Assembly: GCA_018435055.1 (NCBI GenBank)
Contig: JAHDOA010000029.1
Coordinates: 1 to 45,065, forward strand
Direction of reading: 5' to 3'
DNA from: Pelotomaculum sp.
Lineage (GTDB): Bacteria > Bacillota > Desulfotomaculia > Desulfotomaculales > Pelotomaculaceae
Length of the DNA: 45,065 nucleotides
Shown: positions 1 to 45,065 of the stretch, one piece after another
Layout of the letters: the number at the start of each line of letters is the position of its first letter
Numbering within the stretch: the stretch's first letter is position 1
Made by a program: the position numbers and the translations under genes
Notes under the pieces: model-generated
Database searches by the model: none
Told to the model about the DNA's origin: nothing
Seen by the model: only the letters and a program-made list of their open reading frames with translations

Positions 1-1682
1 AAACTGACTTCCAGGTCGGAACCGTCCCCGCTGTTGCCGACGTCTTTGGCCGTGACGTTTGTAGCGGCAGGCGCGGCAGCTGAGCTTGACCACACCACAG
101 TGTCATTACCTGAAATTTTGAACGGAGCTTCACAGGTTATCACATATTCAGTGTCATATTCATAAGGGGTGGTGTCTATAAAAGCGTTCCACACCTTCCC
201 GTCCTCACCGTTGTTCCTTTTAGCAATATTAATCGCGTCAACACCGTCAGCCATGATTTTCCCCTGCAGCGCCCCAATGGTCGTTACAGTGTCAGTATCG
301 AACTTGAATTTGCCCAGGGTATTCGTGGACGAGATATTGCTGATGGTTATTGTCCCAGTTGGCGACCCGCCGCCTGTGCCGGTTGTTACATCGATGTCCT
401 CTGCTTTATCAACATTAATCGGTTCCTGCTCAAAAGTAGAGCCTGAAACATTAACTTTTGCAGTTTCAATGGTCCCCTGGCCTGTTACTGAGACCGCCGC
501 GTCCAAAGTCATGGAGCTTACTATAGCGTCAGCCGCGATATTAATGGCCGATCCTACCGCTGTTTCAGCTATATTCATGTTGGCTACAGAACCGCCGGCG
601 ATAACCAATTTTACTGTGTCGGCGTATACATTTACATTTGCAAAATTACCGTCCAGAGTTATCTCCGCGCCAGCCGGCGCCAGTTCCGTGACAGTCACCG
701 TTTCAAACCCGGGACCGCTTAAGCCCACTTCTATCAGCGCAGCTCCTGTTTCCAGGCGCACAACACTAACAGACGTGTTCCCGGAGGCGACAATTCTTAC
801 TCCATTTTTACCCACCGTTATATTTGGCATTGAGCAGTTTTCAAGCGCCACACTCTGGCTGCCGCCGCCTTTAATCACAGTGTTTCCCTGCACTATGACA
901 TTTTTCAGTGCAACATCGCCGTCACCGATGCTTTCCGCCAAAAACAGGTTGCCTGTAATGACAGTGTTTTGCAAGGTTACACCCGCGGCACTGATATTTA
1001 CACTACCGTCAATCGTCTTGACGCCTTCCGCAGGACCATATGTACCCATCATGTCATATGTAGTTGTCTCTATCGAAGCTGCAAGGGCCCGTTCCAGTGT
1101 GGAAACTGCTTCCGCCCGCGTAATATATCCCACCGGCTGATATGTTTGATCCGGATACCCGCTCATATAGCCGGCGGCCACAACCGCTCCGATATAACCC
1201 TTGCTCCACTGTGGAATGTCAACATAATCAGCGAACTGATTTAACACCTCAGCGTCTTCCGAAACAGCAAGGTTTAATAATCTAGTAATTATAACTGCAG
1301 CTTCCTGGCGCTTGATATTTTCATTGGGCCTGAAGGCGCCGTCGTCATAACCTGAGATATAACCGGCAGCAACTGCCCTGGCAACCTCTGCCGCAAACCA
1401 ATCATTTGAAGAAACATCAGGAAAACTAACCGGAGCAGTGGCGTTTTTCCCGAAAGCTCTGTTGACCATAGTTACAAATTCAGCCCTGGTGATAGTGTTA
1501 TCCGGCTTGAAGCTGCCGTCCGGATATCCGCTAATATATCCTCTTTCCACCCAATCGTTGATTTGTTTCTCCGCCCAGTGGTTTTGTATGTCCGGCGGCG
1601 CCGCTAGAGACTGGCCGGCAAACATCAAGATCATTACAGCGGCCAGCCCTATGGCAAGCAATATTTTGTTTTTAGATTTCAC
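1..1682 (-). CDS. SLH-domain surface protein, N-terminal 560 residues (3' end beyond window)
   Basis: A continuous minus-strand reading frame runs from a GTG start at 1682 through the left edge of the window. The start is chosen because AAAGGGGGTAGAGG lies just upstream and a signal peptide follows (KSKNKILLAIGLAAV... ending near SLA-A). Three SLH repeats follow at about residues 30-200, recognisable by the motifs SGYPDGSFKPDNTITRAEF, SGYDDGAFRPNENIKRQEA and SGYPDQTYQPVGYITRAEA; they anchor the protein to secondary wall polymer. After them comes a threonine/valine-rich beta-helix-like region with many N-x-V/I-x strands (residues about 215-470) and then an Ig-like start near the edge. Its function beyond wall attachment is not recognisable. 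Two tandem structured leader RNAs precede it, so expression is probably controlled by premature termination. Confidence 0.9.
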   Translation of the reverse strand, partial: MKSKNKILLAIGLAAVMILMFAGQSLAAPPDIQNHWAEKQINDWVERGYISGYPDGSFKPDNTITRAEFVTMVNRAFGKNATAPVSFPDVSSNDWFAAEVARAVAAGYISGYDDGAFRPNENIKRQEAAVIITRLLNLAVSEDAEVLNQFADYVDIPQWSKGYIGAVVAAGYMSGYPDQTYQPVGYITRAEAVSTLERALAASIETTTYDMMGTYGPAEGVKTIDGSVNISAAGVTLQNTVITGNLFLAESIGDGDVALKNVIVQGNTVIKGGGSQSVALENCSMPNITVGKNGVRIVASGNTSVSVVRLETGAALIEVGLSGPGFETVTVTELAPAGAEITLDGNFANVNVYADTVKLVIAGGSVANMNIAETAVGSAINIAADAIVSSMTLDAAVSVTGQGTIETAKVNVSGSTFEQEPINVDKAEDIDVTTGTGGGSPTGTITISNISSTNTLGKFKFDTDTVTTIGALQGKIMADGVDAINIAKRNNGEDGKVWNAFIDTTPYEYDTEYVITCEAPFKISGNDTVVWSSSAAAPAATNVTAKDVGNSGDGSDLEVS

Positions 1683-1773
1683 AACCTCTACCCCCTTTTA
1701 TGTACTTACCAACCTGACCTTTTACCACGATTGCACTCTATCAGCTTGACTTTTTACCACAACCTTCCTATGA

Positions 1774-1816
1774 AAAAAATTGAAGCCGGGCTGTATTGCG
1801 AAAAAGCCAGCCCGGC
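1774..1816 (-). terminator. Terminator hairpin after leader RNA copy 1
   Basis: On the minus strand a 9-bp stem (1808-1816 with 1785-1793, GCCGGGCTG/CAGCCCGGC) is followed by a run of seven U (complement of 1773-1779). The loop carries a 10-base stretch complementary to the 3' part of the preceding leader RNA (loop 1795-1804 against 1836-1845). It lies about 90 bases before the SLH gene start, the position expected for a transcription attenuator. Confidence 0.75.
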
Positions 1817-1819
1817 ATA

Positions 1820-1925
1820 AATTTCCATACTCCCCTTTTCGCAATGAAAGGCACATAAGTTTCCCCATGCACCCTACCGGCCAAGAACCGTGGCTTAATA
1901 ACTTTAGGTAATTTGGCTCGGAGAG
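1820..1925 (-). ncRNA. Structured leader RNA, copy 1 (riboswitch candidate)
   Basis: A 10-bp stem (1864-1873 with 1850-1859, minus-strand GGTGCATGGG/CTTATGTGCC) is capped by GAAA. Upstream lies CCTAAA (1903-1908) facing CACGG (1889-1893), a variant of the CCUAAG/UAUGG tetraloop receptor. The 5' end carries CTCCGAGCC and the 3' end carries ATTGCGAAAAG. The same layout occurs in three other leaders in the window. It directly follows copy 2 and precedes a terminator. No ligand can be read from the sequence. Confidence 0.7.
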
Positions 1926-1941
1926 AAAGATATTTAGTTAT

Positions 1942-1978
1942 AAAAAAAGACAAAACCTTATTTCTAAAATAAAGCTTT
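1942..1978 (-). terminator. Terminator hairpin after leader RNA copy 2
   Basis: On the minus strand a 12-bp stem with G-U pairs (1967-1978 with 1952-1963, three-base loop) is followed by GTC and seven U (complement of 1942-1948). It directly follows leader copy 2, so copy 2 has its own terminator and copy 1 lies in the read-through transcript. Confidence 0.75.
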
Positions 1979-1980
1979 GC

Positions 1981-2079
1981 CCCCCTTTCCACAATGGGAG
2001 GCATAACGGTTTCCCATTATACCCTATCGACCATGAAACCATACAAATCGCTCAGGTTTAACAAGGCTCGGAGAACAGA
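1981..2079 (-). ncRNA. Structured leader RNA, copy 2 (riboswitch candidate, first of tandem pair)
   Basis: A fully paired 10-bp stem (2014-2023 with 2000-2009, GGTATAATGG/CCGTTATGCC) is capped by GAAA. It differs from copy 1 at most positions, yet pairing is kept. CCTGAG (2051-2056) and TATGG (2039-2043) form the receptor-like pair. The 3' part GCCTCCC...GGGGGGC can close another stem around the conserved ATTGTGGAAAG. The element begins about seven bases after a good promoter. Confidence 0.7.
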
Positions 2080-2108
2080 TATATATTTTCAATAAAATTA
2101 AATTTCAA
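2080..2108 (-). promoter_or_regulatory. Sigma-A-type promoter for the tandem leader RNAs and the SLH gene
   Basis: Minus-strand TTGAAA (2103-2108), a 17-base spacer and TATATA (2080-2085). Transcription would start at about 2073-2076, at the first base of leader RNA copy 2. The rest of the gap up to 2293 holds only AT-rich sequence with a short direct repeat of AATTACACATCT. Confidence 0.6.
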
Positions 2109-2293
2109 CATAAATTTTAGAAATCCTTCTAGGTAATAAATTACACATCTAAATTACACATCTGGCTATCATTTTATGAAAAGTGAAACCCTTAATTAAA
2201 CAAGACAAAACAGACTCCTGGCATCTTGTCCATTAAGAGCAGACGCTTAGGTTGCCCCGCAGTGCGAATACTGCCCTAGCTATGTTTAGGATC

Positions 2294-3412
2294 TTAAGAC
2301 TGCTGAAAGAGTTTCCAAACATCTGCGAGCTGTTCCAGGAAAAACTGGTTTTCATCAGGAGTGCCGATGGTAATCCGGGCAAAGGTATTATATCCCCAGA
2401 GGCTGCCCGGCCTTATAATTACTCCTCTTTTTAACAGTTCGGGAAAGAGAAATTTCATGTCCATGCCCAGATCGGCGAATATGAAATTGGCCTCGGTGGG
2501 GACAAAATTAATTCCAAGGCTCACCAGCCCGTCGCAAATGACCTGTTTGCCCTTCTGGTGAACATCCTTGACCTGGCATATAAACTCATTGTCCGCCAGG
2601 GCCTCCAGGGCGCCGGCCTGGACAACCCGGTTTGCCGCAAACGGCTCTCTGATTTTTTCCATCTGAGTGACATAGTCGGGCCTGGCCATTCCGTAGCCAA
2701 GGCGCAGGCCAGCCAGTCCGTATATTTTAGAGAAAGTGCGAAAAACAACAACATTTTCATTTTCTCTCAGGTACTCAATACTGTCCGGATAGCGAGGGTC
2801 ATCTACATACTCGTAATAAGCCTCGTCCATCACCACCAGCACCTCTGGCGGTAAGGAATCAATAAGGTTTTTCAGGTCCTCTTCATACACGATAGTTCCG
2901 GTGGGGTTGTTGGGACTGCAAATAAAAATCATTTTAGTTTTGGGACCGACAGCGTTATAAATATCCCCCACGCTTATATGGAAATCTTTCAGGGGTACTT
3001 CCACCGGTATGCCGCCGGCCACAACAGTGCTGGTGCGGTAAGCCGCGAAAGTGGGCGCCGGTATGATTACCTCGTCTCCGCTGTTGACGAATGTGTTCAC
3101 CACCAGCGGGATTAAATTATCCACACCGTTGCCTAATATAAAATGGCGGGGCGTAAGTGAATGCTTCCCGGCTAGAGCTTCTCTCAGCTCATAGCACCCG
3201 CCGTCCGGGTACAGGTTAATTTCCTCCAGGACATTTTTCATTCTCGCTACGGCTTTAGGGGAAGGGCCGATTGGGTTCTCATTGGAAGCCAGTCTGACGA
3301 TTCGTCCCGTCAGGCCCAGTTCACGCCTGACTTCTTCTACGGGCTTGCCCGGAATATACGGGGTCAGTTCCGCCAGGCCATTTCTGAAAAATTTTATGTC
3401 TTCCCGGCACAT
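2294..3412 (-). CDS. hisC: HisC-type class I/II aminotransferase
   Basis: The 372-residue protein matches histidinol-phosphate aminotransferase in length and order: substrate-binding SNENPIGPS near residue 43, the SPNNPTGT motif at 166-173, DEAYYEY at 196-202, and the PLP lysine K229 in SKIYGLAGLRLGY. The family moves an amino group between glutamate/2-oxoglutarate and an imidazole or aromatic phosphate substrate in the cytoplasm. Start ATG at 3412 has AAAGGTGAT seven bases upstream. It is the last gene of a run with a zinc alcohol dehydrogenase, HisD-like enzymes and a sugar-type ABC importer; no other his biosynthesis gene is present. It could serve histidine synthesis or, given its neighbours, amination of a catabolic keto intermediate. 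Fold is certain; substrate is not. Confidence 0.85.
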   Translation of the reverse strand: MCREDIKFFRNGLAELTPYIPGKPVEEVRRELGLTGRIVRLASNENPIGPSPKAVARMKNVLEEINLYPDGGCYELREALAGKHSLTPRHFILGNGVDNLIPLVVNTFVNSGDEVIIPAPTFAAYRTSTVVAGGIPVEVPLKDFHISVGDIYNAVGPKTKMIFICSPNNPTGTIVYEEDLKNLIDSLPPEVLVVMDEAYYEYVDDPRYPDSIEYLRENENVVVFRTFSKIYGLAGLRLGYGMARPDYVTQMEKIREPFAANRVVQAGALEALADNEFICQVKDVHQKGKQVICDGLVSLGINFVPTEANFIFADLGMDMKFLFPELLKRGVIIRPGSLWGYNTFARITIGTPDENQFFLEQLADVWKLFQQS

Positions 3413-3429
3413 TTTTAATCACCTTTCTG

Positions 3430-4419
3430 CTAAGGGGCAAGCAAGATTTTGCACGCCTTTTTATTCTCGGATGTAAGCAGGTCAAATGCGGCGGCAGCAG
3501 ATGCCAAAGGCAGCACGTGGGTAACAACGTGATCGACATCCAGCGCGCCGCCGGCTATAAGCTCGATCGCCCGGCGCAGGTCACCCGTTTCATAGGCGTT
3601 CACTCCGGCAATATCAAGTTCCTTAACAACAATATCGTTAGGATCAATTATTACTTTTTCTTCGTACAAACCGGCCATTACCAGCCTGCCCTGCGGCCTG
3701 AGCCATCCCAGCGCGCCGGCCAGGGTTGTCTCCAGCCCCACCGCCTCGACCACCACATCAGGCTGGTCAACCTGCTCTGCCGGAAATGCCTGCAAAGCAG
3801 CTGCTCCCAACCCACCGGCCAGCTCAAGCCTGTCCAGCGATATGTCTATCATTGTCACCCGTGTTACCGACATGGCCTTTGCCGCTATTACTGTGAGGAG
3901 GCCGATCGGGCCGGCGCCAACGACGCCAAGGTGCTCCACCTCTGAAAAACGCCCCTGCCCGGCGATGTGCAGCGCTACCGCCAGGGGTTCCACCAGGGCA
4001 GCCCGGCGCAGGTCTACCGGAGCTGGTATCTTTAAAAGTTTTTTTTCGTCTAAAACCAGATATTCGGCAAAACAACCCGGCATAACCTCACCGATAAATC
4101 CCAGAGTGGGGCACAGGTTGTAAGAGCCTTCCCCGCACCAGCGGCAGACGCCGCAGGAAACACGCGGGTCACCCACGACATGGTCACCGGGATTCAGTTC
4201 AGTTACACCCTCGCCGATCTGCTCCACCACACCGGCAAACTCATGCCCCATAGTTTCCGGGATGGAGGTAACAAACATACCTTTTCTGAAAATATGCAGG
4301 TCGGACCCGCAAATTCCGGCATAGGCGACCTTAACCAGGGCCTGGCCGGGTCCGCATACCGGTTTCGGCACATCTTCAACACGCACCTGCCCAATCCCAT
4401 AAAAGCGGGCTGCAAGCAA
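3430..4419 (-). CDS. Zinc-dependent medium-chain alcohol dehydrogenase (sorbitol/threonine dehydrogenase type)
   Basis: It oxidises a secondary alcohol with NAD(P)+ in the cytoplasm. Visible are catalytic zinc residues C39 and H61-E62 (MGHEFAG), structural zinc cysteines C91, C94, C97 and C105, and the nucleotide-binding GVVGAGPIGLLT near residue 164 (numbering from an upstream TTG at 4425). TTG at 4419 is preferred because GGAGGTGA lies six bases before it, whereas the 4425 TTG abuts that site. It ends 17 bases before hisC and follows a HisD-like gene by about 120 bases, suggesting one transcript. The substrate is probably a polyol or amino polyol imported by the neighbouring ABC system; that part is inference from context. 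Confidence 0.85.
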   Translation of the reverse strand: MLAARFYGIGQVRVEDVPKPVCGPGQALVKVAYAGICGSDLHIFRKGMFVTSIPETMGHEFAGVVEQIGEGVTELNPGDHVVGDPRVSCGVCRWCGEGSYNLCPTLGFIGEVMPGCFAEYLVLDEKKLLKIPAPVDLRRAALVEPLAVALHIAGQGRFSEVEHLGVVGAGPIGLLTVIAAKAMSVTRVTMIDISLDRLELAGGLGAAALQAFPAEQVDQPDVVVEAVGLETTLAGALGWLRPQGRLVMAGLYEEKVIIDPNDIVVKELDIAGVNAYETGDLRRAIELIAGGALDVDHVVTHVLPLASAAAAFDLLTSENKKACKILLAP

Positions 4420-4545
4420 AAACAATCACCTCCGAAACGCTAAATTAGATACTTTGAGTTTCATAATCATAAGCAAGTCAGCGGTCAGGGGGCACACCTC
4501 TATCACGGGTATTTCTTTTGAGTCAGAGGAATATCCCAGATTCGA

Positions 4546-5850
4546 CTATTTTGTGAACCGCTCCAAAATAGCGTTGCCGTGCGCGGGAAATCCCTCGTAT
4601 TCAGCAAGCTTAACCATTGCGTCCTTCAGGTTAGCCAGCCCGTCCCGGGAGAAATATTCAAACGTTACCGCTTTATAGAAATCGGCCGTCTTCAGGCCGC
4701 CCGCCACCGTAGCCTTGCGCCCGGTGGGCAGAACGTGGTTCGGGCCTGAGCCGAAACAGCCCGTGGATAGCGGGGTATAATGGCCCAGGTAGATACCGCC
4801 TGCGTTCTTTATTTTCTGCATATCCTGTAGCGGCTCCGCGGTCATGATCTCCAGGTGCTCCCCGGCATATTCATTAACAAAGTCAATTGATTCCGCCAGT
4901 GAATCTGTAAGAATAATAGCGCCGTACTTTTTAAGTGACTCGACTACGAAATTTTTCCTGTATTCGTTCAGTCGCTCGATGTGCCGACCGATTTTTTCCT
5001 GCACCGCGTACGCAAGAGCTGGCACGTGGGTAACCAGCACACCGGCTGAATCCAACCCGTGCTCCGCCTGGATGCAGATGTCCGCGGCGGCAAATTCAGG
5101 GTTGGCCGATTCGTCAGCCAGGATAATGCCCTCACCGGGTCCGGCCAAAGTTCCTATTTCCACCTTTCCGTAAAGCAGTTTAAAGGCAGCCAGCACATAC
5201 TTGCTGCCCGGGCCGACGATTTTATCAACCTTCGGTACCGTTTGGGTGCCGTGGGCCATAGCCGCTACCGCCTGGCTGCCGCCCACACTGAACACCGCGT
5301 CCGCTCCGCAGACATCACACGCGATGAGGGTGCCGGGAGGTATCGCGCCGTCGGGCGCCGGTGGGGTACAAACATAGACGTTGGGCACCCCGGCCACTTT
5401 GGCCGGCAAAACTGACATCATTACTGCGGAGGGAAACCATCCCCTGCCGCCCGGCACATAACAGCCGACCTTTTCCAGCGGTATGATTACCTGTCCGGCA
5501 ACCAGACCGGGAGATACCTCGGTGGACCACATCTTATTGGGCATCTGCGCGGCATGAAAACGCTTGACATTACCGGCCAGGGTGCGGATCGCCTCAATGG
5601 TTTCACTGTCCACCTTCCGGTAGGCTTCCTCAATCTCTTCCCGGGATACCCTGATCCTATTCTGGCAGATCGTCACGTCCTCAAATTTTTTGGTATACTC
5701 TACCAGTGCTTTATCTCCATGCACCTTTATGTCAGCAATCACTTTTTCGACATCGTCCATGATCGACTCTGTTTCAGTTTCGCTTCTCTTGATGATCCTG
5801 GTATAGTCTGCAGCCGATATTTCCTTGAGCTTGTATACCTGAATGTACAT
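4546..5850 (-). CDS. Divergent HisD-family dehydrogenase with altered metal-site residue
   Basis: The 434-residue protein has the HisD fold signature: PGGRGWFPS, GGSQAVAAMAHGT, GPGSKYV, QAEHG, AGEHLE, SGPNHVLPTG and EGFPAHGNA. Compared with canonical histidinol dehydrogenase, Q261, H264, E331, H332 and H424 occupy the metal and catalytic positions, but the Asp in the usual GDY motif is C365 (TGCFGSGPNH), and the canonical AGPSE is AGPGE. HisD enzymes oxidise a primary alcohol to a carboxylate in two NAD+ steps; relatives such as HpsN act on 2,3-dihydroxypropane sulfonate rather than histidinol. A second, more canonical HisD lies at 10077. Start ATG 5850 has AAAAGGGGA upstream. A catabolic role is likely; histidinol as substrate is doubtful. 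Confidence 0.8.
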   Translation of the reverse strand: MYIQVYKLKEISAADYTRIIKRSETETESIMDDVEKVIADIKVHGDKALVEYTKKFEDVTICQNRIRVSREEIEEAYRKVDSETIEAIRTLAGNVKRFHAAQMPNKMWSTEVSPGLVAGQVIIPLEKVGCYVPGGRGWFPSAVMMSVLPAKVAGVPNVYVCTPPAPDGAIPPGTLIACDVCGADAVFSVGGSQAVAAMAHGTQTVPKVDKIVGPGSKYVLAAFKLLYGKVEIGTLAGPGEGIILADESANPEFAAADICIQAEHGLDSAGVLVTHVPALAYAVQEKIGRHIERLNEYRKNFVVESLKKYGAIILTDSLAESIDFVNEYAGEHLEIMTAEPLQDMQKIKNAGGIYLGHYTPLSTGCFGSGPNHVLPTGRKATVAGGLKTADFYKAVTFEYFSRDGLANLKDAMVKLAEYEGFPAHGNAILERFTK

Positions 5851-5893
5851 TATTTCATATTCCCCTTTTACTTACTTAATGACAGGACAGGAA

Positions 5894-5922
5894 AGCCCCC
5901 GCGGATGCCTTTTCGGGGGGCT
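5894..5922 (-). terminator. GC-rich intercistronic hairpin
   Basis: A 7-bp stem AGCCCCC/GGGGGCT on the minus strand lies between the binding-protein gene and the HisD-like gene. No U run follows, so it is more likely a transcript-stabilising or partial attenuating hairpin than a full terminator. Confidence 0.4.
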
Positions 5923-5971
5923 CCAAGCCCACGCGGTTAATTTTGCTAAATTACATAAGAGTTAACTTAAG

Positions 5972-7057
5972 CTATTTTTTCCACAGGTCGCTTAACTTGT
6001 TTTCCCACAGGCGCGGGTCGTCGGCATTTACATCCAGCGGTACCAACGGACCCTGCAAGATAATAAAGGCGCCTTCCTCGGCCCACGTGTTTTCCACAAC
6101 TTGGGCCGGTGACCAGAGAGCATTTTCTTTTGTTACTGTATCGCCAATCTTGGGGGTCGGATTGCCTTTATTGATGTCGTAAAGGTACTGCACCGCCATC
6201 TGGGCCGAGTCAAAGGCCGGCTGCTCAACAATAGCCAGCGCCTTGCCCTCTTTGATCAGCCCCAGCCCTTCCGGCCCGATGCAGATACCGCAAATGCCGT
6301 AGTCTTTCGGATTCTTACCAGCCGCCTCAATAGCGGAGACTGCGCCCGGGCCCATGATGTCAGGGGTCTGCACGTAGACGCCCAGCACCTGGTCACCGTG
6401 GCGGGTCAGCAAGTCGCTGGTCCTTTCATGGGAGTCCACATCGTTCCAGTTCCCCTCGCCCTGAACAACTGTAAGCTGCGGGTACTGGTCGGTTACGGCG
6501 CGCAGGCCTTTGCTGCAGGACTGGGTAAACATGTCTTCCAGTGCTCCAGTTATCTCGATCACTACACCACTGGGAACTTCGCCGCCGTTGCGGTCCTTAA
6601 TTCCCTGGACGAAAGCTTCAGCCGCTTTCTTGCTGGACTGTTCGATATCAAAGGAAATAAAATAATCAACCTTGCCGCCCTCCGGTGAGGTGTCAAGGGC
6701 GATCACCGGGATTCCGGCTTCATTTAGTTTTTTAACCCCGGGAACGATAGCTTTCAGGTCTACCGCGCCGGCCATTATAAACCCATCAACCTTCTGGGTG
6801 ATGAAGGTGTCCATCAATTCCATGATCTTCATGGAATCTGCCTGGCCGTCTTTTATATCCACCTTGACGCCCAGTTCCTGGGCTTTTCCTTCGGCGCCCT
6901 TGATAAATGCCTGGACGAAGGGGGCGCCGGGCTCTTTGATGACCATACCGAATTTTAGCTGCCCTTGCTGCTCCGGCTCTTTCTGGGTACCGCAGCCAGC
7001 CAGCAGGGCAGTTGCAATCAAGGCCACCAGCAGAATACTCAACCATTTAAAACGCAC
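5972..7057 (-). CDS. Ribose-type ABC importer, substrate-binding lipoprotein
   Basis: A 361-residue periplasmic-binding-protein type 1 (RbsB-like) protein. The N-terminus MRFKWLSILLVALIATALLAGC is a lipoprotein signal with C22 as the lipidated cysteine, so the protein is tethered outside the membrane. GMVIKEPGAPF and the IALDTSPEGGKV segment are typical of the sugar-binding cleft, and the C-terminal lobe has LVQTPDIMGPGA-like hinge sequence. The GTG start at 7057 has only a weak ribosome site. The permease (7434) and ATPase (8496) genes are upstream in the same direction. The ligand is unknown; linkage to dehydrogenases and an aminotransferase suggests a polyol, amino polyol or similar compound. 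Confidence 0.85.
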   Translation of the reverse strand: MRFKWLSILLVALIATALLAGCGTQKEPEQQGQLKFGMVIKEPGAPFVQAFIKGAEGKAQELGVKVDIKDGQADSMKIMELMDTFITQKVDGFIMAGAVDLKAIVPGVKKLNEAGIPVIALDTSPEGGKVDYFISFDIEQSSKKAAEAFVQGIKDRNGGEVPSGVVIEITGALEDMFTQSCSKGLRAVTDQYPQLTVVQGEGNWNDVDSHERTSDLLTRHGDQVLGVYVQTPDIMGPGAVSAIEAAGKNPKDYGICGICIGPEGLGLIKEGKALAIVEQPAFDSAQMAVQYLYDINKGNPTPKIGDTVTKENALWSPAQVVENTWAEEGAFIILQGPLVPLDVNADDPRLWENKLSDLWKK

Positions 7058-7124
7058 GACAAGACCTGGTTTCTGAAACTACATATATCTGATTTATGAA
7101 GAATAATCCAGATTTGTTGATGCT

Positions 7125-7155
7125 CCTCTCCCGTCCGACTAACGGGAGGCAGTGT
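7125..7155 (-). other. Stable hairpin in the leader of the binding-protein gene
   Basis: Minus-strand CTCCCGT/ACGGGAG forms a 7-bp stem with a six-base loop about 75 bases before the binding-protein start. There is no U run. It may protect the downstream message and raise binding-protein output relative to permease, a common arrangement in ABC operons. I found no known riboswitch core in this gap (7058-7433). Confidence 0.35.
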
Positions 7156-7175
7156 CACAGGATTCAACTGCTAGG

Positions 7176-7346
7176 CTACAGGCCATCGTCTGTGCCGAGT
7201 GATTCATCCCGGAGGATTTCCCGCCGCTGCCTGATGCGAGCATACTTTATGATACTGGCCTTTCTCTGCGTGTACCAGTACCATAACGAAAACTCTCCAA
7301 AAAGCGGCAACCTGTACCTAACATGTTTTTTCGGTGAACCTGCCAT
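7176..7346 (-). CDS. Possible 56-residue basic protein
   Basis: In the 376-base gap between the permease and the binding-protein gene, an ATG at 7346 opens a 56-codon frame ending with TAG. The product begins MAGSPKKHVRYRLPLFGEF, is rich in Arg/Lys in the middle and acidic at the end (DESLGTDDGL). GGAAGGTG lies upstream, but 14 bases from the ATG, longer than usual. No family is recognised. It may be a genuine small protein or a chance frame. Confidence 0.3.
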   Translation of the reverse strand: MAGSPKKHVRYRLPLFGEFSLWYWYTQRKASIIKYARIRQRREILRDESLGTDDGL

Positions 7347-7433
7347 GAAACCAGGCTTTTCACCTTCCTTCTTGTTGATTTTTTAACCTAACCTAACACA
7401 GCTTTTTTACTGTTGACCACTGTTTTCGCAACA

Positions 7434-8447
7434 TCAACCTCCTTGTTCCTGAATTATTAACCTTCTCACCTGCTCCTGGTGCAGCAGGTGATTTCGCACT
7501 TTGATCCGTACGCGGTCCAAAACGATGGCCACGAAAATGAGCGCGCCCTGGGTGGCATAAACCAGGGTTACCCCTACCCCCAGCAGGTTTAGGGAATTTG
7601 AGATCATGCCAAGTAGCAGCGCCCCTCCCAGCATGCCCAGCGGTGTGCCCTTGCCCCCTTCCAGGCTCGCCCCGCCTAAAATAGCGCCGGCAAAAGCAAG
7701 CATCACCATGCCTTCGCCCATTGAATTTGACACTGAATTCTGCCGGCCTGCTGCTAAAAGACCAGCCACAGCGGCCAATAGGCCGGCGATAACAAAGGCG
7801 TAAATTACCATCCGTTTGGTATTAATGCCGGAAATGTAACTGGCCCTGGCGTTACCGCCGGTGGCCACAAAATGCCTGCCGAAGGCTGTATATTGCATAA
7901 TAAAATGAAAAATAAGGAAAATAATAAAAACTATAAGTACGGCTACCGGGATATTGCCGATCGTCCTGGCCTGGCCTGCGTATGTATACACTTTTGCCAG
8001 TGGGAAAATAGAAAGCGGGATTAGAAACAGCGCCAGCCCTCTCAGGATGATCATCATCGAAAGGGTTTGCAGAAACGGATTAACTTCTATTTTAGCGATA
8101 CAAATGCCATTAAATAGACCAATCAAAGCGCCAATAGCCAGAGTTAAAATTATGGCGGTTACCGGATCTAGAGAAAAAGGCAGCCAGCGGGTGGCCAAAA
8201 GCATGGCCACGCCCGGAGCAAAAACCAGGGTAGATTCCAAGGACAGGTCAAGGTGCCCGATAATCAGGATCAAACCTTGGCCCAGTACCAGCATACTCAT
8301 GATCGCCGAGTGATACAGTATGTTCACCATATTGCCATAGGTGGCAAACATGGGGGTAATGATGGCGTTAAGCAGGAAAAAACCGGCTAGAATCACCCAG
8401 ATCAGGTTATCCAGTAAAAAAAGCTCTATCTGTAACTTCCTAGGCAT
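7434..8447 (-). CDS. Ribose-type ABC importer, permease
   Basis: A 337-residue RbsC-family membrane protein with eight to ten hydrophobic segments. Family features seen are GQGLILIIGHLDLSLESTL (the permease signature region, about residues 55-75), NPFLQTLSMMIILRGLAL, and a glycine-rich AGAILGGASLEGGKGT stretch near residue 255. It forms the transmembrane channel with the ATPase encoded at 8496 and takes substrate from the lipoprotein at 5972. Start ATG 8447 follows AAAGGAG by 12 bases. Order ATPase-permease-binding protein is typical of this importer class. Confidence 0.88.
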   Translation of the reverse strand: MPRKLQIELFLLDNLIWVILAGFFLLNAIITPMFATYGNMVNILYHSAIMSMLVLGQGLILIIGHLDLSLESTLVFAPGVAMLLATRWLPFSLDPVTAIILTLAIGALIGLFNGICIAKIEVNPFLQTLSMMIILRGLALFLIPLSIFPLAKVYTYAGQARTIGNIPVAVLIVFIIFLIFHFIMQYTAFGRHFVATGGNARASYISGINTKRMVIYAFVIAGLLAAVAGLLAAGRQNSVSNSMGEGMVMLAFAGAILGGASLEGGKGTPLGMLGGALLLGMISNSLNLLGVGVTLVYATQGALIFVAIVLDRVRIKVRNHLLHQEQVRRLIIQEQGG

Positions 8448-8495
8448 TAAACTAAACTACTCCTTTGTTAATTAACTAACTTAAATGCAACCAAA

Positions 8496-10049
8496 TCAGG
8501 AACATTTGTCCTGCACGCCACCCTGAACAGCCAGGAACAAATCGTTTTCTTTCAGCTCTCCGCGCAAAAACTCACCGGTGATCCTGCCTTTATAAATGAT
8601 CAAGATCCGGTCGCAGATGTTGATCAGGTCCTCAAGGCCTGGTGACGTTATAATTACGCCGGCGTCCCGGCTCAAGTTATTTTTTACGATGTTTAATATC
8701 CCCTGCTTGGCGGATATATCTACTCCCTTGGTGGGTTCGTCCAATAGGAAAACGTGCGGCCTGGCTGCCGCGATCTTGCCTACTACAACCTTTTGCTTGT
8801 TGCCGCCGCTGAGCTGACTGACTTCCTGTTCCGGAGAGGCGACTTTTATATCCAATCCTTTAATTAGGTTAGCCACTGCTTTTTTTTCTTTATTTCTGTT
8901 GATCAGCAGTCCTTTTTTTACATTATTTAATGAATTTAATATTAAATTTTCCCTGACACTGAGGTTGTTGATCAGGCCTTCCTTTTCCCTGTCCTCAGGC
9001 AAGTAAACAATACCATCTTTGAGAGCTTCCGCAGGCGACGCAAAACGCCGCTTTTGTCCATTTGCATAAATAGCGCCCTCATCCGGGTGATCGATGCCGA
9101 CAATTCCTTTAAATATTTCAGTCCTGCCGCTTCCCCTGAGGCCTGCCAGCCCTAGTACCTCCCCCTTTTTGAGCTTGAAAGTAATTTTGTGATAGACGCC
9201 CAGCCTGGTCAGGTTCTCCACCGAAAGGACTATTTCACTCATATCCTTTAATTGCGCGGTGTCTGCCTCAATATCGCTGCAAAATTCTTCCCCTACAATT
9301 AGGTCTGAGAGCTTGTCCTTGTCCAGTTCCGAGCAGTTTTTTGTGATAATGCTGTGACCGTCGCGCAGGACGGTAACCCGGTCACATACTTTGAGCAGTT
9401 CTTCGGCCCGGTGGGATATAAAAAGAATTGTGCTGCCCTCTCTCTTTCTTTCCTGGATAATCCTGTACAGCAGTTCTTCATCTTTTTGTGATAACGACGC
9501 TGAGGCTTCATCCAATATTATTATATCTGACTCGTCGACGTAGCAGGCCTTAAGGACAAGCAGCAACTGCTGTTCGCTGACAGGCAGGTCACCCGCCTTC
9601 ACCCTGACATTAATATCCAAAGCGGCCTTTTTTACTACCTGTTCCGCTTTCGCGTACAGTTCCGTCCAGTTGATTAGCCTGCCCTTCCTGGTATAATCAG
9701 AAATAAAAAGGTTCTCCGCCACGGTAAAGTCCAGGATTAACTGCGGCTCCTGAGGAACAAAAGCAATCTTTTTTTTCCTGGCGTCAATTCTGGACAGGCT
9801 GTCATAGCCTTTGCCGCCAACAAATATCCGGCCACCGGTCGGCGTTATGATCCCGGCGATAATTTCGACAAGGGTGGACTTTCCCGCCCCGTTCTTGCCG
9901 ATAATGCCGTGCACTTCACCCTTTTTGACATCGATGTTAACCTTGTGCAGCGCCACCGTGCCGGGGTAAATTTTAGATATATCCTGCAACTTAAGCGCGG
10001 TGTCGCCTGGGCAAACTACCGACGGTGCGTCTTTGTCCTGATGGTCCAA
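8496..10049 (-). CDS. Ribose-type ABC importer, fused double ATPase
   Basis: A 517-residue RbsA-like protein with two nucleotide-binding domains. Domain 1 has Walker A GKNGAGKST near residue 52, a degenerate signature (LPVSEQQLLL) and Walker B IIILDEASASL. Domain 2 has a degenerate Walker A (GLRGSGRTE), a complete LSGGNKQK signature and Walker B VFLLDEPTKGVD. Asymmetry between a catalytic and a degenerate site is usual for this family. A TTG start at 10049 is supported by AAGGGGGT seven bases upstream. It sits 27 bases downstream of the second hisD-like gene, so both are probably co-transcribed. Confidence 0.9.
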   Translation of the reverse strand: MDHQDKDAPSVVCPGDTALKLQDISKIYPGTVALHKVNIDVKKGEVHGIIGKNGAGKSTLVEIIAGIITPTGGRIFVGGKGYDSLSRIDARKKKIAFVPQEPQLILDFTVAENLFISDYTRKGRLINWTELYAKAEQVVKKAALDINVRVKAGDLPVSEQQLLLVLKACYVDESDIIILDEASASLSQKDEELLYRIIQERKREGSTILFISHRAEELLKVCDRVTVLRDGHSIITKNCSELDKDKLSDLIVGEEFCSDIEADTAQLKDMSEIVLSVENLTRLGVYHKITFKLKKGEVLGLAGLRGSGRTEIFKGIVGIDHPDEGAIYANGQKRRFASPAEALKDGIVYLPEDREKEGLINNLSVRENLILNSLNNVKKGLLINRNKEKKAVANLIKGLDIKVASPEQEVSQLSGGNKQKVVVGKIAAARPHVFLLDEPTKGVDISAKQGILNIVKNNLSRDAGVIITSPGLEDLINICDRILIIYKGRITGEFLRGELKENDLFLAVQGGVQDKCS

Positions 10050-10076
10050 ATACTTTACCCCCTTTCGCAGGACTAA

Positions 10077-11336
10077 TTACTTGCCCCTGCGCTTGTCTGC
10101 AGAACGCTGGTGAACCTTTAGCCCTTCCACTCCGGCCAGGTGGGAACAGGCGTCCGCCAGGCTGGCGGCGCCCTCCCCGGTTAGTTTCTGGAAGGATGAT
10201 ACTTTAACGAAAATGCCTGCCCATACCCCGCTGGAGAAGCGGGAACAACCCATTGTCGGCAGTATGTGATTTGTTCCCGATATATAGTCGCCAAATGCCA
10301 CGGGAGCATTTTCACCGATAAAAAGTGAACCGTAATTGTGCAGTTTATTAATCAGTTCATTATTTTTCATTGTTAGCAGGACAAGGTGCTCCGGCGCAAA
10401 CTGGTCCGATACTGCGGCAGCTTCGCTCAGAGTATCCACCAGGATGACCTGCCCGTTATCCTCCCAGGCTTTTAAAGCCGTCTTCCCGGTTTCCAACGAG
10501 CCGGCTTCAATGTAAATAGACTCCAGCACCTGTCCGGCCAGTTTGCTGCTGTCCGTCACCAGGATACCCCCGGCTGTGGGATCATGCTCACACTGGGCCA
10601 GCAGGTCACAGGCCACGGTGGCGGGATCTGCGTCTTGATCAGCAATAATCAATACCTCGCTGGGTCCGGCCAGGATATCGATGCCCACAATACCGCTAAC
10701 CTGCCTCTTAGCTTCAGTTACATAAGCATTTCCCGGCCCTACGATCATATCAACCCGCGGTATACTTACCGTCCCGCAAGCATAGGCGGCCACAGCCTGG
10801 GCGCCGCCCATGCAGTAGATTTCGTCGGCGCCGGCTATATCCATAGCCACCAGCACAGCCGGGTGTATCCCGGCAAAGGCCTTTGCCGGCGGCGAACAGG
10901 CCGCCACTCTCTTTACTCCGGCCACCCTGGCCGGGACGATCGACATGAGGGCGGAGGAAGGCAACGGGTAGCGCCCGCCGGGCACATATGCGCCGCAGGA
11001 AGATACCGGAATCAACCTGTGTCCCAGTATAACTCCCGGCGAGCTTTCGTATTCCAGCGGCAGCAGGCACTCAATTTGTTTTTCCGCGAAGGATCTAATT
11101 CGGGCGGCAGCCAAGCGTAAATATTCAATGGTTTTCTCGTCAATCCGGCTATATGCTTTTTTTACTTCCTCCGGCGACACCCGTAAATTACTGAGCGCCA
11201 CCCCGTCATAGCGGCGGGTCAGCTCCAACAGAGCCTGATTGCCCCCTACGCGCACGTTTTCAATTATTTTCGCCACATCTTCTTCGATGCTAACAATTTT
11301 TGCGCTTGTTTCTGCCGCCTTTTTTATAAATATCAT
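10077..11336 (-). CDS. hisD: HisD-family dehydrogenase with complete active site
   Basis: A 419-residue protein with the full set of histidinol dehydrogenase residues: GPGNAYV, AGPSEVL, metal ligands Q248 and H251 (AQCEHD), catalytic E316-H317 (APEHL), D350 (FGDYISGTNHILPT) and H409 (EGLKVH). The family oxidises an alcohol to a carboxylic acid with two NAD+. It is the first gene of the ABC importer cluster and is paired with a second, degenerate-metal-site HisD 4 kb downstream. In this setting it may act as a polyol or sulfopropanediol-type dehydrogenase (HpsN-like) rather than in histidine synthesis; the sequence alone cannot separate these. The start is ATG 11336 with only AAGGCGG upstream. 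Confidence 0.85.
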   Translation of the reverse strand: MIFIKKAAETSAKIVSIEEDVAKIIENVRVGGNQALLELTRRYDGVALSNLRVSPEEVKKAYSRIDEKTIEYLRLAAARIRSFAEKQIECLLPLEYESSPGVILGHRLIPVSSCGAYVPGGRYPLPSSALMSIVPARVAGVKRVAACSPPAKAFAGIHPAVLVAMDIAGADEIYCMGGAQAVAAYACGTVSIPRVDMIVGPGNAYVTEAKRQVSGIVGIDILAGPSEVLIIADQDADPATVACDLLAQCEHDPTAGGILVTDSSKLAGQVLESIYIEAGSLETGKTALKAWEDNGQVILVDTLSEAAAVSDQFAPEHLVLLTMKNNELINKLHNYGSLFIGENAPVAFGDYISGTNHILPTMGCSRFSSGVWAGIFVKVSSFQKLTGEGAASLADACSHLAGVEGLKVHQRSADKRRGK

Positions 11337-11520
11337 TGCTTTTCGCCGCCTTAAGCTGGTTTTTGGTTTAATTTTAACAGATTTATTAGATAGGACAAAG
11401 CCCCGGCCCAGCGCACCCCGCCAATTTTATTTTTCCCCGGTTGGCGTCAATTGTCAAATCATCTACCTGCGGACTATTGGTGATCATACCACAGATTAAA
11501 TTAAAAATCCTCCTATCGTT

Positions 11521-11554
11521 CGACAAAATCCACAAGGGACGACAAAATATTATA
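11521..11554 (-). promoter_or_regulatory. Candidate promoter/operator upstream of the HisD-ABC cluster
   Basis: CGACAAAAT occurs twice in direct orientation (11521-11529 and 11540-11548), 19 bases apart or about two helical turns, and directly abuts a minus-strand TATAAT (11549-11554). The -35 region is poor. The arrangement suits a regulator binding two half-sites at the promoter. Nothing else is seen in 11337-11608 apart from a TTGACA at about 11450-11455 without a matching -10. Confidence 0.4.
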
Positions 11555-11608
11555 GTCTAATAAATTTTAAACACCCGTGACGCAAACCGTTGATATAAAC
11601 AAAAGTAA

Positions 11609-11628
11609 GCAGGGGCTCGCACCCCTGC
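11609..11628 (-). terminator. Terminator of the surface-protein operon
   Basis: Minus-strand stem GCAGGGG/CCCCTGC (7 bp, six-base loop) followed by TTACTTTTGTTT, 50 bases after the stop of the last gene of the 20169-11678 operon. Confidence 0.7.
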
Positions 11629-11677
11629 CCAATCCCCAAAGCTATATATTGCAGGTACATAGCTTTAAACTAGCAGT

Positions 11678-12559
11678 TTAATGTATTTTGTATGCAAAGG
11701 TTGCCACATCACTATTATTCTTTCCAAGACCAACAGCGAGGGCTTTTATGGTCATGTTCTGGTTAACAATGATGACACGGCTTGGCTCTTGTTTAAAATA
11801 GGTTGTGCCGGGATTGTAAACCAGGCTTTTTTCATTCGGCTCACTTCCGTCCAAAGTGTAATATATTTTAACCGTATCCAGGTTTGGATGTTGCAAAACT
11901 ACACCTGTTCCTGGTTCAACCTCACCGGGCGCTGGTTCGGCGCTGATGGGCGCCCAACGGCCCGCTTCAGTTGTGGACACCTCAATCAGCGCCACATCTC
12001 TGACGAAGGCGGGAACAACCACCTCGTTTAACCCAGTCTGCCCAATCAGCAGGCGCAGGCCACTGCCCCTGGCCTGGCTCAAATCGCGGCTCCCTTCCCG
12101 GTGCTCCCAGGCCAAAATAGCCGGTACCTCCACTGCCTCCCTGTCACTGCCTTCCATTAACCCGGGGAAGTAAAAACGCCGCTCGTCCAGCTGTTCCCTG
12201 GTCAGGACAATGGTGTATCCGTCCGCGCCCGTTATCTTAATGGTTTTGGCGGTATCAGATATGCCGGCCTTTGTTAACAAGTAGGAGAGGGAAAGGCCGC
12301 TACCAACAAAAAAATTTTTTGTCCCCACGTTATTGACGGTGGAATAGCATACGCCTACCACAGCATCCTGCAAGCCCTTTAATTCATCTACTGTGTACCG
12401 GCACGGCTGTCCCACCCCGTTACCCGTGATCTGCAAGACGCCCGAAACAAATTTGGGCGCATTATTTTTTGCGTTTTTTGCACAACCAGCTGGCAGGACT
12501 AAAATGGCCAGCGTCAGGACAACTGTAATTGCTTCGAACAACTTGAGTCGTCTGATCAT
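11678..12559 (-). CDS. Lipoprotein with sulfite-oxidase-like module and chitobiase-type C-terminal domain
   Basis: A 293-residue predicted lipoprotein; the start at ATG 12559 is preferred because ATAGGAG lies 11 bases upstream and the resulting signal peptide ends LVLPAGC (C26 lipidated). Residues about 45-205 resemble the sulfite-oxidase/molybdopterin fold (GVLQITGNGVGQ, then FFVGSGLSLSYLL, then KITGADGYTIVL), but the molybdopterin-coordinating cysteine motif is not evident; VCYSTVN lies at that position. Residues about 210-293 form a chitobiase/hexosaminidase C-terminal Ig-like domain (YYTLDGSEPN...IKALAVGLGKNNSD). It is the last gene of an operon whose other members carry the same pair of domains on SLH or membrane anchors. 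Ligand unknown. Confidence 0.75.
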   Translation of the reverse strand: MIRRLKLFEAITVVLTLAILVLPAGCAKNAKNNAPKFVSGVLQITGNGVGQPCRYTVDELKGLQDAVVGVCYSTVNNVGTKNFFVGSGLSLSYLLTKAGISDTAKTIKITGADGYTIVLTREQLDERRFYFPGLMEGSDREAVEVPAILAWEHREGSRDLSQARGSGLRLLIGQTGLNEVVVPAFVRDVALIEVSTTEAGRWAPISAEPAPGEVEPGTGVVLQHPNLDTVKIYYTLDGSEPNEKSLVYNPGTTYFKQEPSRVIIVNQNMTIKALAVGLGKNNSDVATFAYKIH

Positions 12560-12633
12560 ACGGGATAACACTCCTATCACAGAGTACCGCCACCAGGTTT
12601 AGCTCCTATTTACTTCTGTGCCGCATTTTTCAA

Positions 12634-14145
12634 TCACTGCTTAGCCAATGCCTTGATAATGACGGTCGCTGCCTCAGCCCGGCTCGCCCTCCCCTGGGGC
12701 TGAATGGTATTGTCCGGGTATCCGCTCATAATCCCGTTCTGTACAACAGCACCCACAGCCTGCTTAGCCCATGGCGAAATACTGCCGTTATCGGCAAAAC
12801 CGGTTTCACCGCCAATGGAAGCCAGGCGGGCCGCTTTGAAAATCATTACTGCCATTTGCTCCCTGGTAATTAGGTCGTCCGGGCCAAAGGTACTGTCATC
12901 ATAACCATTGATGATCCCTCCGGCTGTCGCCGCTGCTATTTGTTCTTTTGCCCAGTGGCCGGCAGTATCAGCAAATATTTTACCACTCCTGCTCTCCAGT
13001 TTAAAGGTCTTGACCAGTATACCGGCAAACTCCGCCCTGCTGATGCTCTTATTCGGCTTGAAAGTCCCATCCGGGTACCCGCCGATAGCGCCGGTGGTCA
13101 CGAGTGTCTCAATGTGCCTCTGCGCCCAGTGGCCGCTCACGTCTTTAAGGGACGGTGCTTCTTTCTTTTCAACCTCTTCGGCCTCTCCTTCTTCTCCAGC
13201 CTGCCCGGTGGCGGCAACCTTGTACGTATAGGTGGCTACCTCGCTGTCCTTTTTACCAGGTCCAATGGTCACAGCCTTGATAACAGTGTCTTGATTGATC
13301 GGCCCAATCGGTTTATTGTATTTACCCAGCACATCCGCTCGCGCCGACCACCAGCGTTTGGCAATCCAGTTGTACATCGGGCTGTTAAATGTGGGGGTAC
13401 TGCCGTTGGTTGTATAATATACCTTGTCATCGTCCATGTTTTCATTGCTCAGAGCCACCATTGTTCCCGCCGGTACAAATCCGCCCTCCGGGTTTGCCCG
13501 CGGTGTGTCCCAGCGGGGCGGATCATCCGTCAGCACCTCAATTTTGTTCAGGTATTTTACAAACAAGTTGCCGTTCTGTTCGGTAACCGCCCGCTGGCCC
13601 AGCATTAGCAGCGGTGTGTTCAAATCGCTCATATAAGCCGGGTTGTCGCTGCCCTCCACGCTCACCAGGGCAACAATCGGTTCCACAGGCCTGGCGTCTG
13701 CCGTAGAACCGGCGATGTTCCCATCACTGTCTGTCCCGCTGTCATCTTTAAAATATGGAAAGCAGTAACGTTTGTCAACCAGCAGCTCCTTTAACGTAAG
13801 CGTGGTGGTATAGCCGTCATTAGAAGTAAATTTGATCATGGTGGCGTTTCCTTTAATTCCCACCGCACTGAAAAGGTCACGCAGTTGCACCCCGGCGCCG
13901 GTATACCATTTTTTTGTCGGCCAGGTATTTACTGCGCTGTAGACCTGTTGATGCTGCTGCATTTCTGCCAGTTGATCCCGGGTGAAAACGCCGGGGTTGG
14001 CTACACCATCTCCAGTGACTTCAAGCTGAAAATCCCGCGCGGCAAAGACATCTTGCGGCGTGATCATAGTCAGGACGCCAAAAAGCAGCACGCCAAACGC
14101 GCCAGCCAGGAGGACATACAGTAATTTGTTCTTCACGGCTCGCAT
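12634..14145 (-). CDS. SLH surface protein with sulfite-oxidase-like module
   Basis: A 503-residue exported protein. ATG 14145 is preferred over an upstream in-frame start because AAGGGGGAA precedes it and the signal peptide then begins MRAVKNKLLYVLLAG. Domain order: signal peptide to about 35, sulfite-oxidase-like module (LEVTGDGVANPGVFT, NTWPTKKWYTGAGVQLRDL, FTSNDGYTTTL, LMLGQRAVTEQNGNLFVKYL) to about 210, chitobiase-like domain to about 310, a Glu-rich linker, and three SLH repeats (GGYPDGTFKPNKSISRAEF, NGYDDSTFGPDDLITREQM, SGYPDNTIQPQGRASRAEA). It would be displayed on the wall polymer. It follows the DUF2149 gene within the same operon. The usual molybdopterin cysteine is absent (YSAVN), so the bound ligand is uncertain. 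Confidence 0.82.
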   Translation of the reverse strand: MRAVKNKLLYVLLAGAFGVLLFGVLTMITPQDVFAARDFQLEVTGDGVANPGVFTRDQLAEMQQHQQVYSAVNTWPTKKWYTGAGVQLRDLFSAVGIKGNATMIKFTSNDGYTTTLTLKELLVDKRYCFPYFKDDSGTDSDGNIAGSTADARPVEPIVALVSVEGSDNPAYMSDLNTPLLMLGQRAVTEQNGNLFVKYLNKIEVLTDDPPRWDTPRANPEGGFVPAGTMVALSNENMDDDKVYYTTNGSTPTFNSPMYNWIAKRWWSARADVLGKYNKPIGPINQDTVIKAVTIGPGKKDSEVATYTYKVAATGQAGEEGEAEEVEKKEAPSLKDVSGHWAQRHIETLVTTGAIGGYPDGTFKPNKSISRAEFAGILVKTFKLESRSGKIFADTAGHWAKEQIAAATAGGIINGYDDSTFGPDDLITREQMAVMIFKAARLASIGGETGFADNGSISPWAKQAVGAVVQNGIMSGYPDNTIQPQGRASRAEAATVIIKALAKQ

Positions 14146-14192
14146 TGAAAATTCCCCCTTCAATTTTATAATAATCACACGCGGTACACTCT

Positions 14193-14519
14193 TTACTGCT
14201 GGTTGGTCAGCATAAACAGCTTTCCGGTAGCCGGATCCTTATAGACAGTGCCCATCTTTTGATAAGACCTGCCCCGGCCCTCCTCACTCTCAACCAGGTC
14301 ATCGCGTATGTCCGGCTCTTCCGTAAGCTCCTGCCCGCGGTCCAGGTTGATGCGATCCCCTCTTGCAGTCAGGTCGACATTCCAGTTGAGGACCAGCGCC
14401 AGCATCAGCCCGCACGCGAACACAAGCATGGCGTCCACGATGTTAATGGCCCCTTCCAGGGGATTGTTCTCTTCTCTGTCCCTAAGCCTTCCCCTGCTCC
14501 TCAGCCCGCCTCCCAACAC
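14193..14519 (-). CDS. DUF2149-type membrane protein (ExbD-like partner)
   Basis: A GTG start at 14519 is preferred because GGAGG lies six bases upstream; a longer upstream frame would run deep into the preceding gene. The 108-residue product has an N-terminal basic region, one transmembrane segment (INIVDAMLVFACGLMLALVL, with an Asp at its start as in ExbD/MotB-like partners) and an acidic outside tail. It overlaps the ExbB-like gene by 38 bases, indicating translational coupling. DUF2149 proteins are often encoded beside MotA/TolQ/ExbB homologues in archaea and Firmicutes. The likely role is the peptidoglycan- or partner-facing half of a proton channel. Confidence 0.72.
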   Translation of the reverse strand: MLGGGLRSRGRLRDREENNPLEGAINIVDAMLVFACGLMLALVLNWNVDLTARGDRINLDRGQELTEEPDIRDDLVESEEGRGRSYQKMGTVYKDPATGKLFMLTNQQ

Positions 14520-15147
14520 CAAACACCTCCAATATGCCTTCCAGCAGCGCTTCAAGAGATGATAAATAGTCCTCATACCACCTTTTTCGCTGCCGGGAAA
14601 TGAAGAATGCAACACCAGCCGCGGCGAGTCCTGTCACAGTCGCGTCAAAGGCAGTGAGCAACGAATCGGCGAGCCCCTTGGGATCGCCCTGGCCCAGGGC
14701 GATTAAACCAGGTCCCAGCGGGATCAGTGTAGCCATCAAACCAAACATGGGACCCAGCCTGGCTATCAGATCGGTGCGGTTTGTTATCCGCACATAATGG
14801 AGCTCCTCTGTGGCCAGCAGACGACGCGCCAGGGCCTGGTATGGCGCAGCAGGCAACCCACTATGGCTGACCATTTCCATTAAGGCCAATTTCTGCCGCC
14901 GTAGGAGTCCGCTGTTTTCGATCAGGCTCTGGACTTCCCCTTTGTTTGTTTTCTGTAGCGAATCCAGCAACGCGGGTACATCTACCCTGGTATTGCGCCG
15001 CTCCTGCCAAATTTCCACCACCAGGCCGCCCAGTTCGAAAACCACACATGCCACCAGTAAAAGCAGGACCGCGATAGTAGGCGCCAGCAAACCGGATGAA
15101 ATGGCGTGCATTGTTTCTTTAAGTGGCGCTAAAAGAGATATTGTCAA
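14482..15147 (-). CDS. MotA/TolQ/ExbB-family proton channel protein
   Basis: A 221-residue membrane protein with a transmembrane segment at about 20-42 and two more around 125-180, the three-helix layout of ExbB/TolQ. The family signature region RLGPMFGLMATLIPLGPGLIALG is followed by TAFDATVTGLAAAGVAFF, where the polar Thr residues line the channel in ExbB. Such proteins use the proton gradient to move an attached partner. It overlaps the upstream membrane-anchored surface protein by ATGA and the downstream DUF2149 gene by 38 bases. An ExbB-like motor inside a surface-protein operon of a monoderm is unusual. Confidence 0.85.
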   Translation of the reverse strand: MTISLLAPLKETMHAISSGLLAPTIAVLLLLVACVVFELGGLVVEIWQERRNTRVDVPALLDSLQKTNKGEVQSLIENSGLLRRQKLALMEMVSHSGLPAAPYQALARRLLATEELHYVRITNRTDLIARLGPMFGLMATLIPLGPGLIALGQGDPKGLADSLLTAFDATVTGLAAAGVAFFISRQRKRWYEDYLSSLEALLEGILEVFGVGRRAEEQGKA

Positions 15148-16820
15148 ACCGCCGCCCCCTTCATATATTCCCTGTACTTTATACCTGCTCCCGAAAGGAA
15201 CAGGAGGACAAAAACTACTGTCATGCAGATGTACTGGATATTCGTTTGCTCCGGCAGATTTAATGTAATAGGTTCGGCGGTCACTTCAAATACCTGCCAG
15301 CTATATTCAGCTTCCAACCGGTCTGGATTAGTTGTACCCGCGCCGGGCGCCTCTATGGTCGCCAGGTACTGAACGTTAGCGCCGGGCACCTGACGTGCCG
15401 CTGCTGGGTTTTCTTCAAGCCCGCTGTCTACTGCTTGCCCTGCCTGTATATCCGGTCCGGCCGGGGGATGCGTCTGCGATCCCCACACCGGCGGCTCGAC
15501 AAGATTGGCTGGTTCCTCATTTTCCATGCCTTCCTCATCCCCGCCGGGGTTAAAGCCCGTCACCACGCAGCTGTCCGTCAGCCCCCCGCTTACTGTTTGC
15601 ACGGTAACCACAGCAGAGCCAGCTCCAACTACAGTGACCAGACCATTGTTATCAACCACTGCCACGCTGGTATCGCTGGAGCGCCAGGTCACCCTTTTGT
15701 CGATGGTATTTTTTGGCCCTACCGTTGCTGCCAGCACAAAACTGCCGCCCACTTTCAGCCTGATGTTTTCCTCATCAAGAGCCACCGAGGTGGGTGGCCC
15801 ACCCAGTATTTCAATTTTTTCAGGATCGCCGATCTTATAAGTAAAGGTCACAACCTCACTGTCATACCTGCCGGGCCCGATAGTGACAGCTTTAATGACT
15901 GTGTTCTCCCTAATTTCTATCGCTTTGTTAATGGAACTCAGGCTTTCCGGCCGCAGGTCCCACCACCTGCTGGCGCTCCAGTTGAACATCGGGCTGTTGA
16001 TGGTCGGGATGCTCCCGTCAGTGGTATAGTACACTTTATCCACATCACCGACTTTGGAACTAAGCTCCAGCAAGGTCCCGGCAGCCACCTCGCCGCTGTC
16101 GACATTTACTTTAGGCTTATCCCATTGCGGCGGCTCTTCGGTGAGCACCTCAATTCTGCTTACGTATCTAAGAAAAAGGTTGGTGGTCTGCTCAGTTACA
16201 GCGCGCTGGCCACAAATCAGTAGCAGCGTGTACATATCGTTCATATCGACGGGATCACTGCTTCCCTCTGCGCTCAACAGGGACAGGATAGTCTCTACCT
16301 CTTGTGCGCCGGCAAGAGAACCTGGAATACTGCCGTCAGTGGCGCTGTTTTCCTGCAGGCCGGGAAAATAATAACGCGGGTCCTCTAATAACTCCCTCAC
16401 TGTGAGCGTTACCGAGTAGCCGTCACTGGATGTAAAAATAATCAACCGCGCATTAGGCTTTATATTGGCGATAGCAAGTAGATCACTTAATTTAACCCCC
16501 TGGCCGACATACCAGCTCTTGGTGGGCCAGGTGTTGATGGTGCTGTATACGTGCTGGTATTGCTCCATGCCCTGCAGTTGCTCCAGGGTAAAAGTGACCG
16601 GGTTGGCGACACCGTCGCCGGTGATCTCCAACTGAACGGACGTATAGGCGCCGGCATTCGCCGGCGCTATAAAGCCAAATACGCAAACGAATAAAAACCC
16701 GGCTAAAAAGAGCGCCTCCAGGCTATGAATGTAGCATTTCATGCCTGCCTTCCTTGATATTTTCCCCTGTCTGCCGGCTGGGCCGGAAAAACTATTATGT
16801 CCCATGTCCTTTTTGTTCAT
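15144..16820 (-). CDS. Membrane-anchored protein with sulfite-oxidase-like, chitobiase-like and Big_2 domains
   Basis: A 558-residue exported protein. The first 57 residues form a long signal region ending around APANAGA. The sulfite-oxidase-like module (LEITGDGVANPVTF, NTWPTKSWYVGQGVKLSDLL, FTSSDGYSVTL) spans about 60-230, a chitobiase-like domain about 235-345, a bacterial Ig-like Big_2 domain about 350-430 (VTWRSSDTSVAVVDNNGLVT), then a Pro/Glu-rich linker and one C-terminal transmembrane helix (about 528-545) with a short basic cytoplasmic tail. Unlike its neighbours it has no SLH repeats. Its stop overlaps the ExbB-like start, so its membrane helix may be the partner of that channel. Confidence 0.8.
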   Translation of the reverse strand: MNKKDMGHNSFSGPAGRQGKISRKAGMKCYIHSLEALFLAGFLFVCVFGFIAPANAGAYTSVQLEITGDGVANPVTFTLEQLQGMEQYQHVYSTINTWPTKSWYVGQGVKLSDLLAIANIKPNARLIIFTSSDGYSVTLTVRELLEDPRYYFPGLQENSATDGSIPGSLAGAQEVETILSLLSAEGSSDPVDMNDMYTLLLICGQRAVTEQTTNLFLRYVSRIEVLTEEPPQWDKPKVNVDSGEVAAGTLLELSSKVGDVDKVYYTTDGSIPTINSPMFNWSASRWWDLRPESLSSINKAIEIRENTVIKAVTIGPGRYDSEVVTFTYKIGDPEKIEILGGPPTSVALDEENIRLKVGGSFVLAATVGPKNTIDKRVTWRSSDTSVAVVDNNGLVTVVGAGSAVVTVQTVSGGLTDSCVVTGFNPGGDEEGMENEEPANLVEPPVWGSQTHPPAGPDIQAGQAVDSGLEENPAAARQVPGANVQYLATIEAPGAGTTNPDRLEAEYSWQVFEVTAEPITLNLPEQTNIQYICMTVVFVLLFLSGAGIKYREYMKGAAV

Positions 16821-16833
16821 TTTGCCTTCCCTC

Positions 16834-19800
16834 TTACTTATCTAACGCGTTTAAAATTACCGTAACCGCCTCGGCCCTGGTTGCGTTTCTTATGGGCTGG
16901 AAGGTATTATCGGGATAACCGTTAATTATTTTTTTCCCGGCTGCGGCGGAGACAGCTCCCCTGGCCCATTCCGAGATGCCGTCCCAGTCGGCAAAACCAA
17001 TTTCTTCATCCAGATAAGGAATCCGGGCCGCTTTGCAGATCATCACGGCCATCTGTTCCCGGGTGATGCAGTCGTCGGGGCCAAACATGGCCTCACTGTA
17101 ACCACTGGCTATGCCATAGGTGGCGGCGACAGCAATGAAATCCTTAGCCCAGTGCCCGCCTGTGTCATCAAAAACCCTGCTGCTCTTCCCCTCAAGGTGA
17201 AAGGCTTTAACCAGGATCATAATAAACTCAGCCCTGGTGATCGGATGATCAGGCTTAAAACTGCCGTCCACATAGCCGCTGACGGCCCCCATGTCCCGCA
17301 GCCTGTTTATGCTTGATGCCGCCCAGTGCCCGGCTATGTCTGTGAATCCCGGGGTATGTTGCTGTGCAATCTCCGGGATCTGTACAGGTTCCACAACGGT
17401 TGGGTCATAAATCAATACCGCAAATTTTGTAAAATGATCTACCTGCACGCTGATGGTATTATCAGCAACAGAGCCACCTAGTTTAACCCATTGTTCCAAA
17501 GCTTCGTCATAATAGAAGATGGCGAGCGTCTCAGCCGCGCCTACAAGCGTGGGGTCAAAGCGCAGCTTTATGGTCACAGCGCCGGCAAAGCTGTAGTTGT
17601 ATTCTCCGCCAATGCTGAACTCATATATCCCGCTGCCCTGTTTATACCCTGCCGGCAACGCGGCAGGCATGGAGGCTTTCTCAATTTTTACCTCCAGTTC
17701 GTCGTCCAACAATGTTCCCGGCGGCAGTTCAATCTCCGCCTCGCTGCCCAGCCTGATGACACTGAGTTTGTCTTTGCCGGCGGTGCCGGAAACTGCGGAA
17801 GGAGCCTCTTTAACCTGGTATTTAAAAGTCACAACACTGCTGTCCTGCCTGCCGGGGCCGATAGTAACAGCTTTGATTGTGGTGGGCGCGTTGATTACTA
17901 CAGGCTTATTAATGCTTTCGACAACCCCGTCTCCCCGCGTCCCCCACCAGCGGCTGGCCACCCAGTTATACATCGGGCTATCAATGGTCGGGTTGCTCCC
18001 GTCTGTTGTATAATAAATCTTGTCGTCGTCCATTTTGTTATTATTGAGCCTTACCAGTGTCCCCGCCTCCACATCCCCGCCAGTCGGGTCCGCCACAGGT
18101 TCGTCCCATTTGGGGGAGGAGGTGGTTGTTACATTTATACTGCTTAGCATTTTTACAAACAGGTTTCCGTTCTGCTCAGTAACCGCCCGCTGACCTAGCA
18201 TCAGTAGCGGTGTGTTCAGGTCGCTCATATAACCGGGATCGTCACTGCCTTCCACGCCCAGCAGTGCCACCAGCGGCTCCACTTCCACCGCTCCTGCCGC
18301 TGAACCGGGTACATGTCCGTCAGCGTCACTAATGCCGTCCTTAAACATAGGGAAATAATACCGCGTATCGTTTAATAATTCTTTAACTGTTAAATCAATG
18401 TGAAAGCCGTCCGCAGAGGTGAATCTGAGCTGCTGGGCGCTGGACTTCATGCCGGCTGCCTGCAATAGATCGCGCAGCTTGACTCCCTCTCCAACATACC
18501 ATTTCTTGGTGGGCCAGGTATTGATTGCGCTGTATACCAGACGGTGCTGGTCCATATCCTGAAGCTGTTCCCGGGTGAATTTTTTGGTATTGGTGACACC
18601 ATCCCCTGTTATTGTCAGGACCACATTTCCCTCCGGGACGTCCCCTCCCGTGCTGGTGACGCATTTGAAGGTACTTGTAAAAGGCGCAGGTATTTCCAGG
18701 CATTTAAGGGTGATTGAGTAGATTCCCGTGTCGGCGCTGGAGCTTAAGGAGAAACTGGTTTCGAATTTACCATCAACTGTTACAATATCTAAAGGCCCGT
18801 AAACTATTTCCCCCAGCGGTCCGTTCACCTCTATACTCAGGCTTGCAATACCACCTGCGATCCCCAGGATAGGAACTGTCTGCCCCTGCTTGAACTCCTG
18901 CCCGTCTGATGGACTGTCAAGGGTCACCGTGGACGGCGCTGCAATCATTGGTTGGATTACATTTGCCCCTTCGTATCCAGCGGCTTTTACTGCAACCACG
19001 TAATCACCGGCTGCAGTAAATACACCGGCGTCAATGTTGATGTTGCCTGCCGTGACTGTATACCGGCCCGCAATGGGGCCCCCATTTACTGTTATGCCGG
19101 TAATGGCCTCCCGCCAGTCCGGATTATCGGTGAAGGTGATGTCCACCTCCCGACCGACAACGTTGTCATCTGTGTCGGCTATCAGGACCGGCGGCGCAGC
19201 CAGCGGAACCTTATATTCAAAAGTGACGATATCGCTGTCTTCCCTGCCGAAACCGATGGTGACCGCTTTGATCATCATGTTCCGGTTTACATCAACCGGG
19301 TGGTTGATGTCCGCCAGCTCTTCTGCGCGATCCTCCCACCAGCGTTTTTTGATCCAGTTGTACATGGGGCTCTTATATGTGGGGTCGCTGCCGTCGGTGG
19401 TGTAATGGATGTTATCCCCGTCCATGTCGGAGGTGCTCAGCTCAACCCGGGCGCCGGCAGCAACTGTTCCACCGGCCGGATCTGCTTTCGGGCTCTCCCA
19501 TTTTACCGGGGCTGCTGTGCTTACCTCTATGGATTTCACGTATTTGACAAACACACTATTGGTTTGCTCGGTAACCCATCGCTGGCCCATAACCAGCAAC
19601 GGCGCTTCCTTCCCCGTCATCAGGCCGGGGTCATCACTGCCCTCCGCACTGGTTAGGGCCAGGATGGTATCTACCTCAATTGCCCCGTCCGGCGAACCCG
19701 GGATATAGCCGAAATATTCATGGTTATCCTTAAGGCCCGGATAAAAATAACGGGTATCTTCCAGCAGCTCTTTCCTGGTAAATGTCATCTTAAAACCGTC

Positions 19801-20169
19801 GGATGACTCAACTGTAATTGTTCTGGCCTCGTCTTTAATACCGGCCGCTTTTAAAAGATCCACCAGCCTGACACCGCGGGCCGCATAAAACTTTTTGGTC
19901 GGCCAGGTGTTGATCGTGCTGTATACTGCCTGCACCTGCGGCATGGATTCCAAATAAACCTGGCTGATAACAGTAGGTGTCGTTACCCCATCACCGGTTA
20001 TCTCTACCGATATATCAGCACTGGCTGTCCCGGGCCGGACCAGGGCCGAAGAAGCGAGTACCAGCAATGCCAGCAGGGACAGGAGGATAGTATTGAAATA
20101 TTTGTGGCATGATCCGCCCCCCGGTGATAGAGTTTTTCGTTGCTTAAAATCAAAATTAACGGCGCCCAA
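16834..20169 (-). CDS. Large SLH surface protein with two sulfite-oxidase-like modules
   Basis: A 1111-residue exported protein read from a TTG at 20169 (AGGAG 11 bases upstream; no in-frame ATG before the signal peptide). Domains: signal to about 51; sulfite-oxidase-like module 1 about 53-218; chitobiase-like about 222-320; a DUF1533-like domain about 325-408; an Ig-like domain about 412-505; module 2 about 515-680; chitobiase-like 2 about 685-790; a ZU5-like beta domain about 800-915; three SLH repeats about 925-1111. Both modules carry the NTWPTKK(F/W)Y signature and lack a molybdopterin cysteine. It is the first gene of the operon that includes the ExbB-like and DUF2149 genes. Probably a wall-bound binding protein. 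Confidence 0.85.
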   Translation of the reverse strand: MGAVNFDFKQRKTLSPGGGSCHKYFNTILLSLLALLVLASSALVRPGTASADISVEITGDGVTTPTVISQVYLESMPQVQAVYSTINTWPTKKFYAARGVRLVDLLKAAGIKDEARTITVESSDGFKMTFTRKELLEDTRYFYPGLKDNHEYFGYIPGSPDGAIEVDTILALTSAEGSDDPGLMTGKEAPLLVMGQRWVTEQTNSVFVKYVKSIEVSTAAPVKWESPKADPAGGTVAAGARVELSTSDMDGDNIHYTTDGSDPTYKSPMYNWIKKRWWEDRAEELADINHPVDVNRNMMIKAVTIGFGREDSDIVTFEYKVPLAAPPVLIADTDDNVVGREVDITFTDNPDWREAITGITVNGGPIAGRYTVTAGNINIDAGVFTAAGDYVVAVKAAGYEGANVIQPMIAAPSTVTLDSPSDGQEFKQGQTVPILGIAGGIASLSIEVNGPLGEIVYGPLDIVTVDGKFETSFSLSSSADTGIYSITLKCLEIPAPFTSTFKCVTSTGGDVPEGNVVLTITGDGVTNTKKFTREQLQDMDQHRLVYSAINTWPTKKWYVGEGVKLRDLLQAAGMKSSAQQLRFTSADGFHIDLTVKELLNDTRYYFPMFKDGISDADGHVPGSAAGAVEVEPLVALLGVEGSDDPGYMSDLNTPLLMLGQRAVTEQNGNLFVKMLSSINVTTTSSPKWDEPVADPTGGDVEAGTLVRLNNNKMDDDKIYYTTDGSNPTIDSPMYNWVASRWWGTRGDGVVESINKPVVINAPTTIKAVTIGPGRQDSSVVTFKYQVKEAPSAVSGTAGKDKLSVIRLGSEAEIELPPGTLLDDELEVKIEKASMPAALPAGYKQGSGIYEFSIGGEYNYSFAGAVTIKLRFDPTLVGAAETLAIFYYDEALEQWVKLGGSVADNTISVQVDHFTKFAVLIYDPTVVEPVQIPEIAQQHTPGFTDIAGHWAASSINRLRDMGAVSGYVDGSFKPDHPITRAEFIMILVKAFHLEGKSSRVFDDTGGHWAKDFIAVAATYGIASGYSEAMFGPDDCITREQMAVMICKAARIPYLDEEIGFADWDGISEWARGAVSAAAGKKIINGYPDNTFQPIRNATRAEAVTVILNALDK

Positions 20170-20303
20170 TTTTCAACCCACTCCTCACTTGCTTTAAATG
20201 ATATGCATATTGACAACATTGCAGCTTCACAATACTACGGTATACCCGCTTACCTCGTTAAATTTGACCCAATCCGTTTATTCCCGCTATTTTTTTCAGC
20301 AGT

Positions 20304-21287
20304 CTACTGACTAAGTATATTTAGTGCATTCATTATCACTGTCATAGCCTCGGCCCTGGTAGCGCTTTCCAATGGCTGGAAGGTGTTGTCCGGATAACCG
20401 CTCATGATCCCGTTTTCTACGGCAGTAGCTATAGCTTCCCTGGCCCAGACGGAAATACTGCCGCTGTCGGTGAAGGAAAGCTCTCCTGCCGCAGGAGTGA
20501 GTTGGGCCGCTCCGATGATCATCAGGGCCATCTGCTCGCGGGTAAGAGGGTCGTCCGGGCCAAAGGTTTCTGCATCAAGGCCTGCGGCCAGGCCATGATA
20601 TACTATTGCAGAGATAAAATTCTGTGCCCAGTGGCCGGTAGTGTCCGCAAAAGATATGTCGCTATGGGTCTTTAGTTTGAACGCCCTGGTAAGGATAGTG
20701 GCAAATTCAGCCCTGGTAATCTTATTATCCGGTCTAAAGCTGCCGTCAGGATAACCCGCAACGACACCCTGCTCGAGGAAGGACATGATGCAGTCGTGGG
20801 CCCAGTGTCCTTTCAGGTCGGCGGGTTCCTCTGGTGGCGGCGGCAAATCAGGCTCCTCAGGTTCCTGGACCGGTTCCGGGGGGGGCTGCGGAGGTTTGCT
20901 AACGGGGCCACCACCTGAGTCACTTCCCCCGTCGCTATCTGACGATTTTATCTCTACTGCCAGATTTTTTGCAGCCACGGCGCAGCCCTCCCCGGCAACA
21001 ACCGTCAATGCGCCAGCAGCGCTATCCGGCACAATGAAGTCAATGCTATAGTGGCCGTTTGCATCTGCCTTCCCGGCATCAAATACCAGTATATTTCCTG
21101 CCCCGTCAATTATTTTGAGGGGAACCCAGGCGTTTGGGGCCGTTTCGCATAAAGCCGTAACACTGTCGCCTGCCGACAGTGTGGTTTTACCCAGTGTCAA
21201 ACCAATCTGAGGGGAACTATACGCTGATGACACAGCCGGAACGCAGATCAGCATCAGCAGCAGTAACAGGGATATCAGGAGAAACAC
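20304..21287 (-). CDS. SLH protein with Ig-like domain
   Basis: A 327-residue protein: hydrophobic signal, one Ig-like domain (about 27-112), a Pro/Glu-rich linker and three SLH repeats (AGYPDGSFRPDNKITRAEF, AGLDAETFGPDDPLTREQM, SGYPDNTFQPLESATRAEA). The only usable start in frame is GTG 21287, which leaves no basic residues before the hydrophobic core; codons for SKVKLKKA lie directly upstream in frame, without a canonical start, just after a GGAG site at 21315-21318. The true start may therefore be non-standard. Its role is presumably structural or scaffold. It stands 134 bases upstream of the large SLH operon. Confidence 0.8.
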   Translation of the reverse strand: MFLLISLLLLLMLICVPAVSSAYSSPQIGLTLGKTTLSAGDSVTALCETAPNAWVPLKIIDGAGNILVFDAGKADANGHYSIDFIVPDSAAGALTVVAGEGCAVAAKNLAVEIKSSDSDGGSDSGGGPVSKPPQPPPEPVQEPEEPDLPPPPEEPADLKGHWAHDCIMSFLEQGVVAGYPDGSFRPDNKITRAEFATILTRAFKLKTHSDISFADTTGHWAQNFISAIVYHGLAAGLDAETFGPDDPLTREQMALMIIGAAQLTPAAGELSFTDSGSISVWAREAIATAVENGIMSGYPDNTFQPLESATRAEAMTVIMNALNILSQ

Positions 21288-21420
21288 AGCCTTTTTGAGC
21301 TTTACCTTTGATCACTCCTTCTTCTAAAAGACCTTTTTAATGGCAGTATAGCCAGGTAAACCCTGGGCTACAGGGGCTATCTAATTTAAAATACAGCCCA
21401 TTTTCCCCGGGGTATTTCTT

Positions 21421-22992
21421 TTACTGCAGGATCACAGGGTTGCGCTCTGTTGAATTGGTAAGCTGATCTACGATATAGACCTTGATTACATCGCCAGCTT
21501 CCACATTGAAACCGGCCTGGGCATCGCGCACCGTTTCAAAATCCGCTCTGGTGGCGTTAATACCCAACTGCCTGTTATTTCGATAATGGGTAAAGACCAC
21601 CGTTTCGTCCCCGGTATGGGGAACCAGCGGGGTAACGTGGGCCGTGAAATAATTAAATCCTGATATGCCGGGGTTTACAGTAAGGGTACTGATGCCTTCA
21701 TCGGTGACGCCCAGTGTAAAGGCCGGATCGCTGCCATCAAGGATAGCGCTATAAAGCGGCTTCTGCTCAGGACCGGTCGTCTCCCCTTTTCGCAGTGTAA
21801 ACGTTTCAATCAGTTCACCGTCGTCTTTTTTTGAGAACAGGGTCAAAACATCACCCCCCAACTCAATCACCTGGTAGTTGCTACCCGTCTCCTGCCAGGC
21901 GATATAGGGGAAACCTTTTCCTGCGGCATAGACCTTGGAACCAGAATTCCCCATTACGTATACAATACCATAGGTTTCCGGATCTGACTGTACCGCTCCC
22001 TGGAAAATTGGGCAGGTCCTCATATACTGATGCTGGTGCCCGACAAAGACCATGTCCACCCGATACTGTTCCAATATCGGTACCCAGTTTTCACATATTG
22101 ATTCGTCAATTGTCTTATTATCCTCAAATGCCGGGTAGGCGGGATGGTGAAACAATGCGAAACGCCAGTTCTTTTCTGTGCCCTGCAGGTCTTCCCGCAG
22201 CCATTGCTTAACTACTTCACTGGTATTGTTACTACTATCTAAAACTACAAAATGAGCATCCCCGTAATCAAAAGAATAAAATTCCCCGCTCGGGACACGG
22301 GGACCGTTATCCGGGAGAGCAAAAAACTCTAAAAACAGGTCGCCGTCATGGTTGCCCTTTGCGGGCATCACCGGAATCAGGGAAAATAGACTGGTCGCAG
22401 CGTCCAGAAATTCTCCCCATTCATTATTATCACTGCTGTTGCTCGTCAAGTCCCCGCCCAAGAGGGCAAACTTGATCCGGGAATTATCGCTGTAAATCTC
22501 CTCTAGCATACTGCCCCACCGGGCATATCCGTCCTGGATATCACCCAGGTATAAAAAGGTAAAGCCCTCCGATTGCGCGGCAGTATAAAAAGACTTGGAT
22601 TCGCTCCAGGCCCCGTCCACCCCCACCCGGTAGGCATATTGCGTCTCCGGGGTTAAACCGGTAAGCGTAGCCGTATAGCGGAATTTGTCACTTCCGGCAA
22701 ACGGTTCGCCGACGGCAGTCATTTGCCGGGCTGCGTCAAAATCACCGTCAAAGCCTGCCGCCACTGTGTACTGAATTTTTCCCGAGCCTTTATTCGGCGC
22801 TAGCCAGGTAACGGTCTGAGATGTCGCCGGGTCCCCGGTCCAGGTTAATATAATTTGCTCAGTCCCTGCGTATTCTCCAGCAAAGGAAGCCGCAGGGAAA
22901 ATAAAGGTAAGAAATGCAATGAGGGAGACAAACAGGCTAGTTATCCTGCACGTTCCCCAGACTTTTCCCTTTTTGTGTCCCAGTCCAGTCAT
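21421..22992 (-). CDS. Exported purple-acid-phosphatase-like metallophosphoesterase
   Basis: A 523-residue secreted enzyme. After the signal peptide (about 1-38) a fibronectin-like N-terminal domain typical of purple acid phosphatases is seen (about 42-135), followed by the calcineurin-like catalytic domain with the metal motifs YLGDIQDG, GGDLTS, GNHDGD, HHPAY and GHQHQY, all present. A C-terminal beta domain (about 410-523) ends in ATRADFETVRDAQAGFNV. Such enzymes hydrolyse phosphate esters outside the cell using two metal ions. The last 50 codons recur as a frameshifted fragment 130 bases upstream of this gene at 23124-23287. No SLH domain, so attachment is not obvious. Confidence 0.85.
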   Translation of the reverse strand: MTGLGHKKGKVWGTCRITSLFVSLIAFLTFIFPAASFAGEYAGTEQIILTWTGDPATSQTVTWLAPNKGSGKIQYTVAAGFDGDFDAARQMTAVGEPFAGSDKFRYTATLTGLTPETQYAYRVGVDGAWSESKSFYTAAQSEGFTFLYLGDIQDGYARWGSMLEEIYSDNSRIKFALLGGDLTSNSSDNNEWGEFLDAATSLFSLIPVMPAKGNHDGDLFLEFFALPDNGPRVPSGEFYSFDYGDAHFVVLDSSNNTSEVVKQWLREDLQGTEKNWRFALFHHPAYPAFEDNKTIDESICENWVPILEQYRVDMVFVGHQHQYMRTCPIFQGAVQSDPETYGIVYVMGNSGSKVYAAGKGFPYIAWQETGSNYQVIELGGDVLTLFSKKDDGELIETFTLRKGETTGPEQKPLYSAILDGSDPAFTLGVTDEGISTLTVNPGISGFNYFTAHVTPLVPHTGDETVVFTHYRNNRQLGINATRADFETVRDAQAGFNVEAGDVIKVYIVDQLTNSTERNPVILQ

Positions 22993-23036
22993 TATATCGG
23001 CCCACCCTTTTGGTCATAAACCTGCAATTGCAGGCG

Positions 23037-23083
23037 TTGGGCAAAACCCTTTTTTTCTAAAGGCCTTGCCGGGTTTTGCCCAA
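23037..23083. terminator. Long inverted repeat between giant protein remnant and phosphatase gene
   Basis: TTGGGCAAAACCC (23037-23049) and GGGTTTTGCCCAA (23071-23083) form a 13-bp stem. No clear U run follows on either strand, so it could be a terminator or a transcript-end-protecting hairpin. A separate 14-base perfect palindrome CCTGCAATTGCAGG is at 23021-23034. Confidence 0.5.
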
Positions 23084-23123
23084 ACTGCTTTTCCTTTTTA
23101 CCAACACCAGGTTTAAACTGCTG

Positions 23124-23287
23124 TTACTGCAGAATCACAGGATTTCGGCCAACCTCATTGGCTCCGGTTCATCGTCAATGAAGACCTTAATCACGTCTCC
23201 GGCTAGAACATTAAAACCAGCCTGGGCGGCATTAATCCGGTCAAAATCAGCCCTGGTAGCATTGAGTCCCAGTTGTTTATTTTTGCC
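23124..23287 (-). pseudogene. Frameshifted remnant of a phosphatase C-terminus
   Basis: The frame here encodes NKQLGLNATRADFD...AGFNVLAGDVIKVFIDD, closely matching the C-terminus of the phosphatase at 21421. The match then jumps to another frame, NEVGRNPVILQ followed by TAA at 23124, so one frame change is needed. Nucleotides around the stop also match (ttactgcag(g/a)atcacagg). There is no start codon or ribosome site of its own. It is probably a leftover of a duplicated gene, wedged against the end of the giant protein gene. Confidence 0.75.
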
Positions 23288-23289
23288 GT

Positions 23290-26200
23290 TTAAACCCGCA
23301 ACAGGTTCCTTCTGCGTCCCCATCTCATTAGCGCCAAGGTCAAAAACACTACACACCCCAACCCGGCCAAGGGATGCATAATAAGGTAGGCAGCGGCAAC
23401 TACCGGCAGCAAACAAACCCTTACCAATACCTTTAACGTTTCATGCTGGGCTATATAGGCAGCAAGGGGCGGGGAATGTCTATAATAGAAATCAACAAAT
23501 GATGCGCCCGGTAGATTGGTAAGCAGGCACTGGTCACGGAAATTACGCAGCAACGCTACCGCAGGGGTGAACTTAGAGCCATAGGCGGCGGTAGCAATGA
23601 AGCATTCATCAATATCGCCGGAAACGGTATAAACGAAAGTCACTATCTCGCTATCCAGCATATCAGCCCTCACAGCAATGGCCTTTATGGTAGTATCTGC
23701 TTGAATCTCTATACCCTGCTCAGGATCGTACCGTTCTACGTTTTTGTTATCGTGAGTCGGCTCACTCCCGTCGCTGGTGTAAAGGATATATGCACCATCC
23801 GTGGTGGTGGTCAGTCTGACAACGGTACCCTGAGCCACCTCCCCTGGGGGCGGATCTGCAGTTGGGGCCGCAACCGCTGCTGGTCCTAGATGCTGGGTTA
23901 CCACTGCGTCGCTGTACCCGGCGGCTTTAACTACGATTGTATATGCACCGTCGGTAGTGAATGCGCCGGCGGCAATGTTCAGGTTGCCTGCCACCACTGT
24001 GTACAGGCCGGCAATGGAGGTACCGTTGACGGTTACATCTGTAATAGCTGCCTGCCAGGCTGGGTCATCGGCAAAGGTGATGTCAATTGCCTGCCCGACG
24101 GTGTTGTCTGTGTTGTCGCCAGTTAGCTCCGGTGGTGTAAGAGGAGGCGCTGTGCTTACTAGCTCAATACCTACAATATTGGAAATCGATGTTGCCCCGC
24201 TGACGACCGGTCCGACGAGCCGGAGCGGCCAGTTGCTGTCGGACTCGGGTATCAGGTTGCCGTCCAGCGTATTGGCGACAATATAGTCGTTGTTCCTGAT
24301 AATATCAGCGCTGTCGATAGTTACCGAATAACCGTCCTCCGCTGTAATCACGATCTGATACCCGGCCTCAGCCAGCTGGTTATTAAAGGCATTGTCGGAA
24401 TGCTGGTCAGCGTCGTCGACAAAGCCGGCCAGGAACCACAGGGGCATGCCTTCCCAGACCCGTCCTTTAGAATCTGTGTAGGAAGCCTTGTGGTTAGCGC
24501 CGAACTGACAGGTGAGGGCCGATTCAAAATAGGTTTTGCTCACATCATACTCAATACCACCGATATCCCGGCCATCGAGTTTCAGTGTCCAGTCACCCTG
24601 CGGTATGGAGTATATCTTGATAGTAGTAATATATTTTGCTGACAAGCCGGCACAGGAAGGATACTGGACACCATCACTGAAATAGTAGTGCCAGTATTGT
24701 TCCGGCAACGTTTCATGCATATCCCACTGGCCGTAGATATGGTCTTCCGGTGTAAAGAACAAACGCATACCATCTTTATAATTGGGCACGTATTTCCCGT
24801 CAGCCCACCAGGCCAGAATAGCGTCTCCCTGACGCTCCTGCACCGAAGGATCGGTATATATGGATGAATAAGGAAGCCTGGTCTCGTAATCGTCCTTGGC
24901 AACCAGTACGATTTCCGTCCCTGCTCCCATGCCGCCCACAAGCTCACAAAGATCTCTGATGCGGGTACCCTTCACGGCGTTTTCTATCTTGTAACCGCCG
25001 GGATATGTCTCATCAGCATCCCATACATCACCGGGGTTGTTGGTGATTCCCTCGTAGCGGTATACTGTTGTCCCGTCCCCGATCACGTCGAGTCCGCTCT
25101 CGTTCTCCATCCATTGATAATCAACCGTCATCTCTTCAAGAATGGTGACGCCGTCTTCATCGTATTTGATGATACGGACTTCAGGTACAGGCTGGATAGT
25201 TCCAAAATCCGTTATTTCAATTTCCGCGATGTTACCAACACTGGTACCGCCAAGAGTTCCATCATCCTTGGCGACACCGGCGCCGACCAGACGCAGCGGC
25301 CATGAATCACCGGTAAGCGGGTCACCGTTGCATTCATTGGCAATGATATAGTTGTTACTCCAGGTTACATCCGCGCTGGCAAAGTCTTTGGTGTATCCGT
25401 CTCCGGCTTTCACCAGAATTGTGTAACCGGCCGTCGCCTGATTGGCGTCATAATCGTGCGGCTGCCGGTCATCTACCCAACCAGTTAGTAACCAGAGAGG
25501 TATACCTGACCAGACGTTACCCTCACCGTCAGTCCATTCCACAAGGTGGCCGGAATTTGGACATGCCAGAGCGGCCTCAAACTCGGCCTGCGAGATAACA
25601 TCACTGATCCTGCCGTTTAGAGTAAGGTTCCAGCTTCCGGTCTCAGCCTCCGGTGTCTGCAGTTCAGGTATCTCTATCTTTACAATGTTGCCGACAGCAG
25701 ATCCCCCAAGAGAGCCGTCATCTTTAGCTACTCCAGCGCCTACCAGGCGCAGCGGCCATGAATCACCGGTAAGCGGGTCATCGTTGCATTCATTGGCAAT
25801 GATATAGTCGTTGCTTCCGGCTACATCCGCGCCGTTAAAGGTTCTGGAAAAATCATCTCCGGCAATCACTTTCACAGTATAGTTTGCAGCACGGTTATCA
25901 TCGAAAGTCCAGTGGCTGCTGGTTTCGATGTCATCCACCGCACCCAGGAGCACCCACAAGGGCACACCGGACCAGACGTTGCCGTCATTATCGGTCCATT
26001 CCTGGTAATGGCCCGAACCGGTGCAGGCAAGTCCTTCTTCAAACTCCTCCTGAGTGATAGTATCCCCTACATCTCCGAGCATTTCCAGGGCCCACCCTTC
26101 CTGCGGGGCAGGGAGACCTGACAGCTCAATGCGGACGATATTGCCCACCTGGGCTCCGCTTAAAACTGCCGAACCTTTCAGGTGGAGAGGCCAGCAGGGT

Positions 26201-28569
26201 TTTCCATTTACGGTCTTTTCCGGTAGCGGTTCGTTATTTAATGTGTTAGCAACAATATATCCACCGTTGCGGGCGATCGCCGCGCTGTCCAGGGTTGCCG
26301 ACCATCCGTCGCCGCTAATAACTTTAATCTGATAGTTCTGGGTGGCTAGTTCGTCGTTGAAGTTGAAGTGGTCAGGGCCGGCATCGGGGTCGTCGTCAAC
26401 CATGCCGACGAGCAGCCAGAGCGGCACTCCTCCCCATACATTACCGTCTCCGTCTGTCCAGGATACTTTATGACTGGAAGAGGCACAAGTAAGACCGTCC
26501 TCGAAGTAGGCCTTTGTGACAGACTGATTTTTTGCACCGGAAAGCTGCAGTGTCCAACCATCACCAGGGGTATCGCCCGTGGAGACAACTGTCTTCACGG
26601 CGGCGGTGGCCGCTGCCTTTACGGTATCGAGATCATCATCTTCGGCATCCGCATAATAAAACTCAACCTTATCCCCATCCGTAAGCTCAATCAGGTTCAA
26701 AGCGTCGTCGGCATTGTTGTAACCATCCTTAAAGACATCGTTGACGTAGGCATACCAGCTACTGCCTCCCTTTACATAGGGGTAGTCTTCCACATTGTCC
26801 AGAAGCAGGGCGCCCGATGACCCGTAATTCTTGTCGGTAACATCATAGGTAAAGCCCCTCGCCATCGCTGCTGCCTGAAGCGCCCCGAGCGGTGTGGTCT
26901 TGTTGACAGTGTATTTTGAATCCGAGTTGTAAGCGGTCACTTCAAAAGTCTCACTAGGACTCAGGTTAACTGTCCCGTCGTAGAGGACGTCTAACGACGG
27001 CGATGCCGTAGACATAGTCTGGGTCACTGTGGCATTGGTGTAACCGGTGGCCTTTACTACGATTGCATAGTCACCGGCAGTGGTGAATACACCGGCGTCA
27101 ATCGATATGGTACCTGCGCCAATAGTGTACTGGCCGGCTATCGATATCCCGCCCACGGTCACGTCGGTTATTGCTGCCCGCCAAGCCGCATCATCTGTAA
27201 AGGTGATCTCCACCGCCTGGCCGACTTCGTTACCGGTGGTATCGGCGGTAAGGGACGGCGGAGTCAGCAGCGCTGGGCTTGCCGTAACATAGTCAGTCTT
27301 TGTCTCATCGTCGCTGCCGGCGTCGTTGGTTACAGTCAGCTTGACACTGTAGGTGCCGGCCTCGGTGTACTCATATGACGGGTTCTGCTCGGTGGAGTCC
27401 ACCGTGCCGTCGTTATCAAAGTCCCAGGCCCATGAGGTCGGGCTGTTTGTCGACTGGTCGCTAAACTGTACAGTTAACGGTGCTGCGCCGCTGGTTACGT
27501 CAGCGGTGAAGGCGGCTACCGGGGCTACCGGCGCCGGGCTTACCGTAATATAGCCAATCTTTGCCTCATCGTCGCTGCCGGTGGCGTTGGTCACCGTAAG
27601 CTTGACGCTGTAAGTGCCGGCCTCAGTGTACTGATATGACGGGTTCTGGTCGGTACTGTCCACCGTGCCGTCGTTATCGAAGTCCCAAGCATAAGTCAGA
27701 GGCGCTGTGCCTGTCGACTGGTCGGTGAAGCTGACCATCAGCGGCGCCGTGCCGCTGGTCACGTCAGCGGTGAAGGCCGCCACAGGAGCTGACGACGCTG
27801 GCTCATTACTGTATATTGTCAGCTCAGAAACATACTGCACCGAAAGTCCGGTTGTGGTCGGATATTTTTCAGTTCCTTGCATATAATAATACCAGTATTC
27901 GGAATCCGCAGCCTCGTGCCAATCCCAGTTGCCGAAGACGTGGTAATCACCTGAGGGCAAACCCGCGATACTTGTAGGGCCTTCTTTGTACGTCGCTTCG
28001 GCAAACCAGACCAAACGCATGCCGTCGCTATAGCCGCTGTCGGGGTACTTGCCGTCCTTGTACCAGCAGACTACCATCGGGCCTTCACGGTCTGTGTATT
28101 CGTATACGTTCTTATAATCAAACGTTTTGGCTAAACCGTCGGTAGCTTTTATTCTTAACGTGTCGCCAGGAACCATCCCCCCCACCAGGTTGCAGAGGTC
28201 TTTCACATTGGTCCCCTTGAGAGCGCCCATATCCTTGGTATCCCAGTTGGTGTCTTCCGCCTCGTTCCAGCGAAGCATCTCCTGGGTCTCTTCATCAGGG
28301 TCGTCCACAAATACCGGCCCCTGGTGATAATAACGCGTGTCCCCGTCTCCCGTTACAAGTATGGAGGTTCCATCATTAAGCTCGCCGGCTTCTAACTCCT
28401 GATAGGTCACAGTTCTCTCTTCAAGAACAGTCGTTTTGTCGGAGGCGAGCTTTTTGATGGTCAGGCTTGTAGTAGCAGCGCTTGCTTCCGGCGGGGCATA
28501 TACGGCGGATAGCATTACCAGCAGTGTGACCATTAGCATTCCCAACCCATACCTTAGCAGTCTGTTCAT
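23290..28569 (-). CDS. Giant surface protein with repeated sulfite-oxidase-like modules and CFI-box membrane anchor
   Basis: A 1759-residue exported protein. ATG 28569 is preferred to the ATG at 28575 because GAGAGGAG abuts the latter but lies six bases from the former. Domains in order: signal; a module beginning SLTIKKLASD; two PKD domains (WDFDNDGTVDSTDQNPSY and a near copy); a DUF1533-like domain; a DUF4430/transcobalamin-like domain (SSWYAYVNDVFKDGYNNADD); three modules with WTDGDGNVW-G(V/I)PLWLL; another module like the first; one more PLWFL module; a second DUF1533-like domain; a chitobiase-like domain; and a C-terminal CFIATAAYGS segment with transmembrane helix and basic tail. It follows leader RNA copy 4. 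Probably a membrane-anchored multi-site binding protein. Confidence 0.85.
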   Translation of the reverse strand: MNRLLRYGLGMLMVTLLVMLSAVYAPPEASAATTSLTIKKLASDKTTVLEERTVTYQELEAGELNDGTSILVTGDGDTRYYHQGPVFVDDPDEETQEMLRWNEAEDTNWDTKDMGALKGTNVKDLCNLVGGMVPGDTLRIKATDGLAKTFDYKNVYEYTDREGPMVVCWYKDGKYPDSGYSDGMRLVWFAEATYKEGPTSIAGLPSGDYHVFGNWDWHEAADSEYWYYYMQGTEKYPTTTGLSVQYVSELTIYSNEPASSAPVAAFTADVTSGTAPLMVSFTDQSTGTAPLTYAWDFDNDGTVDSTDQNPSYQYTEAGTYSVKLTVTNATGSDDEAKIGYITVSPAPVAPVAAFTADVTSGAAPLTVQFSDQSTNSPTSWAWDFDNDGTVDSTEQNPSYEYTEAGTYSVKLTVTNDAGSDDETKTDYVTASPALLTPPSLTADTTGNEVGQAVEITFTDDAAWRAAITDVTVGGISIAGQYTIGAGTISIDAGVFTTAGDYAIVVKATGYTNATVTQTMSTASPSLDVLYDGTVNLSPSETFEVTAYNSDSKYTVNKTTPLGALQAAAMARGFTYDVTDKNYGSSGALLLDNVEDYPYVKGGSSWYAYVNDVFKDGYNNADDALNLIELTDGDKVEFYYADAEDDDLDTVKAAATAAVKTVVSTGDTPGDGWTLQLSGAKNQSVTKAYFEDGLTCASSSHKVSWTDGDGNVWGGVPLWLLVGMVDDDPDAGPDHFNFNDELATQNYQIKVISGDGWSATLDSAAIARNGGYIVANTLNNEPLPEKTVNGKPCWPLHLKGSAVLSGAQVGNIVRIELSGLPAPQEGWALEMLGDVGDTITQEEFEEGLACTGSGHYQEWTDNDGNVWSGVPLWVLLGAVDDIETSSHWTFDDNRAANYTVKVIAGDDFSRTFNGADVAGSNDYIIANECNDDPLTGDSWPLRLVGAGVAKDDGSLGGSAVGNIVKIEIPELQTPEAETGSWNLTLNGRISDVISQAEFEAALACPNSGHLVEWTDGEGNVWSGIPLWLLTGWVDDRQPHDYDANQATAGYTILVKAGDGYTKDFASADVTWSNNYIIANECNGDPLTGDSWPLRLVGAGVAKDDGTLGGTSVGNIAEIEITDFGTIQPVPEVRIIKYDEDGVTILEEMTVDYQWMENESGLDVIGDGTTVYRYEGITNNPGDVWDADETYPGGYKIENAVKGTRIRDLCELVGGMGAGTEIVLVAKDDYETRLPYSSIYTDPSVQERQGDAILAWWADGKYVPNYKDGMRLFFTPEDHIYGQWDMHETLPEQYWHYYFSDGVQYPSCAGLSAKYITTIKIYSIPQGDWTLKLDGRDIGGIEYDVSKTYFESALTCQFGANHKASYTDSKGRVWEGMPLWFLAGFVDDADQHSDNAFNNQLAEAGYQIVITAEDGYSVTIDSADIIRNNDYIVANTLDGNLIPESDSNWPLRLVGPVVSGATSISNIVGIELVSTAPPLTPPELTGDNTDNTVGQAIDITFADDPAWQAAITDVTVNGTSIAGLYTVVAGNLNIAAGAFTTDGAYTIVVKAAGYSDAVVTQHLGPAAVAAPTADPPPGEVAQGTVVRLTTTTDGAYILYTSDGSEPTHDNKNVERYDPEQGIEIQADTTIKAIAVRADMLDSEIVTFVYTVSGDIDECFIATAAYGSKFTPAVALLRNFRDQCLLTNLPGASFVDFYYRHSPPLAAYIAQHETLKVLVRVCLLPVVAAAYLIMHPLAGLGCVVFLTLALMRWGRRRNLLRV
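25292..25352. repeat. 61-base internal direct repeat, copy a
   Basis: Identical to 25748-25808 except for one base that I can see. It codes for the end of consecutive PLWLL-type modules in the giant protein (IIANEC...SWPLRLVG). Such near-identity between otherwise diverged modules points to recent gene conversion. Confidence 0.85.
25748..25808. repeat. 61-base internal direct repeat, copy b
   Basis: Partner of 25292-25352, in the preceding module of the same giant protein. Confidence 0.85.
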
Positions 28570-28629
28570 ATGCATCTCCTCTCATTTAATAAATATTTTA
28601 TATTCATTGTACTTACCACAGACAGCTTT

Positions 28630-28700
28630 TTAGCTGTAAAAGAGCTGACTATGGCGCTGGCTGTTTCAGCTCTGGTAACAGCTTTCAGACTATATATGTC
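28630..28700 (-). pseudogene. Remnant of an SLH repeat
   Basis: The minus strand here encodes SLKAVTRAETASAIVSSFTAK, which resembles the last third of an SLH repeat (ATRAEAVTVI...). It has no complete domain and no associated start. It lies between leader RNA copy 4 and the giant protein gene, suggesting that an SLH gene once stood downstream of this leader. Confidence 0.5.
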
Positions 28701-28819
28701 CCAGGGGCAGGCTTTATGGCTTCCCGTGAAAATAACACCTCGCCCGCAGCTCGTCAAACCACATTCAACACCCCCTTGTATTTACTTAAATTTCAAAACA
28801 CACAATTCCGGTATGCGGG

Positions 28820-28855
28820 AAAAAAACAAAAGCCAGCCGCCGAAAGGCAACTGGC
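28820..28855 (-). terminator. Terminator hairpin after leader RNA copy 4
   Basis: Minus-strand GCCAG(TT)GCC...GGC(GG)CTGGC stem (28832-28855) followed by TTTTGTTTTTTT. It lies between the leader RNA and the giant protein gene, as an attenuator would. The rest of 28570-28920 holds a second short hairpin near 28880 and the SLH remnant. Confidence 0.75.
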
Positions 28856-28920
28856 CACATGTGGAATAAAAAAAGCTAAACCTTTAAAAAGGTCAGCCCG
28901 AATGCCACAATATTAGAAAA

Positions 28921-29025
28921 TTGCCAATTTTCTTTCCGCACCCGGGAAGTGCAGCCGTTTCCCGCTACACTCTGGCGGCCCAAGATCCCTAGCCGGCGGC
29001 CTTAGGTTCGAGGGCTCGAAAATTG
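28921..29025 (-). ncRNA. Structured leader RNA, copy 4 (riboswitch candidate)
   Basis: The GAAA-capped stem is 28962-28971 with 28948-28957 (AGTGTAGCGG/CGGCTGCACT, nine of ten paired). CCTAAG (29001-29006) and TAGGG (28987-28991) form the receptor-like pair, and the 5' end carries TTTTCGAGCC. The 3' conserved box is GGTGCGGAAAG. Stem sequence differs strongly from copies 1-3, yet the fold is preserved. It precedes the giant surface-protein gene with a terminator in between. Confidence 0.65.
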
Positions 29026-29146
29026 TCAAAACTTACATTATGATTTATTTTGATATAATTCTACGTCAGCATTAAATAGTCCTTCAAAAATTGGAAACAG
29101 AAGAAATATTTTTGATAAATAAGGATGCTAACAATGGTATTCAAAT

Positions 29147-29839
29147 TCAGTGGGCCATCCGATCTACTAAAGGCAGAGAATCTAAAATATAGCCTTCCTG
29201 TCGCTTCCTGAACCCGGCGATATTTTTCAGTGATTTTTTTACTTCTTCTTTAAAAACCCTTTTGTCGACGGTATTATCTAGCTTACAATAGCAATCAATA
29301 AATTTATTGATCACATCAAATTTTTCCCTGGTAAAGGGAGGGTTATTGCTAAGGATGTAGGCACAGCACTCGGCGATATCCTGCTCGGGCCGACCAAATA
29401 TTTCTGCTTCGAAATCCAGGGCATAGAAATCGTCCTGATAAAAAATAAAATTTCTCAGATTGGCGTCGTCTTTTAACATAACCGCGCCGTTTGCCTGCAT
29501 GTTGGCCTTGTGAAACCCGTAAAACCACTCCGCCAGTCTGGCAATCCACCTGGGTGAATAGGATGATACAGCATCAATAATATGTGTGAGAAGGGTGCCT
29601 TCGATATATTGCATATAGAGCACGTTTTCATGCACCCCATATACGGAAGGGACGTTTACGTACAAGCTGCTCAGGCGTCTGAGCAGGCGGTATTCTCTCA
29701 GCGCCGCGTAGGCATCCGGATATTCCTTTACTACCACCGGAAGAATACGTCTGTCCCACACCATCTCATTTAAAGTAACCCGGTTGCGCCTGCTGTGGAA
29801 GTGTTTTATTTCCGGGGCGCCAATCCAGATAGATTTCAT
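29147..29839 (-). CDS. Small-molecule or protein kinase-like phosphotransferase
   Basis: A 230-residue protein with a minimal kinase fold of the RIO/Kdo-kinase/aminoglycoside-phosphotransferase type. VVVKEYPDAYAALREYRLL suggests the ATP lysine and its glutamate partner, KDDANLRNF (about 123-131) resembles the catalytic loop with Asp and the metal-binding Asn, and ALDFEAEIFG (about 139-148) the DFG-like Asp. Start ATG 29839 has AAAGGAAGG upstream. It is the last gene after the ECF transporter genes, about 50 bases downstream of the T component. A natural guess is phosphorylation of the imported vitamin-like compound, trapping it inside, as thiamine kinase does; the substrate cannot be read from sequence. 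Confidence 0.65.
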   Translation of the reverse strand: MKSIWIGAPEIKHFHSRRNRVTLNEMVWDRRILPVVVKEYPDAYAALREYRLLRRLSSLYVNVPSVYGVHENVLYMQYIEGTLLTHIIDAVSSYSPRWIARLAEWFYGFHKANMQANGAVMLKDDANLRNFIFYQDDFYALDFEAEIFGRPEQDIAECCAYILSNNPPFTREKFDVINKFIDCYCKLDNTVDKRVFKEEVKKSLKNIAGFRKRQEGYILDSLPLVDRMAH

Positions 29840-29891
29840 TTAAGGCCAGTCCTTCCTTTAAATACAATCGCCAGATAGTAACCTCTTTCCT

Positions 29892-30701
29892 TTAAAAACA
29901 ATGCGTGAGAAAAATCCCTCCCGCCAGCAACAGGATTGTGCCGGTAGCCAGAATCAGCCATTCCTTTTTATCAACAGACTGCTTAAAGAGATAAGACCTG
30001 CCGGAATACAGCCCAAAAGCCCGGCTTTCCATAGAAACAGCCAGGTAATCCACTTTATTAAGAGCGCAGATAACCAGCGGGGTTAACAGGTATTTTACCG
30101 CCCTGAGAATTTTGCCGGGCGACATCCCTTCCAGGTCGATTCCTTTGGCCATCTGGGCGTTCCTGATAATGGTGAGTTCCCGGGTAAAGACCGGTATAAA
30201 ACGGAGCGAGGTAATGAGCGCGAAGCCGTAGCGGTAAGGCAGTCCGGCCTGCATTAAAGCATAAACAAGCTTGTTGGGGTCGGTGGTACTTACAAATAGG
30301 TAGCTGGAAGCAATAATATTTATAAACCTCAGCATCATCACCAGGCCTGCCACTGCGCCGGCGGACCAGATCCGCAGGGTGATACTGCTGAAAACAGCAT
30401 ATTCCAGTAGCAGGTAACCCTGCCGGACCGAGATGACCTGGATAAGCATGATCAGCAGACCGAACAGCAGTATTACCCTCAACTTGCGCAGAAAGAAACC
30501 AGGGCCCAACCCGGAAATTCCGTAGAACACCAGTAGAACAAAAAACAACGCGAGAGCTGTAACAACATGCGAAAATACGATAACGCTGGTGCTGTATATG
30601 ATTAGCAGCAGCAGTTTCGGCAGCGGGTGCAGCCGGTGCACGGCAGTGTCCCCCGGCATATAGGCCAAGCCGGGAAAAAGATTCTTAAGACCCCTGGCCA
30701 T
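29892..30701 (-). CDS. ECF transporter transmembrane (T) component, YkoC/CbiQ-like
   Basis: About 269 residues from the ATG at 30701; an earlier ATG at 30761 is possible but would overlap the ATPase gene by 77 bases. Several hydrophobic segments are followed by the two conserved coupling motifs of EcfT: RNAQMAKGID and SMESRAFG in the cytoplasmic region. EcfT links the two ATPase domains to the substrate-binding S component. It is translationally coupled to the upstream ATPase gene. Together with the YkoE-like S component, this is a dedicated (group I) ECF importer. Confidence 0.85.
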   Translation of the reverse strand: MARGLKNLFPGLAYMPGDTAVHRLHPLPKLLLLIIYSTSVIVFSHVVTALALFFVLLVFYGISGLGPGFFLRKLRVILLFGLLIMLIQVISVRQGYLLLEYAVFSSITLRIWSAGAVAGLVMMLRFINIIASSYLFVSTTDPNKLVYALMQAGLPYRYGFALITSLRFIPVFTRELTIIRNAQMAKGIDLEGMSPGKILRAVKYLLTPLVICALNKVDYLAVSMESRAFGLYSGRSYLFKQSVDKKEWLILATGTILLLAGGIFLTHCF

Positions 30702-32271
30702 AGCATAAATCCCCAATGACATTGCTGCCGGGCAGGTAGTCCTTGAAACCAAGCTCTTCAAGCAGCTTGAAACCTTCTTCTACCGGACTGTCAAGCAGCA
30801 GCTTCCCGTTTTCTAAAAATAATATCCTGTTACAAAAATCCCGCACAAAATCAGGCTCATGACAGACAATCACGGCCATCCCGCCCGCACTGCGGTGTTT
30901 TAACACCGCCTGCCAGAATATGTCCGCCCGCCGGTAGTCCTGTCCAATTAATGGTTCGTCCAGCAGCAGCATTTCCGGGTTATATCCCAGCACAGACACC
31001 AGTGTCAGCCTTTTTTTCTCTCCCAAACTCAGGCTGAAAGGAATCCCCTCTTTGTACTGCAGCAAATCAAATTCCAATAGAAGTGAATTTATTCCGGCAT
31101 TCATCGCGCTTTCGCCTCCAAACAGCATAATTGAAGGCAGCGCTGCCTCCCGGTAAACAGTATTTTCAAATATCTGGTGGTTGGGATTCTGAAAGACCAT
31201 GCCCATGTGCCTGGCCCGCCGTGATACCTTTTCAGCGGTAATATCCCTGCTGCGGTAAACAATCCTGCCCCGCTCCAGCTTGTTGATCCCCAGGAGCGAA
31301 AGCAGCAGGGTGGTCTTGCCGGAACCGTTGCAGCCCATAACAGCCGTGATCTGTCCCGGATGGATATCGAAATTGATATCTTCAAGGATCCTCTTGCCAC
31401 CGCAGCTTACAGTCAAATCTCTGACACTCAGGACCGGATTGGCCTGGCTGTGCCGCTCTTCAGTTGTGGATTGGTTTGAGCTTTCCTCTTCTCCAGTTTT
31501 ATAGCCAAAGTCAAAATAATACTTTTGCCGGCTGCAGTAGTTTTTATAAACATGGCCCGGCTCCCCGTCACAAATTATGCGGCCCTTGTCCATAACCAGC
31601 AGGCGGTTGGAAATAGGAATGAGCTGCCTGAGCCGATGCTCTATTATGATGACCGCGGTGTCAGCCTCCATCTTTTTTATCACTTGCAGCACCTCGGTTG
31701 TGCCGCACGGGTCAAGGTTGGCGGTCGGCTCGTCCAGAATGATCAGCGCAGGTTTCATAGCCAGTACCGAGGCAATGGCAATGCGCTGTTTTTCACCACC
31801 TGAGAGAGAATAGACCTCTCGGTCCCGCAGGTGAAGGGAACCGACCGCCCCCAAGGCCCATTCCACCCTGTCTTTTATCTCTTCCCGGCTGAGGCAGAGG
31901 TTCTCGGGGCCAAAAGCCACCTCGTCAACTACTTTCAGGGTGCACAGCTGGGCTTCCGGGTCCTGCTGAACCAGGCCGATAGCTCCGGCGAGCTTTTGGG
32001 GAGGGCACTGCCGGCTGTCCATACCGTTGACGATGACTGAGCCGCTCATTTCACCCCCCACATGGTGCGGGATAAACCCGGCCAGGCAAAGTGCCAAGGT
32101 TGATTTTCCGCAACCGCTTCCGCCGGTTATGCTGATAAATTCACCTTTATCCACCCGCAGGTTGATATCGCTTAAAGCTGGTTCCCTGCTTCCCTCATAT
32201 TTAAAAGTGACCCCGCCTACACAAACAACCGGTAAGTCTATTTCAGTCACGCCCTGTCGCTGGTTATTCAA
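30685..32271 (-). CDS. ECF transporter fused double ATPase, YkoD-like
   Basis: A 528-residue protein with two complete ABC domains: Walker A GGSGCGKST (about 35) and GCNGSGKTT (about 317); signatures LSGGEKQR and LSLGEKKR; Walker B ALIILDEPTANLD and MLLLDEPLIGQD. The fused arrangement is that of YkoD, which powers uptake of thiamine or its pyrimidine moiety; cobalt-type relatives exist. A TTG start at 32271 overlaps the end of the S-component gene by eight bases, so translation is probably coupled. Confidence 0.88.
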   Translation of the reverse strand: MNNQRQGVTEIDLPVVCVGGVTFKYEGSREPALSDINLRVDKGEFISITGGSGCGKSTLALCLAGFIPHHVGGEMSGSVIVNGMDSRQCPPQKLAGAIGLVQQDPEAQLCTLKVVDEVAFGPENLCLSREEIKDRVEWALGAVGSLHLRDREVYSLSGGEKQRIAIASVLAMKPALIILDEPTANLDPCGTTEVLQVIKKMEADTAVIIIEHRLRQLIPISNRLLVMDKGRIICDGEPGHVYKNYCSRQKYYFDFGYKTGEEESSNQSTTEERHSQANPVLSVRDLTVSCGGKRILEDINFDIHPGQITAVMGCNGSGKTTLLLSLLGINKLERGRIVYRSRDITAEKVSRRARHMGMVFQNPNHQIFENTVYREAALPSIMLFGGESAMNAGINSLLLEFDLLQYKEGIPFSLSLGEKKRLTLVSVLGYNPEMLLLDEPLIGQDYRRADIFWQAVLKHRSAGGMAVIVCHEPDFVRDFCNRILFLENGKLLLDSPVEEGFKLLEELGFKDYLPGSNVIGDLCYGQGS

Positions 32272-33325
32272 TAACTAACGCGTTAACCTGCCTGACCCAG
32301 CAGCTCCCATCATAGTTCGCCGCCACCAGTCGCAGCATACTGTCTTCTTCCGTCAAAATAAACCTGTGATCGGCAAGCACCTTTTCCAGTGCAAATTCTA
32401 TCGTGTACCCATCGTTGCCTGACACTTTCAATACCGTGCTGCCCGCCCTTGGCGCCGCCTCCACAAGTATCGCCGCGACCGGGACCCCGGTGTATTCTTT
32501 TTCATCCACATGCGTGTACTGGCCTTTCAACTCCGCCCTGATAGTGATTTCCTGCTCGCTGAAATCAGCCAGACGAAAATTTAAGGTGCGTTCGACGGCT
32601 CCTTGCACCGAACACTCCTGTCCTGACCATGGTGGTATATATACCTGTGTAAAATAATAAACAGCACCGCCGGCGAAGAGCAGAAATATTACCCCGGTCG
32701 CCATAATTTTAAACTTGCTGTTTTTGGCCGGACCGGGTAAATTGCTATTCTGACGATTTGACTGAAATACCCTGGCCTGGGTTATGATATTCAAAACATG
32801 GCAGCCGAAGAAACCGGCAAAGACCAGGCCGGAAACAAAGGCGAGAAAAGCAATAAAAACAATATACCCCCAGGCCACGCCTGAGAAATACAGGGATTGG
32901 AAAACCAGGACGTTGCTAGCGGCAGCAAGGCCCCCGGCCAGAGACAGGAATGCCAGCGAGTAACGCCGGAAAATTATCAATATCAAATCTACTATGACTC
33001 CCTGTACCAGGGAGACTACGATAATAGCGATCCCATGAGTACCGCCTGTAAGAAACTCGATAGAGCCTTTTATGAGACCCGCCAGGGATGCGGCGCCTGT
33101 CTTTTTTGCCAGACCGGCAGCAAGTATAATCCAGAAGACATGCAGGCCCGATAAAAACTGACCCGCTCCAAAAGGAACCCCCAGCATAGTGTTAAAAAGG
33201 TTTGCCAGATAACCTATATAGGTGCTCATTACACCGCCAATCCCGCTTAAAACAGCTATGGCCAGAAGGTTCCGGTTCGACATGTATGGTTTCTTTTCTT
33301 TTATCGCCAGGTCATATTCCTTCAT
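32264..33325 (-). CDS. YkoE-like ECF S component fused to an extracytoplasmic sulfite-oxidase-like module
   Basis: A 353-residue protein. Residues about 15-190 form a six-helix membrane domain with GAASLAGLIKGSIEFLTGG followed by VSLVQGVIVDL, the pattern of YkoE (ABC_cobalt family) S components. An additional helix (about 210-230) leads to a C-terminal domain (about 240-353) with EYTGVPVAAILVEAAP and VSGNDGYTIEFALEKVL, the same module as in the nearby surface proteins. The fusion places that module on the outer face directly beside the substrate entry site. It follows leader RNA copy 3, and starts ATG 33325 with AGAGGTAG. Substrate unknown; thiamine, a metal or a cofactor precursor are candidates. 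Confidence 0.78.
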   Translation of the reverse strand: MKEYDLAIKEKKPYMSNRNLLAIAVLSGIGGVMSTYIGYLANLFNTMLGVPFGAGQFLSGLHVFWIILAAGLAKKTGAASLAGLIKGSIEFLTGGTHGIAIIVVSLVQGVIVDLILIIFRRYSLAFLSLAGGLAAASNVLVFQSLYFSGVAWGYIVFIAFLAFVSGLVFAGFFGCHVLNIITQARVFQSNRQNSNLPGPAKNSKFKIMATGVIFLLFAGGAVYYFTQVYIPPWSGQECSVQGAVERTLNFRLADFSEQEITIRAELKGQYTHVDEKEYTGVPVAAILVEAAPRAGSTVLKVSGNDGYTIEFALEKVLADHRFILTEEDSMLRLVAANYDGSCWVRQVNALVIE

Positions 33326-33373
33326 TTTGACTACCTCTTAGTTGTTTCACGTAATAATGCCTTTAAAGACAAT

Positions 33374-33408
33374 ACCGGACATACTGCGAAAAACACAGCC
33401 AGCCCGGT
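33374..33408 (-). terminator. Terminator-like hairpin after leader RNA copy 3
   Basis: Minus-strand ACCGGGC/GTCCGGT stem of 7 bp with a long loop. The loop contains TTTTCGCAGT (33383-33392), which can pair with the ATTGCGAAAA box of the leader. The following bases (ATTGTCTTT) are a weak U run, so termination here is less certain than in the other copies. Confidence 0.5.
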
Positions 33409-33420
33409 ACGAAAATATGG

Positions 33421-33526
33421 ATCCAACTCTTCTTTTCGCAATGGATGGCACGCCAGTTTCCCACCGCACCCCGCCGGTCATAAACCGTAACTTAAAAAAG
33501 CCTTAGGATTCTATGACTCGAAGAGC
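33421..33526 (-). ncRNA. Structured leader RNA, copy 3 (riboswitch candidate)
   Basis: A GAAA-capped stem (33461-33470 with 33447-33456, GGTGCGGTGG/CTGGCGTGCC, one mismatch), CCTAAG (33502-33507) facing TACGG (33485-33489), a 5' CTTCGAGTC and a 3' ATTGCGAAAAG box. It lies about 100 bases upstream of the ECF S-component gene. Confidence 0.7.
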
Positions 33527-33532
33527 AATGCA

Positions 33533-33566
33533 ATTATAAAATCTTTTTTAATTAGATAATCTAATT
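33533..33566 (-). promoter_or_regulatory. Promoter with palindromic operator for the ECF operon
   Basis: Minus-strand TATAAT (33533-33538) would start transcription just before leader RNA copy 3. The -35 region is covered by a perfect palindrome AATTAGAT-a-ATCTAATT (33550-33566), a plausible repressor site. The remaining bases up to 33713 are AT-rich with nothing else recognised. Confidence 0.5.
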
Positions 33567-33713
33567 GGATTATTCTTTTATTTTTATCTATTTCCTGCTT
33601 TAATTAATTATATTACCAAGTAGCATTTATAATATTTTTTCAACCTAAACCTTATGTTTTGCTGATAATATTTATTAACGATTATTTATAAGGCATCTGA
33701 ACATTTTAATAAA

Positions 33714-34475
33714 TCACTTAGTATTAACTCCGTCTATTGATTCAGGGCAAAACCTGGGAATGCCCAGCAAAGCGGCAGCGCCTGAACCGGTTGTACCAAA
33801 GACAACAAGCGGTTTTCCGCTCTGTATCAGCGGATCTGCAGTATCATTGCACATGGTGCTGCCAGTGGCAAAAATGACATCACAGGCCGCTAAATGCTTA
33901 TCCAGGCCAATAGCGCCGTTTTCAATAAGCACTCCATTTTTCTCCTGGCCTATATTAGCCGGGTCAAGGTCAAGGACAGTCAGGTGAAAAGCCTGGTGCA
34001 GCGCTTCGGCCAGAGCTGGCTGATAACCGATCATCAGGATCCGGGGTTTGCCGTAGTTCTTTTGAAAATAATTGACTGCCTGGCGTGCGCACAATTCCGG
34101 CCCTTCATTGCGGCAGTGAATTGTGTTCACAACTTTTCCGGTGTGACAGACTGCCGCGTTAAGGGTGGCCGTGTAAACAGCCCGCTGATAATCATTTGTC
34201 AACGGCAGCGCCAGTACGTCTTCCAGTGTTCCGGCAAAATCACCCAGCGAGCCGGTAAAAGCCTGTCCCCTGCAGCCCATCATCTCTGCTTGCAGCAGGC
34301 GTTCTTTACCTTTTAACAGTACATAGTCTTTGCGCTTGGTGGAGCCGATGCTGCCTTCCGGGCTTAATGGTTTCGCCGTTACTTTAACTTCTGCTTGTTT
34401 GAGCTTGTATTCATCTACCAGCCGGGCAAACTCCTTTTGCAGACGGTGGAAAAATACATTTATTTTTTCGGTCAT
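33714..34475 (-). CDS. DUF4213/DUF364 putative metal-chelation protein
   Basis: A 253-residue cytoplasmic protein. The N-terminal part (about 10-95) matches DUF4213 and the C-terminal part (about 110-250) matches DUF364, including RILMIGYQPALAEAL, VIFATGSTMCNDTADPL and VVFGTTGSGAAALLGIPRF. These domains are called putative heavy-metal chelation and tend to sit beside molybdate, tungstate or iron transport genes. It lies about 100 bases downstream of modC in the same direction, so it is probably the last gene of the molybdate operon. Start ATG 34475 has AAGGGGGG. The reaction is unknown. Confidence 0.8.
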   Translation of the reverse strand: MTEKINVFFHRLQKEFARLVDEYKLKQAEVKVTAKPLSPEGSIGSTKRKDYVLLKGKERLLQAEMMGCRGQAFTGSLGDFAGTLEDVLALPLTNDYQRAVYTATLNAAVCHTGKVVNTIHCRNEGPELCARQAVNYFQKNYGKPRILMIGYQPALAEALHQAFHLTVLDLDPANIGQEKNGVLIENGAIGLDKHLAACDVIFATGSTMCNDTADPLIQSGKPLVVFGTTGSGAAALLGIPRFCPESIDGVNTK

Positions 34476-34573
34476 AACTGCCCCCCTTATTAAATCTCCT
34501 GTTTTACAGATAATACCTTATAACAGCCATTTCAAGTCTATCATTTTTAGGTTACATATTATGGCTGTCGCTT

Positions 34574-35242
34574 TTATGCCGAAACCACGTTTAGAGAATG
34601 TTTCCTTACCTGCCCATTTTCAATGGTAACAATTGCATCTCCCAAAAAACGGGCGTCTTCTTCATCATGTGTTACCAGAACAAATGGTATCTGCCATTGC
34701 TGGTGCAGTCTCTTCAGCTCTTGCCGCAAGCCGGTTTTCGTTTTTCTGTCAAGGGCGCTGAAAGGCTCATCCAACAAAAGCAGCTTCGGCTGGACAATCA
34801 GTGCCCTGGCCAGGGCTACCCGTTGCTTCTCCCCGCCGGAAAGCTGACTGGGGTAACGGTCTATCAAGTGCCCGACCCCAAAGGAATCCAACAGTTCCAC
34901 CGGATCCAACGCGGAACCTGCCTGCCTGTATCTTTTGCTTTTCAGTCCGTAAAAAACATTCTGTCTTACTGTCATATGTGGAAAAAGGGCGCAGTTCTGA
35001 AACAGGTAGCCAATGTCTCTGGATTGCGGAGGCTTGTTAATCTTGCCGGCAGAAGAATACAAGGTCTGATTATTTAATTTGATGTAACCATCATCCGGTT
35101 TAAAAAGACCGGCTAAAAGGGTCAGGGTGGTGGTCTTCCCGCAGCCGGACGGACCCAGGAGAACAAGGATTTGATTATCCACCTGCAATTCTACCTTCAG
35201 GGTGAAATGCCACAATTTTTTGGTCAGGCTGGCTTCTAACAT
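34574..35242 (-). CDS. modC: Molybdate/tungstate ABC transporter ATPase
   Basis: A 222-residue ABC ATPase with Walker A GPSGCGKTT (about 31-39), Q-loop GYLFQNCALFPH, signature LSGGEKQR, Walker B LLLLDEPFSALD and the H-loop VTHDEEDA. It is shorter than E. coli ModC because the C-terminal molybdate-binding regulatory domain is missing. It follows modB by 18 bases. Start ATG 35242 with AAAGGTGA. Confidence 0.85.
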   Translation of the reverse strand: MLEASLTKKLWHFTLKVELQVDNQILVLLGPSGCGKTTTLTLLAGLFKPDDGYIKLNNQTLYSSAGKINKPPQSRDIGYLFQNCALFPHMTVRQNVFYGLKSKRYRQAGSALDPVELLDSFGVGHLIDRYPSQLSGGEKQRVALARALIVQPKLLLLDEPFSALDRKTKTGLRQELKRLHQQWQIPFVLVTHDEEDARFLGDAIVTIENGQVRKHSLNVVSA

Positions 35243-35260
35243 ATTGTCACCTTTAATATC

Positions 35261-35935
35261 TTAATAGTTCTGCTTTTTAGCCCAGCGGTTTACCCAGAAT
35301 ATAACACAGAAGCTAAATACCGTGATAATGACGACCAGGGTCCTGGCTAGAACGTCCTTACCTGATTCCACCGCAAAATATATAGCAGTTGGAATGGTCT
35401 GGGTCAGGCCCGGGATATTGCCGGCCACCATTAAAGTGGCGCCAAATTCGCCCAGGGCGCGGGCAAAGGTCAGTACCAACCCGGCCAGAATGCCCGGCCA
35501 GGCCAGCGGTAGTGTAACCGTAAAAAATATCCTCACTTCACTTGCCCCCAGGGTCCTGGCCGCTTTTTCAAAATCCAGGTCCACGCTCATAAAAGCTGCT
35601 TTAGCGCTCTGGTACATCAGCGGGAAAGCCACCACGGTAGCCGCAATAACAGCCGCATACCAGGTAAACACCAATGTAACTCCCATATCAGCCAGAATTC
35701 TGCCGAATAAACCATTCTTACCGATCAGCATCAGCAAGCCATAACCGACAACTGAAGGCGGCAGCACCATAGGCAGGGTTATCGCCGCCTCCAGAAAATC
35801 TTTACCATAAAACTCCTTGCGGGCCATGAACCGGGTCAGAGGCACGCCCAGACAGGTAACAATAATTGTTGCAATTATGGCTACCCGGACAGAAAGGATG
35901 ACCGGGTGCCAGTCCATCTCACTAAAAAACACCAT
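35261..35935 (-). CDS. modB: Molybdate/tungstate ABC transporter permease
   Basis: A 224-residue permease with five to six helices and the ABC coupling motif near residues 145-165 (ARALGEFGATLMVAGNIPG), characteristic of ModB. RTLGASEVRIFFTVTLPLAWPGI is the conserved inner-membrane loop contacting the ATPase. It starts five bases after the modA stop and ends just before modC, so the three genes form one operon. Confidence 0.9.
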   Translation of the reverse strand: MVFFSEMDWHPVILSVRVAIIATIIVTCLGVPLTRFMARKEFYGKDFLEAAITLPMVLPPSVVGYGLLMLIGKNGLFGRILADMGVTLVFTWYAAVIAATVVAFPLMYQSAKAAFMSVDLDFEKAARTLGASEVRIFFTVTLPLAWPGILAGLVLTFARALGEFGATLMVAGNIPGLTQTIPTAIYFAVESGKDVLARTLVVIITVFSFCVIFWVNRWAKKQNY

Positions 35936-35940
35936 GGGAG

Positions 35941-36723
35941 TTATTTAAGGACTTTAAAGCCGTATTTTTCAAATATCTTAACAGCGTCGTCACTCTTCAA
36001 AAATGCCTCAAACGCTTCCGCCTCTTTCTGGTATTTGGTGTTCTTGATCACAGCCACGGGGTATACTATAGGCGCACTGGATCCGGCGGGCGCAGCGGCT
36101 ATAATTTTAATGTTGCTGCTGACGGCGGCGTCAGTGCGGTAAACCAGTCCCACATCCACATTGCCGGTTTCAACATAGGTGAGCACCTGGCGCACGTCTT
36201 TAGCCAGGACCATTTTGGGCTGAAGCTGCTCCCACAGATTAAGGGTAGTCAAGGTTTCTTTGGCGTACTTGCCGGCAGGTACTGTTTCAGGTGTGCCGAT
36301 ACTGATCTTGCCGACACTTGCGTCGGCCATGTCTTCAAATTTCGCAAGCTTACTATCCTTACCTGCAATCAGCACCAGTTCGTTGCCCAGCAAGTCCTGG
36401 CGTGATTCTTCAATTATCAGTCCTTTTTGGGACAGGGCATCCATCTGTGACTTGCCGGCTGATATGAACAGGTCTGCCGGGGCGCCCTCCTCAATTTGCT
36501 TTTGCAGGGTTCCTGATGCTGCTAGATTCAAGGTTAGTATTACGCCGGCGTTTTCTGTTTCATAAAGAGTCTTTAATTCTCCCGCTGCGTCCTGCAAACT
36601 TGCTGCCGCTGAAATGTTCAGGTTAACTGGTTCGGTTTTCGCCGGCTCTTTTGTACCGCCGCAGCCGGCGGCAAATGCCATAACAAATAACGCCAAAACT
36701 AAAAATGTTAATGTTTTTTTCAT
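35941..36723 (-). CDS. modA: Molybdate/tungstate-binding lipoprotein
   Basis: A 260-residue type II binding protein of the ModA family. The signal MKKTLTFLVLALFVMAFAAG ends at C21, the lipidated residue. Ligand-site segments include ISAAASLQDA (about 38-47), LAASGTLQKQIEEGAPADLF and VGLVYRTDAAV. It captures oxyanions outside the membrane for ModBC. GGAGAGGAT precedes ATG 36723. A strong promoter lies 270 bases upstream with a 10-bp inverted repeat farther up. Molybdate and tungstate cannot be distinguished by eye. Confidence 0.88.
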   Translation of the reverse strand: MKKTLTFLVLALFVMAFAAGCGGTKEPAKTEPVNLNISAAASLQDAAGELKTLYETENAGVILTLNLAASGTLQKQIEEGAPADLFISAGKSQMDALSQKGLIIEESRQDLLGNELVLIAGKDSKLAKFEDMADASVGKISIGTPETVPAGKYAKETLTTLNLWEQLQPKMVLAKDVRQVLTYVETGNVDVGLVYRTDAAVSSNIKIIAAAPAGSSAPIVYPVAVIKNTKYQKEAEAFEAFLKSDDAVKIFEKYGFKVLK

Positions 36724-36996
36724 TACTTTATCCTCTCCTAAACCGTAGATTTTGCAATTTAAAAAATGTCACCTTCACCTGCCTCTCTTAGAATTAATAT
36801 CAATTTTTAATTGACCAACAAAAACAAAAAACATTGTAAACAGTTCTCATAACAACATAACACCATCCTAATAAAATAAACCAGCCAATACGTTAGTATC
36901 TCCAGCCAAGCTCATCGTCCTTAGACAGAGAGATATATAATAGTGCTGGCGAGCATTACAATACTCTACTTAACATTACATGAATTACTAATAAAA

Positions 36997-37025
36997 ATAA
37001 TAAAGCAGGCTGTTGTATTTGTCAA
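36997..37025 (-). promoter_or_regulatory. Strong sigma-A promoter for modABC
   Basis: Minus-strand TTGACA (37020-37025), a 17-base spacer and TATTAT (36997-37002). This leaves an untranslated leader of about 270 bases before modA in which I see no clear riboswitch or terminator. Confidence 0.75.
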
Positions 37026-37058
37026 TATCGTTTATTTATGATTATATTCATTGTTATC

Positions 37059-37086
37059 ATTAGTTATATTAATTATTATAACTAAT
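37059..37086. promoter_or_regulatory. Inverted repeat upstream of the modA promoter (candidate operator)
   Basis: ATTAGTTATA (37059-37068) and TATAACTAAT (37077-37086) are perfect 10-bp arms around an 8-base spacer, about 50 bases upstream of the -35 box. The same TAGTTAT/ATAACTA half-sites occur at the promoter of the HTH/PBP-like regulator. Confidence 0.6.
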
Positions 37087-37157
37087 CATCATGCCACAGA
37101 CTCAGGGAATCGCGGCGCTTCAATTCATAACAGAATTTGCTTTGACGATTGCTCTTC

Positions 37158-37961
37158 TTATTGCTTCTGTATAGAAACTTCAAAAACATCTTCATCTGCC
37201 AGACTTAAAAAACACCTCATGTCTATTCTCCGGCTGGCCGTAATACTTAGCGTTTCGTTCCCGCAACGCCAGACAGTGCGGCCCGGTAAATCTGCCGGCA
37301 GGTATGCAAAACGGGGCGGATTCGCCAGCCTGGCCCTGGACAGGCCCTGGATGGTATCGGCTAAACACGGCGAACCCTCAACCATGACCTGGAGATCCGG
37401 GAAGTTGAGCTTGCCAAACCTCTCACTGGCAATAACCGCCATACGCACGGCCATAAGAAGAGCGGGACACTCTTCCTGATGATGGTTGACAGCTTGTCGA
37501 AAAAAGATATTTTGCAACATTTCCCGTTTATAGGGCTGAATATTTGGTGTGCGCGGGGAAAACACTATGTCATTTTCGAAATATGGCTTAATATCTATGA
37601 CAGGAGTACCGTTGACCGCGTCCATCCCCGAAACATAAAGAGACATTCCTTCGGTTTTGTGCAATTGCACCAGGCTCAGCGCAACAGGGTTGGGGCGAAC
37701 TGGGGCCCGCAGCGCGAAAACCCCGTAATCGGGTGAGTTGGGATTCATACGGTACGGCGATACAACAAGGCGGTCACGCCTGGCCAGGTGAAACCAGGTT
37801 AATAACCAGAGGTGCGAATTTTTTTCAATCTGCTGAAGGGCGTCCTCATATTTTGGGTAAACCTCTATCACTGCTCTTTGTTGTGGATCCTGCACTGTCC
37901 CCGCATCTAAATAATCAGATCTTACCACCCCAATAGGTCTGATGACAATTTCTTCAGGCAT
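37158..37961 (-). CDS. TrmO/TsaA-like domain fused to an FmdE-like domain
   Basis: The start ATG 37961 is chosen because AAGGAGTG lies seven bases upstream; earlier in-frame codons lack such a site. The 267-residue product has an N-terminal UPF0066 (TrmO/YaeB) domain (IRPIGVVRSDY, LWLLTWFHLARRD, APVRPNPVALSLVQL, DIKPYFENDI), which in E. coli methylates t6A37 of tRNA using SAM. The C-terminal part (about 145-255) resembles FmdE, a formylmethanofuran dehydrogenase-associated protein (HHQEECPALLMAVRMA, VEGSPCLADTIQG). Location beside modABC suggests a molybdenum/tungsten connection. It is transcribed away from the regulator at 38284. Function of the fusion is unknown. Confidence 0.7.
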   Translation of the reverse strand: MPEEIVIRPIGVVRSDYLDAGTVQDPQQRAVIEVYPKYEDALQQIEKNSHLWLLTWFHLARRDRLVVSPYRMNPNSPDYGVFALRAPVRPNPVALSLVQLHKTEGMSLYVSGMDAVNGTPVIDIKPYFENDIVFSPRTPNIQPYKREMLQNIFFRQAVNHHQEECPALLMAVRMAVIASERFGKLNFPDLQVMVEGSPCLADTIQGLSRARLANPPRFAYLPADLPGRTVWRCGNETLSITASRRIDMRCFLSLADEDVFEVSIQKQ

Positions 37962-38196
37962 AAATATACACTCCTTTACGACAGTCAAACATTTGCACAA
38001 TTAAACTTGCGCTGATGATTCCTTTATTAGTTGCGGTATTGAAATATAATAGCTTATAAAGCCCCCGTCCGTTGATATTTTATTTATGTGGCTTTATATT
38101 ATGTTGTTTGATGCAAGTTGTTTAACCGGCATAATATGGCGGGTGGATAAATAAATACTACTCTGTTGGCTGCCTACATACAAAAAATTATTTTGC

Positions 38197-38254
38197 ATAA
38201 CTAAATCAAACAATACAAATAGTTATTATCAAACAAATAAAAATAAGATATAAT
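38197..38254 (+). promoter_or_regulatory. Promoter of the HTH/PBP-like regulator with overlapping inverted repeat
   Basis: TTATCA (38226-38231), 17 bases, TATAAT (38249-38254). ATAACTA (38197-38203) and TAGTTAT (38220-38226) form a 7-bp inverted repeat touching the -35 box and match the half-sites upstream of modA. The rest of 37962-38283 is AT-rich and holds the divergent promoter region for the TrmO/FmdE-like gene, without a motif I can assign. Confidence 0.55.
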
Positions 38255-38283
38255 AGACATCAGAATATTTGAGGGGGGAAAAC

Positions 38284-39252
38284 ATGAAGGACGGATCTTC
38301 TTTAACTCCCGAAGAAGTTGCGGCGGTACTAAAAATTGCCAAGAATACTGTTTATGAATTAATAAAACGGGGGGAACTGACAGCCTACAGGATAGGGCGC
38401 AAGCTCAGGGTCGACCCGCAGGATGTGGAAAATTACAAGAAAAAAGGCAAAAAAATAGAAATGGCGTCGACAAACATGCCGGCAATGAATACATTTCCAG
38501 CACAACAGATCAAAACACCGCTGGAAGCAGATCAGTTTTCCTCATCCCCCAAAATGGTAATCTGCGGCCAGGACGTTTTACTGGACATCCTGGCCCGCCA
38601 CCTGGAACGCCACCCCAACGGCACCTATACCCTCAGGCACCACGTGGGGAGCTTTAACGGCCTGCTTGCTCTTTACCAGGAAAAGGCGCACCTGGTTAGC
38701 GTCCATCTCTGGGACGGGGACAATGATGTTTACAATCTTACTTATGTCCGGTATATACTTTGCGGGACCCCTGCCGTGTTAATCCACCTGGCCTGCCGGA
38801 TGCAGGGTTTTTATGTAGCCAAAAACAACCCCAAGTCAATTATGACCTGGCAGGATCTAATCAGGCCGGATGTTTTGTTCATCAACCGGGAGAAAGGATG
38901 CGGCACAAGAGTGCTGCTGGATGAAAAGATGCGGCGGGAGGGAATAGACAGGAAACAAATAAACGGCTATGAGAGGGAAGAAAATTCGCACCTTGCTGTA
39001 GCAAGCGCCGTTTCAAGGGGGGAAGCTGACGTAGCGCTGGGAAACGAAAAGGCCTCGCTTCAGGTACGCGGGATAGAATTTGTGCCACTGCAGAAGGAAC
39101 GTTATGAACTGGTTATATTAAAGAATGACATCGAACTGCCCCCATTTCAGGCAGTTATTGAAATTCTTCAGTCACAAGAATTTAAAAATGAACTAGAGGG
39201 CGTGGGTGATTATGATTTAACTGAACTGGGCAATATCGTGGCTTACGTATGA
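38284..39252 (+). CDS. Excisionase-type HTH regulator with PBP-like oxyanion-sensing domain
   Basis: A 322-residue protein read from ATG 38284 after GAGGGGGG (an upstream TTG lies before that site). Residues about 5-55 form a MerR/excisionase-type helix-turn-helix (LTPEEVAAVLKIAKNTVYELIKRGEL). Residues about 95-310 form a PBP-like domain related to ModA-type binding proteins (DVLLDILARHLE, GSFNGLLALYQ, FINREKGCGTRVLLDE, AVSRGEADVALG). Such proteins are typically cytoplasmic sensors of molybdate or tungstate. It is the only clear plus-strand gene of the window, sits between the mod operon and moeA, and shares candidate operator half-sites with modA. Confidence 0.8.
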   Translation: MKDGSSLTPEEVAAVLKIAKNTVYELIKRGELTAYRIGRKLRVDPQDVENYKKKGKKIEMASTNMPAMNTFPAQQIKTPLEADQFSSSPKMVICGQDVLLDILARHLERHPNGTYTLRHHVGSFNGLLALYQEKAHLVSVHLWDGDNDVYNLTYVRYILCGTPAVLIHLACRMQGFYVAKNNPKSIMTWQDLIRPDVLFINREKGCGTRVLLDEKMRREGIDRKQINGYEREENSHLAVASAVSRGEADVALGNEKASLQVRGIEFVPLQKERYELVILKNDIELPPFQAVIEILQSQEFKNELEGVGDYDLTELGNIVAYV

Positions 39253-39254
39253 AA

Positions 39255-39305
39255 AAAGCGGACTTATTCCATAGCCATTTTAGAGCTATGAAATAAGTCC
39301 GCTTT
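39255..39305. terminator. Bidirectional terminator between convergent genes
   Basis: A 20-bp stem with one mismatch (39255-39275 with 39285-39305), A/T-rich on both flanks, separates the regulator from the convergent gene at 39359 and can stop transcription from both sides. Confidence 0.85.
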
Positions 39306-39358
39306 ACAGTTTTTCAGGTAACTTATTATATATAAGATTTATTATAGCTTTCTTAGAT

Positions 39359-39805
39359 TTACAATTTAGACACTAAATAATCGAACGCACTTTTCTTCCT
39401 GCCCATTTCGTGGGCTTTCTTTAGAAAAATCCTCCAGTCACAAGACATATCATTAAACTGTTTCCAATACAGCAGTTTCACTTCTTTTAATATCTCTTCT
39501 TCCGTCAGAAAAACTAATTTGCACGGAACCCCGAGAATGTCAAAAGCTTCATCTTTATTTTCTATCTTCACGTTACGGCTACTTTGATGCATCAAGTAAA
39601 AAGCGTGAAACAGCACCAGTTCATTCTGGTCAGCGGGGTCTTTCGACTGCCAAAGGAATAAACCGATTGCTTCTTCTTCGGAAGCACCCTGAGCAAGAGC
39701 CTTTTCGGCCAGGTTGTTTATTACTGTTTGCCGCTGTTTCTCATAAAACAAAGGTAATTTCGGGCCATGTTCATTAATATTTGAACGATAATGAACTTTC
39801 TTCAT
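39359..39805 (-). CDS. Unrecognised 148-residue cytoplasmic protein
   Basis: No known family was recognised. The product is charged and mostly helical, with EKALAQGASEEEAIGLFLWQ and a C-terminal DWRIFLKKAHEMGRKKSAFDYL segment; two cysteines (about 95 and 121) and no membrane segment or signal. It starts ATG 39805 after ATAGGAAT, 15 bases beyond the moeA stop, so it is probably co-transcribed with the molybdenum cofactor genes and ends at the shared terminator. It might be a chaperone or accessory factor for the formate dehydrogenase, but nothing in its sequence proves that. Confidence 0.65.
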   Translation of the reverse strand: MKKVHYRSNINEHGPKLPLFYEKQRQTVINNLAEKALAQGASEEEAIGLFLWQSKDPADQNELVLFHAFYLMHQSSRNVKIENKDEAFDILGVPCKLVFLTEEEILKEVKLLYWKQFNDMSCDWRIFLKKAHEMGRKKSAFDYLVSKL

Positions 39806-39820
39806 TTTTATTTATTCCTA

Positions 39821-41035
39821 TTATCTATTAGAGTCAAGAACTATAACCGACACCTCGGCACCTTTTTCCAACGGGGGCTGGCCCGCAGGAAGGTCGATCA
39901 GCGCATTGCCGTTGTTAAGAAGGCCGCGCAGCATACTGGATTTCTGCCCGGACAGAATAGATACCATTAAACCTTCCTGACAGGATTCCAGATTTGCCTG
40001 TATAAAGCGGCGGGGGCCTCCTCTTTTCGGAAAAGCACTGGCGCATACGGCGGTAACCCGCTCTGGAGCAAAACTTTGGCCTTGCATAACGCGTAAAACG
40101 GGAGCTGCCAGCAGGTGATAGCCTGCCGCGCAAGCCGCCGGATTGCCTGAAAGCGATATGATCAGTTTGCCGTCATAGACTGCCGCGCCGCTGTGGCTGC
40201 CAGGCTTAATCTGTATTTCCCAGAAAAGAAGCTTAGCGCCGGTTTGCCTCACAGCCCAAAGGGCCTGGTCGCATTCCCCTTTGGCGGTCCCGCCTGTTGT
40301 AAGTACAATATCAGCCTGGCGGAGCAGCTTTTCCAGCATATTTTTAATTTTCGACAGGTCACCTTCACCGGCAAGTTCTACACCTGTAACCTGTGCCCCG
40401 TTACGCATGGCAAGGGTAGCGAGAAAAGGTCCGTTGCTGTCCCTGATCTGGCCGGGCAAGGGCTTTGCCTGGCAGGGAACGATACCCTGTCCCAATCCTA
40501 AAACAGCTACCCGGGGACGTCTGAACACTGCAACTTCACTCATCCCAAACGCCGCCAATACACCAATTGCTCCCGGGTTTAAGGCTGTACCCCGCCGTAC
40601 CAGCAAATCACCGGCCTTAAAATCCTCTCCCTGGGGCCGTATATTTTCGCCAGGCGGCGTGTCTCCCGCAAATTTAAGGAGATCCCCCTCCAGTCGGGTT
40701 ATCTCTTGCGGGATCACTGAACCAGTTCCATCCGGCACCGGACCGCCTGTTACAACTCCGGCGGCCTGACCGGGACTTAGTTCGAAACCCGGCATTACTC
40801 CGGGTTTTAATATTTCTATTATCCTGCAACTATGGTTTTTTATCTCCTTATCTGCAGACACAGCGAAGCCGTCCACCGCAGACTTGTTGCAAGGCGGTAG
40901 GTCATGGGGGGCATGCACATCCCGGTAAATAAAACGGCCTAAAGCGCTCAGCAAAGGAACGGACTCAGCAGGCAAATGAACGATTCGATTATAAATCAGC
41001 TCCTGTGCCTCTTCCAGCTTTACGTTCTCCAACAC
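39821..41035 (-). CDS. moeA: Molybdopterin molybdenumtransferase
   Basis: About 404 residues; GTG 41035 is preferred because GGTGGAGG lies 10 bases upstream, while an earlier GTG (41053) has only a weak site. The family inserts molybdate (or tungstate) into adenylated molybdopterin. Seen are PPCNKSAVDGFAV (the usual SAMDGYA region), TGGPVPDGTGSVIPQE, TTGGTAKGECDQALW (MoCF signature) and SLSGNPAACAAGY, with a C-terminal beta domain. The motifs differ somewhat from E. coli MoeA, so metal selectivity may differ. It lies between the MoeA-like gene at 41064 and the unknown gene at 39359. Confidence 0.85.
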   Translation of the reverse strand: MLENVKLEEAQELIYNRIVHLPAESVPLLSALGRFIYRDVHAPHDLPPCNKSAVDGFAVSADKEIKNHSCRIIEILKPGVMPGFELSPGQAAGVVTGGPVPDGTGSVIPQEITRLEGDLLKFAGDTPPGENIRPQGEDFKAGDLLVRRGTALNPGAIGVLAAFGMSEVAVFRRPRVAVLGLGQGIVPCQAKPLPGQIRDSNGPFLATLAMRNGAQVTGVELAGEGDLSKIKNMLEKLLRQADIVLTTGGTAKGECDQALWAVRQTGAKLLFWEIQIKPGSHSGAAVYDGKLIISLSGNPAACAAGYHLLAAPVLRVMQGQSFAPERVTAVCASAFPKRGGPRRFIQANLESCQEGLMVSILSGQKSSMLRGLLNNGNALIDLPAGQPPLEKGAEVSVIVLDSNR

Positions 41036-41063
41036 CTGGTTACTTACCTCCACCTAACTTCTC

Positions 41064-42086
41064 TCATGATTTACCGAAAGAACATGCCGGATAATGACAC
41101 TCCTGGCACTCACCACACAGCCCGCCGTGCCCCAGTGCCACAATTTCCGGCTGGCTGACGCGCTCTCCCGCGAAAATGCGCGGCAGGATTAGATCAAGAA
41201 TAGTCACACTGTTAAACATTACACAGCCTGGCAAACCACACACCGGGACATGTCCCAGGTAAGCCATCATAAACATGGAACCCGGCAAGGACGGCGCCCC
41301 GTAAGATACCACCTCTGCCCCGGTTGCCCTGATGCCTATAGGGGTAACATCATCCGGATCGACCGACATGCCTCCTGTAACCAACACCAGTTCCGCCCCC
41401 TCGGCGACAAACTGGTGAATCTCCCTGGAAATCATAACCGGGTCATCCGGCACAATCACCTGGCCCAGGACCCTGGCTCCAAAGGGTGCTGTTTTTTGCT
41501 TTATTATACTACAAAAACCGTCCTGAATGCGACCGGAATAAACCTCACTGCCTGTGGTCACCACTCCCAGCCAAAGAGGCTGATACGGTTTTACAGTGAT
41601 CAGGGGCCCGGTCTGACTGCAAATTCCTTCGGCTTCCTCCAGGAGGTCACGGCGGATTGCTAGAGGGGTCACCCTGGTCCCGGCGACTATCTGACCTTTA
41701 GTTACGGTCCGGTTATTATGCGCGGTTGCCATGATCACATCTTCCAGGTTATTAAGCCTGTTCAGCCGGTCTACGTCAATTTTAAGGAGGCCATCATGTA
41801 CAGCCCGGAGGTTGACCCTGCCCTGGTTGGGCTGATCCCACTGCAGGCCTGGCCCGGCGGCATGCCGGGCCAGGCTCAAAGCAGCTTCGTCTTCATGGAT
41901 CAAACTGTCTCCAGTTTCCCATACATAGATATGTTCTTTACCCATATCCAGGAGGGTCGGGATATCCCCGGGAGTGATGACCTGCCCCCTGCGGAAAGCG
42001 CGGCCTTTTTCACGACCGGGTATTATTCTGGTAATGTCGTGGCATAGGACCATGCCGGCCGCCTCGGTAACAAGCACCTTCCTCAT
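41064..42086 (-). CDS. MoeA/MogA-like molybdopterin-binding protein with C-terminal cysteine cluster
   Basis: A 340-residue protein with the MoCF-biosynthesis fold: GVVTTGSEVYSGRIQDGF, VLVTGGMSVDPDDVTP and GLPGCVMFNSVTILDLILPR. It lacks the N-terminal domains of full MoeA and has an N-terminal segment with AGMVLCHDITRIIPGREKG instead. The end, GGLCGECQECHYPACSFG, has four cysteines that could bind a metal or Fe-S cluster. It lies between fdhA and moeA with short gaps, so it probably handles cofactor for this formate dehydrogenase. Start ATG 42086 has TAGGAGG. Confidence 0.82.
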   Translation of the reverse strand: MRKVLVTEAAGMVLCHDITRIIPGREKGRAFRRGQVITPGDIPTLLDMGKEHIYVWETGDSLIHEDEAALSLARHAAGPGLQWDQPNQGRVNLRAVHDGLLKIDVDRLNRLNNLEDVIMATAHNNRTVTKGQIVAGTRVTPLAIRRDLLEEAEGICSQTGPLITVKPYQPLWLGVVTTGSEVYSGRIQDGFCSIIKQKTAPFGARVLGQVIVPDDPVMISREIHQFVAEGAELVLVTGGMSVDPDDVTPIGIRATGAEVVSYGAPSLPGSMFMMAYLGHVPVCGLPGCVMFNSVTILDLILPRIFAGERVSQPEIVALGHGGLCGECQECHYPACSFGKS

Positions 42087-42097
42087 TTACAAACCTC

Positions 42098-44776
42098 CTA
42101 GGCTTTTTCTACTTTTACTGCGGCAACCTTGTACTCACCTGTCTTGGTTATCGGATCCAGTCCTTCGCTGGTTATGGCGTTGGTCGGGCTCGCCGCATAG
42201 TGGAACGACATCCAGATCATGCCGGGCGGCACCCTGTCGGTGACTTTGGCTCTGGCGGTTATCGAGCCGCGCCTGGAGGTGACTTTAATCATGTCACCGT
42301 TTTCCACACCGAGCTTGCATGCATCATCGGGGTTCACCTCGGAATGCTCTTCCGACCACATGCTTTGAATGCCCTTAGAATACGGTGTGGTAACATTGTA
42401 ATGCTGCAGGATCCGGCCGGTGTTGAGCAGGAACGGGTATTCCTCGTCCGGTACTTCCTGGGGAGGAATGTGGTCAATGCCCTGGAAAAGACCCTTGCCG
42501 CGGGTAAACGACGCAGCGTGCAGGCAAGCTGTACCCGGGTGGTCGCAGCTCTGGCACGGCCACTGGATGCCCTTTTCTTCCAGCCTTTCATAGGTAATAC
42601 CGGTCAGGGACGGCGAGAGGGAAGCCATTTCGTCCCAGATCTCCTCCGGGTCGTTGTATTCCATCGGGTACCCCATCTTGGCGCTCATAGCCATGATTGT
42701 CTGCCAGTTGCCCTGGCCCGGTACCGGTTCAATAGCCTTGCGCACTCTCTGCACGCGGCGCTCAGTGCTGGTAAAGGTGCCGTTGGTCTCCGCAAAGCTG
42801 GCGGCCGGCAGGATTACATCCGCGTATTCAGCCGTCTCGGTCAGGAAGAGCTCCTGCACTACCAGGAATTCCAGCTTATCCAGGCCTTTGCGGATATGGT
42901 TGCTGTTGGGGTCGGTAAGCACCGGGTTCTCGCCGAGAATGTACATGGCTTTTACCTGACCATTATTAGCCGCATCAAACATCTGCGGGATCATCAGGCC
43001 GACTTTATCCGGCAGGGAAACGCCCCAGGCCTGTTCAAATTTCTTACGGACATCGGTGTTTATAACAGGCTGGTAGCCGGAGTAGACGTTCGGCAAAGCA
43101 CCCATGTCGCAGGCGCCCTGCACGTTGTTCTGGCCCCGGATCGGGTTCACACCCGTGCCTGGCCTTCCCAAATGGCCGGTGAGCATGGCCAGGTTGGCGC
43201 AGCTCATAACGTTTTGTGTGCCGCAGATATGTTCAGTTATACCCAGCGTATAGAAGAGCATAGCCCGGTCCGTGGTGGCGTACAGGCGTGCCACAGCGTA
43301 AAGGTCATCTTCGGATATACCGGTCAGCTTGGAAACATAATCGGGGGTGTAGTTTTTGACGGTGGACTCTAGTGCTTCAAAATTCTCGCATCTCGTCTCC
43401 ACGAAATTCTTGTCATAGAGTCCTTCCTTGATGATGATGTGCATCAAACCGTTCAGAAAGGGAATGTCGGTACCGGAGTTAATGCGCAGCCAGTAGTCTG
43501 CTTCCTCCGCCAGGTCAATGCGCCGCGGGTCGACAACGATCAGCTTGGCGCCGTTGCGCTTGGCCTGCCGCATTTTATAACCGATAATCGGGTGGGCCTC
43601 AGTGGTGTTGGTGCCTATCAGCATCATCAACTGGGCGTCAGTGGTAATTTCATTGATGGAGTTGGTCATCGCGCCGCTTCCGAATGATTGGGCCAAACCG
43701 GCCACAGTAGGCGCGTGTCAGGTACGGGCACAGTGGTCAACGTTATTAGTGCCCATCACCGCCCTGGTAAATTTTTGCACCAGGTAGTTTTCCTCGTTGG
43801 TACACCTGGCGGAACTTAAAGCCGCGAAAGAATCGGGGCCGTTCTTTTCTTTGATTTCCTTCAGGCTTTTGGCGATCAGATCCAAGGCTTCTTCCCAGGA
43901 TGTTTCCACGAATTTGCCGTCTTTTTTAATTAACGGGGTGGTGAGACGGTTTTCGTTATTAACGAAATCCCAGCCAAACCTACCCTTGATGCACAGGGCG
44001 CGGCCGTTCACCGGGGCGCTGGAGTTGGAAGTCACGCCGATAAGTTTGCCGTCTTTAACGTTCAGGTCAAAATTGCAGCCGGTGCCGCAGAAGGGGCAGG
44101 TAGTCTTGACTTTTGTAATCTCCCAGCGGCGTCCTTGACCTGCCATCTGTCTCTCGGTCAAAGCGCCGGTCGGGCAGACCGACACGCACTGACCGCAGTA
44201 AACGCAGTTGGATTCCACCAGTTCTTCATCATAAAAGGGCGCGACTTTGCTGTTGAAGCCCCTGTAAATGAAATCTATAGTATCCTGGCCGGTGATCTCA
44301 GCGCAAGCCCGCACGCACCTGCCACACAAAATACACTTGTTCATATCACGGACGATAAATGGATTGCTCATCTCGATTGGGTAATGATGCTTATCACCCT
44401 TGAATATGCTTTCCTTCACGCCGTATTCATAACACAGTTCAGCAAGGTTGCAGTCACCCATCTTTTCGCAGGTCATGCAGTCCAGCGGGTGGTTGGCGAC
44501 CAGTAGATCGAGCATCATTTTCCTTGCTTCCATTACAGCCGGCGAATGTGTCTGTACATCCATTCCAGGTGCCACGGCAGCAGCGCAGGAGGCTACCAGG
44601 GCACGTGCGCCTTTTACTTCGACCACACACATGCGGCAGGCGCCGACGGAACTAAGTTCCTCCAAAAAGCAGAGCGTAGGTATTTTTATTCCCATTTGTT
44701 CTGCGGCTTTTAGAATTGTGGTCCCGGCAGGGACTTCAATTTCTATACCGTTAATGGTCAATTTGACCATTTCCAT
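42098..44776 (-). CDS. fdhA: Selenocysteine-containing formate dehydrogenase catalytic subunit with NuoG-like N-terminus
   Basis: One 892-residue gene crosses an in-frame TGA at 43718-43720: VDHCART-Sec353-HAPTVAGLAQSF continues in the same frame. Fe-S sites: [2Fe-2S] C36, C47, C50, C64; H96, C100, C103, C109; two ferredoxin clusters C148/C151/C154/C158 and C191/C194/C197/C201; and C227, C230, C234, C262 before the molybdopterin domain. The C-terminal Molydop_binding domain includes NPDDACKLGVENGDMIKVTS. It oxidises formate or reduces CO2, Mo or W bound by Sec. The NuoG-like front end and the NuoF-like gene upstream suggest an NAD(H)- or ferredoxin-linked, possibly electron-bifurcating complex. 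Annotation tools that do not allow Sec would split it. Start ATG 44776 has GGGAGGAG. Confidence 0.93.
43683..43720 (-). promoter_or_regulatory. UGA selenocysteine codon and bacterial SECIS element
   Basis: Directly 3' of the UGA the mRNA can fold into a small hairpin with stem TGGCC/GGCCCA and an apical loop containing GGUUU, as in E. coli fdhF (loop GGUCU at the same distance). This recruits SelB-Sec-tRNA. Confidence 0.75.
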
Positions 44777-44874
44777 AAAATTTCACTCCTCCCTATAATC
44801 AAGTCAGCTAACGCTATTTACTAAAGGTGTTCATACTGCCTTCTACCCTCTTTTAAGCAATTAGGCCATGCTCT

Positions 44875-44891
44875 TTTGTGAATTTCACAAA
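44875..44891. promoter_or_regulatory. Perfect dyad between NuoF-like gene and fdhA
   Basis: TTTGTGAA-T-TTCACAAA (8-bp arms, one-base centre) lies 33 bases after the upstream stop and about 100 bases before fdhA. The half-sites resemble TTGTGAA of Rex or CRP/FNR sites, but the spacing is tighter, so the binding factor is uncertain. Confidence 0.4.
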
Positions 44892-44924
44892 TTACTGGCT
44901 GCTGCTTCTTGCAGATAAAGCCTA

Positions 44925-45065
44925 TTACGCCTTGACGATGGCGTCGAATTTACATTTTTGGATACAGCCGCCGCACTTGATGCACAGTTCAGTATCGATC
45001 TTATGCGGTTCTTTCTTTTCGCCGGTTATGGCTCCCGCCGGGCAGGCCCTGAGGCAGGCGCCGCA
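44925..45065 (-). CDS. NuoF/HydB-like subunit, C-terminal ferredoxin domain (5' end beyond window)
   Basis: The last 46 codons of a gene that begins beyond the right edge. They encode CGACLRACPAGAITGEKK and CIKCGGCIQKCKFDAI, two 4Fe-4S cysteine sets as found at the C-terminus of NuoF-like flavoproteins in bifurcating hydrogenases and NADH-linked formate dehydrogenases. Its position just upstream of fdhA, same strand, fits a soluble Fdh complex that couples formate to NAD(H) and ferredoxin. FMN and NADH domains would lie outside the window, so the identification as NuoF is by context. Confidence 0.8.
   Translation of the reverse strand, partial: CGACLRACPAGAITGEKKEPHKIDTELCIKCGGCIQKCKFDAIVKA

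Follow-up and report, generated by a model that had tools for sequence, protein, structure and literature searches.

Why would an ECF S component of the YkoE type carry a domain outside the cell at its C terminus, and what would such a transporter take up? The question is raised by a gene at 32264-33325 in a 45,065-nt window (the whole stretch of DNA analyzed here) of Pelotomaculum sp. contig JAHDOA010000029.1; all window coordinates are on the minus strand unless marked (+). The 353-residue ORF matches PF09819 (ABC_cobalt, YkoE family) at residues 19 to 135 (E = 1.2e-17) and, weakly, PF00174 (Oxidored_molyb) at residues 239 to 321 (17.1 bits against a cut-off of 24 bits). A profile of 17 sequences of fused homologues (profile A1) was compared with the PDB and matched both YkoE (5edl, E = 7e-15) and SoxC (2xts, E = 3.9e-5), and both halves of the fusion are therefore firm. 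The AlphaFold model, with a pLDDT of 77 overall and about 77 to 94 over most of the C-terminal domain, contains six helices, a seventh helix (residues 203 to 228; 32642-32719), and a beta domain (residues 237 to 352). In VIA-align comparisons of this model, residues 14 to 201 aligned to YkoE 5edl with a Z score of 23.4 and to ThiT with a Z score of about 13, the membrane S-component part being assigned to residues 14 to 188 (32762-33286). Residues 230 to 353 (32267-32638) aligned to SUOX-fold proteins with Z scores of 13 to 16 (2blf, 15.7; 2xts, 15.2; 7kos, 13.4), and a profile of this domain (profile A2) matched 2xts (E = 1.6e-10) and PruR 7kom (E = 9.6e-5). In the fusion protein and five relatives, three or four lysines or arginines stand ahead of helix 7 and none behind it; since this helix follows six others, the charge pattern places the C-terminal domain outside. 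An earlier note on this DNA had described a YkoE-like S component with a C-terminal outside domain that acts as a receiver at the transporter mouth. Pfam, profile, model, and helix-7 charges all agree with that architecture, and a SUOX-fold domain outside supports the receiver role, with receipt of a ligand as an inferred step. Going beyond the note, the domain is of the SUOX (molybdopterin/pterin-binding) fold, and we annotate it as a putative receptor.

A search for other extended YkoE proteins, as the note had suggested, yielded 60 distinct fusions, bacterial and archaeal, that have common invariant residues in both halves, and a fusion artefact or assembly error was rejected on the strength of these sequences from two domains of life. 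The invariant S-pocket residues are Q56, H62, W65, K86, E90, H97, and Q143 (one fragment lacks the first three), and those of the SUOX domain are G268, Y278, G280, D305, G306, G340, and W343. At aligned position 267, which corresponds to the Mo-ligating cysteine, the fused sequences have I, K, V, Q, or R but never cysteine, and no catalysis would be expected of the tethered domain. In YkoE, the pyrimidine is contacted by E77 and Q95 (PMC5037267). Of the thiamine contacts Y46, W49, E77, Q95, and D131, only E77 and Q95 are kept in the fused family, as E90 (60/60 sequences) and as Q108 (Q or E); W49 is replaced by His62 (59/59), Y46 by Ser/Ala59, and D131 aligns near the invariant Gln143.

The gene heads an operon with a complete transporter. 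Its stop overlaps the start of a fused double ECF ATPase, EcfAA' (30685-32271), followed by the ECF T component (29892-30761; PF02361, E = 1.1e-24) and, as the last gene of the unit, by a RIO/APH-like kinase of the small-molecule type (29147-29839; PF01163, E = 4e-6), which is kept beside the fused S gene in Asgard loci. The S component, T component, and two ATPase units are thus encoded together by adjoining and overlapping genes, as in group I ECF systems. The leader of the operon contains a Moco/Tuco riboswitch aptamer (RF01055, 33413-33535, 46.5 bits), and a terminator-like hairpin lies between aptamer and start codon (33372-33410, positioned from the printed fold; -26.1 kcal/mol, z = -3.8), which is likely the expression platform. 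A second Moco/Tuco riboswitch (28913-29033, 67.8 bits) is located upstream of a gene for a 1761-residue surface protein and of the surface island that it opens; both aptamers exceed the RF01055 gathering score of 36 bits. The P3 stem is absent in the alignments of both riboswitches, and the P3-less form has been tied to the tungsten cofactor by Regulski et al. (PMC2408646). Elsewhere in the window, a tandem pair of Moco riboswitches (1816-1935 and 1966-2085) precedes a further surface gene of the S-layer-homology kind (3-1682), which runs off the window.

The surface island comprises the 1761-residue protein (23290-28575), with several SUOX-type domains, PKD, a Shr-like HID, and a CFI-box C terminus; a secreted purple-acid-phosphatase-like metallophosphoesterase (21421-22992; PF00149, E = 5e-18); an S-layer homology protein (20304-21287); an S-layer protein with SUOX-type domains (16834-20169; PF00174, E = 2e-8); a membrane-anchored surface protein with one such domain (15144-16820; E = 1.2e-5); an S-layer protein with another (12634-14178; E = 6.5e-7); and a lipoprotein-like SUOX-type surface protein (11678-12580), recognized by a family HMM. 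PF00174 also matches the 1761-residue protein. The note had held that the tethered domain is of the same type as those of the surface proteins. Besides sharing PF00174, the two aligned to each other in a profile-profile comparison (96.2%, E = 2.7e-9) and not to an unrelated domain. A profile of the window's surface domains alone gave no convincing PDB match, its photosystem Z matches being due to chance, and the SUOX link of the surface domains consequently rests on Pfam and the profile-profile comparison. A MotA/TolQ/ExbB-like proton channel (14482-15147) and its conserved partner DUF2149 (14193-14615) are also encoded within the island; this pair recurs beside S components at five other loci (L055, L062, L064, L066, and L067), which suggests an energized surface machine.

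On the other side of the operon, the genes encode or include a DUF364 protein (33714-34475, putative heavy-metal chelation), the molybdate/tungstate ABC importer genes modC, modB, and modA (34574-36723; modA by PF13531, modC and modB by sequence and homologues), a TrmO-FmdE protein (37158-38000), a regulator with HTH and PBP-like, oxyanion-type parts (38269-39252 [+]), moeA along with another MoeA-like, molybdopterin-binding gene (39821-42086; by homology to PF03453-positive proteins, the second by sequence only), and a formate-dehydrogenase-like molybdopterin oxidoreductase (42098-43705; PF00384, E = 1e-52). The stretch at 2294-11336 probably has a catabolic role and no relation to the transporter; read by sequence only, this cluster encodes a ribose-type ABC importer, an aminotransferase, a zinc alcohol dehydrogenase, and two proteins resembling histidinol dehydrogenase. 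The same genome carries a second S component of the YkoE type (L048 and L049, G000:C38), which is unfused and adjoins SUOX-type surface proteins, a TrmO-FmdE gene, and a cysteine-desulfurase-like gene.

A scan of genome contigs located the fusion in Pelotomaculum, Syntrophomonadaceae, other Bacillota MAGs, Hermodarchaeota, and Thorarchaeota. Of 398 genomes from the phylum to which the window belongs, about two dozen carry it, as do 46 of 195 Asgard genomes. A further SUOX-domain gene is nearby at 35 of 38 fused loci. In Bacillota and many Asgards, this partner is a lipoprotein that joins metallophosphoesterase and SUOX parts, and in Hermodarchaeota it is a tandem SUOX protein; the usual Asgard order is RIO kinase, phosphoesterase-SUOX, S-SUOX, EcfAA', and EcfT. 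Many Bacillota and Asgards instead have a split form, in which a one-helix SUOX protein adjoins an unfused S component (L065, L128, L140-L144, L168-L185), frequently with MobB, RIO kinase, and MoeA. The functional link between surface island and import that the note had drawn is supported by the SUOX surface or lipoprotein genes adjoining the fused loci, by the Moco riboswitches that in the window precede the S gene and also the gene for the large surface protein, and by the split form.

The neighbors of these relatives place the system in molybdenum/tungsten cofactor metabolism, a point that the note had not made. MobB is present at 14 of 31 SUOX-linked unfused loci; other neighbors are moaA/C/E-moeA (L128), AOR (L131 and L142), molybdopterin oxidoreductase (L132), and tup, mod, MOT1, DUF364, and FDH genes, with MobB, AOR, molybdopterin oxidoreductase, TrmO/FmdE, and MoaA confirmed by Pfam. 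Genes for Mo, W, or pterin functions accompany 23 of the 31 unfused loci with a SUOX partner compared to 3 of the 13 without one (Fisher p = 0.003). One such island (L065, 6278-14785) lies under a Moco riboswitch and encodes ApbE-like, FMN_bind+SUOX, NosR-like Fer4_5+FMN_bind, MobB, and RIO kinase proteins next to the S component, hinting at a flavin redox branch. Among Bacillota, the SUOX-linked S loci scanned had a Moco riboswitch in 16 of 23 cases and a TPP riboswitch in none; the seven loci without a Moco riboswitch include some on short contigs. YkoE-type S loci without SUOX had a TPP riboswitch in four of eight cases (L171, L174, L181, and L186). Since it is the SUOX-less YkoE-type loci that have TPP riboswitches, riboswitch type seems to separate a thiamine from a cofactor subfamily. 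At the loci with downstream genes listed, a Moco riboswitch is followed by SUOX, S, or Tup genes, sometimes past one or two uncharacterized ORFs. At L063, one of the eight loci without SUOX, a Moco riboswitch (14480-14599, minus strand) occurs with an S component that has no recognized SUOX partner, and uncharacterized genes lie between them.

The Asgard archaea allow the transporter to be set against the cofactor pathway itself. MoaA, MoaC, MoaE, and MoeA were found in 79, 80, 79, and 77 of the 195 Asgard genomes, respectively, and 80 genomes had at least three of the four, our definition of pathway presence. The pathway was detected in none of the 46 fusion genomes versus 80 of the 149 others (Fisher p = 5e-13, a test that ignores shared ancestry, the genomes not being independent); one fusion genome has a single weak MoaA. 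Genes for tungstopterin AORs (AFOR_N) are nonetheless present in 192 of the 195 genomes, including all 46 with the fusion. Incompleteness as the cause of the missing pathway was rejected, since two fusion genomes (G619 and G626) are essentially single contigs and AFOR was recovered in all 46. A binding protein of ModA/TupA size was encoded by 24 of 40 genomes with the pathway and by 0 of 40 tested fusion genomes. In 40 Asgard genomes, neither the pathway nor a profile A1 match was found; nearly all of these encode AORs, seven have a PF09819 match, and some have split systems (L143, L144, and L146). In two pathway-keeping genomes (L128, G642:C1; L129, G536:C8), an unfused ECF system adjoins moaA, moaC, moaE, and moeA. 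The simplest reading is that fusion-carrying Asgards obtain the finished metal-pterin cofactor, or a close relative of it, from outside.

From the fold and topology, the operon and its riboswitch, the fused and split forms, the neighboring cofactor genes, and the Asgard complementarity with Moa/MoeA, all of them established here, we propose with a probability of roughly 0.7 that the gene encodes the S component that gives a dedicated group I ECF importer its specificity for the Mo/W pyranopterin cofactor; from the same evidence we infer the substrate, the inward direction, and the working steps. The substrate would be MPT with or without bound metal, or a dephosphorylated derivative. By analogy with PruR, the SUOX domain would bind the pterin, and the S component may take the same pterin by means of the Glu and Gln with which YkoE holds the aminopyrimidine of thiamine. 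Surface SUOX-domain proteins and the tethered domain would capture the pterin outside, without catalysis, and neighboring secreted metallophosphoesterases would trim phosphate or nucleotide. The S component would then accept the aminopyrimidine end via the conserved Glu/Gln and dock on EcfT-EcfAA' for ATP-driven uptake, after which the RIO/APH-type kinase may re-phosphorylate the pterin inside. When cofactor is plentiful, the P3-less Moco/Tuco riboswitch and its terminator would shut the operon. In Bacillota, the importer would serve only salvage, since MoaC is kept in 10 of 11 tested genomes that carry the system.

Several other substrates and one other direction can be envisaged. The system might import molybdate, tungstate, or a chelate of either, with the SUOX domain a mere scaffold; modABC, tupA, MOT1, and DUF364 genes do adjoin, and a Moco/Tuco riboswitch would control metal uptake as well (PMC2408646). 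However, the same bacterial loci often already have oxyanion importers, the Glu/Gln that bind aminopyrimidine persist in the S pocket, and SUOX is a pterin-binding fold. Imported metal alone could not become cofactor in the fusion Asgards, which lack MoaA, MoaC, MoaE, and MoeA; this loss disfavors oxyanion-only import, which we regard as unlikely. Import of another pterin, such as a neopterin- or monapterin-like signal or a folate precursor, would fit PruR, a minimal SUOX relative that binds monapterin and neopterin but probably not the larger Moco (PMC13259868), yet the Moco riboswitch, the MobB, MoeA, Moa, and AOR neighbors, and the complementarity with Moa/MoeA point to the metal cofactor and make this quite improbable.

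A slightly more improbable arrangement has the ECF module working outward, delivering a pterin or flavin cofactor to SUOX surface proteins that act as redox enzymes or electron carriers. Such surface proteins are numerous, three of the window's surface domains keep a cysteine, and FMN_bind and NosR-like genes lie in the L065 island, but ECF transporters are known as importers, the Asgard hosts are apparently unable to make a cofactor to export, and the tethered domain has no cysteine ligand. That the protein simply imports thiamine or HMP like YkoE, its outside domain being decorative, has PF09819 membership, the YkoE fold, and the conserved Glu and Gln in its favor. Trp49, Tyr46, and Asp131 are nevertheless substituted, and the SUOX-linked loci scanned have Moco and no TPP riboswitches, the latter occurring in SUOX-less relatives; pocket residues and riboswitch type thus led us to reject thiamine as the substrate, the least probable of the readings considered.

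The Mo/W cofactor, being fragile, is generally regarded as made by each prokaryote for itself, and we know of no importer for it. A full-text search of the open-access literature found no earlier report of such an importer or of a Moco/ECF link. We lean, by a narrow balance, toward this being the first importer dedicated to the intact Mo/W pyranopterin cofactor, with many Asgards being cofactor auxotrophs that are fed by neighbors and run tungsten enzymes. If confirmed, the proposal would add a new substrate class for ECF transporters, give a purpose to the many surface proteins with SUOX domains in anaerobic Bacillota, and make cofactor cross-feeding testable. It would also explain how Asgards, the closest relatives of eukaryotes, could keep tungsten aldehyde oxidoreductases despite loss of the whole pathway.

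Compared to known systems, the proposed cofactor importer most resembles YkoEDC, the thiamine ECF transporter of Bacillus subtilis, with which it shares a PF09819 S component of the same six-helix fold, T and A genes of its own in one operon, and the pyrimidine-binding Glu and Gln. It differs in its additional helix and SUOX domain, in the substituted Trp49, Tyr46, and Asp131, and in having a Moco rather than a TPP riboswitch and cofactor genes as neighbors. ModABC, TupABC, and WtpABC serve the same metabolism, often adjoin, and are under the same riboswitch class, but they are classical ABC importers that take up oxyanions with the help of a substrate-binding protein. The SorA (2blf) and SoxC (2xts) sulfite dehydrogenases share the molybdopterin-domain fold and sequence profile, whereas the tethered domain lacks the cysteine ligand and a dimerization domain and is far shorter. 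Closer in form is PruR, a periplasmic pterin-binding protein (7kos, 7rkb, and 7kp2) that lacks the Mo-ligating cysteine and binds metal-free pterins (PMC13259868); both are minimal, extracytoplasmic SUOX folds without this ligand. Structural-alignment identity is only 13 to 18%, and where PruR has Trp at the cysteine position, the fusion domain is variable. The fused family has an invariant Tyr278 and Trp343, which may or may not correspond to Tyr104 and Trp160, the pterin contacts of PruR. PruR is encoded upstream of a DcpA/DTB-type regulator, whereas the partner of the fusion domain is the ECF transporter to which it is tethered.
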